From Plumapathes pennacea (Eukaryota > Cnidaria > Anthozoa > Antipatharia > Myriopathidae): DNA of 64,000 bases. The translations under genes were made by a program, and so were the position numbers. Positions 1 to 64,000 of the stretch are shown here, piece by piece. The stretch lies in NCBI GenBank assembly GCA_964036295.1, contig OZ038465.1, positions 5,752,667 to 5,816,666 of the forward strand. The letters are read 5' to 3'. The notes under the pieces were generated by a model that saw only the letters and a program-made list of their open reading frames with translations, was not told where the DNA came from and made no database searches. The stretch's first letter is position 1. The number at the start of each line of letters is the position of its first letter.

Positions 1-726
1 ACCGCAAACGGATAGCGATGTGTGCTACTTGTATTACTTCCTGTAAGAGAGGTTTTCTTTTTCCCTCTACGTTTCAGAATGAAAACTCGAACTACCTAAA
101 ACACTCATTCCAGCTACCATCAATTTTGACTGCGCAAAAAAGTGTAGGGGAGGGGGGGGGGGTGATGGGGGGGGGGGGGGGGGGGCTAAAGCTAAAGATA
201 AACCCCCAGCGCCTCCCCCTGCGCGATCCCTGAACCATGAAAATGTTGAATTCCTGAAGTGTCAAATGAAACTACTAATGACCAAGCAAAAGCAAGCTCT
301 TAGTGAATACACAATAATATAGTATTGTTCTCGTTCTTGACCATAGTTCATGTTGTTTTCCCTCTCTAAGTCTCATTTAGAAAGCGCGGAAGGGATTGTG
401 ACAAAATCTGATGCATGGCAGAAGTCACGCGCTAGACAAGATCAGTCGAGTACCCTCTTGGTGGAAACAGATGTTTCGCATATCAGTACTATGACACAAG
501 GAAATGGTTTTGATCATAAATGAAGGCATTGCAAAGGTGGCAACGATTCTGATAAGTGGCAATTTTGCAGTGGTATCAGTGTGGCAGTGATAAAAATAAC
601 ACACTTTACCGTGAAAGATCGGATATTGTCAATAAACCTTGCAGCTTAAGAAGTTTGTTCTCAATTACCCAGAAGGAAAATTTGTTGTTATTTTCCGTCC
701 TCCAGATTGGCTGCATTCGTATGATG

Positions 727-733
727 TATAAAT
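727..733 (+). promoter_or_regulatory. TATA box, GFP-like unit 1
   Basis: A TATAAAT element is followed about 45 bp later by the splice-donor consensus GTAAGT at 776, and by a second GTAAGT at 912. The element is kept in all five units and in the truncated sixth. Its role as core promoter is inferred. Confidence 0.6.
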
Positions 734-911
734 GGTCTATTTCGCTCAGCCAATCCGCGTGCACCTAATCATAAAGTAAGTGACATGCGGATTAGTAACC
801 TTCCTTTTCAAACGGTGGCAAACAAATCTCAATTGCTGTAGTCGAACTGCCAGGCACACGTACTGCTTTGCCCGACTGTGTTCAGGAGTAAACGGTGTAG
901 CTCGCTGAAAA

Positions 912-1113
912 GTAAGTTGAGTCGAATATTCACTAATTCACTATCATTAACCAAGAAGTGCAAAATATACCTGTGACTTATGAACGACACCTTACGCTCA
1001 TGTTAAGGAATAACTTCAGGCCGTCTGCTTTTCGCAACTTTGAGATAGACATGCAAGTCCTGCTTCGTGCCTTACTGCCCATGGGCAGTGCAGTGTGTGT
1101 GTGTGTGTGTACA

Positions 1114-1149
<36 letters not shown>

Positions 1150-1316
1150 GTCAGTGTAACAATCAGTGTGACTGTGCGGCGTCCAGAACCTTTCCTCCAA
1201 TAGGACGTAAACGAAAGCTAGACATACACTTAGTAAAAAAGAAACAGTCTTCTACCACGGTTTCGACAGTTCGGTGTTGCAAGGTTCTTACAACATTTTA
1301 ATGTGGTGACTTTCAG
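912..1316 (+). other. Predicted 5'UTR intron of GFP-like unit 1, containing (GT)n
   Basis: The donor AAAA|GTAAGT at 912 and the acceptor GACTTTCAG ending at 1316 define a ~405 bp intron. An alternative donor of the same strength lies at 776. The acceptor ends ten bases before the first in-frame ATG, so the upstream exon is probably non-coding. The intron contains a (GT)n plus (GTAT)n microsatellite at about 1093-1149. Equivalent acceptors end at 4069, 6807, 9567 and 12310. Confidence 0.6.
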
Positions 1317-1326
1317 CAATATACCG

Positions 1327-1965
1327 ATGGAATGCAAAGTACCAGTGGAATTACGCCACCAGACCGTCATCAGCGGCACTGCTAACGGAAAACAGTTTCG
1401 TTTAGCAGGAGAAGGGGTGGGGCGTCCTTACGATGGCAAGCTTAGCTCGTTGCTGAAATCGAGCACTGGCCCTCTTCACATATCCATGCATCTTCTGGAT
1501 ATCGTGGCCATTTTTGGCTACCCCACATACAGCAACTATCACGAGGATACCAAAGACCTATTCAAGATCTCGAACGGTTATGAATACGAAAGAGACATCA
1601 AGTATGAAAATGGAGGCCACATGAAAACGCTGCACAAGATCACTCGCCATTCCGACCACTTGTCTGGGGACTTCAAGGTACTAGAGTGCAGCGTGCAAGC
1701 CCCAGAGCTGGAAGCTATCGAGCCCATCGTGGAGACGTTCATCCCAGCTGGCCCTGGCAAGATCGACAGCCAAGCCGTGCTAGCCTGGCGCAAAAAGGGA
1801 GGAGGCTACTTCACTGCGCGTTGTGAGAGTCAGTACCGCCTTAATCACAACGAAAGTCTGCCCCACCTTCAGTTCCGCGTGGTACACTTCACCACCAACC
1901 ACAGCCAGGAGGTGCTAGATCAGAAGGAGAGCCTGCATGTGATTCGTCATTTGCCTGGCTTGTAA
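1327..1965 (+). CDS. GFP-like protein, copy 1, with Phe in place of the chromophore Tyr
   Basis: The 212-residue product belongs to the GFP beta-barrel family and has the usual anthozoan length. The diagnostic stretch is NGKQFRLAGEGVGRPYDG at residues 20-37. Aligned without gaps from the Gly-Pro at residues 48-49 to Tyr71, the chromophore triad falls on Ile62-Phe63-Gly64, where known family members have X-Tyr-Gly. The equivalents of GFP Arg96 (Arg89, in YERDIKYENGG) and Glu222 (Glu201) are present. A two-residue gap follows Lys80. The frame is open upstream to a GTG at 1303, but a splice acceptor ends at 1316, so ATG 1327 is the likely start. The coding region has no intron. AATAAA signals lie at 2316 and 2323. 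A normal fluorescent p-HBI chromophore is not expected; whether a Phe-based chromophore matures is unknown. Confidence 0.92.
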   Translation: MECKVPVELRHQTVISGTANGKQFRLAGEGVGRPYDGKLSSLLKSSTGPLHISMHLLDIVAIFGYPTYSNYHEDTKDLFKISNGYEYERDIKYENGGHMKTLHKITRHSDHLSGDFKVLECSVQAPELEAIEPIVETFIPAGPGKIDSQAVLAWRKKGGGYFTARCESQYRLNHNESLPHLQFRVVHFTTNHSQEVLDQKESLHVIRHLPGL

Positions 1966-2315
1966 GCCGGAAGATACGGCTGCCATATCCCATTAGCGCT
2001 AATGTGTTCAGTAAAAGATCCGTTTTGCATTTAATTTGCTTGGAATAGATTTAATACGGATCGAGGTAGTTATCTTAGTGTAATCGAATAGACTGTAGAG
2101 AAACAAATTGAGTGCGATGTGGTATACGAGCATTCAAAGCTAATGCATGTTCTACTGTTCATACATTGCCCATAATAGATGCATGACAAGTAAGATATTT
2201 TGTGAGATCACGTTAAGTTTGGAACAGCTAGTAGGCCTGCATGTTTACACTTATTTTAAAAACAGGACTGTCCTCGTTGCACGTACTTATTGAAGTGTGT
2301 ATCAGTAACGAACTA

Positions 2316-2328
2316 AATAAAAAATAAA
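2316..2328 (+). promoter_or_regulatory. Tandem AATAAA polyadenylation signals, unit 1
   Basis: Two AATAAA hexamers start at 2316 and 2323, about 350 bases after the stop codon. They recur at the same relative place in the other units (near 5069, 7807, 10567 and 13314). Confidence 0.6.
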
Positions 2329-3461
2329 ATCTGTGCAATGTGAGGCTGATTTGAAAAGAGGATAAACTCCGGTAATTGTTTGCTTGCAGAAACTTCTTTA
2401 TTTATTCATTGACAGCAGAATTAAATGATTCAGATAGCTGTAGGTAATTCTTCGTTTCAAATATTTACGGCGATCAGAAGATGTGAAGAATCTGCTTTCA
2501 ACCAAGCGCGAACTGCTTTCCGTATCCTCCTTGCCCAACCATACCCCTCGTTCCAAGAACCAATCCCGAGAAACAACAGTTTCCATTCCACTGTTCTAAA
2601 GTTGAATTATCTCATCGAGTTATATCAAACGAACCCTGTCTGAAACTTTCCGCTTCAACTCACGCATACTATGCCGGATCGAAACCGACCATTGAAATTG
2701 ATCCGTTTCCCGAGAATCTGTGTGGCAAACAATAAAGGTCCAGACGTCGACCGCAAACGGATAGCGATGTGTGCTACTGGTATTACTTCCTACAAGAGAT
2801 GTTTTATTTTTCCCTCTACGCTTCAGAATGAAATCTCGAACTACCTAAAACACTCATTCCAGCTACCATCAATTTTGACTACGCAAAAAAGTGGGGGAGG
2901 GGGGTGATTGGGGGGGGGGGGGGCTAAAGCTAAAGATAAACCCCCAGCGCCTCCCCCTGCGCGATCCCTGAACCATGAAAATGTTGAATTCCTGAAGTGT
3001 CAAATGAAACTACTAATGACCAAGCAAAAGCAAGCTCTTAGTGAATACACAGTAATAGTATTGTTCACGTTCTTGAGCATAGTTCATGTTGTTTTCCCTC
3101 TCTAAGTCTCATTTAAAAAGCGCGGAAGGGATTGTGATAAAATCTGATGCATGGCAGAAGTCACGCGCTAGACAAGATCAGTCGAGTACCCTCTTGGTGG
3201 AAACAGATGTTTCGCATATCAGTACTATGACACAAAGAAATGGTTTTGATCATAAATGAAGGCATTGCATAGGTGGCAACGATTCTGATAAGTGGCAATT
3301 TTGCAGTGGTATCAGTGTGGCAGTGCTAAAAATAACACACTTTACCGTGAAAGACCGGATGTTGTCAATAGACCTTGCAGCTTAAGTAGTTTGTTCTCAA
3401 TTACCCAGAAAGAAAATTGTTGTTATTTTCCGTCCTCCAGATTGGCTGCATTCGTATGATG

Positions 3462-3468
3462 TATAAAT
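3462..3468 (+). promoter_or_regulatory. TATA box, GFP-like unit 2
   Basis: TATAAAT stands in the same context as in unit 1 and is followed by both GTAAGT donors. Confidence 0.6.
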
Positions 3469-3827
3469 GGTCTATTTCGCTCAGCCAATCCGCGTGCACC
3501 TAATCATAAAGTAAGTGACATGCGGATCAGTAACTTTCCTTGTTAGACGGTGGCAAACAAATATCAATTGCTCTAGTCGAACTGCCAGGCACACGTACTG
3601 CTTTGCCCGACTGTGTTCAGGAGTAAACGGTGTAGCTCGCTGAAAAGTAAGTTGAGTCGAATATTCACTAATTCACTATCATTAACTAAGAAGTGCAAAA
3701 TATACCTGTGAGTTATAAACGACACCTTACGCTCATGTTAAGGAATAACTTCAGGCCGTCTGCTTTTCGCAACTTTGAGATAGACATGCAAGCCCTGCTT
3801 CGTGCTTACTGCCCATGGGCAGTGCAA

Positions 3828-3831
<4 letters not shown>

Positions 3832-3891
<60 letters not shown>

Positions 3892-3915
3892 TATATATAT
3901 GTATGTATGTATGTA
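3832..3915 (+). repeat. (GT)n/(GTAT)n microsatellite, unit 2 intron
   Basis: A long GT run is followed by ATATAT and GTAT repeats inside the predicted 5'UTR intron. It belongs to the long class shared with unit 4. Confidence 0.9.
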
Positions 3916-4079
3916 GAGTCAGTGTAACAATCAGTGTGACTGTGCGGCGTCCAGAACCTTTCCTCCAATGCTAGACATACACTTAGTACAAAAGACACAG
4001 TCTTCTACCACGGTTTCGACAGTTCGGTGTTGCAAGGTTCTTACAACATTTTAATGTGGTGACTTTCAGCAATATACCG

Positions 4080-4718
4080 ATGGAATGCAAAGTACCAGTG
4101 GAATTACGCCACCAGACCGTCATCAGCGGCACTGCTAACGGAAAACAGTTTCGTTTAGCAGGAGAAGGGGTGGGGCGTCCTTACGATGGCAAGCTTAGCT
4201 CGTTGTTGAAATCGAGCACTGGCCCTCTTCACATATCCATGCATCTTCTGGATATCGTGGCCATTTTTGGCTACCCCACATACAGCAACTATCACGAGGA
4301 TACCAAAGACCTATTCAAGATCTCGAACGGTTATGAATACGAAAGAGACATCAAGTATGAAAATGGAGGCCACATGAAAACGCTGCACAAGATCACTCGC
4401 CATTCCGACCACTTGTCTGGGGACTTCAAGGTACTAGAGTGCAGCGTGCAAGCCCCAGAGCTGGAAGCTATCGAGCCCATCGTGGAGACGTTCATCCCAG
4501 CTGGCCCTGGCAAGATCGACAGCCAAGCCGTGCTAGCCTGGCGCAAAAAGGGAGGAGGCTACTTCACTGCGCGTTGTGAGAGTCAGTACCGCCTTAATCA
4601 CAACGAAAGTCTGCCCCACCTTCAGTTCCGCGTGGTACACTTCACCACCAACCACAGCCAGGAGGTGCTAGATCAGAAGGAGAGCCTGCATGTGATTCGT
4701 CATTTGCCTGGCTTGTAA
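4080..4718 (+). CDS. GFP-like protein, copy 2 (identical product)
   Basis: The 212-residue product is identical to copy 1, including Ile62-Phe63-Gly64, Arg89 and Glu201. One synonymous change is visible at Leu43, which is TTG here and in copy 4 but CTG in copies 1, 3 and 5. The splice acceptor ends at 4069 and ATG 4080 is the chosen start. The 3' flank has CCCATCAGC where the other middle copies have CCCATTAGC. A possible function is as for copy 1. Confidence 0.92.
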   Translation: MECKVPVELRHQTVISGTANGKQFRLAGEGVGRPYDGKLSSLLKSSTGPLHISMHLLDIVAIFGYPTYSNYHEDTKDLFKISNGYEYERDIKYENGGHMKTLHKITRHSDHLSGDFKVLECSVQAPELEAIEPIVETFIPAGPGKIDSQAVLAWRKKGGGYFTARCESQYRLNHNESLPHLQFRVVHFTTNHSQEVLDQKESLHVIRHLPGL

Positions 4719-6223
4719 GCCGGAAGATACGGCTGCCATATCCCATCAGCGCTAATGTGTTCAGTAAAAGATCCGTTTTGCATTTAATTTGCTTGGAATA
4801 GATTTAATACGGATCGAGGTAGTTATCTTAGTGTAATCGAATAGACTGTAGAGAAACAAATTGAGTGCGATGTGGTATACGAGCATTCAAAGCTAATGCA
4901 TGTTCTACTGTTCATACATTGCCCATAATAGATGCATGACAAGTAAGATATTTTGTGAGATCACGTTAAGTTTGGAACAGCTAGTAGGCCTGCATGTTTA
5001 CACTTATTTTAAAAACAGGACTGTCCTCGTTGCACGTACTTATTGAAGTGTGTATCAGTAACGAACTAAATAAAAAATAAAATCTGTGCAATGTGAGGCT
5101 GATTTGAAAAGAGGATAAACTCCGGTAATTGTTTGCTTGCAGAAACTTCTTTATTTATTCATTGACAGCAGAATTAAATGATTCAGATAGCTGTAGGTAA
5201 TTCTTCGTTTCAAATATTTACGGCGATCAGAAGATGTGAAGAATCTGCTTTCAACCAAGCGCGAACTGCTTTCCGTATCCTCCTTGCCCAACCATACCCC
5301 TCGTTCCAAGAACCAATCCCGAGAAACAACAGTTTCCATTCCACTGTTCTAAAGTTGAATTATCTCATCGAGTTATATCAAACGAACCCTGTCTGAAACT
5401 TTCCGCTTCAACTCACGCATACTATGCCGGATCGAAACCGACCATTGAAATTGATCCGTTTCCCGAGAATCTGTGTGGCAAACAATAAAGGTCCAGACGT
5501 CGACCGCAAACGGATAGCGATGTGTGCTACTGGTATTACTTCCTACAAGAGATGTTTTATTTTTCCCTCTACGCTTCAGAATGAAATCTCGAACTACCTA
5601 AAACACTCATTCCAGCTACCATCAATTTTGACTACGCAAAAAAGTGGGGGAGGGGGGTGATTGGGGGGGGGGGGGGGGGGGGGGGCTAAAGCTAAAGATA
5701 AACCCCCAGCGCCTCCCCCTGCGCGATCCCTGAACCATGAAAATGTTGAATTCCTGAAGTGTCAAATGAAACTACTAATGACCAAGCAAAAGCAAGCTCT
5801 TAGTGAATACACAGTAATAGTATTGTTCACGTTCTTGAGCATAGTTCATGTTGTTTTCCCTCTCTAAGTCTCATTTAAAAAGCGCGGAAGGGATTGTGAT
5901 AAAATCTGATGCATGGCAGAAGTCACGCGCTAGACAAGATCAGTCGAGTACCCTCTTGGTGGAAACAGATGTTTCGCATATCAGTACTATGACACAAAGA
6001 AATGGTTTTGATCATAAATGAAGGCATTGCATAGGTGGCAACGATTCTGATAAGTGGCAATTTTGCAGTGGTATCAGTGTGGCAGTGCTAAAAATAACAC
6101 ACTTTACCGTGAAAGACCGGATGTTGTCAATAGACCTTGCAGCTTAAGTAGTTTGTTCTCAATTACCCAGAAAGAAAATTGTTGTTATTTTCCGTCCTCC
6201 AGATTGGCTGCATTCGTATGATG

Positions 6224-6230
6224 TATAAAT
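6224..6230 (+). promoter_or_regulatory. TATA box, GFP-like unit 3
   Basis: TATAAAT stands in the same promoter context as in the other units. Confidence 0.6.
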
Positions 6231-6588
6231 GGTCTATTTCGCTCAGCCAATCCGCGTGCACCTAATCATAAAGTAAGTGACATGCGGATCAGTAACTTTC
6301 CTTGTTAGACGGTGGCAAACAAATATCAATTGCTCTAGTCGAACTGCCAGGCACACGTACTGCTTTGCCCGACTGTGTTCAGGAGTAAACGGTGTAGCTC
6401 GCTGAAAAGTAAGTTGAGTCGAATATTCACTAATTCACTATCATTAACTAAGAAGTGCAAAATATACCTGTGAGTTATAAACGACACCTTACGCTCATGT
6501 TAAGGAATAACTTCAGGCCGTCTGCTTTTCGCAACTTTGAGATAGACATGCAAGCCCTGCTTCGTGCTTACTGCCCATGGGCAGTGCA

Positions 6589-6592
<4 letters not shown>

Positions 6593-6625
<33 letters not shown>

Positions 6626-6653
6626 TATATATATGTATGTATGTATGTATGTA
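6593..6653 (+). repeat. (GT)n/(GTAT)n microsatellite, unit 3 intron
   Basis: A short GT run is followed by four GTAT-type repeats. The short class is shared with unit 5. Confidence 0.9.
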
Positions 6654-6817
6654 GAGTCAGTGTAACAATCAGTGTGACTGTGCGGCGTCCAGAACCTTTC
6701 CTCCAATGCTAGACATACACTTAGTACAAAAGACACAGTCTTCTACCACGGTTTCGACAGTTCGGTGTTGCAAGGTTCTTACAACATTTTAATGTGGTGA
6801 CTTTCAGCAATATACCG

Positions 6818-7456
6818 ATGGAATGCAAAGTACCAGTGGAATTACGCCACCAGACCGTCATCAGCGGCACTGCTAACGGAAAACAGTTTCGTTTAGCAGG
6901 AGAAGGGGTGGGGCGTCCTTACGATGGCAAGCTTAGCTCGTTGCTGAAATCGAGCACTGGCCCTCTTCACATATCCATGCATCTTCTGGATATCGTGGCC
7001 ATTTTTGGCTACCCCACATACAGCAACTATCACGAGGATACCAAAGACCTATTCAAGATCTCGAACGGTTATGAATACGAAAGAGACATCAAGTATGAAA
7101 ATGGAGGCCACATGAAAACGCTGCACAAGATCACTCGCCATTCCGACCACTTGTCTGGGGACTTCAAGGTACTAGAGTGCAGCGTGCAAGCCCCAGAGCT
7201 GGAAGCTATCGAGCCCATCGTGGAGACGTTCATCCCAGCTGGCCCTGGCAAGATCGACAGCCAAGCCGTGCTAGCCTGGCGCAAAAAGGGAGGAGGCTAC
7301 TTCACTGCGCGTTGTGAGAGTCAGTACCGCCTTAATCACAACGAAAGTCTGCCCCACCTTCAGTTCCGCGTGGTACACTTCACCACCAACCACAGCCAGG
7401 AGGTGCTAGATCAGAAGGAGAGCCTGCATGTGATTCGTCATTTGCCTGGCTTGTAA
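6818..7456 (+). CDS. GFP-like protein, copy 3 (identical product)
   Basis: The 212-residue product is identical to copy 1. Leu43 is CTG, as in copies 1 and 5. The splice acceptor ends at 6807, and AATAAA signals lie near 7807. The coding region is a single exon and no frame damage is seen. Confidence 0.92.
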   Translation: MECKVPVELRHQTVISGTANGKQFRLAGEGVGRPYDGKLSSLLKSSTGPLHISMHLLDIVAIFGYPTYSNYHEDTKDLFKISNGYEYERDIKYENGGHMKTLHKITRHSDHLSGDFKVLECSVQAPELEAIEPIVETFIPAGPGKIDSQAVLAWRKKGGGYFTARCESQYRLNHNESLPHLQFRVVHFTTNHSQEVLDQKESLHVIRHLPGL

Positions 7457-8951
7457 GCCGGAAGATACGGCTGCCATATCCCATTAGCGCTAATGTGTTC
7501 AGTAAAAGATCCGTTTTGCATTTAATTTGCTTGGAATAGATTTAATACGGATCGAGGTAGTTATCTTAGTGTAATCGAATAGACTGTAGAGAAACAAATT
7601 GAGTGCGATGTGGTATACGAGCATTCAAAGCTAATGCATGTTCTACTGTTCATACATTGCCCATAATAGATGCATGACAAGTAAGATATTTTGTGAGATC
7701 ACGTTAAGTTTGGAACAGCTAGTAGGCCTGCATGTTTACACTTATTTTAAAAACAGGACTGTCCTCGTTGCACGTACTTATTGAAGTGTGTATCAGTAAC
7801 GAACTAAATAAAAAATAAAATCTGTGCAATGTGAGGCTGATTTGAAAAGAGGATAAACTCCGGTAATTGTTTGCTTGCAGAAACTTCTTTATTTATTCAT
7901 TGACAGCAGAATTAAATGATTCAGATAGCTGTAGGTAATTCTTCGTTTCAAATATTTACGGCGATCAGAAGATGTGAAGAATCTGCTTTCAACCAAGCGC
8001 GAACTGCTTTCCGTATCCTCCTTGCCCAACCATACCCCTCGTTCCAAGAACCAATCCCGAGAAACAACAGTTTCCATTCCACTGTTCTAAAGTTGAATTA
8101 TCTCATCGAGTTATATCAAACGAACCCTGTCTGAAACTTTCCGCTTCAACTCACGCATACTATGCCGGATCGAAACCGACCATTGAAATTGATCCGTTTC
8201 CCGAGAATCTGTGTGGCAAACAATAAAGGTCCAGACGTCGACCGCAAACGGATAGCGATGTGTGCTACTGGTATTACTTCCTACAAGAGATGTTTTATTT
8301 TTCCCTCTACGCTTCAGAATGAAATCTCGAACTACCTAAAACACTCATTCCAGCTACCATCAATTTTGACTACGCAAAAAAGTGGGGGAGGGGGGTGATT
8401 GGGGGGGGGGGGGCTAAAGCTAAAGATAAACCCCCAGCGCCTCCCCCTGCGCGATCCCTGAACCATGAAAATGTTGAATTCCTGAAGTGTCAAATGAAAC
8501 TACTAATGACCAAGCAAAAGCAAGCTCTTAGTGAATACACAGTAATAGTATTGTTCACGTTCTTGAGCATAGTTCATGTTGTTTTCCCTCTCTAAGTCTC
8601 ATTTAAAAAGCGCGGAAGGGATTGTGATAAAATCTGATGCATGGCAGAAGTCACGCGCTAGACAAGATCAGTCGAGTACCCTCTTGGTGGAAACAGATGT
8701 TTCGCATATCAGTACTATGACACAAAGAAATGGTTTTGATCATAAATGAAGGCATTGCATAGGTGGCAACGATTCTGATAAGTGGCAATTTTGCAGTGGT
8801 ATCAGTGTGGCAGTGCTAAAAATAACACACTTTACCGTGAAAGACCGGATGTTGTCAATAGACCTTGCAGCTTAAGTAGTTTGTTCTCAATTACCCAGAA
8901 AGAAAATTGTTGTTATTTTCCGTCCTCCAGATTGGCTGCATTCGTATGATG

Positions 8952-8958
8952 TATAAAT
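8952..8958 (+). promoter_or_regulatory. TATA box, GFP-like unit 4
   Basis: TATAAAT stands in the same promoter context as in the other units. Confidence 0.6.
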
Positions 8959-9317
8959 GGTCTATTTCGCTCAGCCAATCCGCGTGCACCTAATCATAAA
9001 GTAAGTGACATGCGGATCAGTAACTTTCCTTGTTAGACGGTGGCAAACAAATATCAATTGCTCTAGTCGAACTGCCAGGCACACGTACTGCTTTGCCCGA
9101 CTGTGTTCAGGAGTAAACGGTGTAGCTCGCTGAAAAGTAAGTTGAGTCGAATATTCACTAATTCACTATCATTAACTAAGAAGTGCAAAATATACCTGTG
9201 AGTTATAAACGACACCTTACGCTCATGTTAAGGAATAACTTCAGGCCGTCTGCTTTTCGCAACTTTGAGATAGACATGCAAGCCCTGCTTCGTGCTTACT
9301 GCCCATGGGCAGTGCAA

Positions 9318-9319
<2 letters not shown>

Positions 9320-9389
<70 letters not shown>

Positions 9390-9413
9390 TATATATATGT
9401 ATGTATGTATGTA
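9320..9413 (+). repeat. (GT)n/(GTAT)n microsatellite, unit 4 intron
   Basis: This is the longest GT run of the array. It is preceded by CAATGCG, the variant shared with unit 2; units 3 and 5 have CAGTGCG. Confidence 0.9.
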
Positions 9414-9577
9414 GAGTCAGTGTAACAATCAGTGTGACTGTGCGGCGTCCAGAACCTTTCCTCCAATGCTAGACATACACTTAGTACAAAAGACACAGTC
9501 TTCTACCACGGTTTCGACAGTTCGGTGTTGCAAGGTTCTTACAACATTTTAATGTGGTGACTTTCAGCAATATACCG

Positions 9578-10216
9578 ATGGAATGCAAAGTACCAGTGGA
9601 ATTACGCCACCAGACCGTCATCAGCGGCACTGCTAACGGAAAACAGTTTCGTTTAGCAGGAGAAGGGGTGGGGCGTCCTTACGATGGCAAGCTTAGCTCG
9701 TTGTTGAAATCGAGCACTGGCCCTCTTCACATATCCATGCATCTTCTGGATATCGTGGCCATTTTTGGCTACCCCACATACAGCAACTATCACGAGGATA
9801 CCAAAGACCTATTCAAGATCTCGAACGGTTATGAATACGAAAGAGACATCAAGTATGAAAATGGAGGCCACATGAAAACGCTGCACAAGATCACTCGCCA
9901 TTCCGACCACTTGTCTGGGGACTTCAAGGTACTAGAGTGCAGCGTGCAAGCCCCAGAGCTGGAAGCTATCGAGCCCATCGTGGAGACGTTCATCCCAGCT
10001 GGCCCTGGCAAGATCGACAGCCAAGCCGTGCTAGCCTGGCGCAAAAAGGGAGGAGGCTACTTCACTGCGCGTTGTGAGAGTCAGTACCGCCTTAATCACA
10101 ACGAAAGTCTGCCCCACCTTCAGTTCCGCGTGGTACACTTCACCACCAACCACAGCCAGGAGGTGCTAGATCAGAAGGAGAGCCTGCATGTGATTCGTCA
10201 TTTGCCTGGCTTGTAA
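9578..10216 (+). CDS. GFP-like protein, copy 4 (identical product)
   Basis: The 212-residue product is identical to copy 1. It carries the TTG Leu43 codon shared with copy 2. The splice acceptor ends at 9567, and AATAAA signals lie near 10567. The frame is intact. Confidence 0.92.
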   Translation: MECKVPVELRHQTVISGTANGKQFRLAGEGVGRPYDGKLSSLLKSSTGPLHISMHLLDIVAIFGYPTYSNYHEDTKDLFKISNGYEYERDIKYENGGHMKTLHKITRHSDHLSGDFKVLECSVQAPELEAIEPIVETFIPAGPGKIDSQAVLAWRKKGGGYFTARCESQYRLNHNESLPHLQFRVVHFTTNHSQEVLDQKESLHVIRHLPGL

Positions 10217-11718
10217 GCCGGAAGATACGGCTGCCATATCCCATTAGCGCTAATGTGTTCAGTAAAAGATCCGTTTTGCATTTAATTTGCTTGGAATAGA
10301 TTTAATACGGATCGAGGTAGTTATCTTAGTGTAATCGAATAGACTGTAGAGAAACAAATTGAGTGCGATGTGGTATACGAGCATTCAAAGCTAATGCATG
10401 TTCTACTGTTCATACATTGCCCATAATAGATGCATGACAAGTAAGATATTTTGTGAGATCACGTTAAGTTTGGAACAGCTAGTAGGCCTGCATGTTTACA
10501 CTTATTTTAAAAACAGGACTGTCCTCGTTGCACGTACTTATTGAAGTGTGTATCAGTAACGAACTAAATAAAAAATAAAATCTGTGCAATGTGAGGCTGA
10601 TTTGAAAAGAGGATAAACTCCGGTAATTGTTTGCTTGCAGAAACTTCTTTATTTATTCATTGACAGCAGAATTAAATGATTCAGATAGCTGTAGGTAATT
10701 CTTCGTTTCAAATATTTACGGCGATCAGAAGATGTGAAGAATCTGCTTTCAACCAAGCGCGAACTGCTTTCCGTATCCTCCTTGCCCAACCATACCCCTC
10801 GTTCCAAGAACCAATCCCGAGAAACAACAGTTTCCATTCCACTGTTCTAAAGTTGAATTATCTCATCGAGTTATATCAAACGAACCCTGTCTGAAACTTT
10901 CCGCTTCAACTCACGCATACTATGCCGGATCGAAACCGACCATTGAAATTGATCCGTTTCCCGAGAATCTGTGTGGCAAACAATAAAGGTCCAGACGTCG
11001 ACCGCAAACGGATAGCGATGTGTGCTACTGGTATTACTTCCTACAAGAGATGTTTTATTTTTCCCTCTACGCTTCAGAATGAAATCTCGAACTACCTAAA
11101 ACACTCATTCCAGCTACCATCAATTTTGACTACGCAAAAAAGTGGGGGAGGGGGGTGATTGGGGGGGGGGGGGGGGGGGCTAAAGCTAAAGATAAACCCC
11201 CAGCGCCTCCCCCTGCGCGATCCCTGAACCATGAAAATGTTGAATTCCTGAAGTGTCAAATGAAACTACTAATGACCAAGCAAAAGCAAGCTCTTAGTGA
11301 ATACACAGTAATAGTATTGTTCACGTTCTTGAGCATAGTTCATGTTGTTTTCCCTCTCTAAGTCTCATTTAAAAAGCGCGGAAGGGATTGTGATAAAATC
11401 TGATGCATGGCAGAAGTCACGCGCTTAGACAAGATCAGTCGAGTACCCTCTTGGTGGAAACAGATGTTTCGCATATCAGTACTATGACACAAAGAAATGG
11501 TTTTGATCATAAATGAAGGCATTGCATAGGTGGCAACGATTCTGATAAGTGGCAATTTTGCAGTGGTATCAGTGTGGCAGTGCTAAAAATAACACACTTT
11601 ACCGTGAAAGACCGGATGTTGTCAATAGACCTTGCAGCTTAAGTAGTTTGTTCTCAATTACCCAGAAAGAAAATTGTTGTTATTTTCCGTCCTCCAGATT
11701 GGCTGCATTCGTATGATG

Positions 11719-11725
11719 TATAAAT
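11719..11725 (+). promoter_or_regulatory. TATA box, GFP-like unit 5
   Basis: TATAAAT stands in the same promoter context as in the other units. Confidence 0.6.
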
Positions 11726-12320
11726 GGTCTATTTCGCTCAGCCAATCCGCGTGCACCTAATCATAAAGTAAGTGACATGCGGATCAGTAACTTTCCTTGT
11801 TAGACGGTGGCAAACAAATATCAATTGCTCTAGTCGAACTGCCAGGCACACGTACTGCTTTGCCCGACTGTGTTCAGGAGTAAACGGTGTAGCTCGCTGA
11901 AAAGTAAGTTGAGTCGAATATTCACTAATTCACTATCATTAACTAAGAAGTGCAAAATATACCTGTGAGTTATAAACGACACCTTACGCTCATGTTAAGG
12001 AATAACTTCAGGCCGTCTGCTTTTCGCAACTTTGAGATAGACATGCAAGCCCTGCTTCGTGCTTACTGCCCATGGGCAGTGCAGTGCGTGTGTGTGTGTG
12101 TGTGTGTGTGTGTACGTATATATATGTATGTATGTATATATGTATGTATGTATGTAGAGTCAGTGTAACAATCAGTGTGACTGTGCGGCGTCCAGAACCT
12201 TTCCTCCAATGCTAGACATACACTTAGTACAAAAGACACAGTCTTCTACCACGGTTTCGACAGTTCGGTGTTGCAAGGTTCTTACAACATTTTAATGTGG
12301 TGACTTTCAGCAATATACCG

Positions 12321-12959
12321 ATGGAATGCAAAGTACCAGTGGAATTACGCCACCAGACCGTCATCAGCGGCACTGCTAACGGAAAACAGTTTCGTTTAGC
12401 AGGAGAAGGGGTGGGGCGTCCTTACGATGGCAAGCTTAGCTCGTTGCTGAAATCGAGCACTGGCCCTCTTCACATATCCATGCATCTTCTGGATATCGTG
12501 GCCATTTTTGGCTACCCCACATACAGCAACTATCACGAGGATACCAAAGACCTATTCAAGATCTCGAACGGTTATGAATACGAAAGAGACATCAAGTATG
12601 AAAATGGAGGCCACATGAAAACGCTGCACAAGATCACTCGCCATTCCGACCACTTGTCTGGGGACTTCAAGGTACTAGAGTGCAGCGTGCAAGCCCCAGA
12701 GCTGGAAGCTATCGAGCCCATCGTGGAGACGTTCATCCCAGCTGGCCCTGGCAAGATCGACAGCCAAGCCGTGCTAGCCTGGCGCAAAAAGGGAGGAGGC
12801 TACTTCACTGCGCGTTGTGAGAGTCAGTACCGCCTTAATCACAACGAAAGTCTGCCCCACCTTCAGTTCCGCGTGGTACACTTCACCACCAACCACAGCC
12901 AGGAGGTGCTAGATCAGAAGGAGAGCCTGCATGTGATTCGTCATTTGCCTGGCTTGTAA
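12321..12959 (+). CDS. GFP-like protein, copy 5 (identical product, array end)
   Basis: The 212-residue product is identical to copy 1. The coding exon matches the others exactly at protein level. The 3' flank has many small differences not seen in copies 1-4, such as an extra GCAT near 13272. It stops matching at about 13387. This copy therefore probably holds the original 3' junction of the locus. AATAAA signals lie at 13314 and just after. Confidence 0.92.
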   Translation: MECKVPVELRHQTVISGTANGKQFRLAGEGVGRPYDGKLSSLLKSSTGPLHISMHLLDIVAIFGYPTYSNYHEDTKDLFKISNGYEYERDIKYENGGHMKTLHKITRHSDHLSGDFKVLECSVQAPELEAIEPIVETFIPAGPGKIDSQAVLAWRKKGGGYFTARCESQYRLNHNESLPHLQFRVVHFTTNHSQEVLDQKESLHVIRHLPGL

Positions 12960-13387
12960 GCCGGAAGATACGCCTGCCATATCACATTGGCGCTAATGTG
13001 TTCAGTAAAAGATCCGTCTTGCATTTAATTTGCTTGGAATAGATTTAATACGGATCGAGGTAGTTATCTTAGTGTAATTGAATAGACTGTAGAGAAACAA
13101 ATTGAGTGCGATGTGGTATACGAGCATTCAAAGCTAATGCATGTTGTACTGTTCATACATTGCCCATAATAGATGCATGACAAGTAAGATATTTTGTGAG
13201 ATCACGTTAAGTTTGGAACAGCTAGTAGGCCTGCATGTTTACACTTATTTTAAAAACAGGACTGTCCTCTTTGCATGCACGTACTAATTGAAGTGTGTAT
13301 CAGTAACGAACTAAATAAAAAATAAAATCTGTGCAATGTGAGGCTGATTTGAAAAGAGGATAAACTCCGGTAATTGTTTGCTTGCAG

Positions 13388-14225
13388 AAGCCAATTCAGA
13401 AACAAAATTTGTCAAAGATAAAAAATTAAACATATCAAACTCTTCCCATACAAATGGGAACATTTGTTATTTTCTAGTCCCAATATCACGCGGCCGAAAG
13501 CGGCACGATTGATTTCAAAATGGCGGATAGATTCAAGAGGACTGAATAACCGAATTGGTTTGTTTAGAAGACAAAATCTGATAAAAATATCAGAAAACCT
13601 TGTGAGATTGAAGTAATTTATGACAACAAGGTTCGCCAGCAGTAGGAGTTCCACTATAAAGACTGAACTTTGAAATTCGATGATTGGTGGCGGTTCGATG
13701 TGGAGGCTCTTCAGTGTTTCCCATTCCAGCGTGTGCAAAAATGTTTGTCCTGAGCAGCGAGCCGTTTAATGATCAAGCAATATGATTCTTTGGTCAGACT
13801 TCCCGTGAAACTAAAATAAAGCTGTGGGCTATAACGCCATGTAGATTCAAACATGACATGCATGGCTGTTATCTGCATTTATACTGATCATGTTTCCTCT
13901 CTGAATTTTACAAGGAGTTTATATTTAAAGAATGCTTTTCACGCTGGCTCGCAAACTGTCCACACAAAATGTGAGACACCTGATTTATTCTACCTATTTC
14001 CCCCTCCTTCCATTGTTTTAACTTGAATAACAATAAATTGCAAGCTGTTTGAAAACAGAAATGTAGCACATCCTCCAATGTTTCACATTGCACATGGCTT
14101 CCATGTGCCATCCTATTCTATAATGTGGCCTGAGATTAAATGCTTTGCACATAAAAAAGTGGAAACTATTGACAGATATACAGTTTACCCATTTGTCAGC
14201 TGCTGCTTCAAGAGGCTTATGGTAA
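13388..14225 (+). other. Gene-poor spacer
   Basis: AT-rich sequence follows the end of the array. A 108-codon open frame on the minus strand (13412-13738) has no recognisable domain. I see no supported gene. Confidence 0.5.
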
Positions 14226-14375
14226 TTTGCGAAACGAAACAAACGAAACGAAACAACGAAACAGCGAAACAACGAAACAAAAAGTGGTAATTTGCGAAAC
14301 GAAACAACGAAACAGCGAAACAACGAAACAACGAAACAAAAAGTGGTAATCTGCGAAACAACGAAACAAGATATG
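14226..14375 (+). repeat. GAAAC/GAAACAAC simple repeat
   Basis: Three blocks of GAAACGAAACAAC-type repeats are each introduced by GTAATTTGCGAAAC or a close variant. The open frames across this stretch, rich in Phe, Val and Ser, are artefacts of the repeat. Confidence 0.9.
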
Positions 14376-14703
14376 TTAATTTGCCAGACAGGCGGCAGGG
14401 GGGGATGGAAGCTTCCCACCCCCCACCCCTAAGTCCTCTATTGTAAAAAGCCATGGTTACATTGACGTGCGAGCAAGTATGTCCTTCAGATTACTTTCTT
14501 ACCGTCACACCAGCGGTTAAACCCGCTCTTAAACTTGTTCTTCACTACACGACTTGGAGTGACTGCGAGATTCGCAAATTTGCATGTGAGCTCTCGAACC
14601 GCTTATATTCCCGTGGGACTCGTTCGAATCTTCGCGACAACAACTGTCGAGACAAGAGACCACACGCGACTCAGGCTTATTTGAATAAAGGAAATGAAAC
14701 TTG

Positions 14704-14928
14704 GGCCCCGTCCACACTAGTCCGGATAAATTTGAAAACGGATATTTATTTATCCGTTTTGGCCTCCCGTCCACACTAAGACTGACCGAAAACGGATATT
14801 TTCGAAAACGCGTTTCAGTGTGGACAGCAAAAACGACTCGAAAACGGTAGTGTGGACGGAAAACTTTCGATGCGTTTTCATACGAAACCTCCGTTTTCAA
14901 ATTTATCCGGATTAGTGTGGACGGGGCC
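14704..14928. mobile_element. MITE, ~225 bp, terminal repeats GGCCCCGTCCACACTA
   Basis: Inverted termini of about 38 bp begin GGCCCCGTCCACACTA and continue into TCCGGATAAATTTGAAAACGG. The inside repeats GTGTGGAC and CGTTTTC motifs. TTG flanks both sides and could be a 3 bp target duplication. No coding capacity is present. A decayed relative starts at 26569. Confidence 0.8.
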
Positions 14929-15192
14929 TTGGGTTGTTGTATTTATCTGCCTTGATCTAGTCTGTGGTTGCAAGGGATAAATACTTACCAGCGACAGGCC
15001 TTATTTCAATTTTTTCCGGTAATTTTAAAAGAGAAATTGTTCTGTCAAATGTGCAATGTGTCAAATTATGACCCTTTTTGTTAACTTGAGCGAACTTGAC
15101 AACTCAACTCTCACGCCCCGCAGACATCGGGCAGATTTTCATCAGAATTTATTTTTTTGCTCTTGTGCAATACCCGTCGTGTGCAATACCCG

Positions 15193-16256
15193 CCGTTTCC
15201 CGAGAGTCCGTGTGGCAGACACTAAAGATCCAGACGTCGACCGCAAACGGATAGCGATGTGTGCTACTGGTATTACTTCCTACAAGAGATGTTTTATTTT
15301 TCCCTCTACGCTGCAGAATGAAATCTCGAACTACCTAAAACACTCATTCCAGCTACCATCAATTTTGACTGCGCAAAAAAGTGGGGGAGAGGGGTGATTG
15401 GGGGGGGGGGGGGGGCTAAAGCTAAAGCTAAACCCCCAGCGCCTCCCCCTGCGAGATCCCTGAACCACGAATGTGTTGAATTCCTGAAGTGTCAAATGAA
15501 ACTACTAATGACCAAGCAAAAGCAAGCTCTTAGTGAATACACAGTAATAGTATTGTTCTCGTTCTTGAGCATAGTTCATGTTGTTTTCCCTCTCTAAGTC
15601 TCATTTAAAAAGCGCGGAAGGGATTGTGATAAAATCTGATGCATGGCGGAAGTCACGCGCTAGACAAGATCAGTCGAGTACCCTCTTGGTGGAAACAGAT
15701 GTTTCGCATATCAGTACTATGACACAAGGAAATGGTTTTGATCATAAATGAAGGCATTGCAAAGGACTGGCAACGATTCTGATAAGTGGCAATTTTGCAG
15801 TGGTATCAGTGTTGCAGTGCTAAAAATAACACACTTTACCGTGAAAGACCGGATGTTGTCAATAGACCTTGCAGCTTAAGTAGTTTGTTCTCAATTACCC
15901 AGAAAGAAAATTTGTTGTTATTTTCCGTCCTCCAGATTGGCTGCATTCGTATGATGTATAAATGGTCTATTTCGCTCAGCCAATCCGCGTGCACCTAATC
16001 ATAAAGTAAGTGACATGCGGATCAGTAACCTTCCTTGTTAGACGGTGGCAAACAAATATCAATTGCTGTAGTCGAACTGCCAGGCACACGTACTGCTTTG
16101 CCCGACTGTGTTCAGGAGTAAACGGTGTAGCTCGCTGAAAAGTAAGTTGAGTCGAATATTCACTAATTCACTATCATTAACCAAGAACTGCAAAATATAC
16201 CTGTGAGATATGAACGACACCTTACGCTCATGTTAAGGAATAACTTCAGGCCGTCT
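15193..16256 (+). pseudogene. Truncated sixth GFP-like unit (promoter side only)
   Basis: This stretch matches the array units from about 2704 to 3765, with more divergence than units 2-5 show among themselves. It keeps the poly-G run, the TATA box (15957) and both GTAAGT donors (16006 and 16142). It stops abruptly before the (GT)n tract, the splice acceptor and the coding exon. Several variants match unit 1 rather than units 2-5, so it may reflect the older unit sequence. Confidence 0.9.
15957..15963 (+). promoter_or_regulatory. Orphan TATA box of the truncated GFP-like unit
   Basis: TATAAAT lies in the conserved promoter context but without its coding exon downstream. Confidence 0.5.
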
Positions 16257-17437
16257 CGTAGTTCCCAAACCAAAAGTTTGAAACGTGAGAAAACAGGAGA
16301 AAAAGTTAACGGTTAACGGCAGCTCGCAAATGGTATTAACAGGCTAGCTTACACTGGCTCTCCAGTCCGAGGAAAATGGGACCAGAAATGCGGGAGGGAT
16401 GAGGCATGATTGTTTCTGAATGACTTCACCCCCGTCCGTAGCATTTGTCACGCAGTAAATCCCTAGTGGGGGTGGGTATAAATTTTTCTCATTTGAAGTT
16501 TAGGAACTACAGAGGTCCAGCGCCGACACAGAAGCGAGGGGGCTTTGTTGCAAATCGCTGAATCTGTGCCAGGTAGGTGTCTTTATTCCTTAATGGTCCT
16601 GTTAATTGATTAAAAGTACCTTACGTCCAGCATCACTGTAGGTTGCCACTGAAGTAGTACTCGGCTATGTTTTTACGGCAGTTCTCAAAGACTTCTGTCG
16701 ATCTGTGAATAGAATCTTCTCTTTCTTTAGTGCATCCATTCCTCAGTTTTCTGCATCCAGATGAATGACGCATATTGGTCTACACTTAATCACTTCTTCT
16801 CTACATAAATAAGCAGCGATTTTCGCTCGATTTTACGGCATGGCATGGTTTGCCACGAATGACATGGCGGATTAAAAGGCGAATCTCCTGTGAGCAAGAA
16901 CTGTTAGTAATGAGTCGGTACAAATGCGAAACTGAAAGAAAAGATTTGGCCACTTAAGACTGAGAAATATTAATTGGGCAGAGAAGGACAAGTTCTAATG
17001 ATGTCAAGCGAGTAAAGAAAATTGAAAGAGACTTCGACGTTTTGTTTGGCGGTGAACAAATGAAGCAGCACTGAAAGCGGATCATTGAAAGGAACACGAA
17101 CACAAGAGTAGTATGAAAGAGCCATGCAGAGAGAAAACATGTACTCCACCGAGAGGGTACTCGATCGACTGATCATGTCTAGCGCGTGACTTCCGGCCAT
17201 GCATGCCTGTCTAAGTTTACAGATATGGCTAACCGTTTGGGTGTATTCACTATTTTACTTGCTTGCTTTTTTCATTCCAAAACGTGAATTTTTAGATTTG
17301 GTATACTCGATCGCTTTCGGTTGGGAAGTGAGTCGCGGAGGGAATGTAACTGCTGAAACTAAGGTTTTCCTAACCCCACCCTTTCCGGGCATACCCTGGA
17401 CATTTAACCCTCTCCCTTCCCCGAGTGGCCAACTAAG
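16257..17437. other. Spacer with possible unassigned first exon
   Basis: No supported coding region is visible. GGTATAAATTTTT near 16477 and a CCAG|GTAGGT donor-like site near 16570 could mark a 5' exon, but nothing downstream confirms it. Confidence 0.3.
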
Positions 17438-17873
17438 GGCCTGTTTACAAGGAGGTAGGGTAACCCTAGCATTAGGGTAGCCCTGTCACTAGGGTCAAAG
17501 ATAGCCCAGGTTTACAAGCAAAATGAAACAGCCAGGGCCCCGAGTCAACTTCATTCACATGGCACATCATCTGCCATGATTCTTGTGATTATATGAGCCA
17601 AAGGGTCTGGGAACCAGCATTAACTTGTCCCAGGTGGGCGAGTTATCCCTAGCAAACCATTTGCAAGTGCAAAACTTCACCTGGGTGCTAGGGTAACCCT
17701 ACCTCTCCACTCAGGTAACCCTATCACTAGGGTAAGCCGGGTACCCGGGTTATGTTCTCCCGCCTGCTTGTAAACATGCTAATTAAAAAAAGAGGAAATG
17801 TTAAAGCGCTAGGGTAACCCTCGTGCCAGAGTAACCCTGGTGCTAGGCCTACCCTACCTCCTTGTAAATGTAG
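17438..17873. mobile_element. MITE-like element with AGGGTAACCCTAG termini
   Basis: The left end GGCCTGTTTACAAGGAGG, running into TAGGGTAACCCTAGC, is mirrored by TAGGCCTACCCTACCTCC, running into TTGTAAA, at the right. Further TAGGGTAACCCTA motifs lie inside. No coding capacity is seen. Confidence 0.65.
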
Positions 17874-18359
17874 CAGTGCGAAGATCAAAGACTTCTACAG
17901 CAAATCTGTAACTGTGGACTTAACTTTATTCCCGAGCTTCTGCAAAATGGCTTTACAGAGGGAATACCCAAGTCTAACTCTCAACTAATCGAATGTTACA
18001 CAGATAGATATAGCATACAGGATAATAGGGCTATTGATTGCAAGCATTACAAAGGATCATAGGCATTTCCTAGGCGTTTCCGAATTAGATGAATAGAGAA
18101 TAGAATCATTGTACAGTAATGAATGGAAACAAAGATAAAATTGATGATGTAACACAAATCTTCAGACGGGACGTGACTGCAGTGTCTGCACGGAATATGT
18201 GACTACACGGAATCTGATGTGACTACACAGAATGTAATCCTATTACATAAACAGGCTCTAAATACTAATCATTTCCCCCTGGTTATTTCTGAGGAACAAA
18301 GATCACCCAGGGGGTGGGGCATTTGAACGACATTTTGGTGAGGGGGTGGGACCAAATCA

Positions 18360-18845
18360 GTAAACAAAGATTGGAGGGGTCATGATCAAACAGCCACAAT
18401 CCATGAAATTACTGGGAGTCAACATGGATGACCAACTGAATTTCAGCGAGCACATACGAGTTGTATGCAAAAAGTCAGGTTGCATGGTTCCAGGGAATGC
18501 GAAACTACAGCTATACAATTCAGCTATTCTACCACACAAGACCTACTGCCACATGATCTGGCACTTCTGCTTGGTGGATCAGCTTACATCCTCAGAAATA
18601 CAGATTTTAGAATGCCTGGTTGATATACGGGAAGCACTATGTCAGATATTTGGGGCCACACTTGTGGTCTAAACTCTCAACCACAGAAAGAAACATTTCA
18701 AATTTAAACTCATTTAAACAAGCTGTAAGAAAAAAAGACGTTACATCTCTTGAAAACGGCAACTGTAAAAACTGCAAACTACTGTATGTAACAGCTAGGT
18801 GCCAGAATCCAGGAACACTTGGAGATAGGGCAGAACTGAAGTAAG
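18360..18845 (+). pseudogene. LINE reverse transcriptase 3'-end remnant
   Basis: Two overlapping frames give the C-terminal part of a non-LTR reverse transcriptase. LLGVNMDDQLNFSEHI is followed by KLQLYNSAILPHKTYCHMIW, and in another frame by LWSKLSTTERN and LNSFKQAVRKKD. A frameshift near 18640 and small deletions separate the blocks. The catalytic domain is absent. A (TACTAC)-like tail lies near 19155-19183. Confidence 0.8.
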
Positions 18846-19189
18846 ACCTAATTAGCATAATTTTAAACTTTAAGAAATATTGTAACTTTAAAATTTAAAA
18901 TTTTAAGGAATATTGTATATAATTGTACATTTTGTAACTATTTTTTAATGTTTATAATAATTTTTACTATTACCACACACCAAACACATCACTTTGCTGA
19001 CAACTTACCACACTTAATTACAACAGTAGAAATTTTGAAGTAAGTTAACTTTAGTTTTTGATAATAGTATTGTAGTTACTGTTTATAATGAAGTGTATAA
19101 GTTGTGTCCCCAATTAGCACTAGCACTAGAACAAATAGACACAGTAATAAAGTTTACTACTGCTACTACCACTACTACAGAATTGAAGT

Positions 19190-20334
19190 GCTGGCTGTCA
19201 TAAAGGCCTTCAGGTAAAGCTGAATGTGCTGCAGAAACTGGAGACAAAATATTATTCAGCAAACATGCTCAATCAGCAGCTAAAGTCACTTGCCTGTGAA
19301 ACGTAAACAACCAGCTCTTCAGCAAAACTGGAGGCTTTTAATTCATCAAGTAATACATACCAGACTGAGCAGCATAAGCTTACACGTTCAAGGAAACATT
19401 CGCCCGGAATGCTTACACAAAATATCTGCACTCACGGCCGACTGAAATGTTCAGTAATATAAATATTCAAACTCACCTATTCTTTCTGTCATAGTTTTAG
19501 CTCTCTTCTAGCAAAGAAAACAACATCAAAATGCTTTTTTCTTCGTCTATGTCTTAAATGAAAAGTGCAGCCTCACACATTACAAAAATATTGATTGCGA
19601 TGTGACAAGCAAAACATTTCAGCTGTTCAATTCCTACCAACTTGCAAAAGTTTGCTTTCCTTCGTCATAAAGTCTCGGAGTTTCAACACAAACGGCGTGG
19701 CAGCGAAAAACTCAAAGCTGTTGGCGTACGTTCTTGAGCTCAAGTTGGCTCCACGATCAATGCCTCAACTGTCGTTTTGCTTGCCATTTTCCCAGCTTGC
19801 AAGCTTTCCTGCCATACAATGGAACGATATCTGGCCAGATGTTTTATCCTTTCGTCGAACTGCTTGGCCGTGTATCCGCAATTTCTCTTAGAAAATCACT
19901 GATCTAGCTTCGCTCCCTTCTCATCAAAATGTTTTGAGTTTGAGAGCTTAGCCACTGGGCCTCACTGATCATGACCAAGCCCCTATTGGCCTGGAATGGA
20001 GAATAATGTCCATGTTGGATCTGCAAGAGTAAAATAAGTATGTGAATTTCCAACAATTGCCTGTTCACATGCTGCATAACCTACAATGGACATTTTTGGA
20101 AATTGTCACAGATTAATGACCGGTAAACCTAAAATCTCATAAAATAACCATTATAATTAAATATGTTTGAAGTATGACTATTTATTCAGTGATCAGTTTG
20201 TGATTAGCAAAAATCTTGTTGCTCATACATGAAATCTCTATGTAAGAAATAATACTGGTACAGACATACATACATGTACATGTAATGCCAATATCTCATC
20301 AATTTTTTCAAAGATAAATAAAAAAAATTAAAAC

Positions 20335-20366
<32 letters not shown>

Positions 20367-20680
20367 ACAGATTTTATGCATACAATTTAACAGCTTCTTT
20401 CAACTTTCCAAAGACATGTGTGATACAGTATGAAGTACAGAATAAACACATGAAACCTTGCCCAGAAATAACCTGAATTGATGATTTTGTCTGTTTCATT
20501 ATATAATGTTATGTTTCATGGGCTTAGGCTTCTAAAATGCTGTAACAACAGTTTTATCATGCCTTGAGAAGCTCAAACCATCCTCCTGCTAACTTAACAC
20601 AACATAAATTTCCATTAACTGGACAGGAAGTAATGCTGCTACAGGGTGTAATATTCACCAGACAGGAGAGCAATGAGCAA
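19190..20680. other. AT-rich spacer without a supported gene
   Basis: I see no recognisable gene. An AAAAC-rich simple repeat lies at about 20325-20366. A 98-codon frame at 19595-19891 has no identifiable domain. Confidence 0.5.
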
Positions 20681-20689
20681 TGCACAAGA

Positions 20690-22350
20690 ACGAACATTCA
20701 CAAGAATGAACAATCAAAGAAAGTCCATCGTCACAAGCCTACTCAACCACAAGCAGAGGAGAGGTCACAAGAATGAACAATCAAAGAAAGTCCATCGTCA
20801 CAAGCCTACTCAACCACAAGCAGAGGAGAAGGTCACAAGAATGAACAATCAATGAAAGATCATCATCACAAGCCTACTCAACCACAAGCAGAGGAGAGGT
20901 CACAAGAATAGACAATCAAAGAAAGTCCATCGTCACAAGCCTACTAACCACAAGCAGAGGAGAGGGTCACAAGAATGAACAATCAAAGGAAGTCCATCCT
21001 CACAAGCCTACTAACCACAAGCAGAGGAGAGGGTCACAAGAATGAACAATCAATGAAAGATCATCATCACAAGCCTACTCAACCACAAGCAGAGGAGAGG
21101 GTCACAAGAATGAACATCAAAGAAAGTCCATCATCACAAGCCTACTAACCACAAGCAAAGGAGAAGGTCACAAGAATGAACAATCAAAGAGAGTCCATTG
21201 TCACAAGCCTACTAACCACAAGCAGAGGAGAGGGTCACAAGAATGAACAATCAAGGAAAGTCCATCGTCACAAGCCTACTAACCACAAGCAGAGGAGAAG
21301 GTCACAAGAATGAACAATCAAAGAAAGTCCATCGTCACAAGCCTACTAACCACAAACAGAAGAGAAGGTCACAAGAATGAACAATCAATGAAAGATCATC
21401 GTCACAAGCCTACTCAACCACAAGCAGAGGAGGTCACAAGAATGAACAATCAAAGAAAGTCCATCATCACAAGCCTACTCAACCACAAGCAGAGGAGAGG
21501 TCACAAGAATGGGCAATCAAAGAAAGTCCACCGTCACAAGCCTACTCAACCACAAGCAGAGGAGAGGGTCACAAGAATGAACAATAAGTGAAAGATCATC
21601 ATCACAAGCCTACTCAACCACAAGCAGAGGAGAGGGTCACAAGAATGAACAATCAAAGAAAGTCCATCATCACAAGCCTACTAACCACAAGCAGAGGAGA
21701 AGGTCACAAGAATGAACAATCAAAGAAAGTCCATCATCACAAGCCTACTAACCACAAGCAGAGGAGAAGGTCACAAGAATGAACAATCAAAGAAAGTCCA
21801 TCGTCACAAGCCTACTAACCACAAGCAGAGGAGAGGGTCACAAGAATGGACAATCAAAGAAAGTCCATCGTCACAAGCCTACTCAACCACAAGCAGAGGA
21901 GAGGGTCACAAGAATGAACATCAAAGAAAGTCCATCATCACAAGCCTACTAACCACAAGCAAAGGAGAAGGTCACAAGAATGAACAATCAAAGAAAGTCC
22001 ATCGTCACAAGCCTACTAACCACAAACAGAAGAGAAGGTCACAAGAATGAACAATCAATGAAAGATCATCGTCACAAGCCTACTCAACCACAAGCAGAAG
22101 AGAGGGTCACAAGAATGAACAATCAAAGAAAGTCCATCGTCACAAGCCTACTAACCACAAACAGAAGAGAAGGTCACAAGAATGAACAATCAATGAAAGA
22201 TCATCGTCACAAGCCTACTCAACCACAAGCAGAAGAGAGGGTCACAAGAATGAACAATCAATGAAAGATCATTGTCACAAGCCTACTCAACCACAAGCCC
22301 ACAAGCAAGGTCACAAGAATCATTGTCACAAGCCAATTCAACCACAAACA
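20690..22350 (+). repeat. Minisatellite, ~67 bp unit, about 24 copies
   Basis: The unit runs through CACAAGAATGAACAATCAA, a GAAAGTCCATCGTCACAAG or AAAGATCATCATCACAAG variant, and CCTACT(CA)ACCACAAGCAGAGGAGA. Copies vary by one or two bases in length, so open reading is not maintained and the short ORFs are by-products. At least two sub-types alternate, suggesting higher-order blocks. The array ends in an (AT)n run. Confidence 0.95.
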
Positions 22351-22354
22351 GAGG

Positions 22355-22357
22355 ATA

Positions 22358-22388
<31 letters not shown>

Positions 22389-22390
22389 TG
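22355..22390. repeat. (AT)n followed by poly-T
   Basis: About 13 AT dinucleotides pass into a T run at the distal edge of the minisatellite. Confidence 0.9.
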
Positions 22391-22576
22391 AGACTGGACT
22401 TAGAAGAAAAATATTTATGGCTGAAATACATGTACTATGAAAGAAAGATGGAAATCTACACTTACCAGCGAATGGCGCAAAATCCGGCAATGCGAATTAG
22501 GAGCTTTCGAGCTGAGTGCACCAAACAAAGAAAACCTCACTTAGATATTTAGACGAGAGCACACCTGACAAGTTTT

Positions 22577-22809
22577 AAGGTGGTGTTACACTGGTCAATT
22601 TGCAACGACGATTTGCAACGCCGATTTGCTCCAAACTCACGCAACGGTGTTGCAAGTTTTTGAATCGCTTTCAAAAACTTGCAACGCGTTGCAGCACTGC
22701 AAACATCGCGAAAAATCGTTCCAACGCGGTGTTACACCTCAACGATTTTTAGCGCAACATCGCATCGTTGCAAATCGTCGTTGCAAATCGACCAGTGTAA
22801 CACCACCTT
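22577..22809. mobile_element. MITE, ~233 bp, termini AAGGTGGTGTTACACTGGTC
   Basis: The left terminus AAGGTGGTGTTACACTGGTC, followed by CAACGACGATTTGCAACG, is mirrored at the right by CGTTGCAAATCGTCGTTG and GACCAGTGTAACACCACCTT. The interior is a chain of partly self-complementary TTGCAACG motifs. No coding capacity is seen. Confidence 0.8.
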
Positions 22810-23097
22810 TAGATATCATTGTCGCATTTGCAGTATGAAAATAGTTTTTCGCTTTGGCCGAGGCGTCCGTCGTCAATTACATATCCCATAAACACGAACT
22901 ACGAAAAGCAAACCAAAGTTATGTCACAAGAAATATAAGAGAAGTTATATTTACCTTTTGTGTTGCAAAACAGCTGTTGTTCAGTGAACAAACAGTGAAA
23001 AACTCTATCAACAAACGTTGTCGACGCGTGCCCCGGCGCGGTTAACGGTTTTTCTTTTGACCACGATGTAAGCTGGTCAGCGCTTTCAATTAAATTG

Positions 23098-23312
23098 TAG
23101 CCTCGATTGCAGTCTCGCTTGTTCCCATGCCTCCTGCGAGACTGAAAACGGCTATCCCTGGAGCGAGATAGGAGACTACATGCTTCCCAGCAGTACGAAT
23201 TAATTTTTTTTCCCAGCCAGCAGAAAAGTAGATAGATCTCATGCCAGCCAGGACAGGTTCCAGTGCGGAGCACATATTTTGTGGAACAGCTCCGATGGGT
23301 GCTCCTCGACAA
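23098..23312 (-). repeat. Dispersed repeat, inverse of 43797-43993
   Basis: Read on the minus strand, GAGGAGCACCCATCGGA through GCAATCGAGGCTAC closely matches the segment fused to the Helitron remnant at 43797-43993. Both copies have frame-breaking differences and neither shows an intact ORF. Confidence 0.85.
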
Positions 23313-25518
23313 ATTCGATAATTGTTTGCAAAAGTTAGTTTGGGATGGGCATTGCTATATAACAGTGAAACAATTTTTTCAAATATTTTTTAAAAAGGAA
23401 TGAAAACAGCAAATCAAAGGAGCAAGGCAGCTGTAAGCTCGCGAATTTTTGAAAATTGCTTTTGCGATTTTTGGTATGTGGAAGTTCGGAACCGTTTCCG
23501 CGGGCCTCCACTTTCGCTAAACTGCGTATTCGAATAAGTCTTAGTTTTAAAAGCCCTCCATTTACAAGGCGGCAGAGGGTGAAAACTATATGTGGCGCTC
23601 GAAATGAGAGAATTTAGAATTATCTCCAAAACACTCCGGCAATCATTTAGTACTCTGAACCGTGACGGGACTTTTCAAGCCGGCAAAGAAAAACATAGGT
23701 CCGCAAAGCGTACGTGAAGCTATTTGCTAGTTGATGATAGTCTATGATAGGTAGTTCGCGTTACAACGGGGCACGAACTATCATCGAATATTATCACCGT
23801 TTGATCGGGGTTTTACACTATGTTCTACTATGCCAGCTACGTACTATGCATGACCAAACACAAATGCACAAACATGACAGTTTATTATATGATTATTTTG
23901 AGCTGATCGACATAAAAGGAGGAAAGTATAGCTTGCCAAAATATTTCAAGTCGTTCTGTAAATTTCTGCGAGGTAAGCCAGACTTTGACTCGTTCTAGTA
24001 GTTTCGTATAACGTAACACACTCCAGCCAAACAAACCTGTTTCTCGTGCTCTTCGAACGGTGGTGAAATAGATTCACAGTAAAATTTCCTGTCGACTTTT
24101 CAGTCGATTTTTCATTAGCGACAAAACCCGCTAGAGACAATTTTTGTAAACAAACAACTCAGACAAACCACAGTCGATCTGGTCATGAAATCATGTGTCA
24201 GCAAACATATCATGCGAGGTAAACCAGATTTTGACTCGTTATAACAGTTTCGTAACGTAACACACTCCAGCCGAACAAACCTGTTTCTCGTGCTATTCGA
24301 ACGGTGGTGAAAAGGATTCACAGTAAAATTTCCTGTCGATTTTTCATTAGTGACAGAATTCGCTCGAGACAATTTTATAAACAAACAACTCAGACATACC
24401 ACAGTCGATCTGCATTTGCAATTATGGCATGAAATCATGTGTCAACAAACATATCAGCGAACGCAAAAAAACTCGGAATAAGCTTTTACCTTTGCCAAAA
24501 CATATGTCATGGTCACACCATACAGCTGTGTTCCTTCTTTTGTGAGCGGAGCGTATATTCGCAAATGTGTCCAGAAATGTCGCTCTAAATGTGAATCTGT
24601 GTCGCCTGTTTGCCAGATACTACGGATATGTCAGCCGGGGCCTGAAGGGGGAGCAGATTTCCACATGCAACCAAAGAATCGGCAACGCTCACAGCCGCCA
24701 TTAAATAATGACTTCCACGTGCGAGAGAGCCAATTATATTTAGAAAACCACTCCCCGGAGAGGTAATTTAGCTTCTGACATTCTGTCGCAAAGTTATAAC
24801 ATTAGCACGGAAACCCTTCACTGGAAATCTCTCTGTGCATTCTTTGTGTTAAGTAGATAATAAAAGACAAACTTTCTCACAGGACCTGTACCACGGCGGC
24901 TTTTATATGGATAACACTTCATGCTCCTCCCCACTCAGTAGTTTTTGCCCCCTAGAGGGGGAGCATTTTAATGACCTAATGAGATGGGCCGAACGGCGAT
25001 TCAACTATCGCCCAAACGCCGACATAGAAGCTATTTGCATATTGCAAATAGCTTCAAAAAGGTCTATCCGTGACTTTTTCGACACCTCAATATTTATCAG
25101 AGACCATGATATTCCAGCCTGGGCTGCATCCAAACTAAATACGTGCGCAAAGAAAACTATGCCTTTCTTCTTTTGGCTGAGTTTCAAGTTAAGTAAATTT
25201 TAGGGAAATCTGATACACTTGTTGACAATTGTACTTGCGGTTTTGGTCAATCATATTCACTTTTGAATTCTTCTTCCAGTATCCAGTATCATGCACAGCT
25301 AGTATTTGACACCTACAAATTTATCAGAAGACATGATACTACGCCTGGGCTGTATCCAAACTAAATACGCATGTAGAGAAAACTGTGCCGTTCTTCTTTT
25401 GGCTGAGTTTCAAGTTCAAAGACATGACTTGCGGTTTTGGTCACGCATTCTTCTTCTTCCAATTGTGTACAGTTTTTATTGCTGTGGCGATATGACAATT
25501 TGAACAAGTGACAGCGAC

Positions 25519-25555
<37 letters not shown>

Positions 25556-26100
25556 CAAGAGTCTTCGAAGTTTGCGTAAAGGAATATGCGACGGTTCCCT
25601 GGTCGAGTCGCTTCTGAATATAAATCGACTTTATTTACCGTCACCACTCCGTTTAAATAGTAACGCGAGCGTTCGTCAAACATTTCAAGTTCACAAGCTG
25701 CTGTTGCACCCTTATTCAGCGGCTGGTTTTCGTTTAGAAACAACGCAATGGCTGCACTTCATGAAAACAGTATAGCCATGTAGTTTGACTATTAATTTCA
25801 ATGTCTTCAGTGTCCGCGTTCAACGGCGTTATACTTTCGTGCCTTCATCTTCACAATGTAATCTACATTTGCGAAACTTTTCGGCTCAATGGTCAAACAA
25901 ACTTCGAATGCTTGACCACCAGACAAATGACAACGAGTTCCAGAAAAGCTTCCGCACAAAACCTTACTTGGAGAACTGCTATTATAACGCGTAACACGAT
26001 CATGCCCAAATTTGGAATTAACAAGTTCCTCATTTGGAAGGTCATTGTTGACACAGAAGCCTGGAATGACACCGTGCTGCTTTAAAAACGAAAATACGCA
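23313..26100 (+). repeat. Complex interspersed repeat, copy A
   Basis: Segments recur elsewhere in the window. 23320-23700 is like 34880-35282; 25058-25147 is like 35285-35372; 25160-25540 is like 36403-36790. 24747-25015 is inverted at 36820-37064, 25556-25705 is like 56756-56895, and 23695-23770 is inverted at 56640-56750. A ~240 bp tandem duplication (23968-24207 and 24212-24460) and a poly-T run (25521-25555) lie inside. No intact protein was recognised. It is probably a large non-autonomous or decayed transposon. Confidence 0.75.
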
Positions 26101-26109
26101 AAAGAAACC

Positions 26110-26565
26110 AGTTTTATTTGCTTATATGAACGAACACTAGTTGATTTTTAGTAAAACAATTAGATTTCTATAGGTGATAGTTGATTCGGGCTTCGCTCTC
26201 ATCAACTATCACCTCATAGGAATTTCGAGCTTATAGTCTAATTCAGTGTTATTTAATGATCACATTGAATCAGGATAACCGGAAGTAAGGAGCGAGATTC
26301 TTCTTTCCGGCAACTGAATATTCCGCTGGCCCCTGCGTCGCCAGCAATGAATACACAATTGCCGGAGTTAGGGAATAATATCTAAACTACAAAATGGACA
26401 AATTGAAAACTAAAAGTGTACGGGCGTAACTTACGTCTGATATTGACTCCAGGGCTTACAAATATACTCCGAGATACTTTGCTCCTTGTAGACTCCTCAG
26501 ACTTTGTTCCGATGTTGACTCCAAGACTAAGAACGTGCTACTGACACAACAGCTACTTAAATTAA
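26110..26565. other. Spacer with a short hairpin
   Basis: AGGTGATAGTTGAT at 26172-26185 pairs with ATCAACTATCACCT at 26201-26214, leaving a short loop. No gene is visible in the rest. Confidence 0.6.
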
Positions 26566-26568
26566 GGC

Positions 26569-26750
26569 TCCGTCCACACTAGTCCGTTTTTATTTGAAAA
26601 CGCAACTTTTTATTTCCGTTTTTGCAAATTTCCCTGTCCACACTATTGCGTTTTCGATCGTATTTTGCCATCCACACTAAAACGCAAGGCCTAAACGGAA
26701 ATTTAAAAATGCGGCGTTTTCTTATAATGGACTAGTGGATCGGCGCAGCC
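26569..26750. mobile_element. Decayed MITE related to 14704-14928
   Basis: GGCTCCGTCCACACTAGTCCG and several CGTTTTC and GTCCACACT motifs match the family of the 14.7 kb MITE. A clean right terminus is missing. Confidence 0.6.
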
Positions 26751-26784
26751 TAAGGTGCGGCTAGCCACAATAGATAATTAGTGA

Positions 26785-29255
26785 CACTGGACGAAAAAAT
26801 GAATTTACACCAGTAGTAAATCTAGCGTAAATATAATGCAAAGGCCATATTTACTTAGATTTGCATGGATTTGCTCAGAAGCAACGTCAATGTTTGCATT
26901 GGATTTGCTCCCCCTAGCAAATGTGGATATGGCCACATTTTCCTCATATTTGCTCACTTTAGCAAAGCTATGCCATATTTCACAAATGCATGACATTTGC
27001 ATACCGAACTTTAGCAATTCATCGTACACTACCAAAAGACTATTCAGTCTTCAAGAGGTATTGTTTTCGGAATCGCGCCGATAATAACTTAATTTTTCCT
27101 TTCTTGGTTTTTGTTTACTATAGTGAACATGTAGCATACTCATATTCTTCAACTTTTAAGAGATTATCAGACTGATCACTCAAGAATATTCGCTGCCCGA
27201 TTTATTTCGACACACAACACGCACTCTATGTGATTGACATTTGACAAGCTGGACGCTCCGCGCACGTGTTTATACAGACAAAAATTACATCCAGCGGAAG
27301 TCTTATGACAAAAGTATTAACGAAACCAATCACCAGTTGCAGTTGAAGAATATAACAGCGTCACAAATTTATGAGATAAGAAAGGGAAGCAACTCCCATT
27401 TCAAAATTATCCTTCTCTTTTTGTGCATTTTCATTTCAAAGCTATTCGTTTTCTGTAGATGATGCTTAAAACAATACAGGTGTAGACTCCAATGTTGTCA
27501 AGATGTTCCATCTTTGGGCAACAAACTGTCAAGATGTCCCATCTTTAGGCAGTTAGTCGAAGCCTGAATTGAAACAGCCCAACTGTACACTAGCTACATC
27601 AATCACTTAAATTCATTTTTCCTCACTGTACAATACATGAGTTTACACACTTCTATTTCCTGTTTTGAAACATATATATACATGCAGATTACATCTGAAT
27701 TTTGAATCATGTTATTGTCATGTCAAAAGAAATGCTCTAAGTGTACCTGAGACACTATTCATTTGTAGTAGGGTAGATGATGCTTAACACAATACAGGTG
27801 TAGACTCCAGTGTTGTCAAGATGTTCCATCTTTGGGCAACAAACTGTCAAGATGTCCCATCTTTAGCCAGTTAGTCAAAGCCTTAATTGAAACAGCACAT
27901 GCTGCCGCTATTATGACAGTACAAAGTTCACTTATCAGTTTCTCAAATTCAAGTTTCTTTCCTTTCCCACTGTATGCATATGTGCATTTCTATTTCCTGT
28001 TTCAAATTTTTAATCCAAATGAAAAACTTAATGGTGTAAAATATAAAGTAATATGTTTTTGTCATGATAACGATTTAGCAGTAAGAATTATACATAATCA
28101 TTATATCAGCTGTAAAACAACATTAGTGTGAGTGTTGTATTTCTGGCCGAGATTGATTGAACATGCATCTTTTCCTAACGAGGAAGGCATATTAAAGCCT
28201 TCCTCGGTTTTGGTTGTCCTTTATTTTATTTCCCGAAGGAAGCAGTATAATAAGACATATTGTTGTTTTTGTCGGGTATTAAGTCCCTGTGCCAATTGTT
28301 TGTGGGAGAGTGAAGTTGTATGAGACGAGAGAGTGAGAAGTAGTGATAAGTGAAAAAAAGAGAGGTGGTGCGACGTGTACATATGATATAACTATGAGCA
28401 AAGTTGAATCAAATTCCATGTTTACAATAACCGAGTAAAGTTGGTGAAAATTCATGTGAGAATATAGCATTATTTTGCACTTAATTGCAAACTCAAAGAA
28501 AAGATATGATATTGCTATACCTTTGTAAACAATAACACGAGACCCGTGCAAACATGGTATTTTGCCTATATTGTTTGCTTAAAAAAGAAAAATTACAATA
28601 TCTACCATATTTTAAAGTATAGCAAACCATGAGTAAATTCAAAGTTTACAGCAATATGTTTGCCCCCAAGTACAATTAAAGCAAATATTTAGCAATTTTC
28701 ATATTTACCATGGTTCAGCAAATGTGATGTTTATCAGTTGAAAATATGAACTTTGGATTGGGTTTACTTCCCTTTGCAGGACTAGCAAATTTATGTGTTT
28801 ACGGACTAAATGTAATATTTACAGCAATATGTTTGCCCCCAAGTAAAATTAAAGCAAATGTTTAGCAACTTTCGTATTTTCCATGGTTCAGCAAATGTGA
28901 TGTTTATCAGTTGAAAATATGAACTTTGGATTGGGTTTACTTCTCGTTGCAGGACTAGCAAATTTATGTGTTTATGGACTAAATGAAATATTTACAGCAA
29001 TATGTTTGCCCCCAAGTAAAATTAAAGCAAATGTTTAGCAACTTTCATATTTGCCTTGGTTCAGCAAATGTGATGTTTATCAGTTGAAAATATGAACTTT
29101 GGATTAGGTTTACTTCCCTTTTGCAGGGCTAGCAAATTTATATATTCACTGCAGTTTTGCATCTTGCGCAAATTTTGTGCAAATTTAGACCTCTAAATTT
29201 ACCACATATTTACTCCAGTTTCAAAGCTGCGGTAAATCCAATTTTTCGTCCAGTG
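26785..29255. mobile_element. Non-autonomous CACTA-like (EnSpm) element, 2.47 kb
   Basis: The left end CACTGGACGAAAAAATGAA and the right end TTTTTCGTCCAGTG are inverted copies. TGA is found immediately outside both ends as a possible 3 bp target duplication. CACTG-type termini with a 3 bp duplication are a hallmark of the CACTA/EnSpm superfamily. AT-rich motifs around GCAAAT and ATTTGC cluster near both ends, as in the subterminal repeats of that group. The interior carries a direct duplication (27470-27560 and 27776-27870) and three ~173 bp tandem copies (28649-29150). No transposase is visible. Confidence 0.75.
28649..29150 (+). repeat. Three tandem copies of a ~173 bp unit
   Basis: Each copy begins CAGCAATATGTTTGCCCCC, at 28649, 28822 and 28995. 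Copies carry TCAGCAAATGTGATGTTTAT and TAGCAAATTTAT motifs and differ by scattered substitutions. Confidence 0.9.
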
Positions 29256-29398
29256 TGATTCAAACAGATCAGCAAATGATCACAACAAACAATCGGAAAC
29301 ACTTGCAAATTGAAGTTTCATAAAATATTCACATGACCTCATGTAAGACTGGCACTAGTTGATATATTGGGCCTGACGGGCTTCATATTCCCTTTCAG

Positions 29399-29939
29399 CA
29401 TGGCGAAGAGGAAATGGATCTTCAATATCCGTAAAGCAGTCGAAAGAGACGTGGACGATATCTACAGAGTCCACACTACGGCTATTCAGAATACGTGCTC
29501 GAGTCACTATAGTCCGAATGAAGTGCAAGTTTGGGTGAACAGACAGAATCGAGATCGTTACTTGCCGTTTATAAGACGGGGAGAGATTGTAGTTGCTGAA
29601 GCTCAAGATGATAGAGTACTTGGTTTTGGTCATTCTATTCCTGATACTATCCTGAATCAAGAAAGAGAGGAACAAGTCAGAGCCAGTGCTGATGTGCAAA
29701 TCAAAGGCCTGTTCGTTGATCCCGAGCATAACCGCAAAGGAGTCGGCGGGAGTCTAATGAACCATTTGGAGAAGGAGGCATTAGAGCAAGGGGCAAAGAC
29801 GTTGACAGTAATTTCATCGTTAAATGCTGTAGAGTTCTACAGAAAGTGTGGTTTTATTTCTTTAGAGATCGTCGAACATCGAGTGTCTGACCAGGTTTGT
29901 CTTCAATGCAGGAAAATGATCAAGAAACTCGCAGACTGA
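29399..29939 (+). CDS. GNAT-family N-acetyltransferase
   Basis: The 179-residue ORF from ATG 29400 fits a single GNAT domain. These enzymes transfer an acetyl group from acetyl-CoA to an amine; the substrate cannot be told from sequence. Residues 98-120 hold beta-4 and the acetyl-CoA loop, with VQIKGLFVDPEHNRKGVGG giving the R/Q-x-x-G-x-G/A motif as RKGVGG. Residues 133-150 (KTLTVISSLNAVEFYRKCGF) are the usual C-terminal motif B ending in the FYxxxGF signature. TTCCCTTTCAG ends at 29398 or 29399, right before the ATG, so this may be the main exon after a 5'UTR intron. Bacterial-like compact organisation is common for such genes in cnidarians, but no direct sign of transfer was seen. Confidence 0.85.
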
Positions 29940-30171
29940 TCACTGAGGAATCCATGAACATTTATGCTTTATTGTTTGCATCCAGGGACATGACTGTTCA
30001 TGTTTCATGGTAGTGTAGCCGGCGTTTCAAGTATAGTTTCTACTGTGTACCTTCTTAGTGGAAGAATACTTGCGACATCGTGTCATTTGATAAATTTGAC
30101 GTTAAATTAGTTGGTTCTTCGAGATTGATATTGAAGAAGGGGAAGATGTGTAGTGACTGTTATAGACAGAG

Positions 30172-30350
30172 AGGGCAAGCGATAAAACGTTTCATGCCCA
30201 CACGATTACTTTTCACGCAACAAAAACTGACCGATTTTCTCGAACTTGGCGTTCAAGCTTGTTTTTGTAATATGCTATTTCTAGCTATGGTATCAGTTTA
30301 TTCTTTATCTCTGACGAATTTTGTTCTGCACTGGCTTCTTCGTGCAGTTA
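30172..30350 (+). repeat. Direct repeat, left copy (with 30728-30910)
   Basis: GCAAGCGATAAAACGTTTCA through CTGCACTGGCTTCTTC recurs with substitutions and small indels at 30728-30910. The two copies flank the inverted GFP-unit relic. The 95-codon frame over the left copy is not conserved in the right copy. Confidence 0.8.
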
Positions 30351-30368
30351 TGTCTTCATCAAAATGAA

Positions 30369-30606
30369 CCAAACAATTACCGGAGTCAGTTATCCTGTTT
30401 TCAAATCAGCCTAAACATTACAAGAATTCTCCACTCAACCACTGTACGGATGTTATTTTTTATTTAGTTCGTTACCGATACACCCTTCAGTTAGTACGTG
30501 CAAAGAGGACAGTCTTGTTTTACAAATAAATGTAAACATGCAGGCCTACCAGCTGTTCCAAATTAATACTTTAAGTAAACGTGATCTCACAAAATATCTT
30601 ACTCAT
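30369..30606 (-). pseudogene. Inverted relic of the GFP-like gene 3' flank
   Basis: The reverse complement matches unit positions of about 2205-2390. It includes the tandem AATAAA signals (TTATTTTTTATTTAG here), the CATGCAGGCCTAC stretch and CTGTTCCAAA. A ~30 bp unrelated insert at about 30421-30450 and a ~15 bp insert near 30575 interrupt it. No coding sequence of the GFP-like gene accompanies it. Confidence 0.85.
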
Positions 30607-30727
30607 TTTGATCGTTCCTCTTATTCCCTGCATAAAGGACTGAATTCCTGGTAAAAGTCACACGTCAGTATGGCAGGGAAAGATTATACACAAAAAGTTT
30701 GCCAACAAAAGTAAGAGACATCTTCCT

Positions 30728-30910
30728 TAGACTGGACGGCAAGCGATAAAACGTTTCATGCCCACAAATACTTTTCACGCAACAAAAAATGACCAATTTC
30801 TCTTGAACTTGGCGCTCACACTGATTTTTATAACTTGCTCTTTCCGGCTATGATACCAGTTTTATTTTTAATAATTCACGAAATTTGTTTCTGCATTGGC
30901 TTCTGCAAGC
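30728..30910 (+). repeat. Direct repeat, right copy (with 30172-30350)
   Basis: See the left copy. This copy has more changes, and the frame is broken differently. Confidence 0.8.
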
Positions 30911-31019
30911 AAACGACTCATTCTCAGCTAAAGTGGCCAATTGCTGTCTCACGACTTTGGTACCGAATAAAAAATTTTCTGGATATGTTTTTTCAGGTTT
31001 CTAGTTTCTTAAAGAAGCT

Positions 31020-31075
31020 CGAGGGCCCGGTTTTTCAAAGCACGATTAGGCTAATCCTGGATTAAGTCTAAACAT
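31020..31075. mobile_element. Solitary MITE-like terminus
   Basis: GGGCCCGGTTTTTCAAAGC followed by GATTAGGCTAATCCTGGATT resembles the end of a common MITE. No mirrored partner was found nearby. Confidence 0.4.
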
Positions 31076-31104
31076 TCTTGTCATTTATAAGCCTCAAAAT
31101 CTGA

Positions 31105-32427
31105 AGATTTTGTCCTTTGCCTGGTTTGGAAGAACTGAGAGAACAGTACACATACAACATCCATCCCTTTTCTGATGGAACACCGAACGACAGCTCACAA
31201 GCTCTTGGTCACGGCTCAAGTGATAAGGAGGAAGAAGACTTCGATCTTGAAGGAGCAGGTTGCTTGGGGATGCTATTGCCGTTTTCCGACCTTACTCCAA
31301 TCTCCAAGAGCACCACTGAAGGCGACGTGGGTGCATCTGAGATCGCCGCTGCAAGCCCTGGAGTCTTCGCGACCGAGGGGTATTCTCCCGAAGAGCACGC
31401 GTTGAAGCCCAAGGTTCGACGCGTTCAGAGGGAATTGACGTTCCTGCAGAAGCAATACTCCAAAATGCGCCAAATGCAACAACAGGCTGTGGTGGTTTTC
31501 TCTGAGGCAGCGGTGCAGAATATTAAAGAGGAAGAGAAGCGCAAGAGCATCCCAGCCGCCATTAATCATTTATTGGTGTCTGCTACTAAGAAGAAACCAA
31601 GGACATGCAAGCAGTACCCCAGCCCGCGAAAAGAGAAGGAAGGCGTTGACGAGCAGAAACGTTCGGGAGATAAGTCCGAGGCGATTAAAACTGTAGCCAA
31701 AGGGAGCACCTACAAGAAGGAAAGCATTGCTCATTTGAATTCGTTGTTCAGGGGGAATCAAAAGGACAAGGCTGGCAATTCATCTGGTGCCAATGTGGGC
31801 GAAACATCTCGCGTTGACTGCACGGATTCTCGCGTTTCTCCGAGAAGTCAATCGGAAAAATCAGCTGATAAAGTACCCCATGTGAAAGTGAAAGCTAATG
31901 GCAATTTTAAGACTCATATGAAGATTAACCCTGAGAGAGCGGCAACTAAGCCTGTAACTGTTTCGAAACTTCAACACATGGGACTGAATGGTGAAGTATC
32001 CTCGATGGAAGCGCCTAAAACTGATGAACAGCGCCCAACTTTACCTCTCATCGCGTAGAGTCGAAAGCCGGCCAAAGTTACGGTTGTCAATGCTTCAGTG
32101 TTAAATGGACAGGCATCTTCGACGAAGCTTTCGTCTGTCAGTTCTGCTGTGGAAGTACTTAACAAAAATAGTCCGTCAGTCTTGGACGGAGGCCGGAAAA
32201 CTGTATGTTACGTATCTCAAAAGGGAAATCGCGCTTCTGAGGAAAAACGAGCACTTGCACCGGATCCTATATCCAGGCCTTGGCTCGTGGATGAAGACAA
32301 GAGGTGCACGCGTCGAACTTTAACCCTTTCCCGCAACGGAAGAAGGCGTCCAATAGAAGTAAAATTTTCTATGGAGGTATTTCCGAGAAAGGAGCAAAGC
32401 GAATGGACGCTTTCCAAGGAAGAATAG
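31105..32427 (+). pseudogene. Unrecognised basic/coiled-coil protein, interrupted by an in-frame stop
   Basis: One reading frame runs from just after a stop at 31102 to 32427, with a single TAG at 32056. Sequence on both sides is in the same frame and similar in character: Lys/Ser/Glu-rich and low in hydrophobics. A short helical stretch rich in Gln (around 31417-31500, RVQRELTFLQKQYSKMRQMQ) could form a coiled coil. There is no good N-terminal Met; the first in-frame ATG is at 31270. A pyrimidine-rich tract before AG at 31131 could be a splice acceptor, and AATAAA lies at 32579. It is either the last exon of a spliced gene with a nonsense change or a processed pseudogene. I do not recognise the family. 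Confidence 0.55.
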
Positions 32428-32599
32428 ATATGCGGAAGGCTCTCAGTGCTAACGGTGCAGCAGACACAAAGCGAAGCTAGCACAGAAAAAGCCCTCAGGG
32501 GCGCAAAGTCTGCATAGCCCGCTAATGTGGCGTGAGAAAAAGACATCAAGCATAAATATTTGGTACTTGGAATTGTGAAATAAAGCCATGGTTAGCTTT

Positions 32600-34515
32600 C
32601 TTTGGTTGGACTAGATTGCGACGTTTTACATGTGATCACAGTGTTCAGTAAAGTATGGACTAAAGTGACGGCTTTGTCCGTGGTTCTATTTCATAATTCC
32701 GTCTCGACCAAGGCAAGCTGCATACCTAAAATAATGCAAGCAAAACTATAATTAACTCGGTGTCTCTAATATATAAGTTCATCAAGTGGGGTTACTGCAA
32801 CTAGTATTTATTTAGGAACTAAATAGATACCGCGAAAGGGAGTATTTAATAACGAGATGTCCGACTATTTGAAGGAGATAGCTCAATTAGCCTCCGGCTA
32901 CAGTTTATATTGGAAACAGTTCGTAATATAATCGAGTGACAGAAACCTTGCAAACAAGGTTCGTGTATATATGTATCTCAGTCTATAAAAGCGAACGAGG
33001 CTTGTAGAATTTGTATGGTTATCTAAATCTGGAGTACTAGTTTCTGGTAAAGAGTTTCTGGGGGTTTAAAGAGACGGATTTGGGCAATGCAAAATAAATA
33101 TATTAATTTTTTATAGGACTAAAACGGTGCTTTGATTAATATTTAAGAATGACACTTTTTCTTATGATGTCAAACAAATATAATAACGGTTTACCAGTAA
33201 TTTATAAATGCATTTACGGAAAAGATGTGTCCATTAAACAATATGGATTACTAAATCCTCGGCTCAAATCCTTGTCTCAGTCGACCGCAGTAATTCTAAG
33301 ATAGGCTATGAAAGATCCCGCAGAAGACATCTTGTTCTTCGTTTTCTTGATGGGAACTATACAGAAGAAGGAAAAACAAAATACCGCATTTAACACACCT
33401 TGTTTTGACATTTTGTAGGAGACAAAACTCGCACTGACTTGTACCACTGATGCGACAAATGACTCGATTTTCCCAGTTTTTTTTTTTTTACGTTATGAAA
33501 GTGGTTGTGGAAGTTTGTTATAATGTATGTGTGAAAAAAAAAACTAATAACTTGCAGAGTCGAAAGAAAGTTGACCAACGACGACATGACAACAAACTAA
33601 TGCAACACGGGAAGAAAAAAAAAACAAGCCAATGACAGTTGAGGGATCGCAACTATCACCTACATCATTTACTATCAAAGAAAGCGATCAAAACGCTCAT
33701 AATAGTCGATACCGAAAAACTGTTATGCACTATCGTGGGCGTGGTCAAACAAGAGAAACTCATCTCATCGACCATCATGGAAATTTTTAACATTATTCAA
33801 AGCGAAAGATAGTTGATTATAGTCCATGAAAGTGCATAATAATTAGTTTTAGAAAACGGGATCGAGAGTAAGAACTCATCAAAAAGAGGGAAACAGAAAA
33901 ACGGACTTTGTGTTGAAACTAAAAAAAATAAAATAAAACCAGCTTTGAGGACAGTCTGGAGGCGAACAGTTTCGTCCTGGTATGAGTTAATGCGTTTGTC
34001 TAATCGCACAAGTTATTACCGAGACAAATAAGACCCAGGGCAGTGACTTGGACAATGTCTAGGGTTCAACTACTGGTCAGTTGAACAATGTCATTTTAAG
34101 TACTAAACCTCCTCAGGGTCTGCTTTAAACACTCCTCTTCCTAAACAACGTTCAGCCATTGTGGTGCATGCAATGGAAACGAGACTTTTAAACATGGTTT
34201 AACCATTGATAAACCTAAACAATGTCTAAACTCAGCTTATACAATCAGCCCATAATGTTCACAAGCCCCTCGCAGGAATTGAATCTTCATCATGTCATGA
34301 AAACCAGTAGGAGCACCCGCGAACAGATATAACACAAATACATTGCATATTCCCTCTTTTTATTGGGAATAAAACTTGAAAGAAGGATCACTGAAAATCA
34401 GTCATTTAAAGTTGATCTTTATATCAGCATACAGTATAGGTCAAACAGCTGGCTCTTGTTGAGGCAGGAACTTCAAATTTCACGTCAACAATCTTACAGA
34501 GTGACCACCGTGGCC
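32600..34515. other. AT-rich stretch without a supported gene
   Basis: I see poly-T and poly-A runs (for example near 33478 and 33533) and ACTATCA-rich motifs near 33650-33820 like those in the 23.7 kb and 56.6 kb repeats. No convincing coding region is present. Confidence 0.5.
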
Positions 34516-34519
34516 ACAG

Positions 34520-34800
34520 TAGTGTGCAAGCTATACAAAAAGACTATGATGACTCCAGCTTCGATTTTACAAAATTCAGTCAGGGAGAAGTAACAACGGC
34601 CATCGAAAAGCTAAACCTCAGAAAGTCCTGCGGCTGGAATCCTGGGGCACCACCCAAACTACTGAATACGGTTGCTAGTGGAATTGCTCCGTCCCTTACA
34701 AGGCTCTACACTGTTTGTATCGACCTGTGTAAATGGCCGAGTACCCGGAAACTTGGAGAATGGACGCCTGTATTAAAATCAAAGCAGCGTCGCCGCTGAA
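34520..34800 (+). pseudogene. LINE reverse transcriptase fragment
   Basis: An ~85-codon frame matches the start of the RT domain of CR1/L2/RTE-like LINEs. EVTTAIEKLNLRKSCGWN and APPKLLNTVASGIAPSLTRL are the blocks seen, ending at WTPVLKSKQ. The catalytic core and the rest are missing. Confidence 0.75.
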
Positions 34801-34877
34801 AGGTCGCCCATTTCTTGTTAATCAATGGGTTTCGTCGCACTTGCTAGGTCGAGTATACTTTTCTATTTAATGAGGCG

Positions 34878-37070
34878 GAGACAAATCCGATAATTGTTTG
34901 CAAAAGTTAGTTTGGGATGAGCATTGCTATATGACGGTGAAACAATTTTTTCGAATATTTCTAAAAGGGAATGAAAACAGCAAATCAAAGCAGCATGAGC
35001 TCTAAACTCGCGAATTTGTCAAATGTGGCACGATATAAGAGTTTCTGATTTGCTCAATTTTTGGTATGTGGAAGTTCGGAACTTTGTCCGCGGGTTCCAC
35101 TTTTGCTAAACTGCGTATTCGAATAAGTCTTAGTTTTAAAAACCCTCCATTTACAAGGCACCAGAGGGTGAAAACTATATGTGGCGCTCGAAGTGAGTGA
35201 ATTTAGATTTATCTCCAAAACACTGCGGCAATCATTTGGTACTCTGAACCGTGACGGGACTTCCCAAGTCGGCAAAGAAAAAAAGGGGTCTATCCATGAC
35301 TTTTCGACACCTCAATATTTATCAGAGACCATGTATTCCAGCCTGGGCTGCATCCAAACTAAATACGTGTGCAATCAAAGGAGCAAGGCAGCTGTAATCT
35401 CGCGAATTTGTAGAAGTACCTTTGTTTACGGGAGTAGCTATTTAATAGAACTGGCTCAATTCATCACTTTGTGGTGAACCCGGGTTTAAAAAGTGTTTTA
35501 TAATAATTGAGAAAAAATAATTATCGACGCGGTTTTCACAGGTCACGCGACCGCAGCACCGCCTCAACAGACTGTACCTTTTTGACTCCAGAAAATGAAC
35601 ATGCCTGAATTAGTCCAGATGCCAATTTTGGATTGTCTAGGCTGCATTTTGGCGAAGCAGCGGCAATTTTTATTTATTTATTTATTCAGATTTCATAAGA
35701 GTTTGTATGCGGCCGCCATGTTAGTCGAACTCGGAACACGGAATGAAGCTGATCTGTGACTCAGCTTGATGTTTAGTTACTTCACATCTTTCGCAGTGCC
35801 AATTTTAAAATGTTTCATGAAGGAAAACTTTATAATTCAGACACAAACACCTACGTTACTTTTGAGATGGCTTTTCGTGACGTCACATGCAAACCAAGAA
35901 TTGAATACCTGACAAATTTGCACACTGTATGAACTTGTAAACATTCACCGGAAATGGATATATTTGGCTTTTTTATAAGAGAGATTCAATACCTTTTCGG
36001 CCTAGTATCTTCCAAGCCGTACTTACTGTCACTACAGAAATTTTGGCGGATATTAAACCAACGGCTTCAGATTTGTTTGCGATATATTAATAACGCCATC
36101 GGTGCCACTGATTGTTTGACCTTCAGGGCACCGCGCCAAAAAGTCGCAATAACAACGCAAAACACAGCAGAGTGTAACACAACAGATATCAGAATCAGTG
36201 GCCAAACAAACTTCGGAACGTATGACAACCTTCAAACTGCGTTGTTCGACACACCCTGTTACGCGACTTCATTATGCCCAAATTTGAAAAACCGCAACTG
36301 CTTTATTTGGAAATCAATTGTTGACAACAGAGGGAACATGGAAGTAGGGAAGGCAAAGTGATTTTAATACCCCGCAATCCCACAAGGTGGGATTCGCGAG
36401 ATAATAAAAACTATGCCTTTCTTCTTTTGGCTGAGTTTCAAGTTAAATAAATTTTAGGGAAATCTGATACACTTGTTGACAACTGTACTTGCGGTTTTGG
36501 TCAATCATATTCACTTTTGAATTCTTCTTCCAGTATCCAGTATCATGCACAGCTAGTATTTGACACCTACAAATTTATCAGAAGCCATGATACTACGCCT
36601 GGGCTGCATCCAAACTAAATACACATGTAGAGAAAATTGTGCTGTTCTTCTTTTGGCTGAGTTTCAAGTTCAAGGACATGATTTGCGGTTTCGGTCACGC
36701 ATTATTCTTCTTCCATTTGTGTACAGTTTTTACTGCTGTGGAATATGACAATTTGAACAAGTGACAGCGACGTTGTTTCTTTTTGAAGCTATTATTATGT
36801 CGGCGGTTTGGACTAACAGCCGTTCGGCCCATCTCATTAGGTCAATATAATGTTCCCCCTCTAGGTGGCAAAAACTACTGAGGGGGGAGGGGCATGAAGG
36901 TGTTATCCATACAAAAGCCGCCGTGGTACAGGTCCTGTGAGAAAGTTTGTGTTTTGTTATCTACTTAACACAAAGAATGCACAGAGAGATTTCCAGTAAA
37001 GGTTTCCGTGCTAATGTTATAACTTGGCGACAGAATGTCAGAAGCTAAATTACCTCTCCAGGGAGGGGTT
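34878..37070 (+). repeat. Complex interspersed repeat, copy B (scrambled)
   Basis: Blocks of the 23.3-26.1 kb repeat recur here in a different order. 34880-35282 is like 23320-23700; 35285-35372 is like 25058-25147, followed by a short second piece like 23413-23450. 36170-36330 is weakly like 25860-26040, and 36403-36790 is like 25160-25540. 36820-37064 is the inverse of 24747-25015. No intact ORF was recognised. Confidence 0.75.
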
Positions 37071-37102
37071 TTTGCGTTCGACGAAGGAGAACGCAGTCTA
37101 AC

Positions 37103-37290
37103 GCGTCATTTCCGGTTGGATGCCATGCGATTTCAGGGCTTTGGGCGCCATCTTGGTACGGCATTAGGAATGTGACTATTGCCTCGATCTCGTGTAATAT
37201 GCGTCATTTCCGGTTGGATGCCATGCGATTTCAGGGTTTTGGGCGTCATCTTGGTACGGTCTCAGGAATGTCAGATTGCCTCTACAAAGT
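37103..37290 (+). repeat. Tandem duplication, ~97 bp
   Basis: GCGTCATTTCCGGTTGGATG followed by CCATGCGATTTCAGGG occurs at 37103 and again at 37200, with GCGCC/GCGTC differences. Confidence 0.8.
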
Positions 37291-37679
37291 GACACAGAAA
37301 AAAACCTCGAAAGCATGGAGCATGCTACCGTTCGTGGTATGGTAACTAGCGCATGCTCAGGGATGAAAAGAATTCGATTTTCAACTGCGTCACGGATCGG
37401 ATCGGATCTTTCGTCACTGTCGTGTTTTGTCACTGCGTCACGGATTGAATCTTTCGTGTTTTTGCCAAGACAAGTGAAACTGTGTGGATTTTTTCGCACT
37501 ATCGGTAGGAACTATGAGCAAAGCTGTTTATCAGAATATCAGAAAGCTGTGTAGTGCCGTGTTTGCCAAGAAATAGACGTTGCCATCCTGTGATGTGTCA
37601 ACTCAGCTGTTTTCCACAGGAGATACAACTTCTCTCTGCATTCAGAGTTTGCCACCGTATTCGCTTTGGCGATCGGACT

Positions 37680-38695
37680 TAGGCTTTGTGAGAAGCCGAA
37701 AGGCTTTGTGAGAAGACGCCTTGATGAAAGGTCATATGAGATACAAGCTCAACAAAGTGTTCTACGAAGGAACAGGGTCCACCTCAAGAAAAGCAGTGAG
37801 TCAACCCGTGGATCCATGATTCTGCAAATCCAGCGTGAGACAGATATGGACGAGTCCCTTCAAGTTCTAAAAGCTGTTATTCAACGGGGCTGGCCTGAAC
37901 ACAAGAGTGCCCTGCCAGATATCATCTCTCCGTATTTTAACATGAGAGATGAAATGTCTGTTCAAGACGGACTTATCTTCAAAGGCGAAAGTGTAGTAGT
38001 TCCACGAGCTGCAAGAGGCGAGCTGCTCAAGAGAATCCACAACCCACATCTGGGTGTTAATGCCTCTCTCAACAGAGCCCGCGAGCGTCTTTATTGGCCG
38101 GGTATGACAGAGGATATCAAGAATCATGTGTCGACCTGCGAAGCCTGCAGAGAGTATGAGCGGAGCCAGACCAAGGAGACACTCATGAGTCATGAAACGC
38201 CAAGTCGTCCATGGCAGTATGTCTCAGCTGACCTTTTTGAGTGCGACGGAAGAACCTACTTGGTGACCTCGGACTACTATAGTGACTTCTTCGAGCTGGA
38301 CCACCTCAGAAGTACTACGTCGGTAGCGGTGATCAAGAAACTCAAAGCCCATTTTGCAAGACACGGCATACCAGAGGAGCTCGTATCGGACAATGGCCCA
38401 CAATTCGTGTCGCGTGACTTGCTACAATTCTCCAAAGAGTGGGATTTTGAACACCACCCCAGCAGCCCTCGCCACAGCCAAGGCAATGGAAAAGCTGAGA
38501 GTGCAGTGAAGGAGGCCAAGAAAATCCTAATGAAGTCCAAAAGGGCCGGCTCTGACACGTTCATCGCGTTGCTGGACCACAGAAACACACCACCTTCGAG
38601 CATCATGATAAGCCCTGTACAACGCCTAATGAACAGAAGGACACGGAGCTTGCTGCTAATGTCTGCTGGATTACTCAAACCGACATTTCAACCCA
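37680..38695 (+). pseudogene. Ty3/gypsy integrase segment (inverted relative to gag-RT)
   Basis: The frame encodes an LTR-retrotransposon integrase. The order is the HHCC zinc-binding region (H-x-x-H around NPHLGVNA, then CEACREY), then the DDE core with Asp in SADLFECDG, Asp in LVSDNGPQF and Glu in GNGKAESAVK. It stops within the usual post-core region at LLKPTF, close to 38695. Upstream in the same frame, 37705-37800 (RRLDERSYEIQAQQSVLRRN) looks like the C-terminal tail of the same polyprotein, misplaced before the integrase. Thus a rearrangement, not just inversion, shaped this element. Confidence 0.85.
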
Positions 38696-39640
38696 ACATT
38701 TCTTTCTCTATCTGAGCATAGCGGGATTCAGTGTCCGTTTATGCTCTGCTGGCGTACGCAATGGGTTGTCCGTTTTGGATTAAAGCAGCACCAAGCCCGC
38801 TCTGGCTGCCGTCACATTGGATTTCCAGCATTTCAGTGGACCTGTAGTAAGCCAAAACGGGTGCACTAGAAATCAGGTTCTTAACTTCGTTCCAAGCCTT
38901 CTCGTGAACGTCACCCCAGCACCATTGCACTTCTTTGTGTGTGAGCTCCCGTAGGGGTTTCATAACATCAGACAAATGAGGAAGAAAACGACTGAGGTAG
39001 TTGACCATGCCATTCAGACGTAGAATGTCATCTCGGTTCTCTGGACGTGGCATTTCTGTAATTTCTCTGACCTTCTCTGGATCAGGTTTTAAGCCCTCGC
39101 TGCAGGTTAGGAGGTGTCCATGAAATGGGACTTCCTTGCACTTGAATTCCATCTTCTTACTGTTGAGTTTTATGCCCTTTTGTTGACATTTAGACATAAA
39201 ACCCTCTAGGTTGTCGTCATGATTGGGTACGTTTGTGCCATAAATCAGGACATCATCCGCAATGCACTTCACACCGGGGAGACCTTCTAGTTCCTGGTGG
39301 AGACGTTTCTGGAATATTTCACTTGATACGCTGAGACCAAAAGGCAGACGAAGCCAACGATATCGCCCATACGGAGTGGCAAAGGTTGTGAGCATACTGG
39401 ACTCATGATCCAATTCCAGATGCCAGAAAGCGGACGCTAGGTCGGCTTTGGTGAACACGCGTGCATCCGTCAGGTCTGGCAACAAATCATCAATGACAGG
39501 AATTTGGTAATTCTCCCTTTTCAGAGCAGCATTTAAAGGCTTTGGATCGATACAAACACGTAGCTCACCAGACTTCTTTATGGCAACCACGATTTGACTA
39601 ACCCACTCGGTTGGTTCATCAACAGGAATGTTGACTTTCA
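38695..39640 (-). pseudogene. Ty3/gypsy reverse transcriptase and start of RNase H
   Basis: On the minus strand a complete RT palm is visible. KADLASAFWHLELD carries the first catalytic Asp and CIADDVLIYG the D-D pair. It passes to RNase H at QCDGSQSGLGAAL and IAYASRA. A TAA replaces the next codon, but the frame continues for about 15 more residues before the inversion junction near 38695. A frameshift near 39640 separates it from the protease part. Confidence 0.85.
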
Positions 39641-40130
39641 GGGGTTTCCAGCCTCCGAAGCTCCTCCTTGAACTTATCCTTCACAGAGACAGGTACTTTT
39701 CTCGCTGGGAGAACAACAGGCTTGCACTCAGGATCCACTTGCAGGTGAACCTTTCCAGGAAGTGTTCCTAGGTCTTTGTTGAAAACATCTGCGTACTTGA
39801 TTATCAAGTCGTCATCCGAATTCTCCACAACATTGACAAAATTCTCCTTATGGACTGTCAACAGCTTCATCTTCTCCGTGGCATTCAAACCGAGTAAAGG
39901 TGTAAGGTTTTCTTTCATGATTAGAAACCTGACCTTATATTTGTCATTGTTCTTAGGATTCACAACTGGAAGGGCACAGCTTCCAACGGGCTTGACTTTG
40001 GCACCATTCCACATGACCAGGGTCTGTGAACATGGGGTGAGTTTCTCGTCTTCAACGTATCTGAGCGGTAAAATGTTCGCACTCGCCCCACAGCCAATTT
40101 GAAATTCATCGCCAGAAATTTCAGACATCC
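39619..40130 (-). pseudogene. Ty3/gypsy protease region with altered active site
   Basis: The frame holds the aspartic-protease part and the linker to RT of the same polyprotein. The catalytic Asp-x-Gly-Ala motif reads IGCGASANIL, with Gly in the Asp position. TPLLGLNATEKM follows as the second conserved block. About 730 bp of unrelated sequence separates this from the upstream end of the polyprotein near 40870. Confidence 0.8.
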
Positions 40131-40865
40131 GGTTGCGCCATCTCGGAAGAGGCATCAGGTTTCACGCTGACAACCGCTCAAGAAATAACAAAGAAATGTA
40201 TGGGATCTGATAATAAATTGTGCTTTTCGCTTAACTGAAGCACGTTCGTAAAAATGTCTGGGCAGCATTCGGAAGAGGAAAGCTTCCTAAACACAACAGT
40301 ACAAAAAATATTTATCTCCGGTAAAACTCGATGTGTACTTTTTTGAATTTAAAATTTCGGCCGACGTAAGAAGGGATTGATAGCAGAATACGCTCAAAAC
40401 CGGCTACTGTCACTTTTTAAGCTGCATTTAATACAAGAACCTTGGGTAAAACGCAAAATGTCTACCCCGTACCTGATTGTCGAAGGATTGAACATCTCCT
40501 GTGAAGCCTCAGTCAGTCCCCTGGAGCAAATTCGATGTGTACTTTTTGTGTTTGAATTTGCAGTTCACAGCCAGCCATGGCGAATACCTCCCGTGAAATA
40601 CGCTGACTTCGGATGTTGATATTTTGGGCTGGGAAACTCCAAATCGCATGAAAATTGTACCAAACGAAAGCTAATTTCAGCTAGGTCGTTCAGCGGCACG
40701 TCTCCTAAACGTAGCAGTTTCTTTTTGAACCGGAGAAACCCATCCCTCCCCCACCCCACTGAGGCAAAGTATGTAACAATGTTGAATGTGTGAATGGCGC
40801 ATGCTCATACCGCACGCCGCTGGGAAAGACCGGAAGCAATCGTGGACGCAAAATGTCCGGAAGTT
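40131..40865. mobile_element. Unidentified insertion inside the gypsy element
   Basis: The polyprotein frame on the minus strand breaks near 40865 (after AKMLVKESPIN) and resumes near 40110 (FQIGCGAS). The intervening ~730 bp has no recognisable coding content or clear terminal repeats. Confidence 0.5.
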
Positions 40866-41783
40866 CTGGCGATGTTGATAGGGCTTTCTTTGACCAACAT
40901 TTTGGCAAACACAGCTTTTTCTTTGACCGCTTGTACCCTCACGACGCTGATATCTTCAAGTTCTTCTTCGCTCTCGATGCTGTAAACTGAGATGTCTTTT
41001 TGCATTTCTTAGCAAAATGGTTTCTTTCTTTACAACGGTTGCAAGTCTTGCCCCACGCTGGACACCTCTTCTTGTCCGGTGCATACTCATACCCACAAAA
41101 CTTGCAGGAAATCTTCTTTCCAGATTGTGCATTCAGGGTATCTTCTAGGGTTGTTTGCTTCTTTGGCTTGGATTTCACTTGATGTATGTCCACTGGTTCC
41201 GACAGGAATTTCACCTGCATTTCGGTGACCTCTTCACTACGGCAGATATCTATGCAGCGATTTAGCGTTAGATCTCGTACTCTGAGAAGCTTCCTGGTGG
41301 TATGCTCATTCTTGATTCCAAGAACAATGCGATCGCGTATCAAGCTGTCACGTAAACAATCGCAAAAATTGCATGTTTTTGCTAGCGTCTTCAATTCAGC
41401 GACAAAACTGTCCACCGACTCGGTTGAGAACTTGTCTCTCTTGTTGAAACAGTACCTTTCATAGATCTCATTTACTTCGCCAATGCAGTACTTCTCCATT
41501 TTCTTCATCACTGTACGCCAGTCGCTCCGGTGGCGTAGCTGAGAGTTTTGATGATCTTTAAACCATCGTCGCCAATCGCGTGTTTAAACATCGCCAACTG
41601 GTACTCCGGGCTTTCTCGATTTAATCTGGAGATGATTGCATAGTTATTGTATTTCTCCTTCCATAGCTTCCAATTTTCGGCAATTTCTCCCGTGCTCTTT
41701 AAGTCAAGCTGTTGAGGCGGCAAAATCTGTTGAAATATTGCTGCTTGAGGCGGCGCTGTGCCAGAGCTTTCATGTTGCGACAT
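40866..41783 (-). pseudogene. Ty3/gypsy gag with zinc knuckle, frameshifted
   Basis: The gag starts at 41783 (MSQHESSGTAPP). It has a capsid-like region with WKLWKEKYNNYAI, then a frameshift at about 41510 and MMKKMEKYCIGEVNEIYERY. A C-x2-C/C-x2-C-x4-H-x4-C zinc-binding region follows (CKFCGYEY, CNRCKERNHFAKKC). Another frame change near 40950-41000 leads to the pol start at KDISVYSIESEEE. LTRs were not recognised on either side. Confidence 0.8.
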
Positions 41784-41789
41784 GTCGTG

Positions 41790-42790
41790 GACGGTTTAAC
41801 TTGTCGACGATGTAATGATATCGAGCAAGGACAAACTTGAAGACAAACGTGTTTAATGTTCACTCCCAAACCGACGCTCACAAAAGTCCCAGAATATCAG
41901 AATATCAAATCAGATCATGCGTGTCCCTAGGGACAACCGCTGGCTCTAGTTACATTTTATAACAACGAATGCGGATCATTTTATTTTGCTGAGCTATGAA
42001 GCTCAACAATACGAGTTTCTGACCTTGTCTACAGTAGGTGATCAGAGTAGAATGGCGCATAAACATTGTCATATTCAGTGTCATATTAATGTACTGTTTT
42101 CCAGCGTTCTATTTTGTTAGTTTACAGACCTTGAATTGTTCAACATTATTTGGTAACACTGCAGTGCAACATTCACATGACATTGGCAAAAACTTTCGTC
42201 TTTTCGTTGCCATGATTAATATCATGGCCATGTCAGTGGAGTTTAACAATGACTATAAAACAAATGAGCAATCCAAGTAGAATGCAACATAAACATTTGT
42301 TATTATATTGATAGCATGTTAGCAACTTGATGCACTCTTCTCCAACGTTCTCTTTTGTTAGTTTACAGACTGCAAATTGCTATCCAAAGAACCATTTTAG
42401 TATTGTTAGTGCAACTTTACATGACTTTGATGACTTTCGTGTTTTCGTTGCAGTCGAAAATTGTTGTAGTTAACATTGTACAAGTTATTAAACAAACCTG
42501 TTGCATTCAGTTCTTGAGTATTTGCATGTGACAATGATTTGGCCTTGCAGGCGGTACATTGTACTGGCTGTTCCGCCATCTTGTATGTGCACTATATATA
42601 TTTTTTTTTCCCGAACAAAGTGAGGGAAATACTCACGACACTAATGCAGTAATATTATACCGCCTACTTGGGGACTCCAAGCCTGTCGCCATCTCGAAAT
42701 TTAACGTTCGTCTGTCAGTCAGTCAGTCAGTCTGTCTGTCTGGCGTACGACTTTAGGCGCGGTTACCCCGCTAACCAATAACAAAGGCCG
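41790..42790. repeat. Non-coding stretch with imperfect ~240 bp duplication
   Basis: GTAGAATGGCGCATAAACAT at about 42048, and motifs up to TTTCGTTGC near 42210, recur as GTAGAATGCAACATAAACAT at about 42278 up to 42453. A short (CAGT)n/(CTGT)n run is at about 42714-42740. No gene is seen; the right end leads into the Helitron remnant. Confidence 0.6.
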
Positions 42791-42800
42791 GATCGATCAC

Positions 42801-43796
42801 GTGTGCCCTGTTGTTTTACTCGGAATAATAGAGAAATTAGACTTGAACGAAGCATTTAGATTTGAACGAAGCAAACAATATATCGCTGCGTTCACGAAAA
42901 TGGAAAACTTAACTGAAAAACTTGAAACACAACAGTCTCGCGAAGCTCGTCTTCAAATGAGAAGGGAACAGGCACGAGCAAGGCGAAATCGTGAAACGAG
43001 CGAACAACGCCAAATTCGTTTCGAGAAAAGGCGACAATCCTGTTATGATCGACAGCATCATAAAAAGAATCGTGCCGAAGAAACGACTCCGCAAAGAAAA
43101 CAGCGCATGAATGCCGATCGAAAGCGACATGAACAGAAGCGGGTAACGCAGACAACTCCGCAGAGGAAACAGCGCATGAATGCCGATCGAAAGAGACATG
43201 AACAGAAGCGACTGACACAGACAACTCCGCAAAGAGAATCCAATCGCCAGCGAGTAGCTTCTCGACGTAGCAATGAATCGTCTGAACGGAGTACCCGCAG
43301 GCTTCAAGCTCAAAATGAAGCCAACACTCGACGCCGACAACAGCGTGCTGCAGTTATCGAAGAACGTCGCAGCCAAAAACAACAATATTTGCATAACCGT
43401 GGGTGGGCAAATCCAGAAATTCCTCCATTCCACGAACAAGAATGGTGCGGGAAGAACTCACTGCCTTTCACAGCTTTGAGGAAAATCTCCGACACTTACG
43501 CTGCAAGGTATGCAGAGAAACATGGCCGATCACCAACCAAAGTGTGCCCGAGCTGAACTATACCTGCACCAGGTGCAAACGCGACAAAAAGACCTCGTGT
43601 CGATTGTTCTCAGCTGAAAACGACATGGATCCTGGGACAGTCCCTGCAGAACTACAGGACCTCACCTAAGTAGAGGAAATGCTGATCGCCAGAGCTTTCC
43701 CAATCATGTGTGTTTACCGGAAACACGGCAGCCAGCGTGGGTACAAAGGTCATGTCCTCAACTTGCCACAGGATGTTCAGGGATTTCTCAGCACTC
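42801..43796 (+). pseudogene. Helitron Rep/helicase N-terminal part, broken
   Basis: The frame opens with an Arg/Gln/Glu-rich region with two ~57 bp repeats (QRKQRMNADRKRHEQKR twice). This is typical of the region before the Rep domain in animal Helitrons. After a frame change near 43480 comes the zinc-finger-like block CKVCRETWP and CTRCKRDKK, then VPAELQDLT. A TAA at 43667 interrupts, and [18 protein letters not shown] follows in the same frame. The Rep and helicase domains proper are missing; after ~43796 the sequence becomes another dispersed repeat. Confidence 0.8.
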
Positions 43797-43993
43797 GAGG
43801 AGCACCCATCGGAACTGTTCCACAAAATATGTGTTCCGCACTGCAACCTTTCCTGGCTGGCATGAGATCTATCTGCTTTTTTGGTGGCTGGGAAAAAATA
43901 AATAAATCGGACTTCTGGGAGACAGATAGCCGTTTTCAGTCTCGCTGGAGGCATGGGAACAAGCAAGACTGCAATCGAGGCTACATTTTTGTT
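43797..43993 (+). repeat. Dispersed repeat, inverse of 23098-23312
   Basis: It matches the minus strand of 23098-23312 through most of its length, with a shorter middle. It is joined directly to the Helitron remnant. Confidence 0.85.
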
Positions 43994-44349
43994 TGAAATG
44001 CTGACATTTTCTGACAAAGTGGTACACCATCAAGTTGCTGGCTGGGACATTTTCTGGGACCGCTCTGCTGGGAAACGGATATTCTGAATTGCCTTCCTGG
44101 GAGTGTGGAACACCTCTGTGTTTGCCAGTAACGTAAAAAGAGCAGAAAATAAACTATATTTTGGACAAATAACCATACATTTGTGCAAACTAACGTATTT
44201 TGAGAAATATCTTCGTTGGGTACTCTCGAGCACTCTTCCAGCCAATGTGAGTGATCTGCCCGTTCTTATCATCAGGAAGCAAGGGGCAGGTAGGAATTGA
44301 AAACTATTCTGTATGGCTTTTATAGTTGCTGCCGACGATAGGAGGCAGC

Positions 44350-44485
44350 GACACTAATTCTGCTTTGTGACTCAACTCATGGATGTCGGTCTGGATGATC
44401 AGTCATGTGACAACTGACGTTGCTGTTTGTGACTCGACTCACGGATGTCGGTCTGGATGATCAGTCACTATGTGACAACTGATGG
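44350..44485 (+). repeat. Tandem duplication, ~65 bp
   Basis: TTTGTGACTC(A/G)ACTCA(T/C)GG with ATGTCGGTCTGGATGATCAG occurs twice, followed each time by GTGACAACTGA. Confidence 0.8.
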
Positions 44486-44489
44486 CCAA

Positions 44490-47340
44490 TTGAACGCAGA
44501 CATAATGCTCAGTCGACGTCACTCGAAAGTCGAAGCAAGGACTTTTTGAGTGTTCCTTCGTTGTAACGAATCGAGTATAGAAGTGAAACATCGCCTGATC
44601 TTCCTGATGATCTCTGCCAAACAACAACACGTTACATTCGCGATGTACCGGCTACAAACGGTATGTCTTTCGTGTCAATGCATGTGCCCCTCAATGTTTA
44701 TCTGTTTCATCATTTGGCTTTACATTTGGTGATCCATGTGAGTAAAAAATAAATAAACTGCACTTTGACTTGAGATAACAATTTTTGTCGTTAACGCTCG
44801 TTTCTTCGCTGTTGACTCGATACCGCGTTGCGTTACTCACGATTAAATACATGTTGCGAGGGTCAATCACGGGCATTCACTGCTGGCAATCCAATTCTTG
44901 TGCAAAATTCAAAGCAGTATGGACACATGTATTTTGTGTGCAACCTCCTCAAAATAACTGGCGACTTATGAACAGATTTTGGCAGATTTAAATTCTGAAA
45001 GAGCCTTCGACCGATGAAGACGAAAGGAGAGATGTCATGTTGTTTGGACTTTATACAATGGCGGAGGTACGAACGCGGATTCTTGTAAGCTTCTGATCTG
45101 TCCAAGACAGTATGTTTTTTCGTTGTGTTTATCAGAGATGGATTTGTGGAGTTATTCGTCTTGATAGTGACCGCGAAACGAATCCGTAGGGAAGAAATAT
45201 CGTTCAATCTTCGTGAAACTGACTTTGTTTATCACCACGTGGCGATGTACTTCGCACAATTATTTCCAGTCCGCTTGCTAATTTTGCTTCTATTTTGTCT
45301 GCAGATTTAGTAGATTTGCTTCAACGAGATCGATCTGTGAATTTAGAATATCAGTCTGAAGTTTAGAACCATTTCACTAAGTTTTGTATAGATAAATTCG
45401 CTGTTCGGACTCTTCGGATGGACGAACGCTGCGAACAAAATATTTCATTCAGTGATTTATAATTTCAGGTTTTATTGCCTTTTGAATTATCTTTTGTCCT
45501 TTTTATTATATATTTTGGTCATGTATTCTAGTTTCAAATAAATTTTAATTAGGAATGGACGGGGATCTCGCTTCTGTAATTACTGCGCAGTTGATTTATT
45601 TTTGCGAGTCGCGTTGCGTTATCGTTCCCGTACAACTTCCCATAAAGGAATTTCAAGGTAGCTGCGCGCGTTATTTCTCCAGGAGTGAATGGGTTAATAG
45701 ATTTAGTTACAGTTGTAAACAAGAAAGAAACTTTCTTGCTTCCGTGTTCTGACTTGTTTTAATCAGCTAGGTTAAGCCTTGGCAGCATTCACCTGACCTT
45801 TGGTTACTTCTAGTTGTATTTATATTTTTGACCTCGCTGTGTATTGATGGCCAAATTTGCACAATTACGCATTAATTGCAATTCGGCCATTCTTTGTCAT
45901 TGTTTCTTTTCAATGAAGAACAGTTAAACAAAGAATGCATGGTGAAATTTTTTTTAAATTGAATTCCTGCTTAATTAGACCACTGATTGTGTTTTGTAGT
46001 GTTATTATTTGCTGCATTTTAATACACAAGGATCGAAGAGAACACAACACTGTATACACGTGTTTGTACTTTGATTTACCATTGCAAAAGCTGTAGTGAA
46101 GTTTCTTTAGCTGTCCATATGATGATGTGCATTTGTTTTATGCCATATACACTTGATATTACGCTCGGGGATAACCAAAAACATTTATAGCAGTGTTTTG
46201 AGGAAAGAATTGGCCTCTATTATCAGGACAACAAGTGTTTATTTACAGTGCGCCAGTTCCTTTGCTGCATCCTTCCAAGATTTATGTCAATTGTGGATGA
46301 ATAGTACAGGTTAGCTATGAAAGTGCATTGTATTGTGTACATCATGTGAATTATCTTATTAATCCACTTAAAACTTGGTGCCTTTTCTGATTTTTGTAGG
46401 AGCAAAGAAAGAGGTTCCTTGGCTAAACTTACACTTCGGTCCAAGTGGAAGTTCAATTTCTATGTTGTTTATAGGTAAGTACTGTATAATAAATTTGCAA
46501 CAATATGTACCGAAGACAAAAACCTGAACATGTGTTTTCATCTCCAAAGATAGTGAAGGAATCATGCTGAGAAGCCAACTCCTGTGGATCCTCATATACC
46601 AAGTCACTGACATCATGAAAGTGTAAGATTGTCAGGAGCCAAAAATGAACTCAATGCTGACGTGTACAACCCGATTGTCTGGTCCAACAAGAATGCCAAA
46701 GGAAAATGTTCTCAAAAGCATTGGCCTGTATATTCTGTATATTCTGTTGAGTACGCCACAAAAAAAATTTCGGTATATCTGTATGTTTTCTTAAAATTTG
46801 GAATGGTACTGTACTGTGCTCAAGTGAATGACATGCTCAGAGCCAAGTATTTTTTTTCTATGTGTACCTTTTTGACATATGGTTTTGTTATTTACTTATT
46901 TGTTAGAGGGTTGTTTGCTTTTTATGAAGGAAAACTTCAGTACAGTTATGTAATATAAGTGGCAATAACATGTGAGTATATAAGGCCAGCACCAAGATAG
47001 ACAGTAACCAATGTTGTAACAACAAGTTTAAACCCTTTCACACCTAAGAGTGATCAAATTCAATTTTCTCCTTCAGTTGAAAGTGTACTGTATTGTACAG
47101 TATAGAGAATATATAGCTTTTTGTACCTTTTTGGTTAAGTGAATGCTGACTAAACTGTCACTTCTCACTACATAATTTATTTTATATAATGTATTTTGAA
47201 AAAGCTGAGAGATTCTGCATTTAGGCTTGGGAGTGAAAGGGTTGTTTACCTGTATTAAGTTCATGATAGTTATTATTCCCTTATCCTCCAAGGGATTGTG
47301 CTCCTGCATGCTTTTGGTTGGAGGGTACGTTCCTACTTTT
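44490..47340. other. AT-rich intergenic stretch
   Basis: Only short open frames are present; the longest are 114 codons on the minus strand (44863-45207) and 109 codons on the plus strand (46629-46958). None carries a recognisable domain. I cannot support a gene here. Confidence 0.5.
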
Positions 47341-47346
47341 TCCTAC

Positions 47347-49740
47347 GCAGGGACGGATTTAGGGGGGGGGTGGATTGGGTGGCTAGCCACCCCCCTCTGA
47401 AGTGGCAAAAAAAGGAATTATGGGTATTTTGAAATAAAATAAGAAGATAATCAATCATAAATCGACCGATACGCTAAGTGACGCCGATAAAATACAGTTT
47501 CTCGACAAATGCTGGCAGCCGGCAGCATCCGATGCTCTTGACACTCGACGCTTTGGACCTAAGAAACAAATAAGCTTCCAAAGAAAATGGCTCGATCAAC
47601 GCAGATGGCTAGCCTATAGTGCGCATGACGACTAGGGGGTTGGTGTGTGCCATGCCTCTTGTTCCTAAAAGATCGAGAGAAAGAATCATTAGGGGTCTTT
47701 GTGAAAGCTCCATTCAGGAACTATAACAAATCCAAAGAGAAGCTTGATAGCCATGAGACCACAGAGTACCACAAGAGATCTATAGATAATGCTGCTTGTA
47801 TATGATCCCAAATGGCACAAATTGGAAGACGCATTGACTCACTGATCAACACAATGGCTATGCAAAACGTCCAGGGAAATGAAGCAATCCTGCCCCATAT
47901 TGTAGATGCTGTGTTGTTGTGTGCAAAGCAACAGATTTCTTTGCGAGGGAACCGAGACGACCGAGTGCAGTTTGGTGAATTACCAACAACAAATGAAGGC
48001 AATTTTGTGGCTATCATGCGTCTCTTGGCAGAAAGCAACCCTGCACTCAAAGAGCATCTCATTTCGGGACCACAAAATGCAAGGTATACAAGTAAAACCG
48101 TCCAAAACGAAGTAATTGCAGTTATTGCTGACCTGATTCGTGACTATTTCCGACAATGCCTGGAAAAGAATTCCCACTTCGCATTAATTGCCGACGAAAC
48201 AACATCACAGGGACGCGAAGTGTTGTCGGTGTGTCTTCGCCTTCTTGACTTCATTGCTGACCCATCCAAACCAATAAAGCGCGAGGTTCTGATAGACATG
48301 TGTGACCTGCCAAGAACCACTGGAGCAGCTATAGCTACCGCAATCCGAAACAGCTTACAGAAACATACAATCGGCATAACCAAGTGCCGTGGTCAAGCAT
48401 ATGACACAACTGCGTCAATGAGCTCAGATAAGAAGGGAGTTCAAGCTGAGATAAGCAAGTTTGCACCTGATGCAGAATATCAAGGCTGTGGCCTTCATTC
48501 CATCAATCTTGTTATCTGCCATGCTTGCAAAATAAAGTCAATTCAGAATATGATGGATTCTTGCCACGAATTATTCAGTTTTTTCGACAACTTACCAAAA
48601 CGACAGAACTTCTTGCAGGTCATAATTGACGCACTTTTACCAGAGAGCAAGAAGCGTAAGCTGAAAGATCTATAGTGCAAAACGCGGTGGATCGAAAGAC
48701 ACTTCACATTTGAGACCATCTTCGATTTGTACGAGTATGTTGTCATCACACTAAATGAAATGTGCGAGCCTACAAATGACGACCGTTTTTATCCAACTAA
48801 CGAGGAGTGGAGCTGGGATGCCAAAACTAGGACAATGGCAAATGGACTGCGGCACACCATGACAAGCTTTGGACATATTGTCAGCTTTGTCTGTGCAAAA
48901 GAAATGCTGGAACCAATGCGGCCACTCGTCACCGCCCTGCAAGGCCGACTCGTAGAAGTGTATTTCGGTTTCCAGAAGATTGAAGAAGTTGTCAGCTCCT
49001 ACAAGGATGTACGCAATGAAATCGACTCGTGGTTTCAACGTGTGTACACTAAAGCCATTACGCTGTCAGAATTGGTCGGATCGACTGAGCAACGACCACG
49101 TGTTTGCAGTAGACAAACCCATCGGGAAAACCAGCCAGCAGAGTCAGTGGCAGAATACTGGAAGCGGACGCTGGCAATACCCTTCCTTGACGTAATCTGC
49201 TCGGAATTGAAGTGCCGCTTCAGCAATGAGAAGAGGGCCCATTACGAGCTCTGTGCTCTTATTCCCCAGGTACTCGCCAAATAAGTCTGAAGAAGCCACA
49301 GTGGAACTTGCTGAAATACTGCATGGGAAGTGGGGACACGTGATGCCATTACCATCAGCTTTCGAAAGCGAACTGTTCCGCTGGAGGAACCACTGGAAGC
49401 GACAGGCGAGTTCAGATGAATCCATCTCGGTATCCACCCTATTAGCGACACACGCAGACAACATCTTCTTCCCAAACGTCAGGGAACTTCTGAAGATTCT
49501 TGCCGTTTTGCCTATGGGGAGCACGGAGGCGGAGAGATCGTTTTCTTGTGTTCGGAGGATTTACACTTGGCTCCGCAGCACAATGACCACCGAACGACTA
49601 TCAGATTTGGCTGTCATCGCTATGCATGCACAGACAATTTCCATCGACAGAAGGCAGGTTTGCGAGAAATTTATGGCACTGCACCCCAGAAGGATGATAA
49701 AGTCACCTTCACTTTTGGCCGATTAACGGAACTAAGACAG
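47347..49740 (+). pseudogene. hAT transposase (zinc-finger MYM/TTF type), broken
   Basis: The left terminus CAGGGACGGATTTAGG at 47347 resembles hAT ends. A decayed TTF-type zinc-finger region (47540-47810) has several stops. The long frame 47812-48675 follows (HFALIADETTSQGREVLSV and CRGQAYDTTASMS), with TAG at 48673, and the same frame resumes with CKTRWIERHFTFE. A frameshift at about 49270 leads to the C-terminal dimerisation block LKILAVLPMGSTEAERSFS, ending at 49726. A right terminus was not found; the inverted repeat starting at about 49820 may have removed it. Confidence 0.88.
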
Positions 49741-50616
49741 TGTGAACCAACTAGTTCTTGCTTGTTTTAGACTGTATTGACTTTATCGTTAAGAGAAATG
49801 TAAAAGTTTTCAAATACATAAACTAGACTGGCGTCGCCAGTGAGCTCGCGGCGTGAGTTGCGTCGAGACCAGAATATACTAAAATGGAAAGTAGGGACAA
49901 GAGTGGAACTCCCAAGAGAGACTTCCAGTTTCTCACCAGAAAAATATCACACAGTATAGAGAACTTGGCTGTTGACACCTTGCTCAAATGAAACCTGATT
50001 AAACTATAAATTATCATTACAACACTCATACACTTGCTTCTTAAAGGAGAGCGACCCTGAATTTTGAGAATGCGTTACATATCTTTTTATGCACAATCGA
50101 TTTTTGACAGTTTGACCTCGACTCTTATTTCTAACCAGAGGCCACGATTAATGCAGCCTTCGCTTCAATACTTTTGTGTTTTCTTTTATTAACTGAATAC
50201 GTTTCTTCTATCAGGCTTTCGAGTATTCGTGTTCTGTAACAAATATAAAATTGAAAGCGAGGAATGTAACACGACAATTGTTTACATTATTATTGTAGTT
50301 TTGTTCACAGTCATTTGTGACTGCAAACCCAATGCTCAGGACTATTTCGGTGTATTTTTCATATCTGGTATACAATGACCATTGCGAAGCAAAGGCTACA
50401 TGGTCGAATGAAAATGAATGAATGAATGAATGAATGAATGACGTTTATTTAAACTCGGAATTCCATCAATAAAAATAAATTGCTTTTCATGGAAGCCGAA
50501 ATAAAGCTAACTGATTATACAATATTAAAAACTATCTAAATACATTGTGCTACTTAACTTACTAAATAGAATAAGTAACATTATACTGCCAATATTATAT
50601 CGCGCAACCCAAATTC

Positions 50617-52181
50617 CTATTGATAGGAAGATGAGAGAGCCTTTTTGAACGACTTTAATGTTTGGTTGTCTTTCAGATTGTTTGCTAATCCATTCCAAAG
50701 TCTAGCGCCGCAGTACTTGAAACTTTTTTTACCATATTCCGTTCTCGGTAGTGGAAGAGAAAGGTTTTGGTTCCTTCCTCTTAAGCTATAATTGAAGTTT
50801 TCGCTATAAGATTTAAACAGATCAGATAGGTAAGCTGGTGCTTTGTTATTAAGTATCTTGAACATAGCAACAGCTTTGTGTTCGTTGCGTCTCTCAACTA
50901 GCGTATTCCAACCTAGCTCGGAACGGATTTCATGCGATCTGACTTCGTACCCCTGACGAGTATGATGACCCGGGCTGCACGATTCTGTAGTTTTTGCAGT
51001 CTTTCGGCTGACGTTTTAGGTAGTGTATCCCAGGCTACATCACAGTAGTCAAATAAGGGGAGTATTAATGAGCGATATATAGTTACTGCGGTTTTGGTCG
51101 ATATAAATGGTCTCACTTGGCGTAGACCCGCAATTGCTGAGGATATTTTCTTCGAGATATAATCTACGTGGTCAGCCCACTGTAAGCGCTCATCAATGTT
51201 GACTCCTACTGATTTAGCAGATTTCACCCTTTTTATCGGGATACCGTTCATTGAAATCTGTGGAGCACATGTAATTTTTCCAAGGTTTGAGTCAGATCCT
51301 ATGAAAAGTTGTTCAGTCTTACCAACATTGAGACTTAACTTGTTGGCTAGAAGCCAATCTCCAATACTGATAAGGTCACGGTCGATAGAGTATATGATTC
51401 TGCTCAGTGATGACCCGGACGTGGTGATATTGGTGTCATCCGCGTACATTCTAGGTGTTGAATAATGAAGGGAGGAAGGGAGATCGTTTATATATAACAG
51501 AAAGAGCAGGGGACCAAGGATGGATCCTTGGGGGACCCCGCATGTTATCTTTCTGAGGGATGAGATTTTCCCGTTTACACAGCATAATTGTTCTCTATCT
51601 GTGAGATACGATTTGAACCATTTACAGGACTTATCTCCCACTCCATATAACGATAACTTTTTGAGCAAGATGCTGTGATCGACCGTGTCGAATGCTTTGG
51701 AAAGGTCCAAAAATATTACAGAGTTAATTAGCCCTTTATCTAAATTTGAAAACCATTCCGTTGTGGCGTCCAGTAAAGCATAAAGCGTGGAATGTAAAGG
51801 GCGAAATCCTGACTGATGCTTTGGTTGGACTGGTTGTAAGTGGAAAGAGGATAGTGTTGGCGTGATGTATTCCTCAAATGATTTTGAGGACTCGCCTAAT
51901 TTTGAAGCTAATCGAGGGCCTATATCAGTAAAGTGTTGATTAAATATTTCAGCCATTTGATTTGTGTCGTCAATTGAACGCCCTTCTGTCCTTATCGAAG
52001 TTATATTGTTATCTTTCTTGGTGTTTCGAGACATTATTTGATTGATAGTTCTCCAAATTTCCCTCGAGTTGCCAGAGTTTTTGGCAAAATGATTGTGATA
52101 GTACGAGGCTTTGGTCTTTTTAATTTTCATTATTAGTTGCATTTTCAACACGTTTATAGTTCGCCCAGTCCAATGGATCAT
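50617..52181 (-). pseudogene. LINE reverse transcriptase with internal deletion
   Basis: FLDLSKAFDTVDHSIL, GVPQGSILGPLLFLLYINDL and RMYADDTNI show the RT palm with both catalytic blocks. After FHLQPV the sequence jumps in frame to QPKHQSGFRPLHST. About 120 residues that normally lie between these blocks in such LINEs are gone. The C-terminal part (MFKILNNKAPAYLSDLF, 50617-50865) is in another frame after a shift near 50890. The element cannot make active RT. Confidence 0.88.
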
Positions 52182-53196
52182 TAGATTTTATAGCAGCCTT
52201 TTTAAGGCTGTCTCTCTCTATAATTCGTTTTCTAACGTTTCCGTTTATCCAAGGAGATTTCTTGTTCTTGATACGTTTTCGTTTAAGAGGGGCGTGTTTG
52301 TCAGCAACAGTAAGAAAGATACTCTTCCAACGCATCCACATATCATTCGGATCGTCAAAGTCCATAGTGTCCTCCGAAAGTAGCATATCCAAGTCCTCTC
52401 TAAAGTCTTCAGCGTTAAAATGCTTCATTTGACGTACTCTAGACATCTTTGGCTTTGTTTTTGAGGGAATTGCAATTTTTCGAATGACATAAATTAGGCT
52501 GTGGTCGCTTATGCTCAACTGTAGTACTCCAGAGGACACTACTCTGTTAGGACTGTTAGTCAGTGCAACGTCAATTAAAGTACGGCTACTTTCTGTGATG
52601 CGGGTTGGTTCAGTTATAAGTTGTGCAAATTGATATTCTTCATTAATCAATTTTAGTTTCTGTGTTGGACGGTCCGATTGATTAGCTAGTAAGTTACAAT
52701 TGAGGTCGCCCAGTATATATACTTCTTTATCTTCACTGTCAAGTGTCTCTATGATATTAGTGAAAGAATGGAAAAAAGTATCGACATCTGAACCTGGAGG
52801 TCTGTAACACGAGACGACAGTGAAGGCCCGGCTATTTGGTTTTTTGATTTCAATACATAGTGCTTCTATTTCGTCTGAAAGTAGATCAGATCTGATATTG
52901 AAGTTTATAGTACTTCGTATGTACATACAAACTCCACCACCATTCCGATTTCGGTCTCTCCTTATAAGATCGTAGCCTGGAAGCTCGATCTGGTTGTTGT
53001 GAATTGTAGAGCTTAGTCGAGTTTCGTTAATTGCTAATAAATCAAGATTTTGATTTTCTATCCAGATTCTTATTTCATCTATGTGTGCTGTTAGGCTTGC
53101 AATATTTAGAGAAGCCATTTTGAACCCTCGGGTTTTAGGTATCACGTTCTCAGGTGTTCGCCCAGTAACTAAGCTCTGCTCTTCATTTCCTATCAC
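52120..53196 (-). pseudogene. LINE endonuclease (APE/EEP fold)
   Basis: The ~340-residue domain from MASLNIASLTAHIDEIR shows the apurinic-endonuclease order. LLAINETRL carries the catalytic Glu, GGGVCMYIR and VVSCYRPPGSD follow, LGDLNCN carries Asp and Asn, and ISDHSLIY carries the terminal Asp-His. A frameshift near 52125 separates it from the RT part. It would nick target DNA during retrotransposition. Confidence 0.88.
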
Positions 53197-53605
53197 TGTA
53201 GAAATTCAAGAAACATTTCAACAGGCAATGTACGATAAGCAGAAGAATGTTATGAGGCAACATATGCCATGCACAGAGTAAAGCATAAATCGTCATTATT
53301 TTACGGCTAAAGCTCATCGTAGCTTTGGTTTCCGTTTTCGGCCTGTAATCTTCCCAGAAGTATTTCGTGCCGCCACAGAAAGTTTCGTCGGGATTAAATT
53401 TTTTGTTTACGGCTATTCTCAAAGCTTCCACGGTGAACTTAAGAACACAAGCCATAATCATTCCCTAAAATCCAGTTTATCCGTACATGTTCCACAGAGC
53501 CCAATGGTGTTGAGTTTGGATAGGATGCAGTTAACTTTTACACACAAGTAACAAGCAATATTCACTGGCCACATCTCGAGTTGTTTAGCGAAGTCAATTA
53601 CATAC

Positions 53606-53966
53606 ATTACATACATATTTTTATTGATGCTACCCTCAAGGGGCTTTTTAGCTACAATTTGGCTTCGCCATATTACTGTGGAGTACAGGCACTGAGAGTG
53701 GTCACTGCCAGAAATTTGTTTACGTCCTCAGTGGTTCTTTTACGTCCCTCCTGTAATCAAGTATAGAAGTATAGGGAGACGGTACCGCCATTTTACGTAG
53801 TCATCCGAGCCACGTGAAGATCTTACCATTTGCTGATAAAAACATAGGCAGCATCTTCTCCTTAGTTATTGTAAGACCCCGAGTGCTGGTCCGGCCGGGG
53901 TTCGAACCCGCGACCTCCCGCACGAAAGACCGGCACTCAACCAACTGAGCCAACCGGGCGGCGATT
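53606..53966 (-). mobile_element. tRNA-derived SINE
   Basis: On the minus strand the head has pol III promoter boxes: TGGCTCAGTTGG (box A, near 53940-53955) and GGTTCGAACCC (box B, near 53900). A body with GGGACGTAAAAGAACC follows, with an A/T-rich tail (ATAAAAATATGTATGTAATG) at its low-coordinate end. The insertion site is shown by the uninterrupted sequence in the other arm of the inverted repeat (TCAATTACGTCATCG near 54720). It is not a functional tRNA gene, since the acceptor arm does not close. Confidence 0.88.
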
Positions 53967-54244
53967 TACGTCATCGCATATCACGTGATAATATGAACCA
54001 ATCACCGTGTGCTGATTCTCGACCCAGAAAAAGGAAAACAAAAAAACCCTCCATTTTTAAGCTCGCCGCAGCTGCGCTGTCCGCGAGCAATAACATTGTT
54101 TATTCTATAAACTGGTTTATTCTGCTAAAATTCCGTTTTTTCACGCAATTTTATGATCTGTTTTTAACTTACTACACACCTATAATTTATATTGCAGTAA
54201 GCAAATTGTGTGGCTACTATGCGTAAAATAGAGTGTATCACGCT

Positions 54245-54437
54245 TGAAAAATAGACTCTTAACTGTGCTCCAAGGTGGTCTCAAAACGCAGGAAATACCA
54301 TTTCAGAGACTCTAGATTTCAAAATTTTCCGGGGGAGCATGCCCCCGGACCCCCCTTGTGGCTCGCGCCTCCGGCGCTCGAACATCCATACTCGGCCGCC
54401 AGCTACCCCCCATTTCAAAATCCTAGATCCGCCCCTG
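54245..54437. mobile_element. hAT-like transposon end in the inverted-repeat centre
   Basis: ATTTTCCGGGGGAGCATGCC, CTCGCGCCTCCGGCGCTCG and the end TCCTAGATCCGCCCCTG resemble the 3' part of a hAT family common in marine invertebrates. Its flanking 8 bp does not match that of the hAT left end at 47347, so the two are probably not one element. Confidence 0.6.
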
Positions 54438-56639
54438 TACAAGATTTTGGATTTTCGTACCAGGCAGGAGCACTTGATGAAGCTTATATAGCACAAATGT
54501 ATGATAAAAAGGGCACACAATGATTAGTGTGCTGTATGATGATGATGACAATAAGATTAAGAATAAAAAAATTGATGCTGATATATATGTTGTTGCTTGC
54601 GGGGGCCTGGGGCCCACGAGAGCTTAAAAATGGGAATTTTTATTTTTATTTTTTTCCTTTTTGTGGGTCGAGAATCAGCACACGGTGATTGGTTCATATT
54701 ATCACGTGCTGGGCGATGACGTAATTGACTTCGCTAAACAACTCGAGATGTGGCCAGTGAATTGCTCGTTACTTGTGTGTAAAAGTTAACTGCATCCCAT
54801 CCAAACTCAACACCATTTGGCTCTGTGGAATAGGCACGGATAAACTGGATTTTCGGGAACGATTTTGGCTCGCGTTCACCGCGGAAGCTTTGAGAATAGC
54901 CGTAAACAAATATTTGATGGTACCGCTGTCGCCGATAAATATTTAGTCCCGACGAAACTTTCTGTGGCGACACGAAATACTTTTGGGAAGATAACAGGGC
55001 GAAAACAGAAACCAAAGCTACGGTGAGCTTTAGCCGTAAAACAATGACGCTTTATGCTTTACTCTGTACATGACATCTGTTGCCTCATAAAATTCTTCTG
55101 CGTATCGTACATTGCCTGTTGAAGTGTTTCTTTCATTCGATCATGTAGTCTTTGTTTCGCAATGTTCATTAAATACCAGAAATGAAAAATACACCGAAAT
55201 AATTCTGAGGATTGAGTTTGCAGTCACAAATGGACTGAACACACTGTGAACAAAAGTGCAATAATATTGTAAACATCTCTCGTGTGACATTCCTCGCTTT
55301 CAATTTTATATTTGTTACAGAGCACGAATACTCGAAAGCCTGATAGAAAGAAACGTATTGAGTTAATAAAAGAAAACATATAAGTAGTGAAGCGAAAAAG
55401 TAAACTGCATCCCATTCAAATTCAACGCCATTTGGCTCTGTGGAATAGGCACGGATAAACTGGATTTTAGGAAAAGATTTTGGCTCGCGTTCACCGCACA
55501 AGCTTTGAGAATAGCCGCGTAAACAAATGTTTGATGGTACTTCTGGGGTATTGCAAATATCTCTATCGCCGATAAGTATTTAGTCCCGACGAAACTTTCT
55601 GTGGCGACACGAAATACTTTTGGGAAGATAACAGGGCGAAAACAGAAACCAAAGCTACGGTGAGCTTTAGCCGTAAAACAATGACGCTTTATGCTTTACT
55701 CTGTACATGACATCTGTTGCCTCATAAAATTCTTCTGCGTATCGTACATTGCCTGTTGAAGTGTTTCTTTCATTCGATCATGTAGTCTTTGTTTCGCAAT
55801 GTTCATTAAATACCAGAAATGAAAAATACACCGAAATAATTCTGAGGATTGAGTTTGCAGTCACAAATGGACTGAACACACTGTGAACAAAAGCGCAATA
55901 ATATTGTAAACATCTCTCGTGTGGCATTCCTCGCTTTCAATTTTATATTTGTTACAGAGCACGAATACTCGAAAGCCTGATAGAAGAAACGTATTGAGTT
56001 AAGAAAAGAAAACACATAAGTAGTGAAGCGAAGGCTGGATTAATCGTGGCCTCTGATTAGAAATATGAGTCAAGGTCAAACTGTCAAAATCGATTGTGCA
56101 TAAAAAGATATGTCACGCATTCTCAAGATGCAGGGTCGCTCAACCTTTAAGAAGCAAGTGTATGAGTGTTGTAATAATAATTTTTAGTTTAATCAAGGTG
56201 TCAAAAGAGCAAGGTGTCAAAAGCCAAGTTCTCTATACTGTGTGATATTTTTATGGTGAGAAATTGGAAGTCTCTCTTGGGAGTTCCGCTCTTGTCCCCT
56301 ACTTTCCATTTTATATTCTGGTCTCGACCCAACTCACGCCGCGAGCTCACTGGCAAGGCCAGTCTAGTTTTCTTATTGGGTCAGAGCTTAGTAACACAAA
56401 GTTACTATATTTCAGACCACTCTTTTTCTCCTTTAAGTGTTCAGCACTTTGTATAGTACAAGTAGTAAAACGTTATTTTAATACGCTTGCCCCATCAACT
56501 ACAACAAGCTGGTTACATCAAAGGTCGTATAAAATAGACACATTACTTCTAAGTATGTTTATTTTTTTTTGCGTCGAGACTTCTAATATATGCCAGTGCA
56601 GGACGGAGTGAGGGGGTATCTGCGATTATCGTATTTCTA

Positions 56640-56905
56640 GTATTCGATGATAGTTCGAACTCTCATCCCCGTTTTAACACGAACTACCATGCACTATCAT
56701 AGACTATCATCAACTAGCAAATAGCTTCACGTACGCTTTGCGGACCTATGTTTTCCAAGAGTCTTCGAAGTTTGCGTAAAAGAATATGCGACGGTTCTCT
56801 GGTCGAGTCGCTTCGGAATATAAATCGACTTTTTACCGTCACCACTACGTTTAAATAGTAACGCGAGCGTTCGTCAAACATTTCAAGTTCACATGCTGCT
56901 GTTGG
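56640..56905. repeat. Complex interspersed repeat, copy C (fragment)
   Basis: 56640-56750 is the inverse of 23695-23770 and beyond, with ACTATCATC motifs. 56756-56895 matches 25556-25705 directly. The two blocks lie side by side here but about 1.8 kb apart in copy A. Confidence 0.8.
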
Positions 56906-56909
56906 GTCC

Positions 56910-57460
56910 GTGGGCGTTTTGTTCATTCAAAAATCAAAAATATTGAAATTTGAATTCACCCCTGAAATGTGATTTCAATTGTTCAATAGCTATACTGTGG
57001 GTTGATTTCAAGTGTGGTCCGTGGGTCTTCCGTCCATTCAATTTTCTTATAAGTTACAAAATCAAAAATTGAATATTTGAAGTTTCCAATTTTCATATTT
57101 TATCGTTTATGCGGCAATGAAAACTAGAAATTCCTCTTGGACTTTGCATCGATGTATATTTTCAACAATCCAAAATTGAATTTAGTTTTCCGATTTCTCC
57201 TTTCTAGTGTGTTCGAAAATCAGAAATCTAACCACCAGTTTCCCCATCGAATTTTGACAAAATTTCCAGAGGGGGAGGGTATGGCTAGTCTGTTTCGGCT
57301 GCTACTTGGCTCTTCGTTTGTCAAGGGGAGGGGACACGGGATTTTCTGGACCACCCTTAGCCCGAAAATGGCGGCGCGCAAGAGGCTTATTTTGTAAAGA
57401 CGACGAATTGATGTGCGATTGCCTGAGTCTACAAAGTGTGGTAATGATTGTGGGATGGAA
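56910..57460. other. Spacer without a supported gene
   Basis: Low-complexity ATTGAAAT and ATCAAAAAT motifs lead into a GC-richer stretch. No gene is supported. Confidence 0.4.
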
Positions 57461-57462
57461 AC

Positions 57463-58202
57463 GCCGAAGATTAGGCGCCAATGTGGGCTAAGTATGGCCG
57501 CCGAACGTCGTAATGACAGGTAAGAGACCGAACTCGTGCAGTTGGGTTTTTCTTTCTTCGTTCCTGACAGCATTAAACAAAAAGTCATCGTTAGCTCTCG
57601 GAAAATCAAGGAGGCTGTTCGCAGCAAAACAAGGCAAAACGAACGAGCGACGACTGCAGCGGCAACAACAAAAGGATAGGCAAAACACATTTGTTACAGT
57701 GGGTAATCTTTCGTGTGTCGTAATAGGCAATTGACTAGAAGACGTGAACTGAAAACTGGAACAATTTATTTACCAAATATGATAGAGCAGAGTCTCTTTC
57801 CATTTAATTGTAATCTAGATGCATATCTCTTTCTAGATCTATAAACAGGAAGGCAACTGCCAACAGGATACTGGCGAAAGTGTACATACGCCGAAAATTA
57901 ATCTGAACCGACATATTTGGTAAATAAATTGTTCAAGTTTTCAGTTCACGTCTTGTAGTCAATTGCCTATTACGACACACGAAATATTGTTTTGCCCATC
58001 CTTTTGTTGTTGTTGTGCCGCTGCGGCCGTCGCTCGTTCGTTTTGTATTGTTTTGCTGCGAACAGCCTCCTTTATTTTCCGAGAGCTAATGATAATGTTT
58101 TGTTTAATGCTGTCAGACACGAAGAAAGAAAAACCCAATGGCTAGCAAGGTGAAATAAACTGCAAGAGTTCGGTCTCTTAGCCCACATCGGCGCCTAATC
58201 TT
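57463..58202. repeat. Inverted repeat, arms ~300 bp, loop ~130 bp
   Basis: The left arm, from AAGATTAGGCGCC to TTTATTTACCAAATAT (57470-57781), is mirrored by TATTTGGTAAATAAATTG to GGCGCCTAATCTTCGG (57915-58202). Substitutions and small indels are spread along both arms. The open frames inside either arm are not conserved between arms. Confidence 0.88.
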
Positions 58203-58204
58203 CG

Positions 58205-58560
58205 GGTAATCCCCGTCTTCAATTCTGAGAATCAGGCGAAATACATTCTAGCATGATAAATTTTACAGGGTGCTTGTTTTATACTTCTATGTACAAGATG
58301 GCACACTGATATTTTCAGGGAGTTACTTTAATTCCAAAAAGGGAATAAAAAAAGGGGGGGGGGGGGGGGGGGTACAGAACGACTCTACTTTTTACATTAC
58401 CAGCCGACTTCGTTCTGTTTTTAGACGACACCACAAAGTACAAATAAAACACGTACAATAATCAGAACGAGGGAAATCCAGTTCTTAGTAATAAAAAAAG
58501 GGGCTTCGCGATCGTAGTCAACCCACAAAATTATGCGAAACACCATTCAAATGTTCAGAT
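58205..58560 (-). pseudogene. 3' fragment of a TMEM121-like membrane protein gene
   Basis: It matches the end of the gene at 61447-62280 and its 3' flank (58205-58320 is like 61251-61350; 58400-58545 is like 61430-61565). On the minus strand the last ~38 codons are readable, from RIILWVDYDRE through LVLIIVRVLF, with a few changes and a stop at the same place. Upstream coding sequence is missing. An unusual poly-G run (58356-58372) lies inside. Confidence 0.8.
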
Positions 58561-58768
58561 TTGCATAAAAGCAATAAACGGCGGCGCATTGTGATGCTAC
58601 TGTGGACGACTATGATGCAAATGTTCTACCTTATTAATATTCGGGGAAACCCCAGACTGGGGCCATCCAATGAAACATTTACAAATGTATTTTACAAGTT
58701 GGGCCAATTTCCACACACGTTAAAACACACTTTAATCCAATACTATGACCAACTCAGTTCCAGTTTAA

Positions 58769-58957
58769 CAAATTGACGTCAGTTTTTTATGTGTCTGTCC
58801 TCTTATTGATCATGAAACGCGTCATAACATTGTCAAAAAGTTGTGGATCCACGAGGCGCTTCGCCGAGTGGATCCGCAACTTTTTGACAATGTTATGACG
58901 CGTTTCATGATCAATAAGAGGACAGACACATAAAAAACTGACGTCAATTTGTTTTTT
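58769..58957. repeat. Near-perfect palindrome, arms ~87 bp
   Basis: TGACGTCAGTTTTTTATGTG through CATTGTCAAAAAGTTG is mirrored almost without mismatch, around a short core GGATCCACGAGGCGCTTCGC. Related sequence (TTATGTGTCTGTCCTC and TTATTGATAATG) recurs at 59349-59383. It is probably a palindromic MITE. Confidence 0.88.
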
Positions 58958-59637
58958 ACAATAACAAAACTCAAGCGACGACGCGGGGAAAACACGCAAG
59001 AAAACTGGAGTTTGTTCGATTTGACCGAAATGTTGTCAACAACTTTTCCCGCTTTCTAATTGGTCGAGGTTGAAATTCAAGACATTTCATTGGCCAAAAA
59101 GTGACAGTTTGACGTGAGCATTTCGCGCGTGCAAAATAAAATTTTGTCAAAGAAGTTGGAAAGAAATGAAACTAGACGCTTTTCTGCTGCGGTTTTCTCG
59201 ACAATTTCAAGACAAAGCTCAAGGAAATTCGCCTCTGAACACTTCTGGTTCTCTACTTCAAATGCCGAATGTCGCTTTTGCAAGAACTGAGGTAAATTTG
59301 AAGCTGAATTCACCTTCTTCGTCCAAATCACTGTCGTCAGCACTCGATTTTATGTGTCTGTCCTCTTATTGATAATGAAAATTAGCCAATCACAAAGCGA
59401 GAAACTGACGTGTTATTGTAAAATATACAATTGAGATCTGTGTATCTGTAATGTTTTGCAAAGTTTTGTCCGATTGGAGTCGGTTTAGTGGTGTTTGAAT
59501 AATGGTCCAACTTGTAAAACATTAGTTACCTTTTTTTTTTTCTTTCCGAATCGAAAATCAAAGAGGCGTGGGAAACCCCCTCTCCCCGGGTGTTTATCAC
59601 GAATAACAAATTACAAACTTTTACCAAAGGAACATAC

Positions 59638-59639
<2 letters not shown>

Positions 59640-59676
<37 letters not shown>
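59640..59676. repeat. Poly-T tract
   Basis: A run of about 37 T lies upstream of the membrane protein gene at 59907. Confidence 0.95.
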
Positions 59677-59680
<4 letters not shown>

Positions 59681-59835
59681 ATACGTCTTTTTTTATTATT
59701 ATTTCCAGCTAAAGCAAACGCGTCGGTAAAGTTGTTGTAAGGTTGCAGGTTTGGTTTTCTAAATGTACTAAAAACGTTTTGCAGGTGGTAGTTACATCAC
59801 ACCACGTTTATTGTCGTGTGTAATTGGCCGAAGGC

Positions 59836-59866
59836 CGACGTCATGCCGCCCACTACTACATAAATA
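59836..59866 (+). promoter_or_regulatory. Core promoter: CRE-like site and TATA element
   Basis: CGACGTCATGCCGCCC (59836-59851) is followed by ATAAATA (59860-59866), 41 bp before the ATG. The gene at 62280 has the same order: TGACGTCATGCCGCACC, then an AT-rich TATA element. Confidence 0.55.
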
Positions 59867-59906
59867 TACAGCCAGCTTGCATTTTCTTCAAGTCGAATTA
59901 CAAATC

Positions 59907-60677
59907 ATGGCTGCATCATGCCTCAAAATTGTCGGTCGATTCCTTTTCTTCGTTCTTCTCACCGCTCAGTTCGTTGTGTTAACGCTATACGCTGTGCATT
60001 ACAGTGAAGACAACCGCTTTTGGGCGTTAATGGTTTTAAACGTCCTGGTAGTTGCGATATGGGTGAAAGTTTGTTCAAGTGGTGATGACAGTGATGATGG
60101 CAAAGTTTGCTCGCAACTATGGTTGTCCTACTCAATTGCGCTGATTGTGATGATTGCTGTAATAGGATGGATTGTGGCGGAACACAAACTCGACTATAAA
60201 GACGGCTTTTACGGACCTAAATGGCTGAAGGCAGCACTGTGCATCGCCCCAGTAGTGATGGTGCTTCTGCTGCACACGGCTATTGATGTATCAGAGGCGG
60301 AGGACCAAAGTCGTCTGACTGCATTGTCTGTCACGGCTTCGCTTGATCTATTTGATGGGATTGAAATGTTCGTAATGACTTTCGAAGATGATGAAACACC
60401 TCATCCAATATCGAAGATTATGAAGATACACATTATTGTTTTTGTCTGCGTATTCTTCTTGATTTCATTTTTAGAGCTTTTGCAGTTTACGTTGGAAAAC
60501 AATAAGTTAGTGTTTTGGATCGACATCATTTTACAATTCGTCACGAATGCTATGTTTGCAGGATTTCGCATATACTTTTGGGTCCGCCACGATCAAGACG
60601 CTGTAATTTTCATGACAAAGAACTTAATTTTTTTCATCCAGATTTTCATTTCCATAGCCACGAGACGTAGTTACTGA
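59907..60677 (+). CDS. TMEM121/CECR6-like multi-pass membrane protein, paralogue 1
   Basis: The 256-residue product has about six to seven hydrophobic segments, near residues 8-30, 38-55, 71-90, 106-127, 174-193, 203-222 and 239-252. The signature between segments four and five is SLDLFDGIEM (145-154). A second conserved block is RHDQDAVIFMTKNL (227-240). The same spacing is found in both neighbours and loosely in TMEM121/CECR6 proteins, which carry an LDLLD-type and a FxxKN-type motif at these places. The molecular role is unknown. ATG 59907 is chosen because paralogue alignment starts there and a TATA element lies 41 bp upstream. The open frame before it begins with TTG. The gene is intronless. 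Confidence 0.8.
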   Translation: MAASCLKIVGRFLFFVLLTAQFVVLTLYAVHYSEDNRFWALMVLNVLVVAIWVKVCSSGDDSDDGKVCSQLWLSYSIALIVMIAVIGWIVAEHKLDYKDGFYGPKWLKAALCIAPVVMVLLLHTAIDVSEAEDQSRLTALSVTASLDLFDGIEMFVMTFEDDETPHPISKIMKIHIIVFVCVFFLISFLELLQFTLENNKLVFWIDIILQFVTNAMFAGFRIYFWVRHDQDAVIFMTKNLIFFIQIFISIATRRSY

Positions 60678-60716
60678 TGTCCGGTTAATATAGCACCACT
60701 ATTTGAGGACAGAACT

Positions 60717-60965
60717 GTGTGTTACTTGAGGAATAATCTTTCAGCGATAATTTTAATAATTTTGCAGCTTTGCACCGTTGCATACTTAGTAAGTAACATT
60801 TTGTGCCAGTTGGTAAATATAGACTTTGCCGACATGCTTGACATTGTATTGCTGGTGGCGGGGCATTCCCCGGTGTTGTATAGTTTTCACAGCTTGAAGA
60901 AAAATTTAAAAATCGGTATGGATATTCTTGGGTGCCATCTGAAATGCAAACTCACTTTTTTCTAA
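60717..60965 (+). other. Short hydrophobic open frame downstream of paralogue 1
   Basis: An 82-codon frame (start codon GTG) has two hydrophobic stretches but no clear match to the neighbouring family. It may be 3'UTR of the gene before it. I do not support it as a gene. Confidence 0.2.
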
Positions 60966-61446
60966 TGTACACTGCTACCCCTCAATTGAAGAGAAACAAA
61001 AATGGATTCTTCGAGAAGAATTAATGTTTTGAACGCGTGCCGGATGTCGTGTGAACAAAAGGTGGAAAAAATCCAAGAAATTGCGCTGAAATCTATTCTA
61101 ATAATTGCCCTCCCTCCCTCTCTCTCTTTTTTTCCCCCGTGTTCTTGGTTTTTTTAATTTTATTACCACATTTAACATTACTTACATTATTCATCAGACT
61201 TCATACGAAGTATTGAGATTGTGTTACTTTAATATGCATAACATCCGGGGGTAATCCCCGTCTTCAATTCTGAGAATCAGGCGAAATACATTAGCATAAT
61301 AAATTTTACAATTTAGTGTTTGTTTTATATTTCTATGTACAATGTTCAAACACTAAAGCAATAAATCGAATAGTTTTACTCTAATTCTCTTGTGGATTTG
61401 TGAACTGCAACTACATGCTTTACTACCAGCCGACTTTGTTTTGCTT

Positions 61447-62280
61447 TTAGACGATACCACATGCAAACAAAACACGTACGATAATCAGAACGAGGGAAAT
61501 CACGTTCTTAGTGATAAAAATAGACGCTTCGCGATCGTGGTCGACCCACAAAATTATGCGAAGTACCAGAAAACAAATATTCAGCAAGAATTCGAAAAAA
61601 CTGTCAATATACAGCACTCTCTTCCGAACTTTGGCTTCTTTTATGCGATGTTTTTCCACAAACTTGAATTGCAAGAGTTCCAGTGTTGAGATCAGGAAGA
61701 ATACGCAAACGAAGCCCAGAATGATCTGCTTCATTCCCTTAGATATCGCTTCATTGTCTTCAAAGTTTTTCATTTCTTCAGATGTCGCATTAACTGCTTC
61801 ACTGTTCTCAATGATTACTTCCAACATCTCAATCCCATCAAAGAGATCCACCGTGGCCGTGACAGACAATTGAGCAAGAACACTTTGGTACTCAGATATA
61901 TCAGTAGCCGTGTTGAGTAGTAGCAGCATTTCCGCGGGGGCAATGCACAGCGTTGTCTTCAGCGTGTTGGGTCCGAACGTGCTATTTTTATCGAGCTTGT
62001 GTTCTATCACAATCCTTCCAAATATCACACCAACCATCACAACCAGTGCAATTGAGTAGAAGAGCCATACAAGCCACAGCCAGTGAACGAGGTTACGATC
62101 ACTGCAGGAACTGCAATAAACAGCCGCCCAGAGGATAGGAACCAAAGCGTAGATAGCCGCTAATGCGCTATAGACTTCATTCTCACCATAATTCACAGGG
62201 TAGAGCGCTAAAAGAACGCACTGAACGCCGAGAAGAACGAAGAAAAGGGATCGACCAAGTATGAGAAGCCTCTTCCCCAT
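61447..62280 (-). CDS. TMEM121/CECR6-like multi-pass membrane protein, paralogue 2
   Basis: The 277-residue product shares with paralogue 1 the N-terminal ILGRSLFFVLLGVQCVLLAL, the EHKLD turn, FGPNTLKTTLCIAPAEMLLL, TVDLFDGIEML and HDREASIFITKNV. An acidic insert of about 20 residues (AVNATSEEMKNFEDNEAISK) follows the signature, making it longer than paralogue 1. The start at 62280 fits the paralogues; the upstream open frame crosses the promoter. It is convergent with paralogue 1 and intronless. Its function is unknown. Confidence 0.82.
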   Translation of the reverse strand: MGKRLLILGRSLFFVLLGVQCVLLALYPVNYGENEVYSALAAIYALVPILWAAVYCSSCSDRNLVHWLWLVWLFYSIALVVMVGVIFGRIVIEHKLDKNSTFGPNTLKTTLCIAPAEMLLLLNTATDISEYQSVLAQLSVTATVDLFDGIEMLEVIIENSEAVNATSEEMKNFEDNEAISKGMKQIILGFVCVFFLISTLELLQFKFVEKHRIKEAKVRKRVLYIDSFFEFLLNICFLVLRIILWVDHDREASIFITKNVISLVLIIVRVLFACGIV

Positions 62281-62316
62281 GATTAACACCTCGATCTGAG
62301 GAAAACGGATGCTGCA

Positions 62317-62348
62317 GATATAAATATATCGGTGCGGCATGACGTCAG
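62317..62348 (-). promoter_or_regulatory. Core promoter: perfect CRE and TATA element
   Basis: The CRE palindrome TGACGTCA (62340-62347) within CTGACGTCATGCCGCACC lies before ATATATTTATAT (62318-62329), about 40 bp upstream of ATG 62280. The match to the promoter at 59836 suggests shared control by a CREB/ATF-type factor; this is an inference. Confidence 0.6.
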
Positions 62349-62419
62349 AGGCACTCATCAGAACGTGGGTGTGATAATTGCAACGTTGCAAAACGTTTTG
62401 ATAAGTATACACAAAACCT

Positions 62420-62830
62420 AAAAAGGCTGAAGTAAAACGTTTGTTTTAGCTGGGAACATTTACAAGCCGGACGCATTCTTTAGAAAATACATATTGCTTC
62501 AGTAGACCTCATACACGCTTGACATAATATAATTACTTACAGCGGGGAGTTCCCAAAAGAAGCTAAAAGGAATCGAAAGTGCTCGCTGAGTTACTATGTA
62601 TATCACTCCACCTGACAACCGTGAAATCTGAAATACACACATCAATTTTTGATCGGTTACGGAACTCGTGTACTGTGGTTCGCATCTATCACTAACTACA
62701 CGTACTTTAGTTGCATTTAATACAATGGGACATCAATATCTTTATGCTTGAAACTGAATCCAGTCCCTGACTTTTAATTTACCACTAAATAGAAGGCGTG
62801 ATTGTATACTGAATCGTAAGCTAAACTCGG
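62420..62830. other. Spacer between paralogues 2 and 3
   Basis: Nothing beyond AT-rich sequence is seen. It should contain the 5' flank of paralogue 2 and the 3' end of paralogue 3. Confidence 0.4.
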
Positions 62831-62834
62831 TTCT

Positions 62835-63665
62835 TTATATAGTTTGGCGACCCGTAGACCAAACCTCTCGTACGAGCAACATGAACGAGAGAAGGTTCTT
62901 AGCCATGAAGAGTGTTGCATCTCTATCGTACTTCAACCACAAAACAAGGCGAAGTATCAAAAATAAAAAATTGACCAAAAATTGAAGAGCACTTCGGACA
63001 TAAAATACTCTCTTGTGGGGTTTGCATTCTCCATCACCGTCTTTTGGAAATTTCAGCTGCAGAAGTTCCAGAGGTGATAGAAGGAAGAAGCCACAAGCAG
63101 CAGCAAGGATGGAAATCTTCATTTCTTTAGGCATCTGCTGAGGCATGTTGCTCTCGTCGATTAGTATCACGAGCATACTAATTCCATCGAACAGATCCAA
63201 CACGAGTGTGTAAGAAAGTGTCGAAACCAGGTACAGATATTCGCCAGGCTTCTTCGCGGTAGGGACCTGCAGCTCCAGCAGCATAAACAGCAGTTGGAAC
63301 GGCGTTATGCACAAGATCTTCTTGAGGACATTAGGTCCAAAAAATTCAATCGTCTTCAGCTTGTTCTCAATCACGACCATTTTAAATACCGAACCAACCA
63401 TTGGAGTCAGGAAACACCAAGTGTAGACCAGCAGAAGAAGCCACAACCAGCGAATGCGCTCTTCATTTGGTTTACGGAGAACGAAAAACCACGAGAGTAG
63501 AACCGGAAGTAAAGCCAAAAAAAAGCAGTAATAGTTGTCTTGCTCTTCGTACTGGACGAGATACTCAACCATCAACCAGCAATGCACGGTGAGAAGAGCC
63601 CCAGGTAATAAGCCCCGACCACTCAATAATACAATGCATTTAAACAGTTCACAGCCTTCCTTCAT
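62835..63665 (-). CDS. TMEM121/CECR6-like multi-pass membrane protein, paralogue 3
   Basis: The 276-residue product keeps the family layout: VVIENKLKTIEFFGPNVLKK, LVLDLFDGISMLVIL and KYDRDATLFMAKNLLSF. It is more diverged at the N terminus (MKEGCELFKCIVLLSGRG). ATG 63665 is chosen from the paralogue alignment; an in-frame ATG lies 26 codons upstream. It runs in the same direction as paralogue 2. The CRE/TATA layout of the other two is not seen upstream. It has no intron and no frame damage. Confidence 0.82.
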   Translation of the reverse strand: MKEGCELFKCIVLLSGRGLLPGALLTVHCWLMVEYLVQYEEQDNYYCFFLALLPVLLSWFFVLRKPNEERIRWLWLLLLVYTWCFLTPMVGSVFKMVVIENKLKTIEFFGPNVLKKILCITPFQLLFMLLELQVPTAKKPGEYLYLVSTLSYTLVLDLFDGISMLVILIDESNMPQQMPKEMKISILAAACGFFLLSPLELLQLKFPKDGDGECKPHKRVFYVRSALQFLVNFLFLILRLVLWLKYDRDATLFMAKNLLSFMLLVREVWSTGRQTI

Positions 63666-64000
63666 GATATCAAATTTGTTGTTGTTGTCTCTGGTGATGT
63701 GGCACCTCCCGATAAGGCCGAAAGTTCTGGCTCTTACAACCAACGTAGCTGCTCTTCTGTGGTGTTTTATGCTTACTAAGCAAGTTCAATATTGTGCTGA
63801 CGAAAGTAAATTTTTTAACTTTTTGCTTACGTCTCCTATTTGCTGTTGGGGATTCCCCCATTTTTATCTTATTAAAATTCTGGGAATCGGGACAATGCAT
63901 GGTTTTGATAAGCACTTGTCATCAATGTATGCAATATACTCAATATTGCAAGTGATGGCATTACATCCGAACTTATAAGCTACACAGAAATGAAAACTGC

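Follow-up and report, generated by a model that had tools for sequence, protein, structure and literature searches.

A GFP-Family Protein with Phenylalanine at the Chromophore Position in a Palindromic Gene Array of the Black Coral Plumapathes pennacea

Introduction

The role of fluorescent proteins in corals is still argued, and the locus considered here raises the question of what a GFP-family protein may do in a black coral when the Tyr of its chromophore triad is replaced by Phe. The window, i.e., the whole stretch of DNA that was analysed, comprises 64,000 nt of Plumapathes pennacea (Antipatharia; GCA_964036295.1, OZ038465.1:5,752,667-5,816,666, forward strand), in which an earlier note had recognised five copies of such a gene. 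In a genome whose sole detectable family member lacks a phenolate chromophore, yet is present as nine identical copies, the optical functions of the barrel could be told apart from its non-optical ones. Should the Phe triad mature, the protein would be a natural UV or violet GFP with an adapted pocket, useful for the engineering of short-wavelength proteins, whereas a triad that does not mature would make it a natural null for light and direct attention to redox or binding functions.

The novelty of the case, and the view of the earlier note that the Tyr is essentially invariant in natural coloured members, must both be tempered, given that altered triads are already known in nature. For example, 6 of the 219 acroporid predictions of one survey carry XFG, which is, as in the black coral gene, a natural change of Tyr to Phe, there derived from genome predictions (PMC8001845). 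The FP-like proteins of ctenophores also lack X-Tyr-Gly, with the triad lost (QTN in Mnemiopsis) and both R96 and E222 substituted (PMC4997694), while 3 of the 7 predicted Nematostella genes have no triad according to the published table (PMC2910727), and the lancelet GFPb1/b2 have GYA.

The Gene Copies and Their Family

Five open reading frames of 212 aa were found in the window, each complete from ATG to stop at exactly the coordinates previously assigned, and the claim that all five encode the same protein was borne out. The features of the locus, in window coordinates, are as follows.

727 to 732, forward strand: TATAAA, a candidate for the core promoter of copy 1, by consensus only
841 to 42912, no strand: portion of a palindrome's right arm, with the left arm lying outside the window
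912 to 1316, forward strand: predicted intron in the 5' UTR of copy 1, with donor GTAAGT at 912 and an acceptor TTTCAG ending at 1316 (consensus only)
1327 to 1965, forward strand: copy 1, encoding the 212-aa GFP-family protein with the IFG triad
1510 to 1518, forward strand: codons ATT TTT GGC (Ile62-Phe63-Gly64), chromophore position of copy 1, invariant in all 11 copies of the genome
2316 to 2328, forward strand: AATAAA sites (2316 and 2323) resembling poly(A) signals, copy 1
4080 to 4718, forward strand: copy 2, same 212-aa IFG protein as copy 1
6818 to 7456, forward strand: copy 3, same 212-aa IFG protein as copy 1
9578 to 10216, forward strand: copy 4, same 212-aa IFG protein as copy 1
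12321 to 12959, forward strand: copy 5, same 212-aa IFG protein as copy 1
15193 to 16256, forward strand: sixth, orphan copy of the unit's upstream region, lacking the coding region

A further GTAAGT is found at 776, upstream of the predicted intron donor of copy 1. The window truncates the array, which in the assembly consists of 11 copies within a palindrome, one side of which is partly held by the window; nine of these copies are intact and encode an identical protein, and two are frameshifted.

On the evidence of its sequence, the 212-aa protein is a far-diverged member of the GFP family with a single coding exon, whereas the seven Nematostella genes of the family have 2-5 exons (PMC2910727). 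The homology claimed in the earlier note is supported by the best phmmer match in the PDB, eqFP611 (E 1.9e-15), followed by Dronpa (1e-14) and the copepod ppluGFP2 (1.9e-14), and by an hhalign probability of 99.1 across residues 9-176; given this best match and the 955 distinct PDB sequences found at E <= 1, the similarity is not due to chance. The Pfam family PF01353 (GFP) scores 18.9 bits (E 0.0017), under the curated cut-off of 22, which is a reporting threshold and not a trait. A nidogen G2 domain was also considered and was rejected, as PF01353 was the sole Pfam family at E <= 1.

The identity to 10 reference proteins in the L-INS-i alignment is 20-26%, and 22-26% to the seven anthozoan ones, which themselves share 50-72% with Dronpa and have Tyr where the coral protein has Phe. 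With eqFP611, Dronpa, and DsRed the protein is homologous over at least residues 9-176, and it shares with them Gly64, Arg89, and the glycine motif of the N-terminus. In a small tree of 11 proteins, it falls on a long branch beside the copepod and lancelet GFPs (support 94/93, not starred), which have GYG (GYA in lancelet GFPb1/b2) where the coral protein has IFG; a placement among the anthozoans was not rejected (AU p 0.058). In viral contigs, one of eight scans returned 17 pattern-matching stretches, none of them a relative.

The Chromophore Position

In the phmmer, hhalign, and two MAFFT alignments, Phe63 falls on the chromophore Tyr, and the residue positions given in the earlier note (G48-P49, I62-F63-G64, Y71, R89, and E201) are all correct. 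The L-INS-i alignment has Tyr in the column of Phe63, Gly in that of Gly64, and Arg in that of Arg89 in 10/10 references each, which supports the proposed Ile-Phe-Gly triad and maintains Arg89 as the counterpart of Arg96. The alignment from Gly48 to Tyr71 had been described as ungapped, and so it is in four of the five printed phmmer alignments (eqFP611, Dronpa, mRubyFT, and a second Dronpa entry) and in MAFFT --auto, but L-INS-i and hhalign introduce a one-residue gap between Gly48 and Pro49, being otherwise ungapped. In the fifth phmmer alignment, that of ppluGFP2, the triad is not lined up, and the chain of this protein has a single X there, which we take as the matured chromophore. The X-Tyr-Gly by which fluorescent proteins and chromoproteins proper are recognised is replaced by Ile-Phe-Gly in 11/11 copies, and no Tyr-Gly pair occurs anywhere in the 212-aa protein.

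Other residues in and around the pocket also differ from those of the references. Position 134 is Ile, against S, N, T, or C in 10/10 references, and position 186 is Val; of the eight references with a residue at the latter, one carries L and the other seven H, S, T, or R. These two positions correspond to Ser146 and Ser197 of DsRed, which we take to be contacts of the phenolate, and their aliphatic residues here thus fit a ring without OH. Within the central stretch are found Asp58 and Ile59, and residue 66 is Pro, in contrast to the Q, K, R, Y, or I of the references (L-INS-i); these three may hinder maturation.

The assignment of Glu201 as the catalytic Glu222 is plausible but unproven: L-INS-i places it there, but MAFFT --auto does not, and hhalign ends at residue 176, before this residue. 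In a register test, Glu201 scored best against all 10 references, a result that is not significant, as 33% of 2000 trials with shuffled tails equalled it; with the two bilaterian proteins, the higher score went to Gln199. The statement that the barrel is kept was too strong, given the mean pLDDT of 34.3 of an AlphaFold2 model from the single sequence and a stretch after Cys121 that lacks six residues relative to the references (L-INS-i and hhalign).

Search for a Second Gene

Three fluorescent-protein queries against the 290-Mb assembly matched only the 11 copies, apart from a single additional row at E 3.1, while a control query, human carbonic anhydrase 2, recovered exon pieces down to 33 aa in the same assembly. 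As the control recovers exon-split genes and the three queries find nothing else convincing, the genome seems to be left without a Tyr-type fluorescent protein. A Pfam family search of the genome gave no match anywhere, and its controls were equally without a match, so that this search is uninformative. The genome differs in this from the acroporids, in which the survey reports 9-18 FP genes in each of the Acropora species covered and two in Montipora and Astreopora (PMC8001845).

Possible Functions of the Protein

Given that Tyr is replaced by Phe in all of the copies and that no ordinary fluorescent-protein gene was found, the protein probably functions without visible colour, in agreement with the earlier proposal that its role, whether optical or non-optical, does not involve a phenolate chromophore. 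The favoured reading, to which we would assign a probability of roughly 45%, is that of a barrel protein without visible colour which may nevertheless form, by cyclisation, an absorber of UV or violet light. Phe would have been fixed before the growth of the array, the protein would fold as a GFP barrel, and the Phe-type gene would have been amplified to nine intact, protein-identical copies in the palindrome. Ile-Phe-Gly would probably still cyclise, and the phenyl-type imidazolone so formed, with its absorption in the near UV or violet, would either act as a screening pigment or be carried along with a redox-active barrel. As Gly64 and Arg89, the Gly and Arg of the cyclisation, are retained despite the low identity to the 10 references, the chemistry appears to matter. 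Black corals often live deep, where UV screening would be of little use, which counts against the pigment.

Engineered proteins with the same chromophore residue indicate that a Phe chromophore can form and either absorb or emit. Rtms5 Y67F absorbs at 440 and 513 nm (acylimine), and the emission of avGFP Y66F and Sirius lies at 442 nm and 424 nm, respectively (PMC3468514). These are point mutants of coloured parents, whereas the coral protein is natural and has diverged throughout. A more tentative proposal is that the black coral lineage gave up its Tyr-type proteins and kept one amplified Phe-type member which matures to a UV- or violet-absorbing Ile-Phe-Gly, its phenolate pocket having been rebuilt for a ring without OH.

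On the other hand, the barrel may have been kept with no chromophore at all, in a non-optical role such as peroxide scavenging, storage, or binding, in the manner of the ctenophore FP-like proteins, and a role of this kind (e.g., redox) is almost as likely as the UV or violet absorber. The natural members without a working triad provide precedents, and Pro66, Asp58, and the unsure Glu222 are all in keeping with it, as are the Tyr to Ala mutants of three Acropora millepora proteins, which scavenge H2O2 better than the wild types, so that the barrel is active without a chromophore (PMC2752795). The ctenophore relatives have lost the triad, R96, and E222, whereas the coral protein has changed for certain at the Tyr alone and, with about three quarters of its sequence altered, still has Gly64 and Arg89, and an aromatic ring is retained in the form of Phe.

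The Array and the State of Its Copies

The outer block of the palindrome pairs window positions 9353-42912 with C4:5694157-5727720 at 99.78% identity, the 33.6-kb arms differing by 31 mismatches and 15 gap openings only. Such near identity might mean that the array owes its mirror half to an assembly artefact, two haplotypes having been joined head to head, in which case the true number of copies would be about half and the triad unaffected. This is unlikely, given that the inner arm blocks diverge by 1 to 2%, against 0.2% in the outer block, that the right arm carries extra sequence absent from the left, and that one coding site distinguishes the two frameshifted copies, which share their frameshift.

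The identity of the outer arms also means that the copies are either young or kept alike by conversion, and, together with the frameshift in 2/11 copies and the orphan upstream region at 15193-16256, it would agree with a fluorescent protein gene in decay, the palindrome having multiplied its copies passively. This is less probable still, as nine of the 11 copies are intact with an identical protein, and copy 1 has a TATA box and splice-site and poly(A) consensus. Among the intact copies, only one segregating site, which is synonymous, occurs in 639 gap-free coding columns, against 9 in 346 downstream columns (diversity 0.08% vs 1.0%; Fisher p 5e-4) and 13 in 508 upstream columns outside the repeat tract (p 2e-4). 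In the frameshifted copies, by contrast, 3/5 of the distinguishing substitutions would change the amino acid in the original frame and none do so in the intact ones, although the numbers are small. The comparison of copies is weak evidence of selection, as the sites reflect few events (copies m1 and p5 account for eight of the nine downstream sites, and copy p1 for all 13 upstream ones) and gene conversion with diverged flanks would give the same pattern; the next 75 downstream columns have no segregating sites.

Finally, a misplaced triad, or an unseen exon restoring Tyr in an ordinary fluorescent protein, is very unlikely, for although the identity to the references is low and ppluGFP2 fails to line up in phmmer, the four other printed phmmer alignments, both MAFFT alignments, and hhalign agree on the position proposed in the earlier note, and the intact copies have one open frame, without a Tyr-Gly pair, the same triad in every copy, and no further GFP-like exon found with the three queries.

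Mitochondrial Genome of the Assembly

The mitochondrial 16S, 12S, trnM, and a tRNA with the anticodon tca were located in the assembly, together with the protein genes, as putatively assigned. The resulting order matches that published for black corals, i.e., 16S-cox3-cox1-nad4L-cox2-nad4-nad6-atp8-atp6-nad5(nad1,nad3)-trnW-nad2-12S-cob-trnM (PMC11311739). The nad5 intron holds nad1 and nad3 only, whereas that of the stony corals and corallimorphs contains many genes, which speaks against a host from either of these groups.

Family membership and placement of the triad

On sequence comparison, the 212-aa protein is the product of a natural GFP-family gene, and it would be expected to fold as the GFP barrel. 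A phmmer search of PDB sequences, independent of the reference sequences used in the MAFFT, hhalign, tree and tail-register comparisons, returned eqFP611 (1.9e-15), Dronpa (1e-14) and the copepod ppluGFP2 (1.9e-14) among 955 distinct sequences at E <= 1, the best 60 of which include many variants of the same proteins. Against six reference proteins, hhalign gave 99.1% across residues 9-176. Pfam GFP was the sole family listed at E <= 1, its 18.9 bits lying below the cut-off of 22, and identity to ten references is 20-26%.

The proposal in the earlier note that Ile62-Phe63-Gly64 occupies the X-Tyr-Gly position is borne out by phmmer in four of its five displayed alignments, by both MAFFT alignments and by hhalign; in the fifth phmmer alignment (ppluGFP2), where the chromophore is written as one X, the triad is not lined up. 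The ungapped stretch claimed from Gly48 to Tyr71 holds in the same four phmmer alignments and in MAFFT --auto, whereas L-INS-i and hhalign are ungapped from Pro49 only. In the L-INS-i alignment, all ten references carry Tyr in the Phe63 column, Gly in the Gly64 column and Arg in the Arg96 column, the last agreeing with the assignment of Arg89 as the maturation arginine. The Phe codon is invariant across the 11 genome copies, and no Tyr-Gly pair occurs anywhere in the protein. By these alignments, Phe replaces the chromophore Tyr.

The assignment of Glu201 as the maturation glutamate fared less evenly: L-INS-i places it in the Glu222 column and it is the best register when the tail is slid along all ten references or the seven anthozoans, whereas MAFFT --auto disagrees and hhalign ends before it. 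Because shuffled tails equalled its score in 33% (all ten) and 46% (seven anthozoans) of 2000 trials, and Gln199 outscores it against the two bilaterian proteins, Glu201 can be called at most a plausible counterpart of Glu222.

Chromophore pocket and possible chemistry

Ser146 and Ser197 of DsRed are phenolate contacts. By L-INS-i, Ile134 stands at the Ser146 position, where all ten references carry S, N, T or C, and Val186 at the Ser197 position, where seven of the eight references with a residue have H, S, T or R and the eighth L. In this low-identity alignment, both residues fit a ring without a hydroxyl, and they suggest that the Tyr-to-Phe change is old. Pro66, Asp58 and Ile59 are also unusual relative to the references and may hinder maturation.

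We give a probability of roughly 0.45 to a Phe-type chromophore absorbing in the UV or violet, which would leave the protein with no visible colour. A barrel without a chromophore is an alternative of nearly the same probability; mutants with a Tyr-to-Ala change scavenged peroxide above the level of their parents (PMC2752795). Natural X-Phe-Gly triads are given for 6 of 219 acroporid predictions in PMC8001845, the one paper returned by a literature search for XFG in coral fluorescent proteins. Other altered triads are described for ctenophore (PMC4997694), Nematostella (PMC2910727) and lancelet family members; a search combining Antipatharia with fluorescent-protein terms, judged by titles, gave nothing on black coral proteins.

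Gene units and their amplification

The assembly searched comprises 290 Mb in 24 contigs, the window being bases 5752667-5816666 of contig C4. Re-reading the window sequence confirmed the coordinates and residue numbers of the earlier note, as well as its five copies with identical protein (5/5), which lie in five tandem units of ~2.75 kb with one 212-aa ORF each. The coding region is a single open frame, whereas the seven Nematostella family genes tabulated in PMC2910727 have 2 to 5 exons. Elements predicted around copy 1 from consensus matches are:

727-732, +, TATAAA, upstream
912, +, GTAAGT donor, upstream, with a second GTAAGT at 776
ending at 1316, +, TTTCAG acceptor, ten bases ahead of the ATG
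2316 and 2323, +, AATAAA

An orphan copy of the unit's upstream region, lacking the coding region, lies at window 15193-16256.

A whole-assembly protein search recovered nine full copies at 100% identity and two broken at residue 148-149. Of these 11, five lie on the minus strand, leftward of the window, and the plus strand carries the other six. The gene is amplified within a palindrome of three blocks, from C4:5694157 to window 42912, whose arms (left ~45 kb, right the longer at ~52 kb) are ~4 kb apart. The inner blocks are 98.8% and 98.2% identical between arms; the outer block is:

C4:5694157-5727720 with window 42912-9353, inverted, 99.78% (33,583 columns, 31 mismatches, 15 gap openings)

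This 33.6-kb block also holds a GNAT acetyltransferase ORF (window 29367-29939).

Among the nine intact copies, the 639 gap-free coding columns contain one segregating site, synonymous, at codon 43, against 9 sites in 346 downstream columns (Fisher p 5e-4) and 13 in 508 upstream columns with a GT repeat tract set aside (Fisher p 2e-4), these sites being non-independent, as 8/9 downstream mark copies m1 and p5 and 13/13 upstream mark copy p1. A further 75 downstream columns contain zero segregating sites. Gene conversion can explain the low coding diversity as well as selection would. The two innermost copies have in common a 2-base insertion at codon 148, and the frameshifted copies carry five substitutions absent from the intact ones, three of them nonsynonymous in the original frame, including one at Pro66.

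Other family genes in the assembly

Queries with Dronpa, ppluGFP2 and mRuby at E <= 10 returned, beyond the 11 copies, a single row at E 3.1 (ppluGFP2), a result that applies to one assembly at the sensitivity of these queries, with a control from another protein family. That control, human carbonic anhydrase 2, gave 24 matches at 30-61% identity, two nearly whole and the others exon-like pieces as short as 33 aa; since exon pieces are recovered, an exon-split Tyr-type protein ~50% identical to the anthozoan queries should show. The 212-aa gene is thus the only GFP-family gene detected in the genome. The two nearly whole carbonic anhydrase frames, at C8:14806858-14807640 and C5:6678069-6678845, are intronless, their relatives being exon-split.

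Mitochondrial genome

Contig C24 is the mitochondrial genome (17,711 bp, 40.2% GC), its protein genes being named from their sequences. On one strand, the order is 16S, cox3, split cox1, nad4L, cox2, nad4, nad6, atp8, atp6, then nad5, which is interrupted by nad1 and nad3, a tRNA with a tca anticodon (presumably trnW), nad2, 12S, cob and trnM. The cox1 intron (about 5140-5997) contains an endonuclease-like ORF, which we take for a LAGLIDADG endonuclease. This order is that printed for Antipatharia (PMC11311739), whereas most stony corals and corallimorphs have at least seven protein genes in the nad5 intron (PMC10167242), sea anemones, on one reading of the same source, have cob between nad6 and 12S, and zoantharians have one tRNA and a mean A+T of 53.7% (PMC10261974). 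The host is accordingly a probable black coral.

Other features of the window

A satellite of 67-bp units occupies window 20696-22336, a retrotransposon integrase ORF 37666-38715 and a DUF4371 ORF 47812-48675. The CECR6/TMEM121 family is represented by three neighbouring ORFs, each in a single frame:

59811-60677, +, CECR6/TMEM121 family ORF
61447-62412, -, CECR6/TMEM121 family ORF
62835-63743, -, CECR6/TMEM121 family ORF
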